This document shows, piece by piece, positions 1 through 64,000 of a DNA stretch of 64,000 nt. Origin of the DNA: a virus. Location: positions 91,875 to 155,874 of IMG/VR virus record IMGVR_UViG_3300034062_004313; one strand, written 5' to 3'. A program made the translations under genes and the position numbers. Position 1 is the first letter of the stretch. Each line of letters opens with the position of its first letter. The notes under the pieces are model-generated. The model ran no database searches and was not told the DNA's origin. It was given only the letters and a program-made list of their open reading frames with translations.

Positions 1-1
1 C

Positions 2-2626
2 TATGAAACTGCTGGATGGGTTAATGTAGAAAAGAAAGCTTACGGTATTCAAAGAAATTTTGATTTACGTTATTCAAAGCTGAATCCATCCGATTATATT
101 GTTGGGCCATCTCACTATGATTATTACTTAGCTGCTGGACTTGATGTTGCTATTGGAGAAACTTCTCCTATACAACAATTCTATCCATTAGTAGATAATA
201 TTGTAGACTTACTAAGAGGAGAATATGTTAAGAGAGATAATAGTATGTTAATTGAAGTGATAGACCCATATTCTCAAAATGAACTATTTGAAAAGAAAGA
301 GAAAGAATTTGAAGGAGTGATGATGAGTTATTTAGAAAAACAGATACAACTCAATCTTCAAAAATCAGGACTTGCTCCATCTCAAGACCAAAACTTAAAT
401 CAACAATACGAACAGAGTTATCAAGATGCTATGAGACAACTTACAGAAGTTGAAATGGCATCTAAAAAATATAGAACCACAGGACAAAAGTGGGCTGAAA
501 AGGTTTTAAAGGTACATGACCAAAGATATAATTTACACGAATTAGAACCAGATGGTTTTGAAAGCTCTCTAATATCAGATAGATGTTTTTATCATATTGA
601 CTTATTAGAAGATGATTTTAAATTAGAACTTATAAATGTTAAGTGGTGTGATTATCACAAGGGACCAAATGTTAAATATGTTTCAGAAGGAGACTACTTT
701 CTTTGGTTTGAATTTATGAGCAGTGGCCAAATTATAGATAAGTTTGGTACAAGAATGGAAGAAAAGGATATAGATAAGCTAAAAGAAGTTTATTTAAAAA
801 CCTCAAATCTTGTTGTACCCGATGGTCAAAGAGCTATACAAGGTGCTTATTATGACCATAGTAAACCTTGGAGTGAAGCTACAGATTTGAATCCTAATAT
901 GAACAATGCTTTATTAGGTAAAGAACTTGCTTACTCCTACATGCGTTCTCCAAACTTTGACCACAATGAAGATGTGGATATACTAAATCCTGTTTGGGGA
1001 AGAAGAGTGACAGGTAAGCCACAAATGTTTAGAGTGATGAGACTCTATTGGAAGAGTATGAGAAAGATTGGTTGGCTTACTAAAATAGATAGGTCAGGAG
1101 TTATGTCATATAATGATTGGGTAGATGAACATTTTGTAGTGACAGAAGAACCTAAATATGACCACACTTTAATAAAAGAAAAGAAGAAGGATAATTTATT
1201 ATATGGAGAACATATTGATTGGACATGGGTTCCTCAATGGAGACATGTGATTAAAATTTCTCCAAATCAAAAGCATACATTCTGGATGAATTGGAATGAA
1301 ACATTTGAAACCATATATATTGATGGAGCACCTGTTAAGTTTCAATTTAAAGGAGATAAAAGTCCATATGGATGTTTACCACCTGTTGAAGGTGCTGAAT
1401 TTAGCTGGATGAATACTGGACCAGTTTCTTTAGTAGATAGACTTAAACCAAAGCAAATACTTTATAATATTTGCATGAATAAAGTACCTAAAAAGATATT
1501 GGAAGATTTTGGATTAAAACTCGGTGTACATAATTCTCTTGTTACAAATGGTTCTACATCTGTTCAATCTGAAGTTGACCCACTTATGGAATTTGAAGAA
1601 AGACTTAGAGAATCTCCAATATTTAATTATAGTACAGATATGGATACATTGAGAGCTATAGGACAACCTCCTAGACCTGAATTGTATAACATGTCCACTG
1701 TACAAGATGCTCAAGCATATTTACAATTGGCAACATTTGTTAAAGAGAGTGCTGGTGAAGATGTTGGTATAACAAGACAACGTACAGCTAAGATGCAAGC
1801 TTCTGAAACTGCTACAGGAATACAACAAGCAATAAATTATTCTGAAACTCAAACAGAGAAATATTTTGAGAATTACAGTAATTTAATGACAAGAGTGAGA
1901 CAGCGTATGTTAGATGCTGCTCAATTTTATAGCACATTTGTTCCTTCTTCAAGAGATATATATCTTAATGAATATGAAGAGAATGTATTTCTTGAAATGG
2001 ATGGGATGCAAAATCTGCTTCCACAATATTTAATAAAGGTGACTTCCAGACCAAATGTTAAGGAAGCCTTGAAACAAATTAAACAATTCCTATTCGAAGA
2101 AAATACTCTTCCTATAAAACCTTCTGATAAGATACAAGCTTTCTTTAATAATAGTCAGGCAAGAATAATAGAACTTTTCAAAGAAGGTGAAGCAGAACAA
2201 GTTCTTAGAGAAGATAAACAAAGAGAATTTGAACAATCTATGCAACAAGAAAAACTTGCTCAACAAGAAAGATTAGAACAAGATAAGAGAGAAAGAGAAG
2301 ATAATAATAAAGAACTTGATAGAGAGAGCAATGAATATATTGCTTCTATAAGAGCATTGGGTGGAGTTCAAACTGATGCTAATGTAGACGGTACATTAGA
2401 TGCTGCTCAAAATATGCAAATATTAATGAAGCAAAAAGAGATGCAAAATAAAGCAATGCAACTTATAGATGAAAGACAATCCAAACGTCAAGAAGCTATA
2501 GAGACTAATCTACTTGAAAGAGAGAAGATTGCTGGTAAACTTGAAGAGACAAGAATGAAAACTGAAGCTCAGAAGTTTGTTGCAAAAGAAAACAAACAAA
2601 AGCATGAAGTAAAGAAAAGGAAATAG
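2..2626 (+). CDS. portal protein, 5' end outside the window
   Basis: The frame is open from base 2 with no stop and no in-frame ATG before 245, so the gene begins upstream and the ATG at 245 is internal. The 81 codons before 245 read as normal protein and include DLLRGEYVKRD, like the N-terminal region of crAss-like portals. From 245 there are 793 residues; the last 170 or so are a highly charged Gln/Glu/Lys coiled coil rich in QQEKL-type heptads. Portals form the ring at one capsid vertex through which DNA is packaged and released, and join head to tail. The call rests on length, this N-terminal pattern and position directly before an acidic protein and the probable major capsid protein. Stop codon is TAG, which argues against TAG recoding. 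Confidence 0.72.
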   Translation, partial: YETAGWVNVEKKAYGIQRNFDLRYSKLNPSDYIVGPSHYDYYLAAGLDVAIGETSPIQQFYPLVDNIVDLLRGEYVKRDNSMLIEVIDPYSQNELFEKKEKEFEGVMMSYLEKQIQLNLQKSGLAPSQDQNLNQQYEQSYQDAMRQLTEVEMASKKYRTTGQKWAEKVLKVHDQRYNLHELEPDGFESSLISDRCFYHIDLLEDDFKLELINVKWCDYHKGPNVKYVSEGDYFLWFEFMSSGQIIDKFGTRMEEKDIDKLKEVYLKTSNLVVPDGQRAIQGAYYDHSKPWSEATDLNPNMNNALLGKELAYSYMRSPNFDHNEDVDILNPVWGRRVTGKPQMFRVMRLYWKSMRKIGWLTKIDRSGVMSYNDWVDEHFVVTEEPKYDHTLIKEKKKDNLLYGEHIDWTWVPQWRHVIKISPNQKHTFWMNWNETFETIYIDGAPVKFQFKGDKSPYGCLPPVEGAEFSWMNTGPVSLVDRLKPKQILYNICMNKVPKKILEDFGLKLGVHNSLVTNGSTSVQSEVDPLMEFEERLRESPIFNYSTDMDTLRAIGQPPRPELYNMSTVQDAQAYLQLATFVKESAGEDVGITRQRTAKMQASETATGIQQAINYSETQTEKYFENYSNLMTRVRQRMLDAAQFYSTFVPSSRDIYLNEYEENVFLEMDGMQNLLPQYLIKVTSRPNVKEALKQIKQFLFEENTLPIKPSDKIQAFFNNSQARIIELFKEGEAEQVLREDKQREFEQSMQQEKLAQQERLEQDKREREDNNKELDRESNEYIASIRALGGVQTDANVDGTLDAAQNMQILMKQKEMQNKAMQLIDERQSKRQEAIETNLLEREKIAGKLEETRMKTEAQKFVAKENKQKHEVKKRK

Positions 2627-2658
2627 TTATATTATCAAATTGAAATTTAACAATTTGG

Positions 2659-2698
2659 AAAAATAATTTAAAAAGTGTATTATATATTATAAAACAAA
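2659..2698 (+). promoter_or_regulatory. possible promoter before the head-assembly gene
   Basis: The 81 bp gap after the portal gene is almost pure A/T and contains AGTGTATTATA. This resembles the AGTATATTAT block at 20524 and the AGTATA block at 9653, both of which follow terminators. It could be a phage middle or late promoter. The evidence is only sequence similarity between three short sites. Confidence 0.25.
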
Positions 2699-2707
2699 AC
2701 CAATATT

Positions 2708-3853
2708 ATGCAAACAGAAAAAGCTGCATATGATGATTTCTTCGGATTGAATGATATTCCTACCGAAGATGTGATTATTCAGAAAGACAATAATTTTAGC
2801 ACTACAGGAAATGGAGATTTTGATATTCTAAATCCATTAGAAAAAAAAGAAGAAGTTATTGTAGAAAAGAAAGAACAGAATCAAGAAGAAGTTGATATTC
2901 TTGAAAGTGATAAAAAAGAAGAAAAAGAACAAGAAGATATTACAAATATTGTAAACTTCTTTCAAGAAAGGGTTAAGAAGGGAATATTTTCGAATCTTGT
3001 TGATGAAGAAGGAAATGATGTAACGCTATCTAAAGTTGAAGATATTGATAGTTTCTTAGAAGCAAACTTTAATTACAGAGTAGAAAAGGAAAAAGAAACT
3101 CTTGAAACAACTTGGTACGAAACAAAAAGTCCAGCATGGAAAGCAGTTGCTCAATATGCTGATTACGTTCAAGACCCAACACAACTTATTCCATTCCTTC
3201 AAGGTGTTAATAACATAATGAACATTTCTGAAGTGGATGAAACCACAATAGAAGGAGCAGAAAGCATTGTAAGATTTAAAATGCAAGCTTCTGGAGATGA
3301 TGAAGAAACTATAGAAGAACAGATTAAGATTCTTAAAGATTCAGATAAAATTGTTGATATAGCAAAAAGATATAAACCTGCATTAGTTCAGAGTGAAACT
3401 CAAAGACTCTCACAAATGCAAGAAAAAGCTAAAAAGGACCAAGACCAATATATTGAATCCGTTAGAGCCTATGAAAAGTTAGCTATAGAAAATATTGAAA
3501 AGCCTTTATTTGGAGAGAAATTAAATCAAGAAGAGAAAGCAATTATATATGATATGATTGCTATCCCAAATCAAGAACTAGGTGGATACGCTATATTTTC
3601 AGCAATAGATGATTTGTATGAAAAGCAAGACATGGAAACCCTTAGAGAAATAGCTCTTCTAATAGCAAATAAACAAAAATTCTACACTTATGCTTCAAAA
3701 GCTGCAACAGTTAAAACAGCAGCAGATTTGCAAAGAAAGCTTAGAGTACAATTAGAAAGTGATAAAAAAAGTTCATCGAAAGATGACCCTGAAATAACAA
3801 ATGTAAAAGCCCCTACATATAAACAACAAGGCAAGCCGAGATTCGGATTTTAA
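2708..3853 (+). CDS. acidic head-assembly (scaffold-like) protein
   Basis: A 381-residue protein between portal and probable major capsid protein. Residues about 45-80 are a very acidic and Lys-rich stretch with repeated EEVDILESDKKEEKEQE-type sequence. The rest is predicted mostly helical, with a Lys/Ser-rich tail ending KPRFGF. Small acidic helical proteins encoded between portal and capsid genes are commonly scaffolding proteins that guide procapsid assembly and are later removed. I do not recognise a specific family, so the role is inferred from composition and position. The next gene starts 13 bp downstream, indicating one operon. Confidence 0.5.
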   Translation: MQTEKAAYDDFFGLNDIPTEDVIIQKDNNFSTTGNGDFDILNPLEKKEEVIVEKKEQNQEEVDILESDKKEEKEQEDITNIVNFFQERVKKGIFSNLVDEEGNDVTLSKVEDIDSFLEANFNYRVEKEKETLETTWYETKSPAWKAVAQYADYVQDPTQLIPFLQGVNNIMNISEVDETTIEGAESIVRFKMQASGDDEETIEEQIKILKDSDKIVDIAKRYKPALVQSETQRLSQMQEKAKKDQDQYIESVRAYEKLAIENIEKPLFGEKLNQEEKAIIYDMIAIPNQELGGYAIFSAIDDLYEKQDMETLREIALLIANKQKFYTYASKAATVKTAADLQRKLRVQLESDKKSSSKDDPEITNVKAPTYKQQGKPRFGF

Positions 3854-3866
3854 AAATTGAAATAAA

Positions 3867-5570
3867 ATGATAAACAACAAAGTAGGACTTGGGAGTTTAG
3901 GTCATCCCGGTATTTTTATCGGTCAGACACGAGTGAAGGGTTTGACAAATCACCTAGATATCCCTTATGTAACAGCACTCGAAGGTGCTCAAACCGACAA
4001 ATTAGACTTTGGTGTGCTTGATTTGTGGGCACTTAAACAAAGAACTGATTCCCCACTTCTATCTTTAGCAGTGGAAAACGCTCAGATTATCTATACTGAT
4101 GCGGATTATTACACATTCGAACTTCCAAGTGCAGCAGAAGGAGTTACAAGACTTATTTCTGGTGGATTGGATAGAGACAAATTTGGTATGGATGGAGAAG
4201 AAATTCCATTCATTGTATCAAGGAGAGATTTATCTCCGGGTGCTATGTTCAAATTTGACTTAACTTCTCCTGTAATGTTCAAAGTGGTAAATAGAATTCC
4301 TGAACAAGTAGGTGAACATTATAGAGTGTGGGCAAGTCTTGTTACAAATGCTCAAGTTCCATATGTAACTAAAGCGGAATTTATTCCTCAAAGGCAAATT
4401 ATAAAACTTGCTGATACAAGAGGATTGGATTTCTCTGCTCATGAATCAACTTGGGGTGTATCAGGTGTTCCTTCATTAATGAAGTTTAAGAACTACTTGA
4501 CAAATGTAAAACTTCAACAAGCTTATAGAGTTACTGAAGGTGCTGTAGAAATGTTAAATCACGAAACAAGATTTGACTCTGCACAACTTAAAGGAATGGA
4601 GAACATGCTTTTGAAATTCTACTCTGTAAGAGGTATTGCTGATAACAAAGTGATTAATATGAATACTGCTGCTCCTCAAGATAGAGAGCGTTATATGCAG
4701 CAAATTCAAGATTCAAGAGTTAAAGGATTGGGTCATAGTGCTATGGTTTCTTTCTTAGATAACGTAGCTATTAATCTTATGCTTCAACAAAATAACAATC
4801 TTGGTATATGGGGTCCAGCAGCTAATAGTTTAGTAGATGGATATGACAGTACAAGATTGGCTCCGGGTGTATGGTTCCAATTAGACCAAGCTGGTTACAA
4901 AACTACTTATGACATTGGTACTTTTGACTTAAATGTTCTTGGAGATGCTATTAAGGACTACGAATTTGGAAAGGTTGAAATGAGAGAATCTGTTTCTACT
5001 AATGTATATGTAATTAGAACTGGTAGAGGTGGACAAGAGATTATATTTGATGCTTTCTTAAAAGCTGGATTCGATATTCCTGCTCAAGTTCAAAATACTG
5101 ACCACGGATTCCTAAGAGGTGATGCAAATAATCTTGTACATAGAGCAGCAAGAATAGTAGAGTTCCAATTGAAAACTATTGGTATACTAAGAGTAGAATG
5201 GGAACCCGGTTTTGACCCTGTAACAGCAGATGAAATTGTAAACCCAATCTTAGCAAGTGGTTACAGACTTTCTTCTTACACTATGTTGATTGAAGATTAT
5301 AACACTTCAGGTGATAATATTGCAATCATTAGAAAGAAAAGCAATAGTAAAATCTCTATGAGAGTTACTAATGGTACTGCTTGTCACCCTATATTCAGTG
5401 GTTCTACAAGTATAGCTGGACAAAATGTTATGTATCATAATGCTGATGATGATTTGAATGGTTACAAAGTTAAGTTTAGTGGTACTGCTGACACTATGAT
5501 AGTGAAAGACCCTACAAAACTTTTGAAGTTAGTTCCGAACAACCCTAAATTAGGTCGCGCAAATTTATGA
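3867..5570 (+). CDS. probable major capsid protein
   Basis: A 567-residue soluble protein, beginning MINNKVGLGSLGHPGIFIGQ, with no membrane segment or low-complexity region. It is rich in beta-strand-like stretches and has a long central region (about 180-330) with MLNHETRFDSAQLKGMENMLL and RERYMQQIQDSRVKG helices. It follows portal and scaffold-like genes, where crAss-like phages carry the HK97-fold capsid protein, and is followed by a hairpin-rich untranslated region, as often seen for very highly expressed phage genes. Codon use is noticeably less A/T-extreme than neighbours, with several GGT/GGC and CCC/CGC codons at the 5' end, also consistent with high expression. The assignment is by position and character, not by a diagnostic motif. 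Confidence 0.68.
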   Translation: MINNKVGLGSLGHPGIFIGQTRVKGLTNHLDIPYVTALEGAQTDKLDFGVLDLWALKQRTDSPLLSLAVENAQIIYTDADYYTFELPSAAEGVTRLISGGLDRDKFGMDGEEIPFIVSRRDLSPGAMFKFDLTSPVMFKVVNRIPEQVGEHYRVWASLVTNAQVPYVTKAEFIPQRQIIKLADTRGLDFSAHESTWGVSGVPSLMKFKNYLTNVKLQQAYRVTEGAVEMLNHETRFDSAQLKGMENMLLKFYSVRGIADNKVINMNTAAPQDRERYMQQIQDSRVKGLGHSAMVSFLDNVAINLMLQQNNNLGIWGPAANSLVDGYDSTRLAPGVWFQLDQAGYKTTYDIGTFDLNVLGDAIKDYEFGKVEMRESVSTNVYVIRTGRGGQEIIFDAFLKAGFDIPAQVQNTDHGFLRGDANNLVHRAARIVEFQLKTIGILRVEWEPGFDPVTADEIVNPILASGYRLSSYTMLIEDYNTSGDNIAIIRKKSNSKISMRVTNGTACHPIFSGSTSIAGQNVMYHNADDDLNGYKVKFSGTADTMIVKDPTKLLKLVPNNPKLGRANL

Positions 5571-5581
5571 TTTCTTTAATT

Positions 5582-5680
5582 CGGATTCTTTGGTACTTTA
5601 AAAGAATTCAATAAAATACAAAGGAGAGCCGTAACTCTCCAATGGTCTCAAAGAAGAACCTCCTCGTGGTGAGACTGGAT
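5582..5680 (+). other. hairpin cluster in the 3' region after the capsid gene
   Basis: The 146 bp gap holds at least three inverted repeats: ATTCTTT at about 5585 with AAAAGAAT; GGAGAG/CTCTCC at 5623-5640 with a 6-base loop; and GTCTCA/TGAGAC at 5645-5675. None is followed by a T run, so they are not clear intrinsic terminators. They may protect the 3' end of the capsid mRNA from exonucleases or act as a processing site. Confidence 0.5.
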
Positions 5681-5716
5681 AATCAACTAATTCTTCAATA
5701 ATATAAAACCAAATAT

Positions 5717-6709
5717 ATGAACGTAAGATTTCAAATCAAATCAACTTCTCCAAAAGCGGAGAAAGAAGGAAAGGAGATATTAAATTTCTCTGGTGAAGCT
5801 CAAAATTACAGAAGAAAAGCAACGAGAGTTTCGGAAGCTGTAGGTTATAAACCTGATGGTTCACCAAAAATTAAATTCAAAACAGGACTTGACCCTGAAA
5901 GAGTTAAATTCTATTGGTGGTTTAAAGAAGAAGAAAGAGAAGAAGTTAAGAAGCAATTGGAAGAATCTCTACCTGACATAGAAATGAGATTTCATGGAAA
6001 GGAAGTTATTCATGATGAAAATAAGTCGTTTTGGAAAGACCAAAAAGAATTTTATCAAATTGCTCTAACATTAGATACTGCAAATTTGTTCTTTGATACT
6101 AAAAATCCAGACCATGCAGTTTTATATTTTAGCATAATTGGTGGTGCATTTATTGACACTATTGCTCCTACAAAGGATTTAGCAATTGAAAAAAGGATTC
6201 CTCACTATATAGTTCTTGAAAAAGATGCAACTGATGAAGAATTCGTAGATGTTAATGAAAAACTAAAAGCTTCCGCTAACTTGTATAAGCTTATGGAAGA
6301 AGGAAGTGAAGATGCTTTATTTATATTGTGTTGGACTGCTCTTTATAATACGAAAGGATTTGGTAGCATTTTAAAAAGTATGCCAAAGAGTGATAAAGCC
6401 ACTTATCTGAACATGTTTATCGAAGGTGAACTTGTAGATAAGAAAAAGAAAACATGTGCTAAGATATTTAATCAATATGTTGATAGATGGTCAAGTCCTC
6501 AATTAAGAGAAAAGTTGTATGCAGAAGCTTATATTAAAGCTGGAGAACAATATGCTCTTGTTGTTACAAATGATAAAAAGTATGAAACTACATGGGGTAC
6601 ATCTTTAGGAAATACTATTGATGAAGCCGTAGAAAAAATAACACAGAAAAAGTTCGCAAAAGACTTAGACCAACTTATGACAGAAGTTGAGAAAAAATGG
6701 GTAGCATGA
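5717..6709 (+). CDS. hypothetical structural protein, head or neck region
   Basis: A 330-residue protein of unknown function starting MNVRFQIKSTSPKAEKEG. It is Lys/Glu-rich without signal peptide or membrane helix. A KFYWWFKEEEREEVKKQLEE segment (about 70-90) is followed by a beta-rich part and a helical C-terminal half. It lies just after the capsid gene in the head module and its end overlaps the next start, so a role in the virion or in head completion is the simplest reading. No family was recognised. Confidence 0.55.
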   Translation: MNVRFQIKSTSPKAEKEGKEILNFSGEAQNYRRKATRVSEAVGYKPDGSPKIKFKTGLDPERVKFYWWFKEEEREEVKKQLEESLPDIEMRFHGKEVIHDENKSFWKDQKEFYQIALTLDTANLFFDTKNPDHAVLYFSIIGGAFIDTIAPTKDLAIEKRIPHYIVLEKDATDEEFVDVNEKLKASANLYKLMEEGSEDALFILCWTALYNTKGFGSILKSMPKSDKATYLNMFIEGELVDKKKKTCAKIFNQYVDRWSSPQLREKLYAEAYIKAGEQYALVVTNDKKYETTWGTSLGNTIDEAVEKITQKKFAKDLDQLMTEVEKKWVA

Positions 6710-7359
6710 CAATAGCAGATTTCTCTTTAAAGATAGACCTAAGATTAAATAAAGGAGCTTCAAATGATTATGATGCTATATGGTCTGATGTAAAAGAAGA
6801 AGCTGCAAATAAAGGAGTGACGGATTTTGTAAGAAGACAAGTAAAAGGTAAGAATCAAACACAGGAAGGTGACGAAGAAACAACAGCTAAAGTGGATGAT
6901 TTACAAGTGTTACTTAAACCCGAAGTTCTTAAAGTTACTAAAAAGAATGGATTCTTTGAAACAGAAAAACTCCCACAGGATTATTTATATTATAAACGTC
7001 TCACTCCAAATGTTAAAAAAGGGGAATGTGATTCCTTAGATATAAAATCATATTTTTCAGAAGAAGCAAATGTAGATGATTTAAGACATGTTCCATCTTT
7101 TGATTTTGAAGAAACATTTCACACTTTAGCAGGTAACAAATTTAAGATATATTTTGATGACTTTGACGTTTTAAAAGCGTCTTTAATTTATTATAGAAAG
7201 CCTAAAAAGCTAAACTTCAAAAAACTTAATGACATATTAGAATTTAAAGATGATATATGTGAAATGATAGTGGATGAAACAGTAAAGATAATAGCTTCCG
7301 ATATTGAAAGCATAAATCAAAAGAATTTAGCTCAAGAACGAGTACAAATACAAGAATAA
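6706..7359 (+). CDS. hypothetical structural protein
   Basis: A 217-residue protein of unknown function. I use the ATG at 6706, which forms an ATGA overlap with the preceding stop, a junction type common in this genome; a start nine bases earlier at 6697 is also possible. The sequence is Lys/Asp/Glu-rich, with a region near residues 15-50 carrying charged low-complexity sequence (KGKNQTQEGDEETT). It has no membrane segment. It is translationally coupled to the gene before it and probably works with it. Head-completion or neck protein is a guess from position only. Confidence 0.5.
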   Translation: MTIADFSLKIDLRLNKGASNDYDAIWSDVKEEAANKGVTDFVRRQVKGKNQTQEGDEETTAKVDDLQVLLKPEVLKVTKKNGFFETEKLPQDYLYYKRLTPNVKKGECDSLDIKSYFSEEANVDDLRHVPSFDFEETFHTLAGNKFKIYFDDFDVLKASLIYYRKPKKLNFKKLNDILEFKDDICEMIVDETVKIIASDIESINQKNLAQERVQIQE

Positions 7360-7387
7360 ATTAGTTAACAAGTAAACAAACAAACAA

Positions 7388-9583
7388 ATGGAAAATTTTT
7401 CATTCCACGTTCCCTTCTACGTTGTAAACGGAGGAATTGCTACAAGCGGTCATTCTGCTGATTTAACTCCCGGTAAAGTGGGACTATTTGATAGGCAAAC
7501 ATTTAGTGTTGCTACATCAAGTGGTAATGGTAAGGAGTTTTTTCTTGCTCAAGGTAGAATTGGTGGACTTGATTGGTATGGTAACAAAGTAAAAGAGAGT
7601 CACAAATCTCCATTCTTCATGGGTAAGGATGTAGTAGATATGTATAAAGTGACCCCTAAGAGAATCCAAAATGAAGAGTGGGTTCTTGGATATAATGGTG
7701 CTGCTTCTTCTAAAGGATTGGTTTATGAAAAAGATAAACCTGTAAGATTCAAGTTTGAATTTAATGGAGAACCTGCTTATAGATTCTTTGGAGGTCCTAA
7801 AACTTATGTAGTTTCACACACACCTGATAAAGATTGTTCGACTCTTTGTGATGGAGGTTGTGATGATTTAACATCTGACCCTAAAGCAGAAACTATGAAA
7901 TTGATTGATAAAATCAATAATCATACAGAACTTAGTAAATTTGGAGTTACAGCAAAACTTAAAGCAAGTGATTATATTGCTGCTACTGCTAACATGGAAA
8001 AGTTCAGATTGAACGTATGTGATGCTGGTGATAGTGTAGCTCTTCAACAAGTACAATCTCAATATCCTGCACTTAATGTAGTAAGAGTTGCAAGAACAGG
8101 AAATACATCAACTTATGAAGTGTGTGTAGTTTCTACTGAAGGAGATGATACTCCTGCTGCATTCACTCAAAGTGCTTCTGTAAGCATGGCAGTATGTGGA
8201 AGTTGTAGTTCATTAACAGGTTCAGTTGATGCTCCTGCTCAAGATTGGTATCTTATTGAAAGACCATTAGCTGGTACTGAAAGTTTGATAGATGATAATG
8301 CTAAACTTGCATATGCTCAAACTGTAGCTGCTACTTATTTTGGTAAGAGTTTTAATTCAACTAATGATATTAATGCTACTACTGAAACTATTACTAAAAC
8401 CGCACATGGGTTTTCTATAGGTCAAGCTGTTGTATTTTCAGGAACTGCTCCTACAGGATTAACTAATGGTATTACATACTATATAATTACTGCTGGATTT
8501 ACTGTTAATGCATTTAGAGTAGCTTTAACAAGAGAGGGGTCTGCTGTAAATTTAACTGCTGCTGTTGGTACAGGTGTTGTAACTCCTGCTCCTGTACAAT
8601 TCTTAGCTAATACTGGTGCAACTGCTCTTATTAAAGTACCTGTTCCTTATGGTACAACTGTTACTGCATTGCTTTCTGACGTAGTTACATTCTCTCATAC
8701 TCAAGAAGCTATGTGTGAATTTACTGCTCCAAGTTCAATTGCTTGGGTTGCTGCTGGTACTGGTATAAGGTCTACAAGAACTATGAAAATTAGTGGTATA
8801 GTAAGACCCGATTGTAATGCAAATGGAGATAGAATTGCTGATATTACAGATATAGTTTCTGGTGTTAAAGGTGTATATGGCACTCCTATAAAAATTGCTG
8901 GTACAGCTTGTGCTGATGATTATACTGTTACTCAATATAGTGATGACTGCTTGGAAGAAGGATGCCTTACATCTAATGTAACATTCACTTATGCTGAACT
9001 TCCTGCTTTTGAAGGTAGAAGTTGGGAACTTGTTCCTGCAAGTAATGTTGCTGGAGAAGGAGCTAAATACGGTATAGTTGTTACTGCTGGATATTTGGAT
9101 ATTCAATTTGGTAACTGTAGCTTTGACCCAACTGATTACTATGAAGTAATGCCTGTTAAAATGGAAATTAGTTTGCTTACAGAAGATGGTACTGCTTGTG
9201 ATTTTAGCACATTACCAACTATCACTCAAACTAGGTATGGTCAAATTTCAAGAGCTTCCGGTGAATATGTTATTAGAGAAGCAACTTCTAAACTTGATGC
9301 TTATCAAAAAGATACTGACCAATTCAGCCTTAATCCAAGGATGAGAGAAGCTTTCGACATGAACATTTTACAACAAGTTGAAAGAAGTGCATTCTACAAT
9401 CTGTATTATGTTACTTACTACGCTTCATATGGTAAAACAAATAGAAAGGGTGAACAAGAGAAATTTACAACAATCTTTGCTGTAAAAGAAACTGACCCAA
9501 TTGCTGCTACTTTAGAATCTCAAATTTTGAGCGTTCTTACAGCTAAATCTGCTGATAAAGTAACATTAAGAGTAATTGATTAA
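7388..9583 (+). CDS. large virion surface protein with an inserted Ig-like or fibre-type domain
   Basis: A 731-residue protein starting MENFSFHVPFYVVNGGIATS. Residues about 310-400 (TAHGFSIGQAVVFSGTAPTG onward) match a phage surface domain pattern in which HGFS-G-x-x-VVFSG is followed by GITYYII and an alternating hydrophobic strand. Cysteines cluster at about 140-160 (CSTLCDGGCDD) and 265-275 (CGSCSS), suggesting metal binding or disulphides. Codons are less A/T-biased than elsewhere and a strong terminator follows at 9601, both consistent with an abundant structural protein. It may be an auxiliary capsid or appendage protein. I cannot name the exact virion position. Confidence 0.5.
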   Translation: MENFSFHVPFYVVNGGIATSGHSADLTPGKVGLFDRQTFSVATSSGNGKEFFLAQGRIGGLDWYGNKVKESHKSPFFMGKDVVDMYKVTPKRIQNEEWVLGYNGAASSKGLVYEKDKPVRFKFEFNGEPAYRFFGGPKTYVVSHTPDKDCSTLCDGGCDDLTSDPKAETMKLIDKINNHTELSKFGVTAKLKASDYIAATANMEKFRLNVCDAGDSVALQQVQSQYPALNVVRVARTGNTSTYEVCVVSTEGDDTPAAFTQSASVSMAVCGSCSSLTGSVDAPAQDWYLIERPLAGTESLIDDNAKLAYAQTVAATYFGKSFNSTNDINATTETITKTAHGFSIGQAVVFSGTAPTGLTNGITYYIITAGFTVNAFRVALTREGSAVNLTAAVGTGVVTPAPVQFLANTGATALIKVPVPYGTTVTALLSDVVTFSHTQEAMCEFTAPSSIAWVAAGTGIRSTRTMKISGIVRPDCNANGDRIADITDIVSGVKGVYGTPIKIAGTACADDYTVTQYSDDCLEEGCLTSNVTFTYAELPAFEGRSWELVPASNVAGEGAKYGIVVTAGYLDIQFGNCSFDPTDYYEVMPVKMEISLLTEDGTACDFSTLPTITQTRYGQISRASGEYVIREATSKLDAYQKDTDQFSLNPRMREAFDMNILQQVERSAFYNLYYVTYYASYGKTNRKGEQEKFTTIFAVKETDPIAATLESQILSVLTAKSADKVTLRVID

Positions 9584-9600
9584 TAACCCTTAATAATAAT

Positions 9601-9637
9601 AAAAGGTGGTAGGCAGTAAAAGTCTGCCACCTTTTTT
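9601..9637 (+). terminator. intrinsic terminator ending the capsid-region operon
   Basis: AAAAGGTGG at 9601-9609 pairs with CCACCTTTT at 9627-9635, with a further CAG/CTG pairing inside the loop, followed by a T run. It lies 18 bp after the stop codon of the surface protein gene. Confidence 0.9.
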
Positions 9638-9646
9638 CATAATAAC

Positions 9647-9658
9647 TTTTTTAGTATA
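9647..9658 (+). promoter_or_regulatory. candidate phage promoter motif, copy 1
   Basis: The 12-mer TTTTTTAGTATA occurs here, ten bases after a terminator, and again at 20518-20529 in the same context. Being directly downstream of terminators and upstream of the next gene suggests a promoter. It does not match the host TAnnTTTG type, so a phage-specific factor or polymerase is possible. Confidence 0.4.
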
Positions 9659-9680
9659 AATAAATAGAATATATTATACT

Positions 9681-10205
9681 GTGAATCCAGAATATGTTAT
9701 AGAAATTACAAAAGACTTTAATCCTAAGATTATAGAGATTAAGGATTTTTCTATTTATCCAAGTGAACCTGAAAATCTTTTATTGGAAATTTTATCACCA
9801 ACTAAGAACAAATGGGTAACTTATAATATAGTAAAGAATAAAGGTTTTATAGCAAATTCTGTAAATCTTAAACTTAGTTCTACATTACAAAATCTTCCTG
9901 ATGGTGTATATGAGATAAAGATTTCTCAAAAGCCAAATTTTGCTACTCATAATCTATTTTATTACTTTCATACTAAAACTCTTGAAAGTACTTATTATAA
10001 GAATCTTAATGAATTATATTCAGAAAGGTGTGAAATAACAAAAAGAGAATTTGAAGAGAATAGATATAAACTCCTTATGATAGATATGGATATTGCAGCT
10101 ATAAAATATATGACTGAAATAAATCATGATAAGGATAAGGCTAAAGAAATTTATGAAAAAGTAAAAGAAGATTTGAAAAGTTATGAAAAATCCTGTGGAT
10201 GTTAA
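9681..10205 (+). CDS. small virion-type protein with Cys-rich end
   Basis: A 174-residue protein with a GTG start at 9681; no ATG lies close upstream in frame. The first 110 residues look beta-rich (LPDGVYEIKISQ), and the last 60 are a helical region ending SYEKSCGC. Proteins with a VYEI-type beta domain and a helical Cys-ending tail are common next to fibre genes in Bacteroides phages, but I do not know a proven function. Its last 23 bases overlap the start of a 56-codon gene, implying translational coupling. Confidence 0.55.
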   Translation: MNPEYVIEITKDFNPKIIEIKDFSIYPSEPENLLLEILSPTKNKWVTYNIVKNKGFIANSVNLKLSSTLQNLPDGVYEIKISQKPNFATHNLFYYFHTKTLESTYYKNLNELYSERCEITKREFEENRYKLLMIDMDIAAIKYMTEINHDKDKAKEIYEKVKEDLKSYEKSCGC

Positions 10206-10353
10206 ATCAAAATATGCTGAATGGTTCTATCTAAATGCCTTAGAAAATTTATATTTTGTTAAGACAGGAATAGATAAGAAGGATTTAACAAAAAGAATTG
10301 ATGATTTTTTAAAATTTAAGCTTAATAAATATAATGATTCCTGTACAACTTGA
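10183..10353 (+). CDS. small hypothetical protein, 56 residues
   Basis: A short gene overlapping the previous gene by 23 bp and the next by 20 bp, in a different frame from both. It begins MKNPVDVKSKYAEWFYLNAL, contains aromatic residues (WFY, LYF) and ends NDSCTT. The tight overlaps on both sides and the fact that it exactly fills the gap support it as a real gene. Function unknown. Confidence 0.6.
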   Translation: MKNPVDVKSKYAEWFYLNALENLYFVKTGIDKKDLTKRIDDFLKFKLNKYNDSCTT

Positions 10354-11593
10354 AGATAATCCAAACTGCATACACACTCCTGCATCATGTGTAGAGTGGA
10401 CATATGGTTCTATTCCTTACTTAGGAATATGCAATGGAGATATGTTACCTAAAATAATTTGGGAGATTGTAAATAAATTACAAGAAATTGCTGGAGCAGA
10501 TTTATCTTCATTCGATATAGATACACTTTTAGATATTTGTAACCAAAAAGCTCCATTAGAAAAGAATCTAACGTCTATATTAGAATTACTAAAAAATAAT
10601 CAAGTTTGTTTAAAGAATTATATAGATACTTTAAATGAAACTCTTCAAGAATTATCGCAAGCTCAATCTATTAATGTAAATTTAAAATGTTTAGCTGATT
10701 TTGATAACTTTGGTAACCAATTAAGTGTAACAAGAGAAACTTTAGACCAATTAGTAATTGATAAACTTTGTAATCATGAAACAAGGATTACAACAGTGGA
10801 AGGAAAGGTTACTTCTTTACAGAGTCAGATTAATGATATATCAGTTAATCCTATTGTTTCAGAACCTGAATTTGCTACATGTGTAGATGCTACTGTAAAA
10901 CCTACATCTGGACAAGTTGTATCTATTGCTACAGAAGTTTGTGACATAAGAACAAAACTTGGTCCAAATACAACAACTTCTAATCTAACTACTGGAAGTT
11001 TTGGAAATAAAGGAAGTTATTGGAATACTTCATTGTTAAATGCTGCATTTGGAGCAACTTCTGGATGGATACCATCTCCTTTGAATGAAGTGGAGTATCA
11101 AAGAAACATGTATATAATTCTTGCTAACTTTCAAACAAGGATTAATGAAATAGAAACAAATTGTTGTGCTCCTACATGTGATAAGATTATGATTGGATTT
11201 AGTGTAGTGGTAGAAGATGCTGAAACTGGAGATTATGTAGTTAGGTTTAGACCTTCTGATGGAACAAGTCTATTTGGTTTTGTAAGCACAGGTTCTCAAA
11301 TAACATTTACAGGTACTCTTTTAATTGGTGGTATTACGGCTACGGCAGGACCATTCCCTATAGATATAAATGAAACAGATTGGGATGATAATGTTTATAA
11401 TCTTTCTTCTTTCGATTTAAGTAAACCTATAACTGTTAATCTTACACCTATTATGATTAAGAATGGTTTAACATGTCAAAAATGTATTTCTCAAGTAATT
11501 AGTTTAAATATGGGTTGTGCAGTATGTGAATTAACAGCAAGTGGTGATAAAGGTGATGCTGGAACAATAACAATAACTTATCAATACGAATAA
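10334..11593 (+). CDS. head-fibre-like protein
   Basis: A 419-residue protein. The N-terminal 80 residues contain a Cys-containing anchoring region (CIHTPASCVEWTYGSIPYLG). Residues about 85-175 are a coiled coil (LKNYIDTLNETLQELSQAQ, then HETRITTVEGKVTSLQSQIN). A beta-rich, Thr/Gly-rich domain follows, and a C-terminal segment with CxxC pairs (CQKC, CAVC) ends GDAGTITITYQYE. A coiled coil followed by a beta-structured knob is typical of trimeric phage fibres. It sits in a run of three fibre-like genes after the capsid module, so a capsid or neck fibre is likely. Confidence 0.5.
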   Translation: MIPVQLEDNPNCIHTPASCVEWTYGSIPYLGICNGDMLPKIIWEIVNKLQEIAGADLSSFDIDTLLDICNQKAPLEKNLTSILELLKNNQVCLKNYIDTLNETLQELSQAQSINVNLKCLADFDNFGNQLSVTRETLDQLVIDKLCNHETRITTVEGKVTSLQSQINDISVNPIVSEPEFATCVDATVKPTSGQVVSIATEVCDIRTKLGPNTTTSNLTTGSFGNKGSYWNTSLLNAAFGATSGWIPSPLNEVEYQRNMYIILANFQTRINEIETNCCAPTCDKIMIGFSVVVEDAETGDYVVRFRPSDGTSLFGFVSTGSQITFTGTLLIGGITATAGPFPIDINETDWDDNVYNLSSFDLSKPITVNLTPIMIKNGLTCQKCISQVISLNMGCAVCELTASGDKGDAGTITITYQYE

Positions 11594-11594
11594 T

Positions 11595-12095
11595 ATGCCA
11601 ATAGCAACAATAACACTTAATGCAGGTGAAACATTTTGGGTTCCAAAAACAGCAACATTACTTTCTGTAGATGCTACAGATGGACTTGTTTTACAAGGAA
11701 GTGATTGCATTAGCACTACTGTTCCTGCAAGGATATGTATGACTTTCACATGGATAACTGATGAAGATGATAATACTGAACATCCTTGGGATAATGGTAC
11801 TTTACTGAAAAGTATTAATAATGGAACTACTACATATCTATTTACTGCTGCAACATCTGCTAAGTCTGGAACATTAGGAAGTCTACAAACAGCATTCCCA
11901 TATCAATCTTTAATAGAGTTTGTAGATTATGATGAACAAGCTCACGAAACTAAAAGAATTGGACATGTATTAAAAGTGAGTGTTCCAGCATCTTTCATAG
12001 AATTGTATTTAGAATTTACAGTTCCTCATACAAGTAGTACAACAACATCATTATTTGCAAAAGGAGTTATAGTAGATTGTGAACCAATCGTTTAA
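11595..12095 (+). CDS. small beta-rich surface protein
   Basis: A 166-residue Thr- and Val-rich protein beginning MPIATITLNAGETFWVPKTA. The alternating hydrophobic pattern suggests an all-beta fold, and there is no signal peptide. Its ATG is 1 bp after the preceding stop. Position between two fibre-like genes suggests an accessory component, cap or tip of the fibre, but no family is recognised. Confidence 0.5.
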   Translation: MPIATITLNAGETFWVPKTATLLSVDATDGLVLQGSDCISTTVPARICMTFTWITDEDDNTEHPWDNGTLLKSINNGTTTYLFTAATSAKSGTLGSLQTAFPYQSLIEFVDYDEQAHETKRIGHVLKVSVPASFIELYLEFTVPHTSSTTTSLFAKGVIVDCEPIV

Positions 12096-12113
12096 AAATT
12101 AAAATAAAAAATT

Positions 12114-13259
12114 ATGGCTTGTAGTCCTTATAATCCTTGTCACACACCAACTTGTGACACATGTAATACAGTAAATCCTTGTTATGACAATTGTGGTTGT
12201 TTAAATCCAACTACATTTGATTGTATAACAAATTTCAAAAAAGCATATAACAATATCCCTTTAGAAATAAATGCTACAGGGCAAGATATGCTTGATAATC
12301 TTGATGAAACAGTAGCTGAAATAGAAAGTAATCTATATAAAGTAAAGGTGGATGATAGTGATACTTGTCCTGATACACTCTTAGATAAGATTACAGCAGG
12401 TAGCAATATTACAGTATCTGTAGCAGGAAGTGGATGTAATAGAAAACTTACTATAACAGCAGGGAATGGTATAACAACTGCTCCTGATATATATGCTAAA
12501 GTTTCATCTAATGACACTACATCTGATTATCTTGGTAATAAATTTGTAGATGGTACATATGTTAAGAAATCTGTAAATAGTCCCGGTGGAAATGAAACAA
12601 TTGATTTTGACATTACAATAGCTGATTTAATCTCTACTGATAGTGGAAACCAATTAGGACAAGGAGTAGATGGTAAATTAAAAACTTTGTTCTCTGCACC
12701 TGATGGTTCTGAAACTAAAATTAACCCTGTTGCAAATTCTGGAATTACCCTAACTGGTACAGGTACTAATGGTGACCCTTATCTTATAGGAACTAATGGA
12801 GCATTATTTGCTGTTCAACCATATACAGATGGTGTATGGAGAACATTAACCTTTAACAATGGTAGCAATGCTAATGTGACACTTAATTCTCAATCTGTTA
12901 AATATCGTATGAGATACGATGGTTCTGTAGAGTTTAAAGGAAGCTTAAATTATAGTGTAACATTCAATGTAGCAAGTACTAATAAGATAGCTATAACAGC
13001 AGCTAACATCACTACAGGAGGCTCAACAAACCTTCCTTCAACAGCCTTTGATAGGGTTGCTAATCTAAGACATTATATGACGTTCAGTAGCCCTAATACA
13101 ATAAGTGCTACACCAAAATTAACAGGTTATAATGTAAACATATTAGCTGCTGCTTTAAATAGTCCAGCACCAATTCAAATAGAATTTATGAATGACACTG
13201 CTGAAACTAAAAATATAGTAGTAACAATGGATGGAGCAATATATCATCCTAATATTTAA
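12114..13259 (+). CDS. head-fibre-like protein with Cys-rich N-terminus
   Basis: A 381-residue protein. The first 35 residues are extremely Cys-rich (CSPYNPCHTPTCDTCNTVNP then CYDNCGC). A short helical stretch is followed by beta-rich Gly/Thr/Asn sequence (GNKFVDGTYVKKSVNSPGGN). The C-terminal domain (about 230-381) resembles the beta-sandwich tips of phage fibres. The CDS is followed by a strong terminator at 13311. The Cys-rich head could bind metal or form disulphide anchors. A fibre role is inferred from composition and neighbours. Confidence 0.5.
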   Translation: MACSPYNPCHTPTCDTCNTVNPCYDNCGCLNPTTFDCITNFKKAYNNIPLEINATGQDMLDNLDETVAEIESNLYKVKVDDSDTCPDTLLDKITAGSNITVSVAGSGCNRKLTITAGNGITTAPDIYAKVSSNDTTSDYLGNKFVDGTYVKKSVNSPGGNETIDFDITIADLISTDSGNQLGQGVDGKLKTLFSAPDGSETKINPVANSGITLTGTGTNGDPYLIGTNGALFAVQPYTDGVWRTLTFNNGSNANVTLNSQSVKYRMRYDGSVEFKGSLNYSVTFNVASTNKIAITAANITTGGSTNLPSTAFDRVANLRHYMTFSSPNTISATPKLTGYNVNILAAALNSPAPIQIEFMNDTAETKNIVVTMDGAIYHPNI

Positions 13260-13310
13260 GAATTTAGAAAGAACGTAGCTTTTTTTGGTTTTTGCTGCAT
13301 ATGTTTTTCG

Positions 13311-13332
13311 GAGCCGTTCTCGGCTCTTTTTT
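13311..13332 (+). terminator. intrinsic terminator after the fibre genes
   Basis: GAGCCG, loop TTCT, CGGCTC and six T residues: a compact perfect hairpin with U tract, 52 bp after the fibre gene stop. Confidence 0.95.
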
Positions 13333-13355
13333 CTTTTTATTAACATTTTAAATTG

Positions 13356-13363
13356 TAATTTTG
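13356..13363 (+). promoter_or_regulatory. host-type -7 box with ATG four bases downstream
   Basis: TAATTTTG fits the Bacteroidetes sigma-ABfr -7 consensus TAnnTTTG. A clear TTTG -33 element is not visible at the usual spacing. The start codon of the next gene is only four bases after the box, so the transcript would be leaderless or nearly so. Confidence 0.55.
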
Positions 13364-13367
13364 TATT

Positions 13368-13622
13368 ATGATAATAACAGATAACATATTCTATTTAGAT
13401 AATGGAGTAGAAAGACAAATAAATGTATTTAACGAAAGTGACCCACACTATAGATGTTTTGAATCAGATGGACAGAAACAAATAATCTTTGGAAGAAGTT
13501 CATTTGTAAAAACTGAAAATGGAGAAGTAGATTTCTTCTCTTTAAGCAAAGAAGAAAAAGATAAATTCTGTAATAACACTAATTTTATAAAAACTTATAA
13601 AAAATATGATATACATAGGTAA
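13368..13622 (+). CDS. small hypothetical protein, 84 residues
   Basis: Begins MIITDNIFYLDNGVERQINV and is a soluble, charged protein with mixed alpha/beta character and no recognisable motif. It has its own host-type -7 box four bases before the ATG and lies between the fibre terminator and the first tRNA operon leader. Being the first gene after a terminator and under a host-type promoter, it may be expressed early. No terminator separates it from leader peptide A, so its transcript could run into that attenuator. Confidence 0.5.
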   Translation: MIITDNIFYLDNGVERQINVFNESDPHYRCFESDGQKQIIFGRSSFVKTENGEVDFFSLSKEEKDKFCNNTNFIKTYKKYDIHR

Positions 13623-13665
13623 AGAATTAAGATGTTGGAAACACGTTAACAATGAATTAACACAA

Positions 13666-13673
13666 CATATTTG
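13666..13673 (+). promoter_or_regulatory. weak -7 box candidate upstream of leader A
   Basis: CATATTTG differs from TAnnTTTG at the first base. It lies 37 bp before leader A. No convincing -33 element is seen, so leader A may instead be transcribed from the promoter at 13356. Confidence 0.25.
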
Positions 13674-13710
13674 ATTATATAAAATTATTACACTATATTA
13701 CAATATAATT

Positions 13711-13791
13711 ATGAAATACGTAGTAACACATACAACATGTCCACAGTGGTTTACACCGACAATATCGGGAGGGGCTTTGTATGTATACTAA
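13711..13791 (+). CDS. leader peptide A of tRNA operon 1
   Basis: A 26-codon ORF. Codons 6-17 read THTTCPQWFTPT and use only Thr, His, Cys, Pro, Gln, Trp and Phe. The seven tRNA genes that follow the terminator are Pro, Thr, Phe, Gln, His, Trp and Cys, exactly the same set. Codons match the anticodons: ACA with TGT, CAT with GTG, TGT with GCA, CCA with TGG, CAG with TTG by wobble, TGG with CCA, TTT with GAA. Codons 19-24 (TCG GGA GGG GCT TTG) contain the segment able to pair with the 5' arm of the terminator. A ribosome stalled in codons 6-17 would leave this segment free, favouring antitermination. Role inferred by analogy with trp-type attenuation. Confidence 0.8.
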   Translation: MKYVVTHTTCPQWFTPTISGGALYVY

Positions 13792-13842
13792 GAAATAGCT
13801 GTGTAGTAACATCAACCCTCTGAGAAATCGGAGGGTTTTTTA
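13765..13842 (+). promoter_or_regulatory. attenuator A: antiterminator and terminator
   Basis: Terminator: AACCCTCTGA at 13814-13823, loop GAAA, TCGGAGGGTT at 13828-13837, then T residues (10 bp including one G-T). Competing pairing: TCGGGAGGG at 13765-13773, within the leader A coding region, can pair with CCCTCTGA at 13816-13823 with one bulge, and the following GCTTTG extends it imperfectly to CAA. The pairing is less perfect than in attenuators B and C. Confidence 0.7.
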
Positions 13843-13845
13843 TTT

Positions 13846-13939
13846 CTAGTTGTGGACGAGAGGTTTATGTCATTAGTCTTGGAAACTAATATCTGCACAC
13901 AGATGGTGTGGGTCAAGGGTTCGACTCCCTTCAACTAGA
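13846..13939 (+). tRNA. tRNA-Pro(TGG) with an unusually long variable arm
   Basis: Acceptor CTAGTTG/CAACTAG with C1-G72 and A73, typical of bacterial tRNA-Pro. D stem GAC/GTC; anticodon stem TTAGT/ACTAA with loop CTTGGAA giving TGG; T arm AAGGG/CCCTT. The variable region is about 25 nt with a CACAC/GTGTG hairpin, a class II feature normally limited to Ser, Leu and Tyr. Pro identity is supported by the CCA codon in leader A and by the absence of any other Pro tRNA in the set. Confidence 0.8.
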
Positions 13940-13949
13940 CTTTTAATTT

Positions 13950-14022
13950 GCCTTACGAAGCTTTTATGGATGAAGTGTACTCTTGTAAAGTACGGAACTG
14001 GACTCGATTTCCAGCTAAGGCT
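13950..14022 (+). tRNA. tRNA-Thr(TGT)
   Basis: Acceptor GCCTTAC with CTAAGGC (last pair mismatched); anticodon stem GTACT/AGTAC, loop CTTGTAA giving TGT; T arm CTGGA/TCCAG. No encoded CCA. The D arm is irregular. Confidence 0.85.
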
Positions 14023-14028
14023 CAAATT

Positions 14029-14101
14029 GGAGAAGAAGCTAACTTGGTAGAAGCGTTAGACTGAAAATCTAAAGGAGTTGGTCCGAAACCAACCTTCTCC
14101 G
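14029..14101 (+). tRNA. tRNA-Phe(GAA)
   Basis: Acceptor GGAGAAG/CTTCTCC, anticodon stem TTAGA/TCTAA with loop CTGAAAA giving GAA, T arm GTTGG/CCAAC. All stems perfect. No encoded CCA. Confidence 0.93.
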
Positions 14102-14103
14102 CT

Positions 14104-14181
14104 AAATACTTAATGAAACAATAAAGGAACAAAGGGGTCCGGGTAGAAATACGTTAGCGCCCATTGATTTAAGTATTTTTT
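14104..14181 (+). ncRNA. structured spacer between tRNA-Phe and tRNA-Gln
   Basis: A perfect 10 bp inverted repeat, AAATACTTAA at 14104-14113 and TTAAGTATTT at 14169-14178, encloses 55 nt and ends in a six-T run. The loop contains GTA-GAAA-TAC, a GNRA-capped mini-hairpin, and a GGGG/CGCCC pairing possibility. It looks like a terminator with a large structured loop inside tRNA operon 1. The loop also holds a three-codon ORF, ATG AAA CAA TAA (Met-Lys-Gln), directly upstream of tRNA-Gln. Function unknown: internal attenuator, processing signal or independent small RNA. Confidence 0.5.
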
Positions 14182-14183
14182 AT

Positions 14184-14255
14184 TCCTATGTGGTGTAATG
14201 TAACATCCACGCCTTTGAAGCGTTGAGATTGGTGGTTCAAGTCCATCTATAGGAA
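14184..14255 (+). tRNA. tRNA-Gln(TTG)
   Basis: Acceptor TCCTATG/TATAGGA with T1-A72, as in bacterial tRNA-Gln; anticodon loop CTTTGAA giving TTG, stem CACGC/GCGTT with one terminal mismatch; T arm GGTGG/CCATC. Confidence 0.87.
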
Positions 14256-14257
14256 CT

Positions 14258-14330
14258 GTCTAAGTGTTCTGACTGGATTCAGATGAATGACTGTGAATTA
14301 TTCAAAAAGGGTTCGAATCCCACTTAGACC
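14258..14330 (+). tRNA. tRNA-His(GTG)
   Basis: Acceptor GTCTAAG/CTTAGAC, extendable to eight pairs, and C73, as expected for tRNA-His. Anticodon stem AATGA/TTATT with loop CTGTGAA giving GTG. The T stem is weak (GGG/CCC core only). Confidence 0.85.
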
Positions 14331-14336
14331 CAATAT

Positions 14337-14409
14337 ATAGGTACTCATGGCTGGCGTGATAAACAATCTCCAAAATTGTGATTTGTTGAATCGTTCTCAA
14401 CTACCTATG
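14337..14409 (+). tRNA. tRNA-Trp(CCA)
   Basis: Acceptor ATAGGTA/TACCTAT with G73, D arm CAT/GTG, anticodon stem ACAAT/ATTGT with loop CTCCAAA giving CCA, T arm GTTGA/TCAAC. All stems clean. Confidence 0.93.
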
Positions 14410-14465
14410 CTTTATAGGTCTATATACCTATATTTATAGATTATAGGTTTTAAAGGCTATAATTT

Positions 14466-14541
14466 GTCCAGATACCTAATATTGATTTTGGGATAGGTCT
14501 GCAACACCTATTAAATATCGGTTTGATTCCGATTCTGGACT
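14466..14541 (+). tRNA. tRNA-Cys(GCA)
   Basis: Acceptor GTCCAGA/TCTGGAC, discriminator T, anticodon stem TAGGT/ACCTA with loop CTGCAAC giving GCA, T arm ATCGG/CCGAT. Last tRNA of operon 1. The 56 bp before it contain an ATAGGT/ACCTAT hairpin but no other gene. Confidence 0.92.
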
Positions 14542-14579
14542 CTATTAAAAATAAATTTTTTTATTTGAAAAAGATTTCG

Positions 14580-14587
14580 TATATTTG
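14580..14587 (+). promoter_or_regulatory. host-type -7 box for tRNA operon 2
   Basis: TATATTTG fits TAnnTTTG, and the surrounding TTTCGTATATTTGCT is identical to the -7 region of operon 3 (16245-16259). The -33 element is not at perfect spacing; the nearest TTTG, at 14564, is too close. Confidence 0.65.
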
Positions 14588-14612
14588 CTGTATAAATAAT
14601 AAACATTCAACA

Positions 14613-14693
14613 ATGCAACTTATAAATATGATAGTGGATAACGGTATTGGAGCAAACGAGAAGTTTGGCTTCAGGTATTCTATTGTCGTATAA
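14613..14693 (+). CDS. leader peptide B of tRNA operon 2
   Basis: A 26-codon ORF. Codons 4-17 read INMIVDNGIGANEK and use only Ile, Asn, Met, Val, Asp, Gly, Ala, Glu and Lys. The downstream operon encodes Lys, Val, Asn, Met, Gly, Glu, Asp, a second CAT tRNA, Ile and Ala: the same amino-acid set. The two Ile ATA codons would be read by a lysidine-modified CAT tRNA, which explains the second CAT gene, while the ATT codon is read by Ile(GAT). Codons 18-23 carry the antiterminator segment. A stall anywhere in codons 4-17 would favour readthrough into the tRNAs. Confidence 0.82.
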   Translation: MQLINMIVDNGIGANEKFGFRYSIVV

Positions 14694-14746
14694 TTACTTA
14701 CTAACCCGATAAAGAATCCTGAGGCCCATCGCTTCGGGATTTTTTG
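14668..14746 (+). promoter_or_regulatory. attenuator B: antiterminator and terminator
   Basis: Terminator: AATCCTGAGGC at 14715-14725, loop CCATC, GCTTCGGGATT at 14731-14741, then T residues (11 bp with two G-T). Antiterminator: GCTTCAGGTATTC at 14668-14680, inside leader B codons 18-23, pairs with GAATCCTGAGGC at 14714-14725 over 12 pairs with one bulged T and one wobble. The two structures are mutually exclusive. A ribosome at the leader stop codon would cover or disrupt the antiterminator arm. Confidence 0.83.
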
Positions 14747-14749
14747 TTT

Positions 14750-14824
14750 AATCTCGTAGCAAAATGTGGCTTTGCTTCAGCCTTTTAAGCTGACTAAAAA
14801 TGGGTTCGACTCCCATCGGGATTA
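14750..14824 (+). tRNA. tRNA-Lys(TTT)
   Basis: Acceptor AATCTCG/CGGGATT, D arm GCAAA/TTTGC, anticodon stem TCAGC/GCTGA with loop CTTTTAA giving TTT, T arm ATGGG/CCCAT. First tRNA after terminator B, only a few bases from its T run. Confidence 0.92.
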
Positions 14825-14830
14825 CTAAAT

Positions 14831-14903
14831 GGCTCTTTAGCTCAGTGGTAGAGCTTCGTTTTTACATGACGAGAAAGCACTTGTCCGATTCAAGTAAGAG
14901 CTA
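14831..14903 (+). tRNA. tRNA-Val(TAC)
   Basis: Acceptor GGCTCTT/AAGAGCT with G1-T72, D arm GCTC/GAGC, anticodon stem TCGTT/GACGA with loop TTTACAT giving TAC, T arm ACTTG/CAAGT. The ATG of the RlpA-like gene begins at 14905, one base after the discriminator. Confidence 0.9.
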
Positions 14904-14904
14904 C

Positions 14905-15234
14905 ATGAAATATATATTAGGAATACTGTTCTTATTAATTATAGGAACAGCAACAAAAACAGGAATTGCAAGTTATTATCATAACAAGTTTCAAGGAAGG
15001 AAAACTGCTAGTGGTGAATTATATGATAAACATAAATTAACAGCAGCTTCTAATCAATATAAACTTGGTGATAGTGTAAGAGTAACAAATACTAAGAATG
15101 GTAAAAGTGTAAATGTTACAGTAAATGACCGTATGGCTAATAATGGAAGACTAATTGATTTAAGTAGAAGTGCTGCTGATAGTCTTGGTTTTATTAAGGA
15201 TGGTTTAGTTGTAGTTAAAGTTAGTATATTATAA
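14905..15234 (+). CDS. RlpA-like double-psi beta-barrel protein
   Basis: A 109-residue protein. Residues 1-17 (MKYILGILFLLIIGTAT) form a signal peptide or membrane anchor. The rest matches the RlpA barrel: GIASYYHNKFQGRKTASGE with the G-x-ASYY and TASGE motifs, then KLTAA, LGDSVRVTNTKNGKSVNVTV, NDR and ID(L)S. RlpA proteins are septal lytic transglycosylases acting on peptidoglycan lacking stem peptides; a phage copy could aid lysis or envelope remodelling. Starting upstream of 14905 would read through tRNA-Val, so this ATG is preferred. It is unusual that a protein gene sits inside a tRNA operon and starts directly after a tRNA 3' end, since tRNA processing would give a leaderless mRNA. Confidence 0.8.
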   Translation: MKYILGILFLLIIGTATKTGIASYYHNKFQGRKTASGELYDKHKLTAASNQYKLGDSVRVTNTKNGKSVNVTVNDRMANNGRLIDLSRSAADSLGFIKDGLVVVKVSIL

Positions 15235-15239
15235 ATATC

Positions 15240-15313
15240 TGTTTTGTAGCTCAGTGGCCTAGAGCGTGAAGCTGTTAACTTCAGGGTCGTGGGTTCGAAT
15301 CCCATCAGGACAG
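15240..15313 (+). tRNA. tRNA-Asn(GTT)
   Basis: Acceptor TGTTTTG/CAGGACA with T1-A72 and G73, as usual for bacterial Asn. Anticodon stem TGAAG/CTTCA with loop CTGTTAA giving GTT, T arm GTGGG/CCCAT. Confidence 0.92.
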
Positions 15314-15318
15314 CATAT

Positions 15319-15403
15319 TGTGGGATGGTGTAATTGGTAACACGCAAGGCTCATAACCTTGAGACAGAAAATGCTAGCAAGGGTTCGAATCCCTTTCCCG
15401 CAA
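15319..15403 (+). tRNA. tRNA-Met(CAT) type, long variable region
   Basis: Acceptor TGTGGGA/TCCCGCA, D arm GTGT/ACAC, anticodon stem CAAGG/CCTTG with loop CTCATAA giving CAT, T arm AAGGG/CCCTT. The variable region is 17 nt instead of the usual 5. Of the two CAT tRNAs in this operon, one probably reads ATG and the other, after lysidine modification, ATA; I cannot tell which is which. Confidence 0.88.
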
Positions 15404-15408
15404 CACAA

Positions 15409-15481
15409 GCAGTATAGGCAGATTGGCTTATGCACCTCACTTCCAATGAGGACATGGTGGGTTCGATTCCTACATGCTGCA
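15409..15481 (+). tRNA. tRNA-Gly(TCC)
   Basis: Acceptor GCAGTAT/ATGCTGC, D arm GCA/TGC, anticodon stem CCTCA/TGAGG with loop CTTCCAA giving TCC, T arm GTGGG/CCTAC. Confidence 0.92.
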
Positions 15482-15528
15482 CAAAAATTATATTATGAAA
15501 AATTCTTTAAAAGAAGGTGAAGAGATAT

Positions 15529-15601
15529 ACTCTCATCTTCTAGTTGGTCAGGATAACACACTTTCAATGTGTTGACACGGGTTCAAGCCCCGTTGGGAGT
15601 G
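15529..15601 (+). tRNA. tRNA-Glu(TTC)
   Basis: Acceptor ACTCTCA/TGGGAGT, anticodon stem ACACA/TGTGT with loop CTTTCAA giving TTC, T arm ACGGG/CCCGT. The 47 bp spacer before it shows no convincing gene. Confidence 0.92.
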
Positions 15602-15611
15602 CTTTAAAAAT

Positions 15612-15685
15612 GGTAGATGGGTCTGCTGGATGAAGATGTCGGTCTGTCGAACCGAAGATGATGGGTTTGAATCCCATATCTACCG
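15612..15685 (+). tRNA. tRNA-Asp(GTC)
   Basis: Acceptor GGTAGAT/ATCTACC with G73, anticodon stem TCGGT/ACCGA with loop CTGTCGA giving GTC, T arm ATGGG/CCCAT. Confidence 0.93.
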
Positions 15686-15690
15686 CATTA

Positions 15691-15765
15691 GGACTTGTAG
15701 CCAAGTTGGTAAAGGCCCTTGACTCATAATCAAGAGATGCAATGGTTCGAGACCATTCAAGTCCA
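15691..15765 (+). tRNA. tRNA-Met or tRNA-Ile2 (CAT)
   Basis: Acceptor GGACTTG/CAAGTCC with G1-C72 and A73, D arm GCC/GGC, anticodon stem CTTGA/TCAAG with loop CTCATAA giving CAT, T arm AATGG/CCATT. Second CAT tRNA of the operon. The ATA codons in leader B suggest one of the pair is Ile2. Confidence 0.92.
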
Positions 15766-15770
15766 CATAT

Positions 15771-15842
15771 AGGAATATAGTAGAAGGGTTATCACAATTG
15801 ACTGATACTCAATTAATATAGGTTCGAATCCTATTGTTCCTA
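15771..15842 (+). tRNA. tRNA-Ile(GAT)
   Basis: Acceptor AGGAATA/TGTTCCT, anticodon stem ATTGA/TCAAT with loop CTGATAC giving GAT, T arm ATAGG/CCTAT. Confidence 0.9.
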
Positions 15843-15847
15843 CATTT

Positions 15848-15920
15848 GGGGATAAAGCTCTAGCGGATGAGCATCTGCCTTGCACGTAGAAGGTTACGAT
15901 TTCGAGTGTCGTTATCTCCA
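15848..15920 (+). tRNA. tRNA-Ala(TGC)
   Basis: Acceptor GGGGATA/TATCTCC, D arm GCTC/GAGC, anticodon stem TCTGC/GTAGA with loop CTTGCAC giving TGC, T arm ACGAT/GTCGT. Last tRNA of operon 2. Confidence 0.9.
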
Positions 15921-15942
15921 CATAGGGGTTCGGAAAATAATT

Positions 15943-15980
15943 AGCTACATCTCTTTATTAATAAGGGTTGTAGCTTTTTT
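15943..15980 (+). terminator. terminator of tRNA operon 2
   Basis: AGCTACA at 15943-15949 pairs with TGTAGCT at 15969-15975, followed by six T residues. It lies 22 bp after tRNA-Ala. Confidence 0.85.
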
Positions 15981-16021
15981 ATTGTCTCAAATATTGTAAT
16001 AATTTGCGACATAATTTATTT

Positions 16022-16052
16022 TTTGTCAGGTTATAACCTTTCTTTATCTTTG
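16022..16052 (+). promoter_or_regulatory. host-type promoter, TTTG-N19-TATCTTTG
   Basis: TTTG at 16022-16025 and TATCTTTG at 16045-16052 are 19 bp apart, matching the Bacteroidetes consensus. The ATG of the next gene is four bases after the -7 box, so translation would be leaderless. Confidence 0.8.
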
Positions 16053-16056
16053 TTTT

Positions 16057-16224
16057 ATGAATTGGCATATACTACCTGTAAATGATATAGAATATCATGA
16101 AGAATCTACCACTTGTAAGTGTGAACCACAAGTAGAATTTATAGAAGGAGATATGCTAATTATACAAAACTCTTTTGATGGTAGAGAAGGAGTTGAATGG
16201 GTAAATGAAATTTTAAATAAATAA
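16057..16224 (+). CDS. small conserved-type protein, 55 residues
   Basis: Starts MNWHILPVNDIEYHEEST, has a CKC motif near residue 20, and ends DGREGVEWVNEILNK. From memory, short proteins with N-terminal HxLPxND, a Cys pair and a C-terminal DGREG segment occur in many Bacteroides genomes and phages, without a known function. The gene has its own consensus promoter with the ATG four bases from the -7 box, and stands alone between the terminator of tRNA operon 2 and the promoter of operon 3. Confidence 0.7.
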   Translation: MNWHILPVNDIEYHEESTTCKCEPQVEFIEGDMLIIQNSFDGREGVEWVNEILNK

Positions 16225-16256
16225 TTTGGAAAATTCAAAATAATTTCGTATATTTG
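16225..16256 (+). promoter_or_regulatory. consensus host-type promoter of tRNA operon 3
   Basis: TTTG at 16225-16228, a 20 bp spacer and TATATTTG at 16249-16256: a full match to the Bacteroidetes consensus. The TTTG begins at the base after the stop codon of the preceding gene. Leader C starts four bases after the -7 box. Confidence 0.9.
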
Positions 16257-16260
16257 CTTT

Positions 16261-16329
16261 ATGAAAACATTATCACTATATAGTTCCTCAAGTTATCTCT
16301 TATTAAGAGACAGGGATTGTATTGTGTAA
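16261..16329 (+). CDS. leader peptide C of tRNA operon 3
   Basis: A 22-codon ORF. Codons 4-15 read LSLYSSSSYLLL, only Leu, Ser and Tyr. The downstream tRNAs are Leu(TAG), Leu(TAA), Ser(TGA), Ser(GCT) and Tyr(GTA). Codons 4-8 are TTA, TCA, CTA, TAT and AGT, one for each of these five tRNAs. Codons 17-20 contain the antiterminator arm. The consensus promoter ends four bases before the ATG, so the leader is probably translated as a leaderless transcript. This is the clearest of the leader-operon matches. Confidence 0.88.
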   Translation: MKTLSLYSSSSYLLLRDRDCIV

Positions 16330-16390
16330 ATAGCTATAAGCTTTTAGCTCCCCTAACAATCCCTTGTCTTTCCAGATGAGGGATTTTTTA
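16309..16390 (+). promoter_or_regulatory. attenuator C: antiterminator and terminator
   Basis: Terminator: AATCCCTTGTC at 16358-16368, loop TTTCCA, GATGAGGGATT at 16375-16385 and a T run (11 bp). Antiterminator: AGGGATTGT at 16312-16320 pairs perfectly with ACAATCCCT at 16356-16364; adding GAC at 16309-16311 with GTC at 16366-16368 gives 12 pairs with one bulge. The shared strand makes the two folds exclusive. The antiterminator arm is inside leader C after the Leu/Ser/Tyr run, exactly where a stalled ribosome would leave it free. Confidence 0.88.
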
Positions 16391-16392
16391 TT

Positions 16393-16465
16393 GGCTCTAT
16401 GACGTAATCGGCAACCGTCTTGGCTTTAGACCCCAAGTTTTCCAGTTCGAATCTGGATAGAGCTA
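16393..16465 (+). tRNA. tRNA-Leu(TAG), atypical short variable region
   Basis: Acceptor GGCTCTA/TAGAGCT, D arm ACG/CGT, T arm TCCAG/CTGGA. Anticodon stem TTGGC/CCCAA with a mismatched closing pair and loop TTTAGAC giving TAG. The variable region is only about 4-5 nt, unlike normal bacterial Leu tRNAs. The CTA codon in leader C supports the Leu reading. Anticodon assignment is less secure than for neighbours. Confidence 0.7.
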
Positions 16466-16471
16466 CAAATT

Positions 16472-16516
16472 AGCAGCCCTCTATGGATAATTCTATTGAC
16501 GAATAGAATATGGGCA
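16472..16516 (+). other. hairpin spacer between the two Leu tRNAs
   Basis: ATTCTATT and AATAGAAT form a perfect 8 bp hairpin with loop GACG (about 16491-16510), flanked by GCCC and GGGC that can extend the stem. There is no T run. It may guide processing of the tRNA precursor. Confidence 0.45.
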
Positions 16517-16520
16517 AAAT

Positions 16521-16603
16521 ATTCCTGTGGTGAAATGGTGAGACACGGCAGACTTAAAATCTGCTACGGAGAAACGTTGCTGGTTCGAATCCAGTCAGGA
16601 ATA
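16521..16603 (+). tRNA. tRNA-Leu(TAA)
   Basis: Acceptor ATTCCTG/CAGGAAT, anticodon stem GCAGA/TCTGC with loop CTTAAAA giving TAA, class II variable arm ACG-GAGAAA-CGT, T arm GCTGG/CCAGT. Confidence 0.93.
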
Positions 16604-16606
16604 CTT

Positions 16607-16691
16607 AGCAGAATGTCAGAGTGGTTTATTGTGATAGTCTTGAAAACTATTGGGTGTAAAAGCTCCTTGGGTTCGAATCCCAATTTTGCTG
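16607..16691 (+). tRNA. tRNA-Ser(TGA)
   Basis: Acceptor AGCAGAA/TTTTGCT, anticodon stem ATAGT/ACTAT with loop CTTGAAA giving TGA, class II variable arm, T arm TTGGG/CCCAA. Confidence 0.92.
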
Positions 16692-16695
16692 CAAT

Positions 16696-16784
16696 AGAAG
16701 ATTGTGTGAGTGGCTTAAACAACCAGTTTGCTAAACTGGCGAGGGATTAAAACACCTCCATTGGTTCAAATCCAATATCTTCTG
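16696..16784 (+). tRNA. tRNA-Ser(GCT)
   Basis: Acceptor AGAAGAT/ATCTTCT with G73, anticodon stem CCAGT/ACTGG with loop TTGCTAA giving GCT, long variable arm, T arm ATTGG/CCAAT. Confidence 0.93.
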
Positions 16785-16789
16785 CATAT

Positions 16790-16882
16790 TGTGTTGTAAC
16801 GGCAGTAGACTGTAAATCTACTCTGCATAACAAATTGTCGTACTGGTCTCGCAGTAAGAAGGTTCGAATCCTTTCAACACAA
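16790..16882 (+). tRNA. tRNA-Tyr(GTA) lacking a D arm, with a giant variable arm
   Basis: Acceptor TGTGTTG/CAACACA, anticodon stem GTAGA/TCTAC with loop CTGTAAA giving GTA, T arm GAAGG/CCTTT. Only six bases (ACGGCA) separate position 9 from the anticodon stem, so no D arm can form. The variable region is about 36 nt and contains TACTG/CAGTA. Leader C has two Tyr codons, supporting Tyr identity. Confidence 0.78.
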
Positions 16883-16908
16883 CATTAACTTATTATTAAC
16901 TATAGACA

Positions 16909-16940
16909 TTTGACTATATAAAGTAAATAGTCTATTTTTG
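16909..16940 (+). promoter_or_regulatory. consensus host-type promoter of structured RNA D
   Basis: TTTG at 16909-16912, a 20 bp spacer and TATTTTTG at 16933-16940, a full consensus match. No ORF of useful length follows, implying a noncoding transcript. Confidence 0.85.
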
Positions 16941-17082
16941 TATTGTACAAATTCCCAACCGTCATAGGAGATTTGTATTTAATTAACAATAACTATATAT
17001 TCGATTGATGTAACTTTGTTCTTAGGAACGCAACTTGACGGTTGGGACCCCTTGTACTTAATTGTATGAGGGGATTTTTTTT
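16941..17082 (+). ncRNA. structured RNA D with attenuator-like alternative folds
   Basis: CCCAACCGTCA at 16954-16964 pairs perfectly with TGACGGTTGGG at 17036-17046 (11 bp). GTACAA at 16945-16950 can continue this helix by pairing with TTGTAC at 17052-17057, which is the 5' arm of the terminator CCCCTTGTAC/GTATGAGGGG (17048-17073). TACAAAT/ATTTGTA at 16946-16977 is a third, local alternative. Inside lies GTTC-TTAG-GAAC. There is no leader ORF. It could be a terminated small RNA or a ligand- or protein-sensing attenuator for the genes that follow. Confidence 0.7.
17048..17082 (+). terminator. terminator of RNA D
   Basis: CCCCTTGTAC at 17048-17057 pairs with GTATGAGGGG at 17064-17073 (10 bp with wobbles), then A and eight T residues. 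It would also end transcripts from tRNA operon 3. Confidence 0.9.
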
Positions 17083-17225
17083 GCAGACATCCGAGGTTTT
17101 TCTTTCCTTCTTTTACGTCCTCCACAAAAATAAAAGAGTGTCATTAAGATAGTATAGTATATTACACTTGGTATATTATATGATAGGATGTAGAAAAATC
17201 AGCAATGTCTAAGGTGACAACTGGA

Positions 17226-17402
17226 CCTGAACGAAATTATCAGCAAAAACTACATTCCTCCGTGAAAAATAAAATCATCTTATAGCTGATAATTATTTGT
17301 AGATGATTGGCAGGACATGGGAATCTTAGGTTGACAATATGTTTATAGGAGTATGTGTTAACTATAAATACATTATCCCAACAGGGGAAGACCTTGTTCA
17401 GG
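17226..17402 (+). ncRNA. structured RNA E with predicted pseudoknot
   Basis: No ORF fits the 360 bp after terminator D. A closing stem CCTGAACGA (17226-17234)/TTGTTCAGG (17394-17402) encloses AATTATCAGC (17235-17244)/GCTGATAATT (17285-17294). AATCATCT (17273-17280), inside that hairpin loop, pairs with AGATGATT (17301-17308) outside it, forming an H-type pseudoknot; CTACA (17250)/TGTAG (17298) is a rival pairing. A second domain has TGGGA (17318)/TCCCA (17376) around ATGTTTATAG/CTATAAATACAT. This density of pairing suggests a functional RNA, either independent or the 5' leader of the gene at 17443. It does not match tmRNA, RNase P RNA or 6S RNA as I know them. Confidence 0.6.
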
Positions 17403-17442
17403 ATAGACCCCCTTATGTAAATTAACAATAAAATGTAAAACT

Positions 17443-17748
17443 ATGAAAAACCACAAAATGACATCATATCAATTCATGATGTTAATGCAAGAATTACCAA
17501 ATCCAATGTATTATGCTAGAAATGGAGCTAATGTAGGATTTAGAGTAAAAGTAGGATATTTAAAGAAGTCCATTGATAATACTCCTACAATATTAATAAA
17601 TCCTAATTCTCAACCTATGAAGATGGCAGAAGTTGAACAGGTAGAATTTGAATTAGTTCCGAACAATACTATTTGGTATTGGCAACCTGTAGAACCAATT
17701 ACTATAATAACATTAGATAAGAAAGAGTACATTAAAAATTGGGAATAA
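17443..17748 (+). CDS. small hypothetical protein, 101 residues
   Basis: Begins MKNHKMTSYQFMMLMQELPN, probably helix followed by beta strands (TILINPNSQPMKMAEVEQVE, then YWQPVEPITIITL). Soluble, no membrane segment, no family recognised. It is the first protein gene after the structured RNA region and its stop overlaps the next ATG (TAATG), indicating coupled translation. Confidence 0.55.
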   Translation: MKNHKMTSYQFMMLMQELPNPMYYARNGANVGFRVKVGYLKKSIDNTPTILINPNSQPMKMAEVEQVEFELVPNNTIWYWQPVEPITIITLDKKEYIKNWE

Positions 17749-18056
17749 TGAATATAATAAAATGGTATAAAAGAGTATTTAGAATTCTTACTATAGAAGA
17801 ATGTAAAGAATTAGGATTAGTACATTCTCATAATATATATGGTGATAGTATTAATCATTTAAATTGTAGAAGTATTTGGAAAGATGAAAAGGATAGAACA
17901 TATAGGTGTGAAAGTTTAATACCTACTATAGGAGTACTAGATTTATGGATTTTAAAAATGAAAAATCAAGATAAAGTACAACCAATAACTCAAGAAGAAT
18001 ATAATAAAATAAGAGATGAAGAATTTGAAAGGCTCAAGACTTTATATTCGCCTTAA
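17748..18056 (+). CDS. small hypothetical protein, 102 residues
   Basis: Uses the ATG at 17748 that overlaps the previous stop as TAATG; a TTG nine bases upstream is the alternative. Begins MNIIKWYKRVFRILTIEECK; Lys/Glu-rich, with two Cys residues in the middle (LNCRSIWKDE, YRCESLIP). No membrane segment and no family recognised. Confidence 0.5.
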   Translation: MNIIKWYKRVFRILTIEECKELGLVHSHNIYGDSINHLNCRSIWKDEKDRTYRCESLIPTIGVLDLWILKMKNQDKVQPITQEEYNKIRDEEFERLKTLYSP

Positions 18057-18068
18057 CAAATAATAGTG

Positions 18069-18076
18069 TAATTTTG
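18069..18076 (+). promoter_or_regulatory. possible -7 box
   Basis: TAATTTTG fits TAnnTTTG and lies 17 bp before the ATG at 18094. TTCG at 18047 is only a weak -33 match. Confidence 0.35.
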
Positions 18077-18093
18077 GCTTCTAAATAAAAATC

Positions 18094-18414
18094 ATGAAAG
18101 TATTAACAGAAGGACATTATTATGAACTAGAACATTTTGAAAAAGATGAATCGGGTAGTTCAGAAAGTTTACAATTTATCGAAAAGGTTCCAAAAGGTGA
18201 AGGGAAAGTACAAGATTTAGTAACAGTAAATAATGGAACTACAAATGAAGAAGTTCTTAAAGTTCTAATAAATAGAATGAACTATTTACAAGCAAAATTT
18301 CCATGTAGAGAAAATGCTATTGTAATTACAAAACTTGAAGAAAGTCTAATGTGGTTAGAAAAAAGAACTGTTGATAGAATAGCTAGAAATGTAGAAGGTA
18401 AACAATTAAAATAA
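18094..18414 (+). CDS. small protein resembling the Acb2/Tad1 hairpin family
   Basis: A 106-residue protein. The C-terminal half is a helical hairpin: EEVLKVLINRMNYLQAKFPC, then RENAIVITKLEESLMWLEKR and TVDRIARNVEGK. The pattern LxxRMxYLxxKFPxREN...KLEExLxWLxxRTxDRxARxVEG is shared with phage proteins that I recall being grouped with the Acb2/Tad1 hairpin domain. Members of that group bind cyclic nucleotides or ADP-ribose signals and inhibit CBASS or Thoeris defence. The family link is from memory and should be tested. It has a host-type -7 box upstream, consistent with early expression. Without the link it is simply an unknown small helical protein. Confidence 0.5.
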   Translation: MKVLTEGHYYELEHFEKDESGSSESLQFIEKVPKGEGKVQDLVTVNNGTTNEEVLKVLINRMNYLQAKFPCRENAIVITKLEESLMWLEKRTVDRIARNVEGKQLK

Positions 18415-18422
18415 AATAAACT

Positions 18423-18638
18423 ATGAAAAAACAATTATTTACGTATGCTGTATTATTCCATCAGCATGAAGAGAAAGAGGGAAAATTGGAATACAAAGAA
18501 ACACTTATTCTTGTAGAACCAAAAGTGATTTTAGCAAAGAATAGTAATGAAGTAGCATTCAAAGCTACAAGAGACGTACCAGAACAATATGCAGGATTTT
18601 CAGAAAATGTAGAAATTATAGTACGCCCTTTTAAATAG
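18423..18638 (+). CDS. small hypothetical protein, 71 residues
   Basis: Begins MKKQLFTYAVLFHQHEEKEG and ends VEIIVRPFK, with the pattern TYAVLFH...LVEPKVILAKNSNEVAFKATR. Similar short beta-alpha-beta proteins are common in Bacteroides phages, with no known function. The start is 8 bp after the preceding stop, so it is probably co-expressed with the Acb2-like gene. Stop codon TAG. Confidence 0.6.
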   Translation: MKKQLFTYAVLFHQHEEKEGKLEYKETLILVEPKVILAKNSNEVAFKATRDVPEQYAGFSENVEIIVRPFK

Positions 18639-18648
18639 CTCCCCCTTA

Positions 18649-18828
18649 ATGTGGGATAGTGGGAGCAAAGGAGTATGGGAACAATTAGTAGACCCACCTA
18701 AATATAAAAGTACTTTCCAAAATTATATGGGTACAACTACAAATTTAGTAGGACAAGCAATAAACACTTTGACAACAGGAACATCAATATCATATAACAT
18801 GGCAGATGCAATGTCATTCACAAATTAA
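18649..18828 (+). CDS. short hypothetical protein, 59 residues
   Basis: Begins MWDSGSKGVWEQLVDPPKYK; Thr/Asn/Gly-rich second half. The start lies inside a GCTCCC/GGGAGC hairpin (18638-18665) that could control initiation. It fits the otherwise empty space between two genes. No family recognised. Confidence 0.45.
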   Translation: MWDSGSKGVWEQLVDPPKYKSTFQNYMGTTTNLVGQAINTLTTGTSISYNMADAMSFTN

Positions 18829-18837
18829 AATCAAATT

Positions 18838-19002
18838 ATGAAAACACTAACAAATCTATTTACAAGCAACCCATCTTACATGAAATGGGGTAATGAAAGA
18901 ATTGCAAAAAGAACAGGGCTGAAACCAAAAACAGTAGAGAAATTCAAAAAGAATCCCTTGTATAAGATAATGAAAACCCAATATCTTAACGAGATTAATT
19001 AG
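18838..19002 (+). CDS. small HTH-like protein, 54 residues
   Basis: Begins MKTLTNLFTSNPSYMKWGNE. Residues 18-38 (GNERIAKRTGLKPKTVEKFK) read like a helix-turn-helix: IAKRTGLK followed by a recognition-type helix KTVEKFKK. It is basic and lacks other domains. The N-terminal region of the phosphoesterase downstream has a similar SKAKLAQRLGTTIDDI segment. It could be a small DNA-binding regulator. The stop codon is four bases before the nine-codon Arg leader, so the same transcript reaches the tRNA-Arg attenuator. Confidence 0.6.
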   Translation: MKTLTNLFTSNPSYMKWGNERIAKRTGLKPKTVEKFKKNPLYKIMKTQYLNEIN

Positions 19003-19005
19003 GAA

Positions 19006-19035
19006 ATGTCGCAAAAAAGGCGTATATTGTTATGA
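19006..19035 (+). CDS. nine-codon leader peptide for tRNA-Arg
   Basis: ATG TCG CAA AAA AGG CGT ATA TTG TTA TGA, peptide MSQKRRILL. The two Arg codons (AGG CGT) lie within the 5' arm of a terminator-like hairpin directly upstream of tRNA-Arg(TCT). A ribosome stalled there would stop the hairpin forming. Short and speculative alone, but it repeats the logic of leaders A-C. Confidence 0.55.
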   Translation: MSQKRRILL

Positions 19036-19048
19036 TATGCGCTTTTTT
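19013..19048 (+). terminator. terminator-like hairpin before tRNA-Arg
   Basis: GCGTAT at 19020-19025 pairs with ATATGC at 19035-19040; after one bulged G, AAAAAAG at 19013-19019 pairs with CTTTTTT at 19042-19048. The T run is the 3' arm itself. The tRNA starts four bases later. Confidence 0.65.
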
Positions 19049-19052
19049 ATTT

Positions 19053-19124
19053 GGCTCCTTAGTTAAATGGATATAACCGCAGAATTCTAATCTGCATTTG
19101 GGAGTTCGATTCTCTCAGGGGCTA
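19053..19124 (+). tRNA. tRNA-Arg(TCT)
   Basis: Acceptor GGCTCCT/AGGGGCT, anticodon stem GCAGA/TCTGC with loop ATTCTAA giving TCT, T arm GGGAG/CTCTC. Isolated from the main tRNA cluster, it supplies the only Arg tRNA and completes the set of 20 amino acids. Confidence 0.9.
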
Positions 19125-19144
19125 CGAAATCTTAAAAATAAATT

Positions 19145-20461
19145 ATGATTATAACACAAACAATGCAAAAGTTTATTGACAATCCGAAGATGTTAGAGAG
19201 TGGATATTGCTCAAAAGCAAAATTAGCTCAAAGACTTGGAACAACAATAGACGATATTACAGAATCAAGGTTTAAAGTGAAACAAATGATGTCTTCATTA
19301 GACCATGCTCAAGAGTTCTTTAAAGAATTAAAATCAGAAATTGTTAATGAACATACTACAAGAGTAGATAATGAAAAGGGTACTATAACATCGGATGTAG
19401 AAACTACATTTGAACCCAAGAATGATATTGAATTAGCTGAATTACATAAGATTGATTTAACAAAATACAAAATAAGTACATATTGGTCTAAACTAAAGAG
19501 CAATGGTAAATTCACTTCATCTGTATTAGCTACATTAAGAAATATTGATAAGGATATTCCTAAACAAAAAGAATCATTAATAGAAGAAATAGATGAATAT
19601 TTTGGTAGTAAAAAAGCTATTGAAAATTATAGATTCTTCACAAGAGAAATTGATAAGGATAGAAAAACTGCTAAAAATACAGATGGTCAACTATTAGAAA
19701 TATCCATTCCTGATTTACACATTGGTAAAATGTCTCATAGAGAAGAAACAGGGGAAGATTATGATTTAAAAATTGCATCTGCAAGATATAAGAATGCTAT
19801 AACTCAACTATTAAAAACAGCCAATTTAGATAATGTATCTGATATATTACTACCCATTGGTAATGACTTGTTCAATGTAGATAATCAGTTCTCAACTACT
19901 ACAGGTGGTACACCACAGGATTGTGATAGTAGGTTCCACAAGATGGTAGGAGCAGCAAAAGAACTCCTTATAAATACAATAACAGGGTTAAGTGCATTTG
20001 CAAGAGTACATGTTCTTATAGTACCAGGCAATCATGATGAAGTTACAACATTTATGTTAGGTGAAATATTAGAAGCATGGTTTCATAATGATAGTAACAT
20101 AACTGTAAATAATACAGCAAAACTTAGAAAATACTTCCAATTTGGAAAGAATTCTTTCCTTTATACTCATGGAGACAAAGAAAAACATGGGGATTTAGGA
20201 TTGATATTTGCTACAGAAGAACCTAGACTTTGGGCTGATACTAAATACAGATTTGTAAAACTTGGTCATCTTCACAAGCAAAAGAAAATAGAATATATAA
20301 CAACAGACACACTTCAAGGGTTCCAAATAGAAATACTTCCATCACTAAGTTCTGCTGATAAGTGGCATTATGGAAAAGGTTTCTTAGGAGCAAAGCAAGC
20401 AAAAGCCTATCTCTATGATAAAGAACTTGGGGAAATTGCACAGTATACACACACTGTTTAA
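19145..20461 (+). CDS. calcineurin-like metallophosphoesterase
   Basis: A 438-residue protein. Residues about 15-60 look like an HTH or helical domain. The phosphoesterase core carries the family's metal-binding motifs in order: IPDLHIGK (D-x-H), LPIGNDLFN (variant of GD), VPGNHDE, LYTHGDKEKHGDLG and KLGHLHK (GHxH). These bind two metals and hydrolyse phosphoesters. Substrate is unknown: nucleic acid, as in Mre11/SbcD-like nucleases and related phage proteins, is most likely given the HTH-like N-terminus, and a nucleotide signal is an alternative. A terminator follows directly at 20465, and the ATG lies 20 bp after tRNA-Arg, so readthrough of the Arg attenuator would also raise expression of this gene. 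Confidence 0.82.
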   Translation: MIITQTMQKFIDNPKMLESGYCSKAKLAQRLGTTIDDITESRFKVKQMMSSLDHAQEFFKELKSEIVNEHTTRVDNEKGTITSDVETTFEPKNDIELAELHKIDLTKYKISTYWSKLKSNGKFTSSVLATLRNIDKDIPKQKESLIEEIDEYFGSKKAIENYRFFTREIDKDRKTAKNTDGQLLEISIPDLHIGKMSHREETGEDYDLKIASARYKNAITQLLKTANLDNVSDILLPIGNDLFNVDNQFSTTTGGTPQDCDSRFHKMVGAAKELLINTITGLSAFARVHVLIVPGNHDEVTTFMLGEILEAWFHNDSNITVNNTAKLRKYFQFGKNSFLYTHGDKEKHGDLGLIFATEEPRLWADTKYRFVKLGHLHKQKKIEYITTDTLQGFQIEILPSLSSADKWHYGKGFLGAKQAKAYLYDKELGEIAQYTHTV

Positions 20462-20464
20462 TAA

Positions 20465-20487
20465 AGAGTCCCGTAAAGGGACTTTTT
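20465..20487 (+). terminator. intrinsic terminator after the phosphoesterase gene
   Basis: AGTCCC at 20467-20472, loop GTAAA, GGGACT at 20478-20483 and a T run. It starts a few bases after the stop codon. Confidence 0.92.
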
Positions 20488-20517
20488 AATTTAAAAGATT
20501 ATTTGTAACTTATAAAA

Positions 20518-20529
20518 TTTTTTAGTATA
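20518..20529 (+). promoter_or_regulatory. candidate phage promoter motif, copy 2
   Basis: TTTTTTAGTATA, identical to 9647-9658, between a terminator and the next ATG two bases later. It probably drives the ring and muzzle genes. Confidence 0.4.
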
Positions 20530-20531
20530 TT

Positions 20532-21068
20532 ATGGTGAGAACTGGTATAATATCAAGTCCAAAAGGACCACGTTTTGTTAAGACAGAATACATGTATCAA
20601 ATATTCTCTGATGACCTTTATAACACATTTATAAAAGATTATCCAGAATATAAGAACATTAGTAAAGATGAATTTAAGAGAATATGGATAAATATATTAG
20701 CTCCAGAAATAAGAAAGGAATCTATAAAAAATCCATTGGGTTTAAAGCTTCCATTTTATAATGGAGAATTAAAACTTCAATGGCTTCCATATAGAATGAA
20801 AGCTCCTGAGAGAAAGCATAAAAAGGAAACAGGTGAAGATATTCCTATAATATACTTAAATACTCAAAACAAGATAGGAAAGGTAAAATGGGAAAGAAGA
20901 AATGCTGTAAGATATAATAGGTGGTTACAATTCTACGCATTTGAACCACATAGAGAAATGGAAAAAATGGCTAAAAAAAGAATAGATGAATCAAATGACA
21001 TAAGAGTTTCCAGAGTGACATTAGGAGGAGCAAAATATGGTCTTGCACCTTTAAATAAGAAAATATGA
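20532..21068 (+). CDS. putative head-tail ring or connector protein 1
   Basis: A 178-residue basic protein starting MVRTGIISSPKGPRFVKTEY. It is helical, with FSDDLYNTFIKDYPEY and a C-terminal RYNRWLQFYAFEPHREMEKM segment. It is the first of three modest-sized, overlapping genes before the very large muzzle-like gene. In the crAss001 virion, ring proteins of similar size are encoded at this position and stack below the portal. The assignment is by synteny and size, as no motif is diagnostic. Confidence 0.5.
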   Translation: MVRTGIISSPKGPRFVKTEYMYQIFSDDLYNTFIKDYPEYKNISKDEFKRIWINILAPEIRKESIKNPLGLKLPFYNGELKLQWLPYRMKAPERKHKKETGEDIPIIYLNTQNKIGKVKWERRNAVRYNRWLQFYAFEPHREMEKMAKKRIDESNDIRVSRVTLGGAKYGLAPLNKKI

Positions 21069-21739
21069 TTACTAAAAGACAAGCTATATTACAACTTCGA
21101 AAGAAGATACAAGAACAACATGCAGATACAGGGTACACTAATCAGTTCCTGTATCTTTCTATTTTAGAACAAGCCAAATGGATTGTAAAGAGAGAGATAC
21201 GTTCTGGAAGAGTATATAAAAATATGGACTTATTTAAACCTTTAAAATGTAAGAGAGTTGTAGAAAGTTCTATTATAGAGAATAGTTGCCCAATAAAAAT
21301 ACCATGTAACATTTGGAGAACAGATAAAAAACTTCCCGATACTTGGCAAGATGATTATGGACCAGTTATTAAATATGCAATGTCTGTAGATGACAGCACA
21401 AGATGGCATCTTATATCTAAGGAAGAATGGATTAATAAACAGTCTTCTCCATATTTCAAACTTGACAAGACTAAGTACATGATATATTCTGATGGATACC
21501 TTTGGTTTCCAAGAGAAAATCCAAAAAGGATAAATATATATGGATATTGGATAGATGACCCCTTATTATATTCAGAATGTGGAGATAAACCACAATGTAT
21601 TAAATATCTGGACACTCCCTTATATATACCAGATTGGACGGAGGCAGAGATAATAAATAAAGCATTTGAGATACTTATAAAGGGTACAAAACAAATTCCT
21701 TTAGATGAAGACATAAATAAATCAGAAAATCGTAAATAA
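21065..21739 (+). CDS. putative ring or connector protein 2
   Basis: A 224-residue protein whose ATG overlaps the preceding stop. It starts with a helical region (AILQLRKKIQEQHADTGYTN, LEQAKWIVKREI) and continues with a beta-rich, aromatic section (DGYLWFPRENPKRINIYGYW) and an acidic end. This layout, helical N-terminus then beta domain, resembles tail-completion proteins of podovirus-like phages. Role inferred from synteny with crAss-like ring proteins. Confidence 0.52.
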   Translation: MITKRQAILQLRKKIQEQHADTGYTNQFLYLSILEQAKWIVKREIRSGRVYKNMDLFKPLKCKRVVESSIIENSCPIKIPCNIWRTDKKLPDTWQDDYGPVIKYAMSVDDSTRWHLISKEEWINKQSSPYFKLDKTKYMIYSDGYLWFPRENPKRINIYGYWIDDPLLYSECGDKPQCIKYLDTPLYIPDWTEAEIINKAFEILIKGTKQIPLDEDINKSENRK

Positions 21740-22587
21740 TGAACAATAAAATTATAGATTATATACCATATTCTGAATTGATGTCTCTTGTAAAACAAGA
21801 GATTAAATCATATGATAGTCAAGGATATATAAATGATGGAGACCTTATTCCAACGGTGATGTATTGCAATGAAAAGCTTGGAATACATATACATGAAGTT
21901 AAACAGGCTATAATTGAAATAAAGAACAATAAAGGAGATTTACCTAAAGATTTCCATAAAGTGTTTTACATGGCTGCTTTATCTATGACTAATACTACAG
22001 TAACAAATTGGACAAATCCTTGGGACAATAGTAAAGACAGAACAGTAACCTATGATGCAGATTTTAAAAGAGGATGTATAGGATGTGAAGATAATGTTAC
22101 AGTGATATATAAGAAATCAGGAGTTGACATAACACAATCTTATTATAATTGGCAAGATTTAAAATTAAGCAATGGTCAATATGCTTATATAGGATGTCCA
22201 AATATTAATAGTAAGTCGAAGAATCAAGTGGATATTGATATAGAGAATGGAGAGATTACAACAGGATTTAGAACTGGAGAAATATATATGATGTATGTAG
22301 CAAATATGCTAAGTGAAGAAGGTGAGATACTTATCCCTTTCCATCCACTTATAACTCCTTGGTATGTATGGAGTTGTGTAGACCAAGTTATTAAATCCAT
22401 GATATTTGATACAGATGAAGATTTGAATAAGTTAAAAATGCAAAGAGAATTAGCACAGGATGAAAAGGATAAATCATGGATAACATCTTATAATTTTGCA
22501 AATACAAAAGAGTTTATGGCTTGGCAACAAGACCAAAAGAAGCAACAACTTTCTTGGTGGAAGAGATGGTTTAGAATTATTCAATAA
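21739..22587 (+). CDS. putative ring or connector protein 3
   Basis: A 282-residue protein with TAATG overlaps at both ends. N-terminal helices (YSELMSLVKQEIKSYDSQGY) precede a beta region with RGCIGCEDNVTVIYK and a C-terminal helical part rich in Lys/Gln/Trp (QDQKKQQLSWWKRWFRIIQ). The similar arrangement to the gene before it suggests related roles in the connector stack. Function inferred from position. Confidence 0.52.
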   Translation: MNNKIIDYIPYSELMSLVKQEIKSYDSQGYINDGDLIPTVMYCNEKLGIHIHEVKQAIIEIKNNKGDLPKDFHKVFYMAALSMTNTTVTNWTNPWDNSKDRTVTYDADFKRGCIGCEDNVTVIYKKSGVDITQSYYNWQDLKLSNGQYAYIGCPNINSKSKNQVDIDIENGEITTGFRTGEIYMMYVANMLSEEGEILIPFHPLITPWYVWSCVDQVIKSMIFDTDEDLNKLKMQRELAQDEKDKSWITSYNFANTKEFMAWQQDQKKQQLSWWKRWFRIIQ

Positions 22588-25500
22588 TGGAGTTACAAAA
22601 TTTACGAAATCAAGATGTAAAGGTTACATCAAGTGCTAAGATGATAAAAGACTTGAACGAAAGTTATTTCGGACAAGATGTTTATTATCAAGCAAGAAAT
22701 ATGTGTACCATATCTCATGATGGTAATAGAGGAACTATTCAAACTGAACCTGCAAACAAGTTCTTATTTGAAGCTCCATATAAAATTATAAATATAACAC
22801 CCTTACCAGAAGAGAATCAATATCTTGTATTTAGTACTGATAATACAAATTCAGAGATAGGGATATATAATGGTGTTTATTCAAAGATTACAGATAATAA
22901 ATGTCTTAATTTTAACTATAATTTTCCTATAAAAGCTGTTGTAAAAAAGGATTTTAATAAGGATGTTGTTATTACCTTTACAGATAAATATAATCCTGTA
23001 AGAAGAGCTACATTAAAAGAGTTAAAAACATTAACAAGTTGTGATGATATTCTTCTTTGGAAGAAAATTACAATTCCAAGTATAAATATAGATAAGGGTA
23101 ATTTCGGAAACCTTCCAAATGGAGCTTATTCTGTACTATTAAATTATACTATAGATAAAAAAAAATATAGTGATTATTATCTTTGTAAGGATAAAATTCA
23201 TTTATTTAATAAAGTTGATAATAGTAGTTCTTTAGAAATTGAAATAGGTAACCTTGATAAAGAATTTATAGAATATGAACTTATATTAATATCAAATCCA
23301 AATGGTGTAAAAACTGCTTATAGACAAGGATATTACAGTACAAATCAAAATAAAATTATAATATCTGATTTAGGTGTAGAACAAATACAACTTTCTGATT
23401 TAGTTATAAAGAATAGAACTTGGCAAAAAGCAGGTATAATAAGTTCGAATAGTAACTATCTTATATTAGCAGATTTAGTGCAAAGGAAGGAATTGAATTA
23501 TCAATTAAAAGCTATGAATATCAAAGCTGAATATGTTGTAACTCAAGTTCCATACGATTATTATAAAAATGAAGGAAAGGATTTTGGATATTATAGAGAT
23601 GAAAGGTATTCATTTGATATAGAAGGATTATATAATACTGGAGAAACAACAGCTTCATATCATATAGCTGGCCCAAAACCCAAACCTTGGGACATATCTC
23701 AAGCATCTGGTTCTGATGTATTTGAATATGAAGATTCATTTAAAGAATGTGATAAACCTGATGTAGTATATAACTATCAAGTGTATAATACAGCAGGTGA
23801 TATGATACCTGTTCAAGAAGAGTTTAAGTGTAATAGAAGAGTTATAGGATATGGAGATATGGGTTTTTGGCAATCTACAGAACGTCTTAATGAAAATAAA
23901 GAACTTTTCGGAGAAGATGCTGGTAAAAATCAAAGACATTTTATGTTTCCAAATGAAGAGAAGGTTCCAAGATTCTCAATTATAAATGGTAGAACATATA
24001 TTAATATATTGGGTATTAGATTTAAAAATATCCCTTCTTTTGAAGACTCTGATATAATAGGATATAGAATATTAAGAAGAGATAGAGAAGGAAACAGAAG
24101 CGTTATAGCAAGAGGAATGCTTCATAACACAAGAAGTTATTTTGATAATCAAAATCAACAAGAAGTTTATTATTCTAACTACCCTTTCAATGACCTATCT
24201 CCTGACACATATCATTCAGAGACTCAAACAGTATTCAAGAATAAAAGAGAGTCTAAATTTAAAGCACCTACTAAATATTATAAAGACAAGTTCAACTTCT
24301 ACACTCCACACGCTTATTTCTTTGAGAAATATCGTATGGGACCAGAATTTAGAATTGAGAGTGAAGAATATGGACAAGTTAATGGTAAGTTTGAAAAAGT
24401 ATATAATCATCCGAGAGCAATATTATTAAATCAAACAGCATTCTGGATAGCTTCCGCTGTAGGATTTATAGAGAGTACATTAGTATTATTAGGAAGTAGT
24501 AATTTAGAGACAAGTAATAATGCAAACTTAGGAATAGGTGGTGGAATACAAGCAGATGCTAAGACAATATATAATATAAAAACATTTGATGACTTATTAA
24601 GAGTAGACCCTATAGCATTAGGTATTGAAATTGCTTCACAAATAACAAACCCTATAGGGCAAGCTAAGTTAATTCCTATAATTAGAAATATACTAACCTT
24701 ATTAGCAAGTGCTGCTATAAAGCTTCCATATTCATTATTAAAAGGGATTGAAACTGCTGATATATTAATAGAGAGTATAGAAAAGTTTAGTAGACCAATA
24801 GATTATGCATATCAATATAATAGTTCTGTTTTATATAATCAACAAGCAAAGATACAAGATGGTAATAAAAGAAGATATGCTATAGATACACCGTTCTATT
24901 TATCTTCTGCTCTTCATACTGTAAATGACAAGATATATAATAATGCATTCAGAGAGAATAGTGTATTCATAGAATTTAATAAAGAACTTAAAGACCCATC
25001 TAAAAAAGATGATAGTAGAAATACAATAAGTGGTTTTAATCTTTGTGATAAGGATATTAAATCATTTCAAGCTCAAAGTTCTTCATATTATACAACTTCT
25101 AGGATATTTAATCCAAATCAATATGGACAAATTGGTTCAGCATTACCCATCTTAATTTCTGAAGTTATTTCTAATTATGAAGAAACTCCTGTATTATTTG
25201 GTGGAGATTGTGTTATAGCTCGTTTTCAAATCCAGAAGAGACATAAGTTCTTTTCTCAAGATTTAGCAGCTAATACCTTTCCAGATAAAACAGAGTATGA
25301 TTATAGACTTTATAGGAATATAGCATATCCAAGATTTTGGATAGACACTACTAAATTTAGCTTTGCTGGTATATTAACAAGAAATATTGTAAATGAATCT
25401 ACATTTACAAGAACTACTACATCAAAGTATAATCTTGATTGTAGAGACACAGGAGGAAATCCATATGTTGTAGATAATGCTTATTTCTACACTTCTGCAA

Positions 25501-27110
25501 ATGGAGTAATGGATTTCTTTTGTGAAGTGGATTATAACATATCATTCAGAGAAGATACTCAATATCCTCATTATTCAGAAGATAATACAAATATATCATT
25601 AATATTCAGAGCAGATAACTTAAAATATCCAGAAGAATTTAAACTCAATAGAGCCTTTAAAGATTTATATAGTAAAGAATATTTCAATCAACAATTAAGA
25701 CTTGATTTTTCAGAAGATGCCTCTTTCCCTGTAAATCAAGAAAATAGTGTAATATATTCACTCCCTTCTTTTAACTTGCAAAGTATAGATAATTGGAGAT
25801 ACTTTCTTCCAAATAACTTCTTTTCATTCAGAGAAAGTGATTTTGGTATATTAACAGGAATACATAAACTTGACCAAGATAGGCTCATATTCTTAATGTC
25901 CAGAAGTTCTCCATATATTTCTATGGGAAGAGACTTCTTAGAATTAGAACAGAGTGGTAGAAAGATTACAATAGGAGATGGTGGACTTTTTGCTCAAGAC
26001 CCAAGAGAAATTATGCCCACTGATAATAACTATGGTTCTACAAAATCTCCATATGCATTCTCAAATACCCATATGGGTAGATATTATGTATCAGCAGACC
26101 AAGGAAGAATATTCTCATTCACAGAAGGTATAGATGATATAACAAGACAAGGACTTGACCAATGGACTAATTTTTACATGCCATTCCAATTAAAGGTGTG
26201 GTTTCCAAATTATACACTTGGAGAAAATCCTTTAATATCATATGGATATTACACAATATTTGATAGTTCTTTAGGAATTGTATATGTTACAAAAAGAGAT
26301 TTTGTTCCAAAACATGAATATAAAGATAAAATAACATGCGTAGATAACAAGTTTTATTTTGATGGATTGGAAATAGATTTACACTCAATATATTTTAAAG
26401 ACATATCATGGACTCTATCATACTCACCCGAAGAAAAAGGATTTGTTTCCTATCATGATTGGCATCCTGATTATGTAGTGCAAACTGATAATCACTTCTT
26501 AACAGTGAAAGATAATACAGTGTGGGAACATAATAATAGAACTGATTTATTTTGTAACTATTACGATAAAGATTATCCATATGAAATAGAACCTATATTC
26601 AAATCTAATGAAACAGAGATTATTAATTCAATAGAATATAAAGGAGAACATTATAAATATAAACCTAATCAGATTGATAAATTTCATGTTCTAAATGAAA
26701 ACTTTGATACACTTATTGTAAGCAATTCTGAACAGATATCCCCGATGTTATATTTGAAACTACAGAACTCATTGAAGGATAGAGTATTATATCAAGACGG
26801 TGTAAGAAAAGGAGAAGGTTATGAAATTCTATTTACTAAAGAACAGCAGGAATATAGAATAAATCAATTTTGGGACTCTGTAAAAGACAGAGGAGAATTT
26901 ACAAATGCAGAATATCACTTGTGGCATAATGATGAAAGTGGGTATAAAAAGGTGATAAATCCTGTAGCTGTGGATTTGAATAAACCCATTATACAAAGAA
27001 AGAAATTCAGACATGATTGGGTGAAATTCTTCTTTGCAAAATCTGTTGTAGGGGCTGTAAAGCATATAACAAAACTGTTCAAAATTAAAAAAACAATTTC
27101 CATACGATGA
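22587..27110 (+). CDS. muzzle-like tail protein (crAss-like stabilisation protein)
   Basis: A 1,507-residue, largely beta-structured protein rich in Tyr, Phe, Asn and Asp. It begins MELQNLRNQDVKVTSSAKMI. Around residues 610-740 a hydrophobic segment (TAFWIASAVGFIESTLVLLG, then LTLLASAAIKLPYSLLKG) could be membrane-active. In crAss-like virions a protein of about this length forms the muzzle at the distal end of the tail barrel. Size, position after three ring-like genes and before cargo-like genes, and composition agree with that role. The membrane-active segment may matter at DNA and protein ejection, which is inference. Confidence 0.6.
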   Translation: MELQNLRNQDVKVTSSAKMIKDLNESYFGQDVYYQARNMCTISHDGNRGTIQTEPANKFLFEAPYKIINITPLPEENQYLVFSTDNTNSEIGIYNGVYSKITDNKCLNFNYNFPIKAVVKKDFNKDVVITFTDKYNPVRRATLKELKTLTSCDDILLWKKITIPSINIDKGNFGNLPNGAYSVLLNYTIDKKKYSDYYLCKDKIHLFNKVDNSSSLEIEIGNLDKEFIEYELILISNPNGVKTAYRQGYYSTNQNKIIISDLGVEQIQLSDLVIKNRTWQKAGIISSNSNYLILADLVQRKELNYQLKAMNIKAEYVVTQVPYDYYKNEGKDFGYYRDERYSFDIEGLYNTGETTASYHIAGPKPKPWDISQASGSDVFEYEDSFKECDKPDVVYNYQVYNTAGDMIPVQEEFKCNRRVIGYGDMGFWQSTERLNENKELFGEDAGKNQRHFMFPNEEKVPRFSIINGRTYINILGIRFKNIPSFEDSDIIGYRILRRDREGNRSVIARGMLHNTRSYFDNQNQQEVYYSNYPFNDLSPDTYHSETQTVFKNKRESKFKAPTKYYKDKFNFYTPHAYFFEKYRMGPEFRIESEEYGQVNGKFEKVYNHPRAILLNQTAFWIASAVGFIESTLVLLGSSNLETSNNANLGIGGGIQADAKTIYNIKTFDDLLRVDPIALGIEIASQITNPIGQAKLIPIIRNILTLLASAAIKLPYSLLKGIETADILIESIEKFSRPIDYAYQYNSSVLYNQQAKIQDGNKRRYAIDTPFYLSSALHTVNDKIYNNAFRENSVFIEFNKELKDPSKKDDSRNTISGFNLCDKDIKSFQAQSSSYYTTSRIFNPNQYGQIGSALPILISEVISNYEETPVLFGGDCVIARFQIQKRHKFFSQDLAANTFPDKTEYDYRLYRNIAYPRFWIDTTKFSFAGILTRNIVNESTFTRTTTSKYNLDCRDTGGNPYVVDNAYFYTSANGVMDFFCEVDYNISFREDTQYPHYSEDNTNISLIFRADNLKYPEEFKLNRAFKDLYSKEYFNQQLRLDFSEDASFPVNQENSVIYSLPSFNLQSIDNWRYFLPNNFFSFRESDFGILTGIHKLDQDRLIFLMSRSSPYISMGRDFLELEQSGRKITIGDGGLFAQDPREIMPTDNNYGSTKSPYAFSNTHMGRYYVSADQGRIFSFTEGIDDITRQGLDQWTNFYMPFQLKVWFPNYTLGENPLISYGYYTIFDSSLGIVYVTKRDFVPKHEYKDKITCVDNKFYFDGLEIDLHSIYFKDISWTLSYSPEEKGFVSYHDWHPDYVVQTDNHFLTVKDNTVWEHNNRTDLFCNYYDKDYPYEIEPIFKSNETEIINSIEYKGEHYKYKPNQIDKFHVLNENFDTLIVSNSEQISPMLYLKLQNSLKDRVLYQDGVRKGEGYEILFTKEQQEYRINQFWDSVKDRGEFTNAEYHLWHNDESGYKKVINPVAVDLNKPIIQRKKFRHDWVKFFFAKSVVGAVKHITKLFKIKKTISIR

Positions 27111-28282
27111 AATACGGACAATCTAAATGGTGCTACAAATGTGGCGGTGCTAAAATGAATATCGGAGGAGAATCTAAAGACCAGCCTATAAATAATACTT
27201 CTACAACTCCTGATAAATTTTTATCAGCAATACGAAATAGAGAAGGTATATATGGTACAAAAGAAGGAGGTTCTTTTCTTAGAACATGGATGGATACAGA
27301 TGATGGTAAACAGATATTTAAACAAATGGGTGTAACTCCTGTATATGGTCCTGCTAATAGTATATTAGGTTGGGGAAAAGGTGATTTCTTTTTAACAAAT
27401 CCAGATGATAACTCAAGAGCAAATGTAAATAAAGCGGATTTGGATATGATAAATAATCCAAAAGAGTTAAAAAAATATCTTTTAATGAGAGGTTTTAAAC
27501 CTGTTAATTCAGAAGGAGAACTTTCTATATTTAAAAAAGGAGGAGGATTTGGTTCTGTAAAACAATATAGAAATCTTGACCAACTTCCATTCTTTCAAGG
27601 GGGAGGACAATTACCTATAATGCAAAAGGCTGGGTATAGTCCATATTACACAGGACAACAATATAATGATATACCTTTACCACAAGAGGAAGTAGATAAA
27701 CAAAGAAGAGCTTTAGAAATGAAATCAGATTGGGAAACATTCAATCCTAATATGGTTTATGAAAATAGAAATGGTTTAGGAAATGTACAAAGTCCTCAAG
27801 CAGACTCTGATTATCAAGTTCAACAATCTTTTGATAAATCCACTCAAAATTTATTAGGCAAGGGCAGAAGATTTGATGATAATGCAAATTTAAAAAATCG
27901 TAGATTTAATGCTATGGGAATTGGAAACATGATTAATTATGGAATAGCAGGTTTTGCTGGAATGGCAGATAGAAATATGCAACAACAATATGTTAGCAGA
28001 ATGCAAAATAATCCTTTAAGTGGAATACTTCCTTTCAATGACATGCGTTCTGATAATGTAGAATATGGGTATAACACAATGCAAAAAGGTGGAATTGCAA
28101 ATGCTGTTTATATAGGAGAAAATCCATTTTTAGATTTATTTAAAAACGGAGGAATGATAAAAAGGAAAGATGGAAGCTATTCTAAAAGAGGTCTTTGGGA
28201 TAATATTCGTGCTAACAAAGGAAGTGGTAAAAAACCTACTAAAGAAATGATAGAACAAGAAAGAAAAATTAAAAACAAATAA
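27107..28282 (+). CDS. hypothetical virion or cargo protein with GG motifs
   Basis: A 391-residue protein with an ATGA overlap to the muzzle gene. It begins with a zinc-knuckle-like WCYKCGG. It carries several Gly-Gly sites in similar contexts: KCGGAK, KEGGSF, KKGGGF, FQGGGQLP, MQKGGI and KNGGMI. The central part is Gln- and Asn-rich, and the C-terminus is very basic (RKDGSYSKRGLWDNIRANKG). The same GG-type site recurs in the next three genes. A role as a packaged, possibly processed cargo protein fits its position. Confidence 0.5.
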   Translation: MKYGQSKWCYKCGGAKMNIGGESKDQPINNTSTTPDKFLSAIRNREGIYGTKEGGSFLRTWMDTDDGKQIFKQMGVTPVYGPANSILGWGKGDFFLTNPDDNSRANVNKADLDMINNPKELKKYLLMRGFKPVNSEGELSIFKKGGGFGSVKQYRNLDQLPFFQGGGQLPIMQKAGYSPYYTGQQYNDIPLPQEEVDKQRRALEMKSDWETFNPNMVYENRNGLGNVQSPQADSDYQVQQSFDKSTQNLLGKGRRFDDNANLKNRRFNAMGIGNMINYGIAGFAGMADRNMQQQYVSRMQNNPLSGILPFNDMRSDNVEYGYNTMQKGGIANAVYIGENPFLDLFKNGGMIKRKDGSYSKRGLWDNIRANKGSGKKPTKEMIEQERKIKNK

Positions 28283-28283
28283 T

Positions 28284-28544
28284 ATGTATTTTTATCAACA
28301 AGGTGGAATGGTTCCCGAAGAAGCCATGATGGAACAAGAAGAACAAGGTAATCCAGAAGAACAGATTGCAATGCAAATAATGGAAGCTTTCCAACAATTA
28401 AGTCCAGAAATGCAAATGCAACTTATGGAAGCAATGGCTCAAATGGTACAACAAGGGCAACAACAAGAAGCCCCAATGCAACAAGAAAGTATTCCTATGC
28501 AAAAATATGGTGGAAAGAAAAAAGGTGGTAATCCCTATAAGTAA
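28284..28544 (+). CDS. Met/Gln-rich small protein, 86 residues
   Basis: Begins MYFYQQGGMVPEEAMMEQEE. Nearly half of the residues are Met, Gln or Glu (AMQIMEAFQQLSPEMQMQLM), forming an amphipathic helix, and the end is KYGGKKKGGNPYK. GG sites lie at both ends, like bracketing cleavage sites. It lies 1 bp after the preceding stop and 5 bp before the next start. Function unknown; perhaps a small packaged or assembly peptide. Confidence 0.55.
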   Translation: MYFYQQGGMVPEEAMMEQEEQGNPEEQIAMQIMEAFQQLSPEMQMQLMEAMAQMVQQGQQQEAPMQQESIPMQKYGGKKKGGNPYK

Positions 28545-28549
28545 TTAAT

Positions 28550-31500
28550 ATGGCAAGAAGAAACTCTGGAACAAGATTTATATTTGGTATAGATACTAAA
28601 CCTATGAAGTTTAAAGGATTCAAATCATCTGGAAATCCTTTCAGAGGAGCTATACTTATGCAAGAAGGTGGTATTAAATCTGATACTATATCTTGTTCTA
28701 ATTGTGGATGGAGTTGGAAAAAGTCCGAAGGTGGTAATGATGCTACTACATGTCATAAATGTGGTAATGTTAATTCTATGCAAGATGGTGGAAGTAAAAA
28801 ACCTTCTTTAGAAGAAGTTTGGAAACTTTCTCAAAATGCTACACCTATTATTCCTAAACCTGCCCCTGCTAAACCTTTCAAACAAGTTAAAATAGGTCCA
28901 ACTACTCAGGATAAAACAGATGCTTTAAGATTGCAAATGGAAGAAGAAGAAAAACAAAGAAGTATCCAAGCTGCTATAGAATCTGCAAGAAATAATAAAA
29001 TTGGTACTGCTCCTATTAGAACTTCTTACGAACAAGCTCAAATTGATAAACAAGTAAAAGCTGCACAAGAAAAAGCACTTGATGGTAATTTTAATTATAA
29101 AAAAGGAGATGATGGATTTTATGTACCAAATTACGGAAGTACAGGTGCTAAATTTGCAGCAGTTTCTGAAAAAGCTTCAGACAGATTATTAGAACCTGCT
29201 TTTTATGCTGGTAATATTGCAGGAGCACCTTCTTTATTAAGACACACTCCACAATTTCTTAATTTAATGGGACGAGAATTAGGAAGAGTAGGAAATAAAA
29301 TTGGTAGAGTTATTGATAATGTTAATTTACCTTCTATAAATACCTTACAAGTAGATGTAGGTAGAACTTTATTAAATAATAAGTCTTGGAAAGATAAAAT
29401 GTTAAAAGGTATAGATGAAGGAAATCAATGGTCAAAAGAATGGTTTTCACATCCTATAACTAAAGAAAGATATAATAATTTTTTATATAGAGGAAATCCT
29501 TATTTAACAGAAAAAGCAGCTTTAGAAAATTCTAACATTGGAGACGTATTTGGTAATATAGATGTTTCTAAACATGATTATATAAAAGGTATTAATTTAG
29601 ATAAATCTTTTGCTGCTAAAAATCATGCTACTGTAGCAAGAAATAATTATGATAAATTATTAGAAGAAGGTAAATTAACAAAAGGTGTAACAGAATTACT
29701 TGACCCAAGTAGAAATACTTTGGGTAGATATAGTTATTCACCAAATGATGCTAAACTTGATATACTTCATCCAAGTTTTTTAACTAAAGGTTTTAAACCT
29801 AAAGAGACAACAATACATGAAAATATACATATGTTAACAAGAGGTGATAAGGCTATGTTACCAGAATCTAAAAAATTATTAAAATCTCCTTTTAAACACG
29901 TTGATGATAAATACGATAAATATTTAACGGAACCTACAGAAATACATGCAAGAATAGGAGAAATAAGAAGTAATTTTAATTTAACTCCAGATGCAGTAAT
30001 TTATGACGAATTAGTAGATGATATAATAAAACAAGGATTAAAAGGTAAAACTTCTGTAGATAAACAATTTTTTAAGCTTATAAAAGATAAAGAAGCATTT
30101 AAAAATGTTTTACAAAATGTTCCTGTAACAACTGGGGTAATATTAGGAGCAGGAGCATTACAACAAAAACAAAAAGGTGGACCTATAGTAGACCCAATGG
30201 GACAATATAATCATCCCGGAAAGGAAACTATTATTCCAACACAAGATGGTAGAATAACAATGAAAAATATTCCATATCCTATAATAGGAATTGATGAAAC
30301 TGGACAAACTCAATTTATGCGCCCGAATGGAGAATATCAATTCAGAGGAAAGAGAGTTCATGAAATTCCTTTAATGCAACAAGGTGGGTCAATAGTTGAC
30401 TTCCTAGTATCTCAAGGAAAAGACCACAGAATGTCAGCAAGAAAAAAGATTGCTGAAGATATAGGAATTCAAAACTATTCTGGTACTGCTGAACAAAACT
30501 TAAAAATGCTTTTAGCACTTAGAGGAAATCAAAATACACAATCCACAAATAAAAATACAAAAGTAGTAAATCTGAATATTCCTGAATATTTTGGAGGAGC
30601 ACCTAAGACAACAGTAATTAATCCTAAAGGTAAAGGAGTACTATTAAATGTTCCACAAAATCTTATTTATAATGAACCTAAAAAAGAAACAGTAAAAGAG
30701 AAAAAAATAGTACAATTTCCAAAACAAAGATTTATACAATCACCGTCTTCAAATATTATTGCTGATTCTCCTGAATCAAGGAAAATGAATATTATGAAAC
30801 AGGATAGTAAAGATTTAGGAATAAATGATTTTGCAAAAAAGTATAAACAATTAATTAAAGCATCAGAACCAGGATTACTTAATTTAGGAGTAAATTATAT
30901 AGCAAGGCAGTATCAAAAAATGTTTGGTGATGATGAAAAAGCTATTTCGAGAATAGAACAACCTAAAAATAATATAAAAATAGATACTACTAATAATCAA
31001 AATAACATTAAAAATGTAATTCCTTTTATTCCACCAATTATTACAGGAGACACTCTTTGGGATTCAAAAGAAAGAGGTACTTATCATATTCCAGAAGTAA
31101 TTGATTTAAATAGAGTAAAGTTAGGAGCAAGAAATAGAGGAGAAAATACTCCTGTAGAATCAGATGGATTTATATTTGGTGCTTTTGGAAGACCGGGTTC
31201 GGATGAATCTAAAGGATATACTAAAGTAAGAAATTTAGATAATGATGTATTTGATGATAAAGTATACATAGGGATAGATGATAATGGTGACTTTAAATTA
31301 GATTATGGTAAAAATATTAGAGGTAAAAAACTTAAAGGATATCAAGTAAACCTAGATACGGTTAAGTCTTTTGCATGGGAAGGAAATAATGTTAAACAAC
31401 AAAGAGACAATGGTAATGCAGGTTCTAATGTACCTATATATACTAGACCTGATGGAACAGAAGGAACAGTTAATTTATTAATGCCTAGGAATAATAAAAA

Positions 31501-32617
31501 TAGAGAAGATGTTTTTAGTACTATTTCTGGAGGTAGAGTTGTTGTTAGTACACCAGATTTGAAAAGACAATTTATGTTATCAGGTTCTGTTAGAACTATT
31601 AGTGAACAATTAGAAAAGTTTAAAAAAGATAACAATGTAGACCATGTACTTTTAACACATGTTGATAATGGTTCTTATTCAAGAGGGTATAGAAATAGTA
31701 GCGGACTTATAAGTAACTATGGATGGAGTGAACATGATGCTCGTAATAATACAGGTGGAGCAGGATTTTATTTAAAAGGAAAGGGATATCAAAAAGGAGG
31801 ATTAATTAATCCTTATAAAATGAAACAAGGTGGACTTTCTATGCAAGATGCTTATAAGTTCTTATTTGATGATGAAGAAGAAACTACAGATGTAGAAAAT
31901 ATAACAGCACCTTCAGATAAAGAACTTGAAGAGCAATACGCATTAGGGGAAAAAAATGCGGCAAAGAAATATGGAAGACAATTAAGAGCCATGAAGAATA
32001 ATCAAGCTGCTATGCAATTGATTAATGATAATGGAGAACTTAGTTTTGATAATTATATTTCTCCAAAACAAGGTTCAAATCCATATAAATCACAATCTTC
32101 ATCTACAAGCAATTTAAAAGGAACAACATTAGAAAGAGCAAAACAAGCTGTAGATTATTTACAAACACAACATGGATTACCAAAACACGTAGCAGCAGGT
32201 ATAGCTGGAAATGCTGTTCAAGAATCAAGCTTTAGCGACTCTGTAATATCAGGAAATAGAAAAGGTGATAATGGACAATCATTCGGATTATTTCAGTGGT
32301 ATAAAGATAGAAATAAAGGATTCTTTAATTGGGCTAAACAAAACAATAAAAATCCTTATGATTATAAAACTCAATTAGACTATGGTGTAATTGAAGCAAA
32401 GCAAAGAGGTGATTTACAACATGTTTTAAATACAACAAATGCTGCTCAAGCTGCAAATGTTTGGAGAGATAGATTTGAAAAACCTGCTGTAAAGGATGGA
32501 AACAGAGCTTACTTTGCAAATGAATTAATGAAGTATAAAGTTGGTGGTGAATATGATGTAGACACACAGACACTATTAGAATTGAGAAGACAAGGATATA
32601 AATATAAAATCATTTAA
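28550..32617 (+). CDS. composite cargo protein: zinc ribbon, zincin and phage lysozyme domains
   Basis: A 1,355-residue multidomain protein. Residues about 48-75 are a zinc ribbon (SCSNCGWSW ... TCHKCGN). H423-E424-N-I-H427 is an HExxH zincin site, with E461, E464 or E471 as possible third ligand (EPTEIHARIGE). The C-terminal 1,190-1,320 region, AAGIAGNAVQESSFSDSVIS through FGLFQWY, matches the phage tail lysozyme family (Phage_lysozyme2), with E1225 as the probable catalytic acid. GG sites occur at 40, 80, 543, 612, 1083, 1094 and 1332, between or next to domains. A peptidoglycan hydrolase carried in the virion would help cross the cell wall during infection. Stop follows YKYKII. Confidence 0.72.
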   Translation: MARRNSGTRFIFGIDTKPMKFKGFKSSGNPFRGAILMQEGGIKSDTISCSNCGWSWKKSEGGNDATTCHKCGNVNSMQDGGSKKPSLEEVWKLSQNATPIIPKPAPAKPFKQVKIGPTTQDKTDALRLQMEEEEKQRSIQAAIESARNNKIGTAPIRTSYEQAQIDKQVKAAQEKALDGNFNYKKGDDGFYVPNYGSTGAKFAAVSEKASDRLLEPAFYAGNIAGAPSLLRHTPQFLNLMGRELGRVGNKIGRVIDNVNLPSINTLQVDVGRTLLNNKSWKDKMLKGIDEGNQWSKEWFSHPITKERYNNFLYRGNPYLTEKAALENSNIGDVFGNIDVSKHDYIKGINLDKSFAAKNHATVARNNYDKLLEEGKLTKGVTELLDPSRNTLGRYSYSPNDAKLDILHPSFLTKGFKPKETTIHENIHMLTRGDKAMLPESKKLLKSPFKHVDDKYDKYLTEPTEIHARIGEIRSNFNLTPDAVIYDELVDDIIKQGLKGKTSVDKQFFKLIKDKEAFKNVLQNVPVTTGVILGAGALQQKQKGGPIVDPMGQYNHPGKETIIPTQDGRITMKNIPYPIIGIDETGQTQFMRPNGEYQFRGKRVHEIPLMQQGGSIVDFLVSQGKDHRMSARKKIAEDIGIQNYSGTAEQNLKMLLALRGNQNTQSTNKNTKVVNLNIPEYFGGAPKTTVINPKGKGVLLNVPQNLIYNEPKKETVKEKKIVQFPKQRFIQSPSSNIIADSPESRKMNIMKQDSKDLGINDFAKKYKQLIKASEPGLLNLGVNYIARQYQKMFGDDEKAISRIEQPKNNIKIDTTNNQNNIKNVIPFIPPIITGDTLWDSKERGTYHIPEVIDLNRVKLGARNRGENTPVESDGFIFGAFGRPGSDESKGYTKVRNLDNDVFDDKVYIGIDDNGDFKLDYGKNIRGKKLKGYQVNLDTVKSFAWEGNNVKQQRDNGNAGSNVPIYTRPDGTEGTVNLLMPRNNKNREDVFSTISGGRVVVSTPDLKRQFMLSGSVRTISEQLEKFKKDNNVDHVLLTHVDNGSYSRGYRNSSGLISNYGWSEHDARNNTGGAGFYLKGKGYQKGGLINPYKMKQGGLSMQDAYKFLFDDEEETTDVENITAPSDKELEEQYALGEKNAAKKYGRQLRAMKNNQAAMQLINDNGELSFDNYISPKQGSNPYKSQSSSTSNLKGTTLERAKQAVDYLQTQHGLPKHVAAGIAGNAVQESSFSDSVISGNRKGDNGQSFGLFQWYKDRNKGFFNWAKQNNKNPYDYKTQLDYGVIEAKQRGDLQHVLNTTNAAQAANVWRDRFEKPAVKDGNRAYFANELMKYKVGGEYDVDTQTLLELRRQGYKYKII

Positions 32618-32618
32618 A

Positions 32619-34406
32619 ATGACAAGAATACAAATAGAAGGAATGAACTCTGTATATGAAGAACCAAAGATTTCTTCTACTATAAAAGAAAATCCCTACG
32701 CTGCAAATACGGAATTAGAAGGAAAGGGTAAAGGAAGAAAAGGTGAAGTTGTACTTCGTCCTGATGGTGTTGCTTTACATGATGTTGTAGGTAAGAGACA
32801 CTATGCAGGTGGAGTAGAAACATGGCTTCCTGAAGGTTCTTTCGTATTCTCTGATTTTAAAGATTTGGCTTTCACTCAAAGAGACCATAAACTCTTCGAA
32901 CTTAAAGAAGGTGGAACATATAGAAAAGGTGATAATACACCTGCTGAAGTGTTACGTAGAAATATAGATGTAAAACACTATAACAAAATGTCTAACACCT
33001 TAGAAGAAAAACATAAAGATGGTATATCAAAAAATACAGCAGCATTAATGCTTGAAAAGTATCAAGAAAAACTTGGGCAAATAGCTTTACTTCAAGAGAG
33101 TAAGAAAGGATTTCCAGAAGGAGAACCTGCATTCTCACAAGGTACAGCACCTGTATATGAAGGAGATTTAAAAGAAGATATTATGGAACAGAAACAATAT
33201 ATGAGAAGTGGTGGACAAGTTCTTCCTAAATATCAAGGTGGAGCAACTGTTCCTACATGGGGATATCAAAAACCAACTTCAAATGAAAAAAGATTAGAAG
33301 GTATTAATGGAAATTATATACAAGGATTTCATGGAGAGAAAGTATGGGTTCCTTTTAATAAAACATCTGTTCCACAACAAACTCAAACAAGTTCAAATCA
33401 AACTACAGTTAATACTCAAAGACCATTAAGTGGAGCAGCTCAAGATGAAGTAACAGGATTTGGAAGTAATCCACAATCTCCTACTAACCCTTATAAAGTT
33501 GAAACTCCTTCTTGGTGGCCGAAAGAGTCTTCTTCAAATTGTCCACCTAATCATTATTGGAATAGTGTAACAGGAAAATGCACACCAAATTCTGTAAAAA
33601 AAGAAGAACAAATAATTCCTTCAAAAGTGGAAGAAGGAATAAGTTCCCCTATAGAAATGCCTTGGCAATTCACACCTTGGCAGAAATATTCTATGGGACT
33701 TGGATTTAAGAACTATGCAGGAATAAATAGACTTATGCCTATGCGTAGTCAAATAAATTCTCCCTTAGTAGAACTTGAACGTATGGTAGAACCAAGTTAT
33801 CTTGGAGAACTTGCAGCAGGATTTAGAGGAAATCAAGTAATGAATCCATATTTAGCAGGAGTTAATAATGCTCAAATGTATGGACAAATGTTAAATGCTG
33901 ATAGACAATCAAATGCTCAAAATATAAATCAAAATGTTCAAATAGGTAATCAACAAAACCTTATAAATAATCAAATTCAAAGACAAGATTTACAAACAAA
34001 TATAGGAGCAGACCAACAATATTATAATCAAGTACAACAATCTAAAGGAAACTTTGATAACATGCGTTCAACTGTAAGAGAACAAAATAGAGCAGAACTT
34101 ATGGGTAATGTTCAAGGAAATGAACAATTAGCTATGGCTATGGCAAGACTCGGTAAAGATAGACCATTCGATTACAATTTCAAAACAGGTCAAATATACC
34201 ATACTGGAAGAGGAGATATAATGAGCGCAAATACCCAAACTGGACAAGATACAGTTGAAGTGATAGCAGAATCATTAATTAAAAAAGGAATGGCTATAGA
34301 TAAAGCATATCAAACTGCAATAGGAATTGCTAAAATAAAAAGCTTTAATTCTATTATTCCTCAATTTAAGCAAAAAACGGGTGGCTATAATCCCTATAGA
34401 AAATAA
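32619..34406 (+). CDS. hypothetical cargo or virion protein with Gln/Asn-rich C-terminus
   Basis: A 595-residue protein. The N-terminal 130 residues form a compact domain, with RPDGVALHDVVGKRHYAGGV then ETWLPEGSFVFSDFKDLAFT, a pattern I associate with crAss-like structural proteins. The middle is Pro/Thr/Ser-rich with an SSNCPPNHYWNSVTGKC pair of cysteines, and residues about 400-500 are very Gln/Asn-rich (NADRQSNAQNINQNVQIGNQ). GG sites: LKEGGTY, MRSGGQV, YQGGAT, KTGGYNPYRK. It starts 1 bp after the lysozyme protein stop. Probably packaged with it. Confidence 0.5.
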   Translation: MTRIQIEGMNSVYEEPKISSTIKENPYAANTELEGKGKGRKGEVVLRPDGVALHDVVGKRHYAGGVETWLPEGSFVFSDFKDLAFTQRDHKLFELKEGGTYRKGDNTPAEVLRRNIDVKHYNKMSNTLEEKHKDGISKNTAALMLEKYQEKLGQIALLQESKKGFPEGEPAFSQGTAPVYEGDLKEDIMEQKQYMRSGGQVLPKYQGGATVPTWGYQKPTSNEKRLEGINGNYIQGFHGEKVWVPFNKTSVPQQTQTSSNQTTVNTQRPLSGAAQDEVTGFGSNPQSPTNPYKVETPSWWPKESSSNCPPNHYWNSVTGKCTPNSVKKEEQIIPSKVEEGISSPIEMPWQFTPWQKYSMGLGFKNYAGINRLMPMRSQINSPLVELERMVEPSYLGELAAGFRGNQVMNPYLAGVNNAQMYGQMLNADRQSNAQNINQNVQIGNQQNLINNQIQRQDLQTNIGADQQYYNQVQQSKGNFDNMRSTVREQNRAELMGNVQGNEQLAMAMARLGKDRPFDYNFKTGQIYHTGRGDIMSANTQTGQDTVEVIAESLIKKGMAIDKAYQTAIGIAKIKSFNSIIPQFKQKTGGYNPYRK

Positions 34407-34442
34407 TTTTAAAAATTATTACAAAAACAATTAACATTAAAT

Positions 34443-34450
34443 TAAATTTG
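34443..34450 (+). promoter_or_regulatory. host-type -7 box with near-leaderless start
   Basis: TAAATTTG fits TAnnTTTG and lies five bases before the ATG at 34456. No good -33 TTTG is seen. Confidence 0.45.
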
Positions 34451-34455
34451 CAAGA

Positions 34456-37245
34456 ATGACTGCATCATATTTACAGAATAACGACTATACAGCAATACAA
34501 ATGAGGAGACCATATGTTCTCCAAAATAATGATGTTGCTCAAACTGTAGCAACAATGAAGGGTGCTTGGGATGATGGTGCAAGAAGAGTAAAAGCTCAAT
34601 ATGAAAATGTTGCAGGATTACAATTAATAACAGATGAAAATAAAAAGGTGACATCTGAATTTTTAAAGTCTTCAAGAGAGCAATTAAAAAAATTATCAAC
34701 TCAAGATTTAGGAGATAGAAGTGTTCAAAATAATGGTATATCTATGATAAATCAATTTTTTGACCCTAATAATGGAAACTATCAAAATGTATTACAAGAA
34801 TCAAATGTAGTAGGAATTTTAAATTCAGAAGATAGTAAAGCGGAGTCTTTTAGAACAAAGGATAATGGAATTGGATATAATATAAAATCTCATGAAAATA
34901 TAAAATATCAAAAGTCAATATTATCAAAATTAAATAATAGTACAGCTTGGAAATCCGTAGCAAATGAGCTACAGTCTTATGTCCCTTATACGGATATTTC
35001 AAAAGAAATGATTCAAATAAAAAAAGCTGTAACAGAAAGAATAAAACAAGAATCATCTTTAGAAGGAGGAGATTGGTATATAAAAACTATAACAAGAGAA
35101 GGTATACCAGAACATGTCTTAAAAAATGCAATAGAAGAAATGGGTTCTCCAGCTTTAAAAGCTCAATTAAGAGAAGAAGGAAGAAATACATTCTATAAAA
35201 AATTACTTTCTGACCATAATTCAGTTGATAATTATTATAGTCAATTAGGTAACTCTTTTTTTGACCAACAAGTTTCTGATATATCTGTTCAAAAAGCATT
35301 AGCTGAAAGAGAATTAGCACTACTAGATAAAACAGACCCCAATTATAAAAATGCTTCCGATTACTACAATCAAACAATAAGTACAATAGACCAAACTAAA
35401 ACAAATGTAGAACTGCAAAGAGAAAAATATTTATCTACTCTTTCTGGACTTGGAAATATACAGAATGTATCATTATCCTTACAAAAATTGGACTTATTAA
35501 ATGAACAAATGGGTATAAATTCATTAGCTAAAAACTTAGCATATGAAAATATAACACAGAATGAATTAAGTTCCAATCCTGCTAAGATAGCATTTGAAAA
35601 CATGCAACAAGCAAGAATGAGACTTCAATTTGATATGACAAAGTTTGATGAAGAAAAAGAACAATTTAGAATGAAGTATGAGCAAGAAGAAAGAAAAATA
35701 GCTGCTGAAAATGAAACAGGTACTTCTGAAATGGGTTCTATATTTGGAGGAGGTGTTTATAACCAACCTGTTGCTTCTACTATGACTCCTAATGACTTGG
35801 AAAAAATAGGAAAGGAAGCAATAGATGGAGCATTCTCAAATCTTAATAATGATGCAGAATTAACAGCATCTTTCTTAACTTCTGTATTAGGAGATAATGG
35901 TTCATTCTATTCAATACTTCAAAATAATGTAAAGAATCAAGTTCCAATAAAAGAGTTATCTGGAGTTGAAGCAATGGGAATAACAGATAAACTGTCTGAA
36001 TTTGTAAAACATTATGTAGCAGACCAAGATTTAAAATTTGGAGTTTTAAATATTCCAAAAGGAACTGATAAAGAAAGAATAAAGGTGTTATTATCAAACT
36101 TTACACCTTCTCAAATAAATCAATTTCTACCACAAGTATTAGGAGCAAATAGAAATTATGTAACAAAGGCTGTAAAATCTTTTGCTGGAGAAGCAGCATC
36201 TGTAGAATTTCGTTCTATATTAGATGATGCTGATATGAAAAGAGAAAACTTTAATACTACACTTCTTCCAGAATTAAAAAGAAATCTTGGAGCATATGGA
36301 AAATATATAGATGGATATTCAGAAAAGGATATAAGAAATGCTTGGGAAAAAATGCCTGAAAGTGAAAAGGTTGTATATGAAAAATCAGAAGTTTCTTCTA
36401 GCGGTACTGGTAATTTTTGGAATAGAGAAGAATCAAATGTTAAAAGTATTCAAATAACAAAAGAAGAATATGAAAAAAATAAAGATAATGTTAAATTTGG
36501 AATAGGTTCAACTATACTATATTCAGCAAGAGTTATAAATTTTAATAATTTTAAAGATGTTGTATCACCTATAATAAATAGAACCATTGGAGAAAAGGTA
36601 GTAAATAATTATGGAAAGCAACAAACAATAACATATACTGGAAAGCAAATAACCAATAATCAACATACTAGAGACTTTGAAGAGTTAAAAACTCAATTGA
36701 AAATAGCAGGAGATGAAAATGGAGATATAAGAGAAATATTAGAAAAAGTTGGTTCAATGGATATGTATAGAGGTTTTAATATTAAGAGTACAAATGTAAA
36801 TAGTAAAACTGCTACAATAGATATAATTATTGAAGATAAACAAGAAAATTTAAAACCAAATGAAAAAGCTAAATTAAAAAATATACCAATAGCATCAGCT
36901 TCACTATCCCCTAAATGGAATACATCAGGAAGTAGTTTAGATACTAAAAAGACATACGGTTCAATATTAGCAGGTTCTACATCAATTTCTAAAACTATAA
37001 ATAATAAAGACTTTGCTTATATTAAAGTGATGAATAATGCTACAACAGCAGATATACAACCTTTAATTACTACTAATATACCTTTCATAAAAATAGCTGA
37101 CCAAGTAGTGCAGGTAAAGGATTTATTAGAAAATGTAGCTACTAAGTATGGATTTTCATCATTTTCAGATATGTTAATAAAAGACCCTACTAAAGCACAA
37201 AGAGAAATAAGTGTAATAATGAATTACTACGAAAACAAAAATTAA
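34456..37245 (+). CDS. cargo-like coiled-coil protein
   Basis: A 929-residue, predominantly helical protein starting MTASYLQNNDYTAIQMRRPY. Long charged helices include MRLQFDMTKFDEEKEQFRMK and YEQEERKIAAENETG (about 390-420). The C-terminal 250 residues are more beta-like. No membrane segment or enzyme motif. It begins the run of very large genes that crAss-like phages use for packaged, ejected proteins; its TAA overlaps the next ATG. Function beyond that is unknown. Confidence 0.5.
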   Translation: MTASYLQNNDYTAIQMRRPYVLQNNDVAQTVATMKGAWDDGARRVKAQYENVAGLQLITDENKKVTSEFLKSSREQLKKLSTQDLGDRSVQNNGISMINQFFDPNNGNYQNVLQESNVVGILNSEDSKAESFRTKDNGIGYNIKSHENIKYQKSILSKLNNSTAWKSVANELQSYVPYTDISKEMIQIKKAVTERIKQESSLEGGDWYIKTITREGIPEHVLKNAIEEMGSPALKAQLREEGRNTFYKKLLSDHNSVDNYYSQLGNSFFDQQVSDISVQKALAERELALLDKTDPNYKNASDYYNQTISTIDQTKTNVELQREKYLSTLSGLGNIQNVSLSLQKLDLLNEQMGINSLAKNLAYENITQNELSSNPAKIAFENMQQARMRLQFDMTKFDEEKEQFRMKYEQEERKIAAENETGTSEMGSIFGGGVYNQPVASTMTPNDLEKIGKEAIDGAFSNLNNDAELTASFLTSVLGDNGSFYSILQNNVKNQVPIKELSGVEAMGITDKLSEFVKHYVADQDLKFGVLNIPKGTDKERIKVLLSNFTPSQINQFLPQVLGANRNYVTKAVKSFAGEAASVEFRSILDDADMKRENFNTTLLPELKRNLGAYGKYIDGYSEKDIRNAWEKMPESEKVVYEKSEVSSSGTGNFWNREESNVKSIQITKEEYEKNKDNVKFGIGSTILYSARVINFNNFKDVVSPIINRTIGEKVVNNYGKQQTITYTGKQITNNQHTRDFEELKTQLKIAGDENGDIREILEKVGSMDMYRGFNIKSTNVNSKTATIDIIIEDKQENLKPNEKAKLKNIPIASASLSPKWNTSGSSLDTKKTYGSILAGSTSISKTINNKDFAYIKVMNNATTADIQPLITTNIPFIKIADQVVQVKDLLENVATKYGFSSFSDMLIKDPTKAQREISVIMNYYENKN

Positions 37246-40200
37246 TGCCAGATTTAATTAATCCTATATTTATACAGAATGAATTACCAAATCTTTCTTC
37301 AGGAGAACTTCCTTCTCTTGGAGAACTTTTTGTTCCTGAATTTAAATCAAATCAAACACCAGATAATTCAGCTTTTATAAAATCATTAAAGGATGATTTT
37401 TTATTTGACCCAAATTATAAAAAACCAGATAGTCTTGTTTTTGATTCTTTCTATGAGAAAGATGCATTAAGATATAAACAAAATGAAAGACTTTGGAAAG
37501 AAGTGGGATGGAATAAATACTTCCCTCAAGAAATTAATGATGCTATATATGATAATTTAGAAACAAAATGGGAATCTGTTTCTAATGTATTCCCTAAACT
37601 TTGGTATAATAGTAAATTTGCTTTTAAGAACTATTTTCAAAGCTATGCCGATGAAGTAGAAGCTTTAGCAACACTAAATAGTAATGCTTTAGCAGACCCT
37701 GAAAGATTTAAAGAAAATTTTGAAAAGAATAAATACTTAGAAGAACTATACCCAAACTATCAGAGCGATGTACCAACTAATGCATTTAATATTTTTAGAG
37801 GGGAATGGTGGGAAGAGATGACTCCTTCTGTTGGTTTTACATTAGGTACTATGGCAGCAGCAATAGGAGAGAGTGCTGCATTAGCTGCTATTACTGCTGA
37901 AGTAGGAGGAATAGGTGCTATTGCAAAAGCTCCGCATACATTAAGAAAAACATATAAGGCAATATCTAATTACTTCTCTTATAAAAAAGCTTGGAATGCT
38001 TTAAAAGCTATAAAAGGAGCAGATGCTGTTGGTAAAGCTAAGAATATAGGAAGTGCTGCTATCCATACATGGAGGCTTGCAAATACAGGGTTATCAGAAG
38101 CTATGATGGAAGGTGGTAACAATAAATACGACTTTTTAGAAACTTACGTTAATGATTTTGTTACAAAGAATGGGTATATGCCATCAGATGAACAAATGAA
38201 AGAAGCGACTAAAACTGCTAACTCAATTGCAAAATCTACAATTGCTTTTCAAGCTCCATTCTTAATATTATCAAATGCTGTTATGCTTAAAAACATATTA
38301 GGTCCAGCAACATTTGAAAAATTATTCGAAAAAAATATGATTAATCAAGGAATTCGTGCTGCTCAAAAAGCAATGGGATTTCCTGTAAGAGAATTAACAT
38401 TAGGTGTAGAAAAAGGATTAGCAAAGGTATTCGAACCAGCAAAGGAAAATCTTTTTAAAAGAATGATAAGAAGAGCTAGCGGCTCACTTTTAGAAGGATT
38501 TGAAGAATCATATCAAGGGCTTGTAAATACTGCTACAACAGATTATTATACAAATAAGTTCTTAAACTCTGGAGAAGAATCTATTCTATCATCAGTTGGA
38601 CAAGGTATTGATTATGCATTCTCAAATGAAGGTTTAAAAGAATTCATGGCAGGATTTGTAACAGGTGGAATATTTCAACATATTAAAACACCATTAGGAT
38701 ATGTTGTCCCAAAACCTAAACCAACAGAAAAAGAAGTTGAAAAAATTAAGATAAAAGAAGATGGAACCGAAGAAAAAATAAAAGAGAAAGTTTCTGATTA
38801 TGATTTTAAATGGTATCATAAATATCTTGGTTTTCACATGGATAAAATCAGTGATGAAAAGAAAAAGGAACAGCTACAAAAAATAGCTAAATCACTAAAT
38901 TTAGTAGGACTTGATAAAATATTTAACCAAGAAGGAATTTTAAACTATTTAAAATCAAAAGATACATCTTTCGGCATAGCGGCCTTTCTTGAAAAAGGTG
39001 ACATATTTAATGCTGAAAACTTACAAAATCTTGAATTAAATAGATATTTGTTTAGCGGATTAGCTACAGGAAAACTTGATTTACAAGTTGACAAAATAAA
39101 ACAATTATCAGAAGGAGATTTTGAAGGAGTAAAACAAATACTTGAACTTAATGATGCTGATTTTACTACAGAAGAAGATAAGTCAAATTTCATGGCTAAC
39201 TTAAAAACATTTGGTAATCTTATAGAATCCAAATCTAAAGAGATGGAAGCTATATATGAAGAACAAATGTCTTTCTATAATAAAGAAATGTATGATGCTC
39301 AAACATTATACAAAAAAGCTGTAAATGATTATAATATAGGAATTACAGCTTTAAAAGCAAAGTATGGAGAAAATTTAGATGCTGGACTAAAAGAAGTGGA
39401 AACTAATATAATGCTTGAACTTCAAGACTTATATGAACAAGCTAAAGAGATTGATGAACAAATTAAAAATCTAAGATTTGATAGAGGGTTTGATGAATTA
39501 TCAGATAAAGAAAAAATACAAGATAGTAAATTAAGATATGAACTATCACAAGTTTCTAATAAAACAAAAGAAGTATTAGATAGAAAAGAAGGGATTGATA
39601 AAGAAATAACAAATATTAATAACTTATCAAGTGAAGTTTTAAGTAGAAAAATCAATTACTTAGCGTATAATGATGTATTTCAACAGAGTGTACTTGCTCA
39701 GATTGGAATGGGAGATGCTGCTAAGAAAGCAAGAAGAATAATTTCTAAATTGAATAGTATTGATAATTCAATAAACTATTTAATATTAGAAGAGTTGTTC
39801 ACAATACCAACAAGAGAAGGTATTATAAAAGCAATTGATAAAAAGATAAAGGAAGTAGAAAAGAGAATAGAATTAAATGAAAGAATTACTAATGATGAAG
39901 AGCCTTTATTTATTTCTTTAGAAGAACAAATAGTATGGTTAAAGTCTCAAAAAGAAACTCTTGAAAAATTAAAAGAAGAATTAGAAAAACAATTTTCTAA
40001 AGAAGTAGTAAAAGATATTGATAAAACGGTAGACTTAATAGCTGATTATTTATTTGCTGCATCTGACCCTAGAAAATTATATAGAGGAAAGGGTAATAGA
40101 ATAAATAAAGAAGTGTTAAAAGAATATGTAAAAGCGCAACTTCAAAATCAAGAAAATTTAAATTTGTTAAATACATTAGCAAATTATAATAATTTTGAAA

Positions 40201-42746
40201 CAAGAGTGGATTATTTAAGTCAAAGTCTTGCTGATTTTCTTGGCGATATTGCTGATAAAGTGGAAATGGAAATGGATAAAAAGAGTGTAGATGCAAGTGA
40301 AGTTCAAACACCTGTAGTTCTTCCACCAGAAGACAAAAAAGACCCACCAGAAAAGAAACCACCTATAAAAACAGAAGAAGATAAAGATAAAAAGATTGAA
40401 GAATTAAGAAAAGAGTTAGCTCAGGTTCTTTCTGATATTAAACAAAACGAAATAGTAAATCAAATAAATGAAATAGTAAATAGTATAGAAAGTGATGAAT
40501 CTTTATCAGAAGAAGAAAAGGATGATAATATAAGTGATTTAGAATCAAAACTTCAGGAAGCATTAAAACAAATAGATGATTCAGTACAAAATTTAGATAT
40601 AACACAACTTACTAATTTATATACAGAATATAATGATTTATTTTCTGGAACAGAACAATATAAAGAAGAGCTTGAAAAAGCTGCTGCTATATTAAAACAA
40701 ATAGAAGAGTTAACAAAAGCTCCTGTAGGAGATACATTAGGATTTGATTCACTTGGAAGTATAGGTAATCAAGGTTTTCTAATAATGGAAAAAGAATTAC
40801 TAACAAATGGTAAATTCACTATAAATAATGTTTCAAAAGCTACACCTGAACAAAGAACAAAAATATCCGAAAATATAAAATTATTCCAAGATAAATATCC
40901 AGATAAACCTTTGCAGATAACAGAAGATACTGAAACTATATCTATTCAAGTAAAGAAGATAGAACCAGAAATTACAGATGAAATAGAGAAACTTGTAATT
41001 ACAGATGAAAATTATAATAATTGGAGCAATGTAAGAGATAAATCTGATTATGATGCTTTTGTAGACCAAGTTCGTTCTACATTAAAAATGTTTGAGCAAA
41101 TTCCTGACCCATCTTTAATAACAGAACAATCTGTAAGAGAAATGTTATCAGGGATTAAAGCTTTTAATAACATTGAAATATTAGATAAAGTAGTACCATT
41201 AATTGTAAAAAAATATTATAAAGAACCAGAAAAAGAAATTTCTCCAGAAATACAAGCTGCTGTAAAAGAAGCTTTTGATATAGCTAAAGTTGCCCAAGAA
41301 GAAGGAATAACATATGAAGAAGAATTAAAGAAAAGAGAAATATTTCAGAATGATAATAAGATTGATGAGATAGTAGATGACGCTAAAATGACAGGAAGAG
41401 TAGCTTTACCATCTGCAAAACCAAAAGAAATAAAGAACTCTAAAAGGTTAGATACAGATAAACCTTATCAGAGAGCAATGTTTTATTTTAAACAAAAACT
41501 TTCTGATGGAGAATATGGTAGAGATTACTTTAAACTTGTTTTATATACAGAAAAGGGACAATTAAAAGGAAAGGTTGTTAATAAAAAGGGTGATATATTA
41601 ACCTTTAATGAAAATGGAGAAATTGATGGTTCTGGTGTAGAGTTGATATTTATGTTTGATACTATTTCATATAATGAAAAGAGTTTAAACTTACCAAGAG
41701 CAGTTGCAGCAGGAGCCAAAATAGACCCATTAAAATTAGCAGGACAAGGGTTTACGTTACATCCTTCTTATACAGGATTATCAAATGTAGACCAAAGACT
41801 TATTTCATTTGTTGAAAACTCTACCACTCCAGTTTTAGCAAGTATAGAAATGATAACTCAAGGACAACTTCCAAGACCGGGAGTTGATAATGACCCTATG
41901 AGCACTACTGCTAAAGATGGAAAAAGGGTTACATTATTAGAATTAGAAAAAGATGGTTTATTTGAAGGTGTTATTGAAATTCCAAAACAAAATACGTCTA
42001 TAAGAAATACATTTATTAAATCTGGTAGACCAAATGTAAGATTAAAAAGAGATAAGAACTCTGATAAAGGAACTGAAAGAGTAGAAGTGAAAGCTACTAA
42101 ATTAAAGGATTTAAATGGTTTTGAACAAGTTAAAGATGCTAAAAAGATAATAAAGGATATTCTATCCAAAGCTTTAAAGGGTACTCTTCCATTAGAATAT
42201 AAAGAGTTTCTTTTAATGATAATTAATAGAAGAAAGTACACTATAATTCCTTTAGCCAATACATTATTATTAGTAGATGGTAAAAAGTTTTCAGAATATT
42301 ATAAAGATGTGGCAACTGCTCAGGATATTCTAACTGCTGAAGAAATAGAAGAAGCTCTTTATAACTTAACTTCTATAGATGAACTATTAGAATCAGATTT
42401 AAATATTGATAGCTTAATAGAAGATGAAACATTTGATTGGGAAAATCATGCATCAAACTTTCCTAAAGAAGTGGCTTCACTCATAGAAAATTATCCTATC
42501 TTTGTAAAGAGTAATTTAACAACTTCTGTAACATCTGTTAAAATAGGAGATAAAATAGAAGGTGTGAATAGAGTGAATAAAAGAATAATAATAACTATGG
42601 ACAAATCTTTTTCAGAATTAAATAATGAATTTATAAAACAAGAACCTGTATCTAAACCAGATATATCAGGTTCAGAATGGAATGATATAAATCTGACAAG
42701 TGAAGAAGAAAATAATATAATAGACAACTTAAATATTGAATGTTAA
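37245..42746 (+). CDS. giant cargo-like protein, 1,833 residues
   Basis: Contains an N-terminal region with a hydrophobic, Ala/Gly-rich stretch at about 195-230 (VGFTLGTMAAAIGESAALAA, ITAEVGGIGAIAKA) and a second near 465-480 (FMAGFVTGGIFQ) that could insert in membranes. Residues about 640-900 and 1,010-1,150 are long coiled coils (ELRKELAQVLSDIKQNEIVN). The C-terminal third is mixed alpha/beta, with no catalytic motif seen. It lies directly before the putative RNA polymerase, and its stop overlaps that start, so the proteins are probably made together and co-packaged. Could help transfer the polymerase through the envelope (inference). Confidence 0.5.
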   Translation: MPDLINPIFIQNELPNLSSGELPSLGELFVPEFKSNQTPDNSAFIKSLKDDFLFDPNYKKPDSLVFDSFYEKDALRYKQNERLWKEVGWNKYFPQEINDAIYDNLETKWESVSNVFPKLWYNSKFAFKNYFQSYADEVEALATLNSNALADPERFKENFEKNKYLEELYPNYQSDVPTNAFNIFRGEWWEEMTPSVGFTLGTMAAAIGESAALAAITAEVGGIGAIAKAPHTLRKTYKAISNYFSYKKAWNALKAIKGADAVGKAKNIGSAAIHTWRLANTGLSEAMMEGGNNKYDFLETYVNDFVTKNGYMPSDEQMKEATKTANSIAKSTIAFQAPFLILSNAVMLKNILGPATFEKLFEKNMINQGIRAAQKAMGFPVRELTLGVEKGLAKVFEPAKENLFKRMIRRASGSLLEGFEESYQGLVNTATTDYYTNKFLNSGEESILSSVGQGIDYAFSNEGLKEFMAGFVTGGIFQHIKTPLGYVVPKPKPTEKEVEKIKIKEDGTEEKIKEKVSDYDFKWYHKYLGFHMDKISDEKKKEQLQKIAKSLNLVGLDKIFNQEGILNYLKSKDTSFGIAAFLEKGDIFNAENLQNLELNRYLFSGLATGKLDLQVDKIKQLSEGDFEGVKQILELNDADFTTEEDKSNFMANLKTFGNLIESKSKEMEAIYEEQMSFYNKEMYDAQTLYKKAVNDYNIGITALKAKYGENLDAGLKEVETNIMLELQDLYEQAKEIDEQIKNLRFDRGFDELSDKEKIQDSKLRYELSQVSNKTKEVLDRKEGIDKEITNINNLSSEVLSRKINYLAYNDVFQQSVLAQIGMGDAAKKARRIISKLNSIDNSINYLILEELFTIPTREGIIKAIDKKIKEVEKRIELNERITNDEEPLFISLEEQIVWLKSQKETLEKLKEELEKQFSKEVVKDIDKTVDLIADYLFAASDPRKLYRGKGNRINKEVLKEYVKAQLQNQENLNLLNTLANYNNFETRVDYLSQSLADFLGDIADKVEMEMDKKSVDASEVQTPVVLPPEDKKDPPEKKPPIKTEEDKDKKIEELRKELAQVLSDIKQNEIVNQINEIVNSIESDESLSEEEKDDNISDLESKLQEALKQIDDSVQNLDITQLTNLYTEYNDLFSGTEQYKEELEKAAAILKQIEELTKAPVGDTLGFDSLGSIGNQGFLIMEKELLTNGKFTINNVSKATPEQRTKISENIKLFQDKYPDKPLQITEDTETISIQVKKIEPEITDEIEKLVITDENYNNWSNVRDKSDYDAFVDQVRSTLKMFEQIPDPSLITEQSVREMLSGIKAFNNIEILDKVVPLIVKKYYKEPEKEISPEIQAAVKEAFDIAKVAQEEGITYEEELKKREIFQNDNKIDEIVDDAKMTGRVALPSAKPKEIKNSKRLDTDKPYQRAMFYFKQKLSDGEYGRDYFKLVLYTEKGQLKGKVVNKKGDILTFNENGEIDGSGVELIFMFDTISYNEKSLNLPRAVAAGAKIDPLKLAGQGFTLHPSYTGLSNVDQRLISFVENSTTPVLASIEMITQGQLPRPGVDNDPMSTTAKDGKRVTLLELEKDGLFEGVIEIPKQNTSIRNTFIKSGRPNVRLKRDKNSDKGTERVEVKATKLKDLNGFEQVKDAKKIIKDILSKALKGTLPLEYKEFLLMIINRRKYTIIPLANTLLLVDGKKFSEYYKDVATAQDILTAEEIEEALYNLTSIDELLESDLNIDSLIEDETFDWENHASNFPKEVASLIENYPIFVKSNLTTSVTSVKIGDKIEGVNRVNKRIIITMDKSFSELNNEFIKQEPVSKPDISGSEWNDINLTSEEENNIIDNLNIEC

Positions 42747-45700
42747 TGATTTGTTTAAATGAACAACATATAAAAGCAGCTATAGGTGCTACAAAGAATA
42801 TAATAAAAGAGAATACAGGGATATCATTCCCTGAATTAGCTAAGAAATTATATAATAGATTCTACCAACCTCTTATTGAAAAAAATGATAGGGAAAAGGT
42901 AGAAAACTTTTCTATTGAAATAGTAAAATACATAGCTAAAGAAATGCATTCTAGAATTGATGAATTTGAACAAGAGAATCAATTAATAGATGCATATTCT
43001 AAAGTTCAAGATGCTTTGAATGAAGAACAAAAACAAGTTCTTAAAGAGCAAGTTGTTAATAAAATAAAACTTAATCCACAAGATATGCTTAATCTACAAC
43101 GAGATGAAGCTATTAGAGAACTTGTTGGATTAAATAGAAGAAAAGAAATTAAAAGACCTATTATAAAAGACACAAGTGTAAAAATTCAGAATGCACTATT
43201 AAAAATAAAGAATCTATTTCCTCAATCTGTAAACCTTTATACATTCTATGCAAAAGCAATAGAATCTACAATCAAAGGTATTCCTGATAAAGAAACGGGT
43301 ACACTAATAAAACTATCAGGCCAACAGTCTGTAGATAGAGGAGAATATTTTGATATTGAGCCTTTATTTAGAGCTTCACAAATTGCAACAGGTCATCAAC
43401 CAAAAGATTATACAGAGCCATATAATTTAACAGAATCAACCGAATATGGTAATATTGTTGATAACACCATAAGATTCTTTATTAAAAATAAAGATAAATC
43501 ATATGCACAATTAAAAAAACAATTACAGAATGACCCGGATTTTAGGCTTTCATTCTCTCAATATATGACTTTACAAAGGTCAAATAGTCCAGAAGTTAGA
43601 GAAAGAAAAATATTTGAAGACTATCTTGATTCTTTTTTAGATGACATGATATATGTAATAAATCAAATTGAAGAAACATATAAAGATTATTACTTAACCG
43701 ATTTAACTGAGCTTGGCAGTGATTCAAAAAACTTTAGAATATATGATATTTCTTTAAATGCAATTGGTGCTCTTGACTTAGTAGCAATAAAAGAAGATGG
43801 GTCATATAGAGTTATAGATATAAAAACTGCCTATGATAAAATTTCCTTAAAAAAGAAGGAAGATTATAATACACAGATTTCTATATATAATTTAATATTA
43901 TCAAATATTGAAGGACTCACTCCTGAGAATAAATCCGATATCTTCTATATCCAAAAAGATATATATGTAACCGATAGGTCAGATACAGATAAATTTGGCA
44001 AATTTGTCAAGAGCGTATTAAAATCTACAGAAGTTGTTTCTTTAGATAGTAAAACAAAAGAAGAAGTATTAGAAAAGATAGTTAAGTATAAAGAAGAATT
44101 TTATAAATCTTATAACCCAAAGACTGACTTAAAATTTATTGAAGAAGATAATTTGGATGAAAAGAAAGCAAAATCAAAAAAGTCAAATCTTTCTGTTACA
44201 AGTAGAATAAGATATAAAAACAATTTCCGTAAATTTGAAGAAGAAAAGAATAAAAAACCACTCCTATCTAAAATAGTTAAAAATGAAAAAATGTCAACTA
44301 CAACGTCCTTAAAAGAAGGAGTTAAGTGGTTGAAAAATACTTTTCCAGAAATATCAGAACAAGGAGTACATGTTGTAAAAACTTTACTATCTGATACAGG
44401 AGGTCAATTCTTTTTAGATGCTATATATTTAGCAGAAAAATCAAATGAAGGAGTAGCTTATCATGAAGGATGGCATAGATTTACACAATTATATTTAAAA
44501 AAGGATGAAAAAGTAACACTTTATAATAAGACAAAAGAACGAGCTATTGATTTTATTAGTAGAGAAGGAGTAAAATTGAATACTTCCACTGCTACATTTA
44601 TGGAAATAGAAGAATTCTTAGCAGATGAATTTACAAAATATGCTAACAATCCTTCCGAATATAAATTTGATAAGTTAGGAGAAGAACCTAAATCAATATT
44701 CCAAAAAATATGGGAGTTTGTACTTTCTCTTTTTAACTTTAAAAAGAATAATGGGGAAAACAGTTATCAAAAATTATTTAATAACCTTTATTTTGGAACT
44801 TTCTATAGAGGAAATTTTAGTATGAATAATGCTATGTTCTCTTCATTAAGAAGTGTGTTAAAAGATAATACAGGAAATACATTAATAGATAATACAACAT
44901 TTATAAGATTTAGAAATTACTTAGATAATGCTATTCAGAATCATGCTATGGATAATAGCTATTTAATTAATGATAGATTGATTAAAAGTGTAACATCATT
45001 TAAAGATATTATAAGTCTTATACAAGAGAGCTTAGTTAATTTAAAAGATTCTTATTTACAAATGGAAGAAGATGGTGTAATAACACCATTCCAAAAAACG
45101 CAACTTGAAAATTTACAAAAGATATTAGAACCTAAAAATATAAATAAATTTGTTGCAAGCTATTTAAAATTTACAGGATTTAAATCTATAAAAAACTTTT
45201 ATGAAAAAAATATAAATCTTGTAAATAAAGAAAAAGAAGAGAGTGAAAATTCAAATATTGAAAAAGAAGAGAGTGAAGGGACAGATATACCTAATTCAAG
45301 ATTAGAAGAAGGTCCAGAAATAGAATTTGATAGAAGTGGGGAAACAGATGCATTTGCTTTAGCAAGAGCAGAATTAAAAGATTGGTTTAATTCTGTATCA
45401 AAATTAAATGTGGATAAACAAGGAGTTTATATTATACCTGAAATAGATGGTGTAAAGAAAGCATATGATGAATTTTACGAAGTTGATGATTTTGGATTTG
45501 TTAAAACCTTAGAAGGAAAGAAAGCGTTTTATAAAACCTTAGAGATTTTATCAGGTTCTCCTTCTATATCAATATTAAAACAAAAACTAACAAATCCTGA
45601 TAATTATTATCTGTTTCCAGAACTTCAAATAATAAAAGATAGACTTTTAGGTGCTAAATATGATGTAGATGGAACTATTTATGAAGTGGAAGGACTTATC

Positions 45701-48700
45701 CCTAAGATGGAACGTCTTTCTGAAGCAATGAATGCTGGTACTATTTCTGATGAAGAAGCTGCTGAACATTCTAGCCTTTTAAGTTTTATGATGCATTTCT
45801 TGCAAATAATGGGAATGTCAAAAGTAGAACTTCTCACATTAAAGGTGGATTTCTCAAAAGCTAATGAAGGAGAATGGGATGAGCAAGGAGGAAAGAAAAC
45901 ATTTAATCCATCTTCTTTAATTGAAAATACAGACATTTCTATATCAAATCTAATAAATCAATTAGCTTCTGAATTTCAAACAAATGCAAAAATTGATGAT
46001 GATAAAACTATATCTATATATGAAGCCTTACAAAAACTTAAATCTGATGGTAACTTACAATCTGTAAATTTAACCACTGCTGCTAAATCTTTATCTTCAT
46101 ATAAATTCTTTAAGAATGAATTGGGTGATTATTTCTTTAATCCTTTTTATAAACTGGAAAATTTTGAATATTTCTATACTAAAGAAAGCTTTTCATTAAG
46201 TCAAAAAGCAAAACTTCAAGATTTTTATTCTTCATTCGGAGTTTCATTAGAAAATGCTTTATTGAACAATCCTGCTTATAGATATAAAATTTTACAAAAT
46301 TATAAATCTTTAATAGGTATAAGAAATGAATTAGCAAATACTTCTTTAAATGTATTTAAGTCTAATTTATATTGGAAAGAAAAAGAATTAACTAATCCAA
46401 GTGATAATAAAGAAGCTTTACAAACAATAATCAATAAGATGTTTTCTAAAAATCCTATTGATAGACTAATGTATTTAGGACAAGAGTATAAAGAAAAGAA
46501 AGGAGATAGGTCAAAAATATTTGCTAAGAATTTACCAACTCTTATTGAGTTAGCATCTCTGAAAAGAGAAATGAAAGATAATTATAGTTCTGGTTCTGTT
46601 TTAACAAAATCAGGTTCTCAATTTAGTTATTATCAACCAAATCAACAATTAATAATTGCAGATTTTATAAATAGTGATGAAATACAATCCTTTAAAGATT
46701 TTGATAAATATGAAGCATTGTATCATTTGAATCCAATTAGAAATAGGCAACTATTGTATGAACCTTGGATAAGAATGATTTTTGACGATAAGGGTAATAA
46801 AATACCCAGTATGAAGCTCAAAATATCTGTTCTTACTCAACAAACAATAAATAGTGAGATAGGAGAAAAGATAGAAAAAACTACAGGTGAGTTAAGTATA
46901 GGTAGTAAGATTTTATTTGACTTTATGGTTGTTTCTGATACAGGATATTCAGAAATTAAAAGAATGGAAACATCCGATAGTTCTTGGAGACAATCTGTAT
47001 TTAATGAAAATACAGGAAAAGATGTACCTATTTTAAAAAATATAGAAAGTTTTAAAGATGGTCAATTCTTAACAATTATACATCACTATATTACTAGTGC
47101 AGCATTCATGTATAGATTTCATAAATCAAAAGAAGGTACAGGATATTTAGAAAAACCTATAAATAATCTTGGTGTATTTGAAGAAATGCTCGGAAAAGAT
47201 ATTACAGATGAAATAAAATCATTTGTAAATTCAAAACCTTTAGATTATGATTTGAATAATATGCTTGGTGAATTATTAATGTTAAATGAAGAATTTATTG
47301 AAGAAATAGAAAAGAAAGTAGTATCATATTTTGAAGACATAACATTTGGTAACCAATTTGGAATTGATAGCTTAGGTGAAGATAGTTTTTCAAAATTCTT
47401 TAAAGATAATATATCAGAAGAAGATTTTTCTAAAGTGAGTAAATTAATAAAATATAGTCAAGTATATAATGGTAAATTTCCATTTAAAACTTTAAAAACT
47501 CCGGGAAATATATCTGAATTATTTTCTGATAAGAAGTTTAAAGAAAAGATTACACAATTTGTAGCAACAGATTTTCTAAATTCTATGGCTGATTCTGCTA
47601 TGTTTTTTGGAGATTATACTTATTGGAAAGATGCTATAAAGAGAAGAAAAGTGATAGGTAATAATGGTTCTATTCATACTGTAACAGGAGAATTGTTAAA
47701 TGCTGTAAATGCTCAATTAAACTTTAAAAGTATAAAGAAAACATATAGAGATTTCTATAAAATGGAACCATCTACTAAACCAAATTCAGTAGTTAGAAAA
47801 ACAGTTTTAATAGATGAAGTAGTTTCTTTAGATTATGAAAATAAAGTTATAAAACCACTTGAAGAATTATATAAGCAGTTAGGAATAAAAAGTGACCCAA
47901 GAGTTGATAAAGTAGCAACTATAAAAGCATGGGGTAAAGCTGAATTAGGGGATGCAGCAGCATATATTTCTCTTGATTTATATAGATTTATGAGACAAAG
48001 AGAAAGACTTTGGAGTGAACAAGATGAAGCTGAATATAACAGACAAAATTTAATTCTTGACTGGCATCTTTTTAAAAATCCTACTGCTCAATACGATGAA
48101 GATGGAAACTTTATAGAAGAAGATTTTACAGAAGATGAATTCCGTGAAATATTTGGAAAACCATATTCTTCATTTAATGTTGCAAAATTTGCAATGACTG
48201 GTCCTATCTTATCACAAGATATAGATAGTCATCTTATGCCTGTTTTTGATAAAATGGGATTAAAGGTTTTAATTCCAGAAACAGATTATGAACAAAGAAA
48301 GACTTTATTTGATTATATGTATACAAATGATGCAGATTATTTAGTATATGAAAGTGGTTCAAAAGGATTTATTGCTGCAAAATCAGAAGCATGGGGAGAA
48401 AATGGATTAGATATTAATGCTAAATATGTAGACCACGCAGGTTCATTCTTTAAGAATCAACAAAACACAACTTCTATAAAGAAAGAATCAGTATTAGCAA
48501 ACCAATTAAGGGGAATATTTTATTCTCCTATGCTTCTTCATGCAAATTTAAGACCTGTTTTAGAACAACAATATAAAAGATTTATAAATTCTCTTACAGA
48601 AATAATAGATATAAAATCTGGTAAGACTTTAGCATCAATAGGATTAAATAGAGATGGAAATTTTATAGAAATAAATGGTAAAGTTGCAGGTAAAAAAATA

Positions 48701-51700
48701 TTTGTAGAAAAAATAAGAGAAAAGGTCATTGATTTATATCCTAGTCAAGTAGAAATATTAGATACATTAGATGTAGATAAAGATGGTAATTTTATAAACT
48801 TCTTAGAATCCTTACATAATTATAAAGATATATACAATATTATATCTGGTTTAATGGATGATTCATTTAGAAAAATAAAACTAAATGGTTCTAAATTCTA
48901 TCAAACTATAGAATTGGGAACAAGTTTACAATTTAATAATTCAAAGCGTAATACAGATAAATCCTTAAAATTAAATTGGCATAAATTAGATTATACACCA
49001 AGCGGTAAAAAAATAGTAGGTACTTTAGAATGTGAATGTAAAATATCTTTCAGTAAAGCTTTCGAACCATTATTAAATCTTCCAGATAGAGATGGTATTC
49101 CAATAAAAGTAGCAAGACGTACATTTAAAGAGCAGTTGGATTTATTAAATGCTCTTAGAAGTGATGAAATATGGTATGAACAATATAAAGAATCTTTTGT
49201 AATGGTTGGTGTACGTATCCCTCTTCAAGATTTAAATTTTGTTTCACACTTAACTGTAAGAGAATTCTTATCACCCGTAGAAGGAGATGTGATAATATTA
49301 CCTACTGAATTTTATAAACAAGTGGGTGCTGATAATGATATTGATACTGTAACAGCAACTTATAAGTTTTTAGATGAAGCTACTGGATTACCTATAGCTA
49401 AGGTGAATGAATCTTACAAAGACATACAAGATAAACTTTTAAAAATTGAAGATGACATATCATCTATAGCTCCAACAAAAACAGTAGAAGTGACATCTAA
49501 AATAGATATGGAATATCTACTTAGAAACTATCTTGAGATTTATGAAAATAACGGTAAGACAGAAGAAGATTTTATAAAAGATTTAACACTGCATGAAGCA
49601 GGTGGTGTAAATGGGCAATATGATAAAAAATCATTCTTTTATAAAATAAAACGAATGAATCTTGGCAGTATTGGAAAACAAACTTATGAGCAACATGTAT
49701 ACGAAGACTTTTTAGAAGATGTTGATAATTTAGTTCAACAAACAGAATTTACAGAAACTTATGAAGAAGATGTAGATGAATCAAGTGAATATAAAAGACT
49801 TAAAAAAGAAAGGAGAGATTTAAAAAAGAAGCAGAGAAATTACATAAAAGGATTAACAAATGAAGTTGTTGACTCTATCATTACTGTACTTAGAACACCA
49901 GAAGCATTCTTATATTTTACTGAAACTGATGACATGAGTAAAGTGGAAAATATGTCTAAAAAAATTATAGAGTTAAAAACAGAAAAAAACATAAAAGATA
50001 TAGATGCTACATTTAATGCACCAATGTCTGCTTTAAAAAGCATAGGAGCAAAAAATAATTATGTTAATCACAATAATAATTTTGGTGTAAGAACTCAATT
50101 AGGTTCATGGGTTAAATTTGCAAGACTTTTAGTAACTTTAAAAACAATAAATGCTGGAGTAAATAAAAAATACAAATCCGCATCTGATGCAAAAACCTTA
50201 CTTGGTGATAAGTTTTTATATGATAGAACTATTAGAAATCCATTATCAAAAGAAAATGATAAATCATTCTACTCTTTTGAAATGTATGATGAAAAAGGAG
50301 AAAGAATAAATAAGAATGTATCTATTATAGTATCAACATTATTAGATTTATTTAAAAATCCAGATACATATCCATCTTTGAATGTAACTTGGAATAATAT
50401 AAAACAAGCAATATTCCTTTCTTCTTTAAGAATTCCTATGGAAGATATAATGTTATATCTGAATAATCCTATTACAGAAGAGTTAGAAATTACAAAGAAT
50501 AAGCTTGGAGAATCATTCCAAATGAGACATTCTATTGTAGAAACAGGTAAAAATCTTTTTGATAGTGAAATTTTCGATAAAAATGAAAGTTCTTTCTTTA
50601 CCTACGCTGACAATGTAAAAGGAGCAGGTATGAATAGGTTCACTACTGGACAATTTCAAAGAGCTGAAGAAAAACTAACACAATTAGAAATAACAGAAGG
50701 TTCACTCAAGTTTACAATTGATGAAATTAATGAATTTACAAGAATATATAATAGATATAAAAGAGAAGAATCTAAAAAGGGTAATCCTATTGATTTAAAA
50801 TCCTTCTTAAAAAATAATCCTTCATATAAAAAATTAGCTAAAAACATATTTTTATATCACATTACTCTTATAGAAGATGGTAATAACTTTTATAAAAGTG
50901 TTGTAAAATATTTAGATAGAGATTCTGTAAAATATAATAATGAAGGTAAAATATATGATATTAAAGCAAGAGAAAAAATAATAACAAAACAAGGAATGCT
51001 AAATGATAGTTTCTTAGAAGATATTAGAAACGACTCAGTTTTTTCTTTCTTATATCATGATGAAACTGTATTAAATGGATTAAGTGTTTTAAAACAAGAA
51101 ATTCTTCAAAATCCAACTATAAAGCAAAAGTATAATGAACTTTTAGCAAAATTAATATCAGAAGTTAATTTGGACTCTGAAGGAATGAAAAAGTTTTCTC
51201 AAGTATATTATACTGATTTTCTTGAAATGATTTATAAGAATTTCTTTGTACTTGAACTAAATCAAAAAGATATTAATGGAGTTGAAAAGTTAAATAAAAA
51301 CTTCTTATTTGATTTCTTTAAATCAGATATATTTGTAGATTTTCCAAAATTAAAAAAGGAGTTTTCTTTAAGTAATGCAGAAGAAATAATGAAACAGATG
51401 GAAATGGAAGAAGAAGATTCTTTATTTTCCTTTGAAAAGCTTCCCAATCAACTTCCTCAATTTTTATCTAAATATCCAGAGTTTAGAGAATTGGAAATAT
51501 TTAAAATCCTTGGTCCAAGAACATTGAGTTCTCACTTGAATCAAGAAAGAATGAATCAGTTTAGAGATAATAATAATGAAGAACTTGATGAAACTGGAGA
51601 ACCCTTAGAAAGAAGTGATGAAGAATATGAAGAAAGGAAATATGTAAAAAAATTACCAGACCCTAATTTATCTGAATTGATAAATACAATGAAAAAATCT

Positions 51701-52351
51701 TACATATTTGCAAACTTCTCAAAAGATGCTCAAAAGAGAGAAGTGGAAGAACTTGTTGTTAGAAATCAATTTGAAGATTTATTAAACTTTGACATTTCTA
51801 AATTTGAATTTTTAAATATAGAGAGTAACAGAATTAATCATTATATGAATGGTGAAAATATAAAGGAAATTCAAGAATTTATGAATGTTATAGCATTTTA
51901 TTCTTTTATGATTGCTCCACATATTGATAAATCAAGGGGTAATTTTTCTTCAATTATTCCCATATCTATTACTAAAAGAATTATAGAAAATGCTATAAAC
52001 AATTTTAATAAATATAATAAAACATGGACTACATCTAATTATACTATATTTTTTGAGCAGTTTGAAGAAATGTTTAGAGAAATGAATTCTGAATTTAAAC
52101 TTCAAACAAAAGATAAAGGAGAATATTATTTTCATGGAGATGCAGGAAAACTTTATGGAATTCTAAATAAGTTTTCAGTGAATGACCCATTTTATCAAAC
52201 AAGGTTAGCTATGTTAAATCCTTCAAAAGAAGGAGTTAATACATTTTTAATTAAACTTAAAGATAGAAAACCTTATATAGAAAAAGAAAACCCTGAAATA
52301 ACTTTAAATATTAAAGCATCTGGATTACCAAGTTCGGATATAATTTGTTAA
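42740..52351 (+). CDS. giant putative virion RNA polymerase with nuclease-like and zincin-like domains
   Basis: A 3,203-residue protein. The catalytic loop is D2198-N-D2200-I-D2202, preceded by VGVRIPLQDLNFVSH and GDVIILPTEFYKQVGA, the layout of the double-psi beta-barrel of crAss-like and YonO-type single-chain RNA polymerases (usual motif DFDID). N-terminal residues 343-383 resemble a PD-(D/E)XK nuclease core: GALDLVAI with D346, VIDIKT with D360 and K362, QISIY with Q379. H575-E-G-W-H579 is an HExxH zincin motif with EEFLADEF downstream. Crass-like virion polymerases transcribe early genes after ejection. The start could be 42746 (TAATG overlap), two residues shorter. No stop codon recoding is needed to keep the frame open. 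Confidence 0.78.
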   Translation: MLMICLNEQHIKAAIGATKNIIKENTGISFPELAKKLYNRFYQPLIEKNDREKVENFSIEIVKYIAKEMHSRIDEFEQENQLIDAYSKVQDALNEEQKQVLKEQVVNKIKLNPQDMLNLQRDEAIRELVGLNRRKEIKRPIIKDTSVKIQNALLKIKNLFPQSVNLYTFYAKAIESTIKGIPDKETGTLIKLSGQQSVDRGEYFDIEPLFRASQIATGHQPKDYTEPYNLTESTEYGNIVDNTIRFFIKNKDKSYAQLKKQLQNDPDFRLSFSQYMTLQRSNSPEVRERKIFEDYLDSFLDDMIYVINQIEETYKDYYLTDLTELGSDSKNFRIYDISLNAIGALDLVAIKEDGSYRVIDIKTAYDKISLKKKEDYNTQISIYNLILSNIEGLTPENKSDIFYIQKDIYVTDRSDTDKFGKFVKSVLKSTEVVSLDSKTKEEVLEKIVKYKEEFYKSYNPKTDLKFIEEDNLDEKKAKSKKSNLSVTSRIRYKNNFRKFEEEKNKKPLLSKIVKNEKMSTTTSLKEGVKWLKNTFPEISEQGVHVVKTLLSDTGGQFFLDAIYLAEKSNEGVAYHEGWHRFTQLYLKKDEKVTLYNKTKERAIDFISREGVKLNTSTATFMEIEEFLADEFTKYANNPSEYKFDKLGEEPKSIFQKIWEFVLSLFNFKKNNGENSYQKLFNNLYFGTFYRGNFSMNNAMFSSLRSVLKDNTGNTLIDNTTFIRFRNYLDNAIQNHAMDNSYLINDRLIKSVTSFKDIISLIQESLVNLKDSYLQMEEDGVITPFQKTQLENLQKILEPKNINKFVASYLKFTGFKSIKNFYEKNINLVNKEKEESENSNIEKEESEGTDIPNSRLEEGPEIEFDRSGETDAFALARAELKDWFNSVSKLNVDKQGVYIIPEIDGVKKAYDEFYEVDDFGFVKTLEGKKAFYKTLEILSGSPSISILKQKLTNPDNYYLFPELQIIKDRLLGAKYDVDGTIYEVEGLIPKMERLSEAMNAGTISDEEAAEHSSLLSFMMHFLQIMGMSKVELLTLKVDFSKANEGEWDEQGGKKTFNPSSLIENTDISISNLINQLASEFQTNAKIDDDKTISIYEALQKLKSDGNLQSVNLTTAAKSLSSYKFFKNELGDYFFNPFYKLENFEYFYTKESFSLSQKAKLQDFYSSFGVSLENALLNNPAYRYKILQNYKSLIGIRNELANTSLNVFKSNLYWKEKELTNPSDNKEALQTIINKMFSKNPIDRLMYLGQEYKEKKGDRSKIFAKNLPTLIELASLKREMKDNYSSGSVLTKSGSQFSYYQPNQQLIIADFINSDEIQSFKDFDKYEALYHLNPIRNRQLLYEPWIRMIFDDKGNKIPSMKLKISVLTQQTINSEIGEKIEKTTGELSIGSKILFDFMVVSDTGYSEIKRMETSDSSWRQSVFNENTGKDVPILKNIESFKDGQFLTIIHHYITSAAFMYRFHKSKEGTGYLEKPINNLGVFEEMLGKDITDEIKSFVNSKPLDYDLNNMLGELLMLNEEFIEEIEKKVVSYFEDITFGNQFGIDSLGEDSFSKFFKDNISEEDFSKVSKLIKYSQVYNGKFPFKTLKTPGNISELFSDKKFKEKITQFVATDFLNSMADSAMFFGDYTYWKDAIKRRKVIGNNGSIHTVTGELLNAVNAQLNFKSIKKTYRDFYKMEPSTKPNSVVRKTVLIDEVVSLDYENKVIKPLEELYKQLGIKSDPRVDKVATIKAWGKAELGDAAAYISLDLYRFMRQRERLWSEQDEAEYNRQNLILDWHLFKNPTAQYDEDGNFIEEDFTEDEFREIFGKPYSSFNVAKFAMTGPILSQDIDSHLMPVFDKMGLKVLIPETDYEQRKTLFDYMYTNDADYLVYESGSKGFIAAKSEAWGENGLDINAKYVDHAGSFFKNQQNTTSIKKESVLANQLRGIFYSPMLLHANLRPVLEQQYKRFINSLTEIIDIKSGKTLASIGLNRDGNFIEINGKVAGKKIFVEKIREKVIDLYPSQVEILDTLDVDKDGNFINFLESLHNYKDIYNIISGLMDDSFRKIKLNGSKFYQTIELGTSLQFNNSKRNTDKSLKLNWHKLDYTPSGKKIVGTLECECKISFSKAFEPLLNLPDRDGIPIKVARRTFKEQLDLLNALRSDEIWYEQYKESFVMVGVRIPLQDLNFVSHLTVREFLSPVEGDVIILPTEFYKQVGADNDIDTVTATYKFLDEATGLPIAKVNESYKDIQDKLLKIEDDISSIAPTKTVEVTSKIDMEYLLRNYLEIYENNGKTEEDFIKDLTLHEAGGVNGQYDKKSFFYKIKRMNLGSIGKQTYEQHVYEDFLEDVDNLVQQTEFTETYEEDVDESSEYKRLKKERRDLKKKQRNYIKGLTNEVVDSIITVLRTPEAFLYFTETDDMSKVENMSKKIIELKTEKNIKDIDATFNAPMSALKSIGAKNNYVNHNNNFGVRTQLGSWVKFARLLVTLKTINAGVNKKYKSASDAKTLLGDKFLYDRTIRNPLSKENDKSFYSFEMYDEKGERINKNVSIIVSTLLDLFKNPDTYPSLNVTWNNIKQAIFLSSLRIPMEDIMLYLNNPITEELEITKNKLGESFQMRHSIVETGKNLFDSEIFDKNESSFFTYADNVKGAGMNRFTTGQFQRAEEKLTQLEITEGSLKFTIDEINEFTRIYNRYKREESKKGNPIDLKSFLKNNPSYKKLAKNIFLYHITLIEDGNNFYKSVVKYLDRDSVKYNNEGKIYDIKAREKIITKQGMLNDSFLEDIRNDSVFSFLYHDETVLNGLSVLKQEILQNPTIKQKYNELLAKLISEVNLDSEGMKKFSQVYYTDFLEMIYKNFFVLELNQKDINGVEKLNKNFLFDFFKSDIFVDFPKLKKEFSLSNAEEIMKQMEMEEEDSLFSFEKLPNQLPQFLSKYPEFRELEIFKILGPRTLSSHLNQERMNQFRDNNNEELDETGEPLERSDEEYEERKYVKKLPDPNLSELINTMKKSYIFANFSKDAQKREVEELVVRNQFEDLLNFDISKFEFLNIESNRINHYMNGENIKEIQEFMNVIAFYSFMIAPHIDKSRGNFSSIIPISITKRIIENAINNFNKYNKTWTTSNYTIFFEQFEEMFREMNSEFKLQTKDKGEYYFHGDAGKLYGILNKFSVNDPFYQTRLAMLNPSKEGVNTFLIKLKDRKPYIEKENPEITLNIKASGLPSSDIIC

Positions 52352-52360
52352 TTTTACAAA

Positions 52361-55300
52361 ATGGAATGTAGTTTAAATAAATCTCTTATAAAAGATACAA
52401 TAACAGACACTATTAATATTAGTGTAGTAAATTCAGGATTTTTTTCTGATGATTATGTAATGCTTGATAATAAAGGAGAAAAATTAGTATCTAAAATAAA
52501 TAAAGCTTACAAAACAGATGTATTAAAATTAGAAGATGGAAAACTTTCTATGGTAATACCCGATAAATTAATTTCTCAATACGCTTTTAGTAATCCAGAT
52601 GGGAAAGATATGGTATTTGAAGAAATTAAAAATTCATATTTATCATACTATTCTGATGGAAGTTTAAATTTAATAAGCGATGATAAATTTATAAATCATC
52701 CTTTATTAGAAGGTCCTTCTATAGAAGTTTTAATAAAGTTTGCAAAGAAGATAAATCCTAATTTTAAAGTGGCTGTAGTGGAAAATCTACCAGCAAAAGC
52801 ACTTTCTCTTATAAGAGATAACATAATTATAATTCAAGAAAGACATTTTTTTGATGAATTTCCACAAGAAATATCTCACTTCTTTGTAGAATTATTAGAT
52901 GAAAATTCAGAAATATATAAAGAACTTATTGAAAAAATAAGTGATTTTTCAATATATGGAGAAATCAGAGAAAAATATAAAAATAATCCAGCATATCAAA
53001 TAGATGGTAAACTCAATATAAAAAAGATAAAGAAAGAAGCTGCTGCAACTTTGATTGGAGAATATATAAAACAATCTCAAACAAATAATGTAAAAAATAA
53101 ATTTGGAAAAGACTCTGAAAAAATTACAACATGGTTTGATAAATTAATGAAATTTCTAAGAAGAGTTTTCACTTCTATTATTAGACCTATTTATCAAGAA
53201 CCTATTAGTAACATATTTGAAAAGTCTGCTCAACAGATATTAGAAGGAGATATAAGTAATTTAGATTTAGCAAAACCAATATCTATATATGATAGTTATT
53301 TTTATTCTTTAGCTGAAGCAGCAATGCCTGAAACTACAGAAGCAAGTGCATTTGCAAAAGCACTGAGTAAGTTTTCAAATGGAATGAAAAGAAAACTTAC
53401 AAAAGCATTCTTAGTATTTGCAGAAGATAAAAAGTTAGAAGGATTACTAAAAGAGTTAGCTGACCCTATGTATCCTAGTTATAATAGACTATTTGATGCT
53501 ATTAATTTATTAAAAGATGTAGATAGAACATTTGGATTTTTTGAGAATGAAGAGAATATAAATGTAAATATTATAGCAGAAGCAACACAAAAACTTGCAG
53601 AAGCATTTGCTATATTAGAAGCTGTTCCTAAAGCACTAACATCTGTTCTTGAAAATTTAAGAACTTCAATTAAAAAAGGAGGTTTAAATGAAAACGAATT
53701 AGTTAGTAATCTCACAGAACTTCAACACTACATGAAATTTATTGATACCTTTAAAAAGGTGGAGAGTGAATTTATAAGTCTTTTGAATGCAGTGAAAGAA
53801 AATGAAGAGTTAAATGAAGACATATATAATGATATGGTTCGTATTATGGGAACAACATCTACTCAATTTAATAGAGTAAATCTTGAAATTATAAATATAA
53901 TAAGGACACATCTATATGAAACGACTAAACTCTGGACCTTAACTTTATTTGAAAATTATAGAAAGAGTGTAACAGATAGATTGGAATTAGCCACTTTAGA
54001 TTCATCAAAAATAAAACTTCTAACTATGTTAGAAGAAACGTTTAGCTCAAATGACCATATAGAAGCTGCTTTATCAGGAAATTTAGATAAATTATATGCT
54101 AAAAGTGAGTTAGTAAAACTTGGAAAAGTAAAAGATAGATTTTCAAAAATAAAAGATATATCTAATATAGATTATTTTATATTTTTATTAGCTGCCCCTT
54201 CTTTAATGTCTGACCCTTTCTTAACTACAGCAGTTTCTTACTTTGTAAATCAACACTATAAAGAAGGTATACAAGCTGCTCAAGAAAGTAGAGTTTTTGC
54301 TACAGATGCTTTAGAATTAATGGAAAAAGCTGGAACAGATTATTATGGAACACAAGCTCAAATAATAGAAACTCAAAATACATTTGTACAAAATAAAGAT
54401 GAAGCATTTGAAAAAGCTACATTAATAGATGAAACATTAAGATATAATCTAAATTTTGATTATCAAACTCTCTTAAAACAAAGAGAAGATATAGGTAAAA
54501 ATTTAGGGTTTAAAAGATTTGAAATTAAAAATTTGAATCTAAATATAAAAGAAGGGAAAATAGAACTCCAATCAAGATTAGATGAAACTTTAAAAGAAGT
54601 AGAAAAATTAGAAAAAGAATATAAAGAAATTCAAAAAAAGATTAAAGATTTTAATTTTACTTATTATATACAACCATTTACAGATGATTACTATAAAATA
54701 ATAAATAGTCTAAATAATGAAAAAGATGGAGAACTATTAAAAAAAGCAAAACAATTAAAGTATTCAATTCTTCAATTGCAGTCTCAATTCTTATCACATT
54801 TAATATCTCAAAACCTTGAAAAAAATGATTATAAAGAAATTGAACTTGTTAATAAAATGTCTCAATTAGTAGAAATAGAACAAAGTCTTCCTCCATTTGA
54901 TAAAGTAAAATATGAAGAATTTTCTAAACTATTTATTGAAGATGAAATTAATACAGGAAGAGCTATAGCTGCACATAAAAACTCTTGGATAAATAACTCT
55001 ATCAGAGAAGCAAAAAAGAGTGGAGATACAACATCTATAGAAGATTTAAAAGAAAAATTTGAATATGATTGGGAAGAACTATTTATGGTTTATGACCTAA
55101 CTCCTAAATTTTGGGAACAAAACTCAAAAAATTGGGAAAATCTTCAAGAGTATATAAATAATAAAATAAATGAACCAAAACTTTTAAATAAGCAACTTGC
55201 TGCAATAAATACATTAAGAAATAAACTCTTAAAAGGAGTTAGAGGACCAAATGGAGAAGTATTTATACAAGCTTTAGAAAAAGTAAGGTCTCCTATTTCA

Positions 55301-58300
55301 GATAATCCTCTTTATGAAGATTTATATGAATTAGAAATTAGACAAGATTTATTAAGGAAAAAAATAAATGCTGTTAGCTCTGTTCCAAGAAACTTAACTT
55401 CAACACCAAATGGAAGAAAGTTATATGATACATTTTTAATTGGATATGAAATTGGTTATATACTTGAAGAAATAGAATTAAATAAATTGTCAGATGGTTT
55501 AATTTCTGAAATGTTAGGAGAATATTTTAATATGTCAGATAGCTTATTAAACTATATAAAAACAGAGGGAGTAAAAGGGAAAGATTCTTATAAAAATATA
55601 GTTAAAAAATTGTTTGAATCTGTAAAAAAAGAATATTCTCAATATGAAGAAACTCTAATAAATACAATTAATGTACAAGGTGATAATTTAAAATCTTTCA
55701 CAGAGTTAATGTTTGCTATAGTAGGGGGAGCAAATATTAGAGGAGTAGCATCAGAAGAATCATTAAATGAAGTGAATAGTATATTTAATAATATAGCTGA
55801 ATTTTCTACAAAAACAGTATCTCAAAATTATTTATACTTTATACAAAATGGAGTGGTAGATATATTAAAAGATTTGTTAGACCCAAAAATAAAAGTAAAT
55901 GGGGTGGATGACTCTTTAAGAAATCAAATAAGAGGAATAATTAATGAAATAGAATCTAAAGGGGTTTTTGACATTCAATTTATTAGAGAAAATGTTTGGG
56001 TAGAACCTATTTTTAATGCTATATATAATTATTTAATATATAGAGAAGAGACGGGTAATCCATATGTTACATTTTCATCAGAGTTTTTTATGAACTCTCA
56101 TAAAAAGATTAAGTCTAAAACTGCAAGAGGAAGCTGGATAGAACATTACGAACCTTTATCATTTCATAAAAAAATAGAACCTTTAGATAAAGAAAACTCA
56201 TCTCTATATCAATATAGACCAGTTAAATTTTTAAGAAAAAGTAAAGTGTCAGATGAATATATAACTGAAAAAATAAAAGAAATTGACCCAAGGGTTATAT
56301 CAGGACAGAAAAAAGCAACCGTTGATATTAACAATAATTGGTTACCTCGTTCTGTTAAAAAAGTTACAGTAAAAGATGATAAAGACAATGATACAATTAT
56401 AGATAATGTCTATTGGAATAATAAATATGAAGATATAAAGAATAATAATAAACCCCTTTTTGATTTAATTAATTATATCAAATTGCAATATTTACAAAAA
56501 CAGATTGATTTTTTACCAGAAGGACAAAGACCTGATTTAATTCTTCCTTCAAGAATGTTTGACCAATTTGAAAGAAAAAAAACTCTTATTGAAAATACTA
56601 AAGAAATCAAAGGAAATATTCAGGCATTTTTCTCTTTGAGAAAAGCAGATGAAACAAGTTCTAACATTAAAATAAATTTTGATGAAGAGTTAGGTATTCT
56701 AACACAAAATAATTATGATATATATACAGGAGCTATTATAGCAGAGAGTCAGGTAAAATTAAAATCTATGAGAAATATTCCTATTCATAGAGTTTCAAAA
56801 GATATTATTGCATCTATAATGTTTTTTATAGATGATATACATGAATATAAAGCTAAACAAATTGCATACCCAGTTTTTAAATCTTTTTCAGATGTTTTTG
56901 CTCAAACAAATACATTAAATTCTAATATGAATAAAAAAAGGTCTGAAGTAATGAATCTATATATGAAAACTCGTATTTTAGATGAAGTACCGGAAGGTTT
57001 TGCAAATAATCCAGCTTTAGCAAGAGTATTATCTTTTTTAAGAAAACTATCTGTAAATAAGTTGTTATTAGACCCTTTAGGAGCAATGGTAAACTTAGCA
57101 AATGGAGAACTTCAAATATTTATAGAAAATACTATTAGTAAAAAAGCATGGGCTAATTTTGTAAAAGCAAGCGTAGAAGCTACTAAATGGCAATATGCAT
57201 ATGATAAAGATGCTTTATTATTTAGTCAACATAAATTATCCATAGAATCTCAACTAATTGATGTATTAGGAATGATACCACAAGGTATAGATTTATCAGA
57301 AAGAATGTCTAAATTAGGTGTAGTTTCTGATTTAAAAGCTATAGCTATGCAACCAAGAGAACAAACTGAAATATTTATGGGTATTCAACTTGGGTTATCA
57401 ATAGTTGAAAATTATGATATTCAATATAATGGTAAAAAATTAAAAATAAAAGAACTTTATGAATTAGATAAATATGGAAATATTAAATTAAAAGATGAAT
57501 ATTTATCATTAAAAGATGATTGGGATATTATAGATGGTAAGAATATACAACAAATTAGGAATACTTTAATTAACACATATTCATTATTACAAGGTAACTT
57601 TTATGATTTTAATCAAAGTTATATTTCTAATACAGCTATAGGTAAATCAGCAGAGCTTCTTAAAAGATGGTTTATGACAGGATATATAAGAAGATTTCAA
57701 GGTGAAGTTTTAGACCCTTTTTTAGGTTCGGAAAGAGAAGGTTACCATTGGACAATGTTAAAGTTTTTATATGATATGGGGACATCATTAAAAAATGATG
57801 GTGCTTCTGGAGCAAAGGAGCATTTCAATCTTGTAATGACTAAAAAACAGAAGAATAATCTTAGAAAATCTGTTGCTGAATTAACATATATATTTTTAAT
57901 ATCAATGTTTTTAATACATATATTAAAATATGACAGTGATGATGAAGATAAAAATAAGAAATTAAAAAAAATGAGTTATTGGGAAAAAGTAGCAATTCTC
58001 ATAGCTATAAGAGCAAAGAGTGAAGCAGGTACATTTATACCTCTTCCTTTCTTTGGACTTGGTTTACAAGAAACATTTAGGGCATTTTTAGACCCATTTG
58101 GAGTTATTAAAGGAACTGTTTTAAATATTTCAGGAAGTGCAAAAATAATATTAGATGAAATTATGTATGCTATGGGATTTGATATTCCAGAAAAAAATAT
58201 GAGATATCAAAGAGATATGACAAATCCAGTTTTTCCTTCACTATCTTTAAAAGATAAAAATGATAGAAAAATATGGGTGTTAATTTTAAATACACTTGGT

Positions 58301-58372
58301 TATACAGGATACACCTTTGACCCTGAAACATATATTAAAACAATTGATTCACTTACAAATAGAATAAAATAA
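52361..58372 (+). CDS. giant cargo-like protein, 2,003 residues
   Basis: Residues about 155-180 (NIIIIQERHFFDEFPQEISH) resemble a zincin helix in which the first His is Gln169, so catalysis is doubtful. Long charged helices fill 700-1,000. Near the C-terminus, LTYIFLISMFLIHIL (about 1,840-1,860) is a probable membrane helix, followed by an acidic DSDDEDKNKK segment. It starts 9 bp after the polymerase gene. Known crAss-like virions package several giant proteins encoded together with the polymerase, so it may be a polymerase partner or an ejection protein. No polymerase motif was found in it. Confidence 0.5.
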   Translation: MECSLNKSLIKDTITDTINISVVNSGFFSDDYVMLDNKGEKLVSKINKAYKTDVLKLEDGKLSMVIPDKLISQYAFSNPDGKDMVFEEIKNSYLSYYSDGSLNLISDDKFINHPLLEGPSIEVLIKFAKKINPNFKVAVVENLPAKALSLIRDNIIIIQERHFFDEFPQEISHFFVELLDENSEIYKELIEKISDFSIYGEIREKYKNNPAYQIDGKLNIKKIKKEAAATLIGEYIKQSQTNNVKNKFGKDSEKITTWFDKLMKFLRRVFTSIIRPIYQEPISNIFEKSAQQILEGDISNLDLAKPISIYDSYFYSLAEAAMPETTEASAFAKALSKFSNGMKRKLTKAFLVFAEDKKLEGLLKELADPMYPSYNRLFDAINLLKDVDRTFGFFENEENINVNIIAEATQKLAEAFAILEAVPKALTSVLENLRTSIKKGGLNENELVSNLTELQHYMKFIDTFKKVESEFISLLNAVKENEELNEDIYNDMVRIMGTTSTQFNRVNLEIINIIRTHLYETTKLWTLTLFENYRKSVTDRLELATLDSSKIKLLTMLEETFSSNDHIEAALSGNLDKLYAKSELVKLGKVKDRFSKIKDISNIDYFIFLLAAPSLMSDPFLTTAVSYFVNQHYKEGIQAAQESRVFATDALELMEKAGTDYYGTQAQIIETQNTFVQNKDEAFEKATLIDETLRYNLNFDYQTLLKQREDIGKNLGFKRFEIKNLNLNIKEGKIELQSRLDETLKEVEKLEKEYKEIQKKIKDFNFTYYIQPFTDDYYKIINSLNNEKDGELLKKAKQLKYSILQLQSQFLSHLISQNLEKNDYKEIELVNKMSQLVEIEQSLPPFDKVKYEEFSKLFIEDEINTGRAIAAHKNSWINNSIREAKKSGDTTSIEDLKEKFEYDWEELFMVYDLTPKFWEQNSKNWENLQEYINNKINEPKLLNKQLAAINTLRNKLLKGVRGPNGEVFIQALEKVRSPISDNPLYEDLYELEIRQDLLRKKINAVSSVPRNLTSTPNGRKLYDTFLIGYEIGYILEEIELNKLSDGLISEMLGEYFNMSDSLLNYIKTEGVKGKDSYKNIVKKLFESVKKEYSQYEETLINTINVQGDNLKSFTELMFAIVGGANIRGVASEESLNEVNSIFNNIAEFSTKTVSQNYLYFIQNGVVDILKDLLDPKIKVNGVDDSLRNQIRGIINEIESKGVFDIQFIRENVWVEPIFNAIYNYLIYREETGNPYVTFSSEFFMNSHKKIKSKTARGSWIEHYEPLSFHKKIEPLDKENSSLYQYRPVKFLRKSKVSDEYITEKIKEIDPRVISGQKKATVDINNNWLPRSVKKVTVKDDKDNDTIIDNVYWNNKYEDIKNNNKPLFDLINYIKLQYLQKQIDFLPEGQRPDLILPSRMFDQFERKKTLIENTKEIKGNIQAFFSLRKADETSSNIKINFDEELGILTQNNYDIYTGAIIAESQVKLKSMRNIPIHRVSKDIIASIMFFIDDIHEYKAKQIAYPVFKSFSDVFAQTNTLNSNMNKKRSEVMNLYMKTRILDEVPEGFANNPALARVLSFLRKLSVNKLLLDPLGAMVNLANGELQIFIENTISKKAWANFVKASVEATKWQYAYDKDALLFSQHKLSIESQLIDVLGMIPQGIDLSERMSKLGVVSDLKAIAMQPREQTEIFMGIQLGLSIVENYDIQYNGKKLKIKELYELDKYGNIKLKDEYLSLKDDWDIIDGKNIQQIRNTLINTYSLLQGNFYDFNQSYISNTAIGKSAELLKRWFMTGYIRRFQGEVLDPFLGSEREGYHWTMLKFLYDMGTSLKNDGASGAKEHFNLVMTKKQKNNLRKSVAELTYIFLISMFLIHILKYDSDDEDKNKKLKKMSYWEKVAILIAIRAKSEAGTFIPLPFFGLGLQETFRAFLDPFGVIKGTVLNISGSAKIILDEIMYAMGFDIPEKNMRYQRDMTNPVFPSLSLKDKNDRKIWVLILNTLGYTGYTFDPETYIKTIDSLTNRIK

Positions 58373-58373
58373 G

Positions 58374-58568
58374 ATGATAATATCCTTACCAAATGGAAAA
58401 TTTCTTCACAAATCATTAGAAGAAATGCTATCTATAAAAGATGAAGAAATAGATATGTGGTATCAGAACATGATAGCAGATAATATGGGAGATGATAGCC
58501 TTAATCCATTTACATCTTTTAGAGATGTAGAACTTATGGAATTTGATATTCCAGATATAGAAGAATAG
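58374..58568 (+). CDS. small acidic protein, 64 residues
   Basis: Begins MIISLPNGKFLHKSLEEMLS and ends MEFDIPDIEE; very acidic, soluble, no motif. The ATG is 1 bp after the stop of the 2,003-residue gene, so it is probably a small partner of the cargo proteins. Confidence 0.6.
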   Translation: MIISLPNGKFLHKSLEEMLSIKDEEIDMWYQNMIADNMGDDSLNPFTSFRDVELMEFDIPDIEE

Positions 58569-58599
58569 CTATATTATTAACTACTTAAAATTAACTTGC

Positions 58600-58617
58600 T
58601 AAATGTAGCAAAATAAA
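58600..58617 (+). other. short hairpin without T run
   Basis: TTGCTA, loop AATG, TAGCAA, between the cargo operon and the tail fibre gene. It is too weak to call as a terminator. Confidence 0.35.
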
Positions 58618-58629
58618 TTATATTAGGTT

Positions 58630-60501
58630 ATGACATGTTGTGATATACCCGCAAAATTACACTCTTTCCCCCAAACATGGAGAGAAGAACTTTCTGCATT
58701 ATTATGTGAAATAGTAAATGAAAGACAAAATATTGATTGTGAAACAGTTAAAGATTGTGAAACAGTTACAGCTCTAACAGCTTTTTCATTAAATGAAGAT
58801 GTACTTTCTATTTCTTATAGAGATGAAAAAAATATTGTAACTACTCGTCAACAGAGCATTTCTTCTATTTTTAATAATATATTAACATTTAATAGTGGAT
58901 TAGAAAAAAATAGTAATGTTGTACAATTAGGTGGAAACCCACTTCTAAAAAATACAATATTAAATCTATCAGGATATATATTAGATGTAGATGGAGAAAA
59001 TATTAGATTCTCTGATTATCCCTCTTCAAGAACTCCCGATACAGCAAATGGAACTTATTTGTTTACTAACACAAGTGGTAAATTAATGACTGGTTCATTA
59101 GCTTCATTAATACCTAGTACTTTTTCAGCACCATTAACATTTGATAATGGTTTAACAAGAACTACTAATAATATAAGATTGGGTGGAAATCTTGTAACTC
59201 CTACAGTTATTGATGCTGTTAATGATGCTGCTCTTGTAACAAATGATTTATGGGTTAAAAATAATACAGCTTTTGGAGATTTAAGAAATACTACTAATGT
59301 AGTAAGATTTTTAAATGTTCATAATGCATTACCGGGAAAACAAGATATACACCCTTTTTATGTAGATAAGGTATTTACTGAGACTTCTCCTACAACAGAT
59401 AGTTATGGAGCAGTAATTATACATTCAGCAAGAGGTGCTGGAAACTTAAATTTTACTAATGTATATAATAGTGCTTTAGATGTTAGATTTTCCTATTCTT
59501 CAAATACATCGAATATTATAGGTAATGTAAATGGTGTTATTTCAGGATTAACTTTTGGAACTAGTGAAACATTAACTGGTGGAGATATAGATTCTTTTAC
59601 AGGATTTAGAGCTTCAGCCCCAAGACAATCAACTCTTTCTAATCCATCTAATAAAACATATGGTGGAGAAATAGACACTTTATATGGACTTTATGTAGAA
59701 GATTTAAGAAATGGTAGCGAAGTAGACCCATCTGTAGTAATAAATAATACTTGGGGAGTTTATCAAGAAGGTGTTAATGATTTTAATAGGTTCTATGGTG
59801 TTACTGGATTTGGGCCATTTGGCCTTGGTGATTTATCTGCGCAAGTAAATATATCAAGAACAGCAAAGCATAATTATAAATCACAATCTTTAAACTCTTA
59901 TCTTCTACTTAATCAAAATAGAGGAGTTCAACCAATAGTAGATAATATATCAACTCCTACACATAGTACTATAGATTTATCTTTCACAGGAAATGAAACT
60001 TTTGACGCTAGTTCTTTTGTATCAGCAATAGATGCTAAAGTTACTTATAGTTCTAATACATCTAATGTTACAGGTAAAGTATCAAGCATAACAACAGATA
60101 GTATATTTTATTCAGGTGTTGTTAGTAATGGAGGTGGAAGTTTTGATAAATTAATAGGAGTAAGAGTTACAAAACCTTTACAATTACAACCTACTTTAGC
60201 TCTTGCTGCAAAAAATTACACAGGTACAATAGCAGATACGTATGGTATATTAATTGAACAGCAATATGGTGGATTAGCTGTTGGTGCTGCACAAACAAGA
60301 ACTTGGGGTGTATATCAAGAAGGTGCTAACGATGTAAACTACTTTGCAGGTAAAACAAGAATTACTGAATTAAATATAGGAAATACAGGAGCATCTGTAC
60401 CAAATGCCGTTACAGCATCTGTAGCAACAGCATCTACAAATAAAATAGCAATAAATATAAATGGTACTACTTATTACCTTTTAGCAACAACAGTAGCTTA
60501 A
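58630..60501 (+). CDS. tail fibre-like protein with internal duplication
   Basis: A 623-residue protein. The N-terminus (MTCCDIPAKLHSFPQTWREE, about 1-60) is a likely attachment domain. The remainder is Asn/Thr/Gly-rich beta structure. Two related units of about 160 residues each contain a VKVTYSSNTSN-type strand and finish NTWGVYQEGVNDFNRFYG (about 375) and RTWGVYQEGANDVNYFAG (about 560). The end, ASTNKIAININGTTYYLLAT, resembles fibre tips. A receptor-binding or accessory fibre is likely from composition and position before the lysis genes. Confidence 0.6.
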   Translation: MTCCDIPAKLHSFPQTWREELSALLCEIVNERQNIDCETVKDCETVTALTAFSLNEDVLSISYRDEKNIVTTRQQSISSIFNNILTFNSGLEKNSNVVQLGGNPLLKNTILNLSGYILDVDGENIRFSDYPSSRTPDTANGTYLFTNTSGKLMTGSLASLIPSTFSAPLTFDNGLTRTTNNIRLGGNLVTPTVIDAVNDAALVTNDLWVKNNTAFGDLRNTTNVVRFLNVHNALPGKQDIHPFYVDKVFTETSPTTDSYGAVIIHSARGAGNLNFTNVYNSALDVRFSYSSNTSNIIGNVNGVISGLTFGTSETLTGGDIDSFTGFRASAPRQSTLSNPSNKTYGGEIDTLYGLYVEDLRNGSEVDPSVVINNTWGVYQEGVNDFNRFYGVTGFGPFGLGDLSAQVNISRTAKHNYKSQSLNSYLLLNQNRGVQPIVDNISTPTHSTIDLSFTGNETFDASSFVSAIDAKVTYSSNTSNVTGKVSSITTDSIFYSGVVSNGGGSFDKLIGVRVTKPLQLQPTLALAAKNYTGTIADTYGILIEQQYGGLAVGAAQTRTWGVYQEGANDVNYFAGKTRITELNIGNTGASVPNAVTASVATASTNKIAININGTTYYLLATTVA

Positions 60502-60517
60502 ATTATAAAATAATAGA

Positions 60518-60877
60518 ATGGAAGATATACTTATAAAAATTGGAAGTTACGTATTAACAGGATTAATACCATTGGGGTTATGGATGTGGAAAGAATCTGC
60601 AAAAAAAGCAAAGGGAGAATCTGATATTCATAGTGCTTTAGAAGCATTGAAGTTATTAATTCATACTAATAAAACTTATTTTGATGAAAAAATACTTAGA
60701 TTAGAAAGAGATTTAAGGGAACAAAAAGAAGAAAAGAAAGAACTTGAAAACAGAATTTATATAAAAATACAATCTGTTGAAGGATTAGTTACTAAGTCTC
60801 ATGAACATATAAATGAAATTAAAGTATTAGTAACAAAAATTGCTACTATACAAGGAATGGAAAATCAAGACAAATGA
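60518..60877 (+). CDS. membrane-anchored coiled-coil protein, possible lysis accessory
   Basis: A 119-residue protein with one N-terminal membrane helix (IGSYVLTGLIPLGLWMW, about 7-24), then a long coiled coil (LRLERDLREQKEEKKELENR). It is followed by a two-helix holin candidate and a spanin-like protein, overlapping the former by 4 bp. Such single-span coiled-coil proteins occur in phage lysis cassettes. Holin-like or spanin-like roles are inference. Confidence 0.5.
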   Translation: MEDILIKIGSYVLTGLIPLGLWMWKESAKKAKGESDIHSALEALKLLIHTNKTYFDEKILRLERDLREQKEEKKELENRIYIKIQSVEGLVTKSHEHINEIKVLVTKIATIQGMENQDK

Positions 60878-61170
60878 TAATTAAACAATTTTTCTTAAAA
60901 TTACTAAAATCTAATTCAGGTGTGAGCAGTAGAAGATTTATTGGTCTTTTAATGCTACCTACATATATATTAGGTGTAGTTGTTGGGATATTCTCAAAAG
61001 AATTTAACTTTTATATAACAGCTATGATAGCTGCTGCTATACCATTATTAATGGCATATTTTCTTTTATCATGGGAACATATAAAAGAATTAGCATCAAG
61101 CTCTTTTATAATAAAGGGACCACCTGCTCAAAACGAAACAATAGTAGAAGAAACAATACTACCAGAATAA
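60874..61170 (+). CDS. putative holin
   Basis: A 98-residue protein with a positively charged N-terminus and two membrane helices, FIGLLMLPTYILGVVVGIFS (about 23-43) and YITAMIAAAIPLLMAYFLLS (about 50-69), and an acidic tail. Size and topology fit class II or III phage holins, which permeabilise the inner membrane at lysis. It overlaps genes on both sides. No specific family match was identified. Confidence 0.55.
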   Translation: MIIKQFFLKLLKSNSGVSSRRFIGLLMLPTYILGVVVGIFSKEFNFYITAMIAAAIPLLMAYFLLSWEHIKELASSSFIIKGPPAQNETIVEETILPE

Positions 61171-61844
61171 TGAAACAATATATATCACATATAATATTAA
61201 TAGGGTTGTTTTTAATAACCTTATTCTTTTTAAATAAATGTTCACAAAGTAAATATACTGAACTTGAAGATAAATATAAGCTTACACAAGTTGAGAATCA
61301 AACATTTGAAAGTCTTGTAAATAAAAAAAACGATACTATTAAAACTCAAAATGTTATTATACTAAAAACTGAAAAGTCTTTAAAAAACTACACTGACACA
61401 ATCTTCAATCTTAAAAAAAAACAAGAAAGAAAGATTAAAGAAGTGATAGCTTATTATAATAATAAAACTGATACAAGAGTAGATAGCTTCTTTGTATTTG
61501 AAGTGGATAGTATTCCTTACCCAGTTGTTATCACAGATGATTATGTAAGAGATTCTATGATAACAGTTCCACGTACTTATAAAGTGGATTCTACTTATTT
61601 TAAATTTGATGCTACAGTAACTAAAAAAGGAATGTTAATTAATTCATTAAGTTTACCAGATACAACATATGGAAGATTTGTAGAATTAAAGAATGGAAAA
61701 ATACAATACCAAGTATTCAATAAAAATCCGTATATTAGTATTGAAAATAGCAATTCAATAATATATCAACCCAAAAAGAAAAGGCTCAAATGGTTAATAC
61801 CATTAGGAGTAGGAATAGTAACAGGAATACTTATAACAAAATGA
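61170..61844 (+). CDS. spanin-like protein with two membrane segments
   Basis: A 224-residue protein starting at the ATG that overlaps the previous stop (TAATG); an upstream in-frame start at 61071 would run through the holin gene. Residues 5-22 (ISHIILIGLFLITLFFLN) form a signal anchor ending LNKC, a possible lipobox. A coiled coil follows (about 25-95), then a beta-type domain, and the C-terminus has a second hydrophobic helix (WLIPLGVGIVTGILI). N-terminal anchor plus coiled coil fits an inner spanin or peptidoglycan-spanning protein. Role inferred from neighbours. Confidence 0.5.
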   Translation: MKQYISHIILIGLFLITLFFLNKCSQSKYTELEDKYKLTQVENQTFESLVNKKNDTIKTQNVIILKTEKSLKNYTDTIFNLKKKQERKIKEVIAYYNNKTDTRVDSFFVFEVDSIPYPVVITDDYVRDSMITVPRTYKVDSTYFKFDATVTKKGMLINSLSLPDTTYGRFVELKNGKIQYQVFNKNPYISIENSNSIIYQPKKKRLKWLIPLGVGIVTGILITK

Positions 61845-62191
61845 TAATAAATCTTCCTATATATGAATGTAAAGTTCACTATATAGTAGTGGAAAAAAAT
61901 GAAGATATAGATAAAAAACAAAGATTTATTTATAAAAAACATAAAATAAATAAATCTGTACCTAAAGAAGAAGATGGTGGGAGTGTAGGGTTAATGATTC
62001 CTTGTTTTACAGATTATTATATGATAATTAGTAAAGAAGAAAAGAATAAAATTAATGTTATATTACATGAGCTAAGTCATTGCATAGACTTCATAACACA
62101 AGATAGAGGTATCGAAGATACAGAAGAAAAAGCTTATTTAACTGCTTATATAGGAGATAAAATATTAAAACATGAATTTAGCATATTATAA
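61841..62191 (+). CDS. small zincin-type peptidase
   Basis: A 116-residue protein starting at an ATGA overlap. It contains the zinc protease motif H76-E-L-S-H80 (NVILHELSHCIDF), with E95 or E96 in DTEEKAYLTAYIGD as likely third ligand. Small HELSH proteins are frequent in Bacteroides phages and may cut cell-wall peptides or a virion protein. Its TAA stop at 62189 is followed in the same frame by 24 open codons encoding a YIKVG-type motif, described separately. Lies next to the presumed lysis genes. Confidence 0.7.
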   Translation: MIINLPIYECKVHYIVVEKNEDIDKKQRFIYKKHKINKSVPKEEDGGSVGLMIPCFTDYYMIISKEEKNKINVILHELSHCIDFITQDRGIEDTEEKAYLTAYIGDKILKHEFSIL

Positions 62192-62266
62192 TCAAGATAT
62201 ATAAAAGTAGGAAGAGTTTGGAAAATTGCAACGCCAAATATTAAAGTTGCAGGAATTTGGAAATAA
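62192..62266 (+). other. in-frame coding-like extension after a TAA stop
   Basis: The 24 codons after the zincin stop, in the same frame, read SRYIKVGRVWKIATP then NIKVAGIWK and end in TAA overlapping the next ATG. Two tandem copies of a YIKVGxVWK-like unit are typical of phage proteins, so the segment looks like coding sequence although it has no ATG, GTG or TTG start. Readthrough, a mutated stop, or remnant of a separate gene are the options. Confidence 0.5.
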
Positions 62267-62736
62267 TGAAAACATTTGAAGCACCCGTAATCTTAACAAC
62301 AATACCGAATGAAATTATATCAGGTATTGAGTTAAAAATAATTGCAAATCTTGCAACAGTTATAATAAATTACAATACAAAACAAATTAGTCTTAACTGG
62401 TGTTGTAGTTATTACACGCTTGATAACCAACCATTTGCTATTGCTCCTTCTTATTATAAGGAACAAAATACACTTGAAAATATGTATATTTCAGAAGATG
62501 GTTCTATAATAATCTATAGTGAAAATGAACTCATAGAAACCTTTGGATTAAAAGATAGTGAAGGTAATCAAATATATGATAAAAATGGAAAACCATTACT
62601 GACAAGAGATGATTTAATGGATAGTTGGAGTTTTTACATGAAAAAGAGTACACAACCAATACCTTTAAAAGCATTATTTGAAGCAGTAGGTAATAGAGCA
62701 GCTATTGAAAATAGATTAAATAATGAGCACATTTAA
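62266..62736 (+). CDS. hypothetical protein, 156 residues
   Basis: Begins MKTFEAPVILTTIPNEIISG and is probably beta-rich in the first half (LKIIANLATVIINYNTKQIS) and helical near the end. The ATG at 62266 overlaps the stop of the in-frame extension; a TTG at 62257 is less likely. It lies directly before a fibre gene and overlaps its start by 14 bp, so it may be a tail-tip adaptor or fibre-associated protein. No family recognised. Confidence 0.5.
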   Translation: MKTFEAPVILTTIPNEIISGIELKIIANLATVIINYNTKQISLNWCCSYYTLDNQPFAIAPSYYKEQNTLENMYISEDGSIIIYSENELIETFGLKDSEGNQIYDKNGKPLLTRDDLMDSWSFYMKKSTQPIPLKALFEAVGNRAAIENRLNNEHI

Positions 62737-64000
62737 CGATAATATAGATATATTAGTTTCCGATTTGAATAAAAACAAACTCGGACAGGGGTTTAATCCT
62801 GCAACATTATTAGCAAGAGCACAAAGAGATGAAGATATAATATTTGAAATATTAGAAAAATTAAAAGATTTTAATAATAATGTTATTAATTTAACAACAT
62901 TAGGAACATCAGGACCATCTACATTAATTGGTTCTACTCTTAATATTCCACAATATAGCAGTGGTAGTAGTTATATCACTTCTATATTAGATACATCAAG
63001 CATAGATTTAGATGTTACAGCAGGAGTTTTAACAGCCAATTTTATAAATGCAGCAGGTTATATAACGTCTTCTTCGTTAAGTCCTTATTTAACAAGTGCT
63101 ATTGCTGCTACTACATATGAACCAATTATTGGTGCTGGAACTACAGGTCAATATTGGAGAGGAGATAAAACTTGGCAGACCTTTCCAACTGTTGGTACTT
63201 GGGGAGCATTAAACTATCCAACATGGGTAAGCGGTACACCATTTGTTAAGATGACTGCTGCTGGTACTTTTTCATTAGATACCAACACTTATCTAACTGC
63301 TAATCAAAATATAACATTATCAGGTGATATAACAGGTTCAGGTACAACTGCTATTACTACAACAATAGCCAATGGAGCCGTTGATATAGCAATGTTATCT
63401 GCAACAGGCACACCATCAAGTACTACATTTTTAAGAGGAGATAATACATGGGCAACCCCTGCTGGTGGAGGTGGTGGCACTCCAGCAGGTTCGACTGGAC
63501 AGGTTCAATTTAATAATGCTGGTTCGTTTGGAGCATCATCTAATTTATTTTGGGATAATACCAATAACAGGCTAACAGTAGGAACAGGAAATAGTGTGTC
63601 GGCTAATTTGGCTATCGAAAGCACAACGGCAGATGCTTTCATGGTTACGAGGTCAACATTAGCATCTGGGCAAGCCGGTATTTTTGTATTTAACGACCAA
63701 ACAACGGCCACTGCTGGTGCTTCATTCAATCTTTATGGCAATGCGTGGTCATCTGCTTTTGCGCGAAATCAGGCAGCATTTGGAAGCAGGCAAGGTTTAC
63801 TTTTCTTTTCAAATAATGCGTTATTAACTGGTGGAACTTCGCCGATTGATTTTTATCCCGGTGGCGGTTTAGAATCGCAGCGTTTTGTAAGAATGAAAAA
63901 CTTTGGCATGTCTATGAATAGCGCAGGCACGACAGCCGACCCTGTGGCAAGCGCAATACTTGACATGAATAGCACCACAAAAGGTTTTCTTCCACCTCGT
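62723..64000 (+). CDS. tail fibre protein, 3' end outside the window
   Basis: The ATG at 62723 opens a frame that runs 426 codons to the window end without a stop. The N-terminus (about 1-55) is helical; then come fibre-type repeats such as GTTGQYWRGDKTWQTF and STTFLRGDNTWATP, followed by a Gly-rich hinge (PAGGGGGTPAGSTGQVQFNN). The last residues, LDMNSTTKGFLPPR, match the region just before the C-terminal chaperone or tip of many Bacteroidetes phage fibres. From about 63,450 onward the base composition becomes visibly more GC-rich and codons such as GCG, GCC and CGC appear, suggesting that the distal receptor-binding part was acquired by recombination. Confidence 0.75.
   Translation, partial: MSTFNDNIDILVSDLNKNKLGQGFNPATLLARAQRDEDIIFEILEKLKDFNNNVINLTTLGTSGPSTLIGSTLNIPQYSSGSSYITSILDTSSIDLDVTAGVLTANFINAAGYITSSSLSPYLTSAIAATTYEPIIGAGTTGQYWRGDKTWQTFPTVGTWGALNYPTWVSGTPFVKMTAAGTFSLDTNTYLTANQNITLSGDITGSGTTAITTTIANGAVDIAMLSATGTPSSTTFLRGDNTWATPAGGGGGTPAGSTGQVQFNNAGSFGASSNLFWDNTNNRLTVGTGNSVSANLAIESTTADAFMVTRSTLASGQAGIFVFNDQTTATAGASFNLYGNAWSSAFARNQAAFGSRQGLLFFSNNALLTGGTSPIDFYPGGGLESQRFVRMKNFGMSMNSAGTTADPVASAILDMNSTTKGFLPPR

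Follow-up and report, generated by a model that had tools for sequence, protein, structure and literature searches.

Does the giant RNA polymerase (RNAP) protein of this phage carry a working nuclease at its front, and if so, would that nuclease travel in the virion and act early in infection? The window, the whole 64,000-nucleotide stretch analyzed here, comprises bases 91875-155874 of a 155,874-base virus record. Its bases 43766-43888 on the plus strand translate into GALDLVAIKEDGSYRVIDIKTAYDKISLKKKEDYNTQISIY, residues 343-383 of a 3203-aa protein. The original prediction read this segment as the signature of a RecB/Cas4-type PD-(D/E)XK nuclease that, if packaged and ejected with the polymerase, could break down host DNA, act against defense or process phage ends. 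The setting is of broad interest, as crAss-like phages are the most abundant human gut viruses.

Results

The gene order of the window begins with portal-/MCP-like genes (245-5570), followed by long structural genes and then giant ORFs (37245-58372). Both this order and the RNA polymerase are crAss-like, which identifies the window as part of a crAss-like phage genome. Pfam and RNAP homology define the 3203-aa CDS (42740..52351, plus strand) as a fusion in which nuclease, HEGWH zincin and RNAP follow one another in a single ORF; the nuclease is the first recognizable enzyme domain, ahead of the zincin and the presumed virion RNAP. The zincin-like metallopeptidase motif HEGWH (residues 575-579; 44462..44476, plus strand) matches the zincin regions of other crass-like phages, and the downstream E624-E625 (44609-44614, plus strand) corresponds to the conserved EE of those zincins. 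Polyvalent proteins characteristically unite two or more enzymatic or conflict domains on a single chain, often together with a zincin, and the nuclease, zincin and RNAP of this protein fit that description. The polymerase catalytic loop DNDID (residues 2198-2202; 49331..49345, plus strand) was connected to crAssphage gp44 by tblastn (E=1e-5), and the loop with its surroundings could be aligned with gp44 and with cr118/cr114/cr109. The setting G.RIP.Q...EFL...GD.I..P.EF...G(S/A)D.DID is common to the window protein and annotated crass RNAPs. Crassvirales virion RNAPs are recognized by a DxDxD loop in a giant protein whose gene lies downstream of the tail/cargo genes. The window protein shows this loop and this gene order, and the carrier is indeed the polymerase protein, as originally proposed.

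Several other features of this region were recorded. The standard code suffices to translate the window protein; the giant RNAP proteins of cr114_1 and cr109_1 contain 69-70 in-frame TAG codons (L004:6877-19695 and L005:7009-19995), which fits known amber recoding. Nineteen tRNA genes, none with a suppressor anticodon, are clustered inside the structural gene block at 13846-19125. A 1355-aa structural-block protein (28550-32617) has its own HExxH (HENIH) and a C-terminal region that is tail-lysozyme-like by eye. An Rfam scan of window positions 36000-53000 gave no match.

The motifs G343-A-L-D346, D360-I-K362 and Q379-I-S-I-Y383 were found in the translation exactly at the place originally given for them. 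They constitute motif II G343-x-x-D346 (43766..43777), motif III D360-I-K362 (43817..43825) and motif IV Q379-x-x-x-Y383 (43874..43888), all on the plus strand. The extent had to be revised: Pfam PDDEXK_1, the AlphaFold model and Foldseek place the domain at residues ~232-457 (43433..44110, plus strand), and the earlier list had left out motif I, G237-x-x-x-D241-x-x-x-R245-x-F247 (43448..43480, plus strand), which was recognized by conservation and lies on helix 1 (model helix 14-31). RecB/Cas4 nucleases usually carry a His at the position equivalent to D241. The GxxxH form of motif I, a trait of RecB/Cas4/AdnAB, is absent from the window protein and is replaced by GxxxD (G237, D241). Residues 219-470 of the window protein contain no cysteine, and a Cas4-type Fe-S cluster is therefore absent.

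The bare three-part pattern is weak evidence, because its loose form G..D-D.K-Q...Y arose in 70 of 2000 shuffles (3.5%) of the same protein. Independent evidence was strong. Pfam PDDEXK_1 matched a 301-aa piece with E=1.6e-8, its 35.2 bits exceeding the cut-off of 22, and gave E=6.7e-7 for the full-length protein. The domain was likewise matched by the PHROG exonuclease families 298 and 1218, and NCBIfam returned no match for it. When the whole record was searched with PDDEXK_1, the window domain was the single place found. PHROG 298 additionally marked a second, separate nuclease gene in the record, upstream of the window. This gene, L071:4145-4918 (genome 88144-88917), encodes a stand-alone 257-aa PD-(D/E)XK protein with the canonical motif I AGTILH, just before a terminase-like gene; this protein fits the structural-block PDDEXK of the literature.

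AlphaFold2 modeling of residues 219-470 with alignment A8 (31 sequences, 14-29% identical to the window domain) gave a pLDDT of 79 and a pTM of 0.76; an earlier model from two sequences only had a pLDDT of 41 and was discarded. The model places motif I on helix 1 and motifs II and III on neighboring strands, so that D346, D360 and K362 are predicted to form the adjacent-strand D and (D/E)-x-K core of a PD-(D/E)XK enzyme. Q379 and Y383 lie in the next helix (model helix 152-172, residues 370-390), supplying the Q-x-x-x-Y trait of RecB/Cas4/AdnAB. The best Foldseek matches in the PDB were the Cas4-family ACE1 (E=7e-6), the AdnA nuclease domain, MGME1, EXO5 and AddAB; the best viral matches were PD-(D/E)XK proteins, including those of the crass-like phages ct3KQ27 and cr116_1. 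A different predicted fold would have argued against the original prediction; the fold obtained from AlphaFold2 and Foldseek is PD-(D/E)XK, with moderate TM-scores (about 0.3-0.5) that do not single out an exact subfamily. A PDB sequence search gave one meaningful match, the AdnB nuclease region. AcrIIC4 and other weak PDB matches from a deeper profile were set aside.

Conservation was counted in 43 relatives' sequences from giant crass-like phage proteins, some of them near-duplicates. G343 and D346 are present in all 43, Y383 in 42, and D360, K362 and Q379 in 40 each, the other three having Glu at the D360 position. For motif I, G237 and D241 are kept in 41 sequences and R245 in 39, and position 247 is F or Y in all 43. 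The invariant or nearly invariant columns of alignment A8 are mainly these motif residues, and Pfam PDDEXK_1 was detected at E<=0.01 in 28 of 31 relatives; the phiCrAss001 gp47, cr85_1 and cr128_1 proteins scored just under the curated cut-off. Just one close relative turned up, L002 (3158 aa), which is 33% identical where its N-terminal region could be aligned. It retains every motif residue and pairs with the window domain in the tree (support 100/99). A profile built without these two still located both correctly at modest E (about 1e-4 to 6e-4), and hhalign of the pair against the other crass members gave a probability of 82%; by these figures, the pair is tied to the other members by direct sequence similarity of modest strength, which tempers the nuclease reading. 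Conservation of D346, D360, K362 and Q379, proposed at the outset as a check, thus extends from L002 to 40-43 of the 43 relatives. Together with the Pfam match and the AlphaFold model, it confirms that the window RNAP protein contains a PD-(D/E)XK domain.

The relatives were reached through the RNAP part, the zincin and steigvirus profiles, and profile searches of viral contigs yielded about 60 loci, mostly in giant proteins. No relatives emerged when the window domain served as a single-protein query against viral contigs or INPHARED phages, or when bacterial genomes were searched with a profile. Six proteins of ~245-257 aa (L105, L106, L110, L112, L113, L118) stand alone, with an Asp-type motif I (GSxVDQxxRDFF), GEVDLL and VDMKTS; these are single-domain forms of the RNAP-linked nuclease.

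Some relatives lack active-site residues, and the domain therefore need not be active everywhere. The L108, L111 and L115 clade has E-x-(Q/S) in motif III (K to Q or S) and R in place of the motif IV Q; in Dulem virus 41, motif I and the Tyr are gone. Judged from their sequences, these domains are probably natural inactive forms, and as such would provide built-in controls from nature. In the clade (L108:9160-9783, L111 and L115:9971-10579), YEIQAR and GKRLSMY occur in an otherwise conserved giant protein.

A single protein with nuclease, zincin and RNAP in this order is encoded by the window and by L002, L078/L082, L079/L103, L116/L117 and L119; for the last group, the zincin is deduced from an HExxH 610-622 residues downstream. 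In L087-L090, L095-L101 and L127, one giant protein ends C-terminally with the nuclease, and the zincin is on the next gene, which in L127 also has a visible RNAP loop. The order is not universal: L083, L085, L091 and L093 have the RNAP or zincin gene first and the nuclease gene behind it. These varied arrangements indicate that the block is kept while gene boundaries, and sometimes the order, shift. For most environmental crass-like proteins found through the zincin pattern AYHE[AG]WH, Pfam showed no PDDEXK ahead of the zincin within the ORF itself, and several of their contigs have one on the preceding gene. In phiCrAss001 gp47, cr85_1 and cr128_1, the nuclease domain is followed by an HExxH about 370-380 residues later. 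An 'exonuclease V' label in cr118_1 was unconfirmed, as neither Pfam nor our own profile found a PDDEXK in the parts scanned. cr85_1 gp056 has a C-terminal ADP-ribosyltransferase at residues 2329-2459 (L006:12679-13071; Pfam ART-PolyVal E=7e-21), a probable further injected effector domain on the steigvirus nuclease-zincin cargo protein.

Discussion

Sequence, model and analogy together make it probable that residues ~232-457 constitute a virion-carried, active PD-(D/E)XK nuclease module of a polyvalent RNAP protein, a judgement that covers the identity and this reading and singles out no target. By its motifs and predicted fold, the domain is probably an active, metal-dependent nuclease of the RecB/Cas4/AdnAB (exonuclease V-like) type.

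A chance motif in a large lysine- and aspartate-rich protein, with no nuclease at all, has a negligible probability: shuffled sequences do produce the loose pattern, but the Pfam score above cut-off argues against it, and conservation and the predicted fold refute it. It is also quite unlikely that the fold has been kept as a platform through which the polymerase binds DNA or RNA, serving template tethering or packaging without cutting. Given the L108, L111 and L115 domains without the catalytic Lys and Gln and the Dulem virus 41 domain without motif I, a non-catalytic role may occur somewhere in the family. However, in the window and about 40 of the 43 relatives, no part of the domain is better conserved than its catalytic residues at ~20% overall identity, and binding alone would not require such conservation, which disfavors a binding-only role.

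Alternatively, the nuclease might serve the polymerase itself, by trimming template or transcript ends or making primers like the PD-(D/E)XK endonucleases at the N-terminus of polymerases from negative-strand RNA viruses. That the module is repeatedly co-linear with or fused to the RNAP would be in line with this, as would a weak Foldseek match to a bunyavirus cap-snatching endonuclease (rank 18, E=0.014). Yet the QxxxY motif and the best fold matches (Cas4/AdnAB/EXO5/MGME1) are those of DNA end-nucleases, in steigviruses the module and the catalytic RNAP are on different proteins, and a bacterial host would not be expected to contain capped transcripts. We regard such a polymerase-coupled enzyme as improbable.

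For the favored virion-carried nuclease, the homologue phiCrAss001 gp47 is informative: it is a virion protein, detected in virions by two studies (PMC6235969; PMC10172136), and packaging of the window module with the polymerase, as originally suggested, is plausible by this analogy. Like gp47-type cargo, for which ejection with DNA is the published model, the nuclease would be packaged and then ejected along with the phage DNA. The zincin may cut the polyprotein after entry and free the nuclease; this is the least certain step, and zincin release of domains after entry has been proposed for polyvalent proteins (PMC5512222). From what is typical of the family, D241, D346 and D360 would hold one or two Mg2+/Mn2+ ions, with K362 assisting catalysis, and DNA would be cut from or near its ends. 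In the families closest to it in structure, the enzymes work on DNA ends or single strands.

The target is a matter of judgement. Host or defense-related DNA in the first minutes of infection is a real possibility, if somewhat short of an even one. The ends of the incoming phage DNA, resected for circularization or protection, are a possible target that we would name only tentatively. Processing of template or transcript coupled to the RNAP is unlikely, and so, to a similar degree, is the lack of any catalytic role. More speculatively, and with doubt prevailing, the crass RNAP-linked nucleases may form their own PD-(D/E)XK subfamily with an Asp motif I (roughly G-[NTS]-x-x-D-x-x-x-R-x-[FY]-F) and, with the zincin, an ordered, self-processing, co-injected unit that would hit host or defense DNA or process the incoming genome before early transcription. 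A conserved and apparently active predicted nuclease on polymerase cargo represents a concrete, testable early-infection activity.

PDDEXK nucleases of crass-like phages have been described, in the available portion of Yutin et al. 2021 (PMC7886860), in the structural block, the replication block and, in some phages, a large transcription-associated protein; a 2023 review repeats these locations and calls the function unclear (PMC10136315). As far as that portion goes, the PDDEXK domains of large transcription-block proteins share genomic block and superfamily with the window domain, which is therefore a divergent further example of a published domain type. The same portion of the published account (PMC7886860) does not include the Asp-type motif I, residue-level conservation, the apparently inactive clades or the order relative to the zincin.

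With the RecB-type nucleases Cas4/AdnAB/EXO5/MGME1, the window domain shares the fold, G-x-x-D, D-x-K and Q-x-x-x-Y; it differs in having Asp for the motif I His and in being fused to a zincin and an RNAP, and, compared with Cas4/AddB/EXO5, in lacking Fe-S cluster cysteines. The polyvalent proteins of Iyer et al. 2017 (PMC5512222) resemble the window protein in joining several enzyme domains and a zincin on a very large chain that is probably injected. The main text of that study makes no mention of crAss phages, and it describes N4-like vRNAPs fused to zincins; the crass RNAP, in contrast, is an unrelated polymerase. The closest parallels are phiCrAss001 gp47 (Kehishuvirus primarius) and its steigvirus homologues in cr85_1 and cr128_1, which carry the same PD-(D/E)XK motifs as the window, including motif I GxxxD...R.(F/Y)F, followed by an HExxH zincin. 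In phiCrAss001 gp47 the module is near the C-terminus and separate from the annotated RNA polymerase gp50, whereas the window protein has it close to the N-terminus, in fusion with the RNAP.
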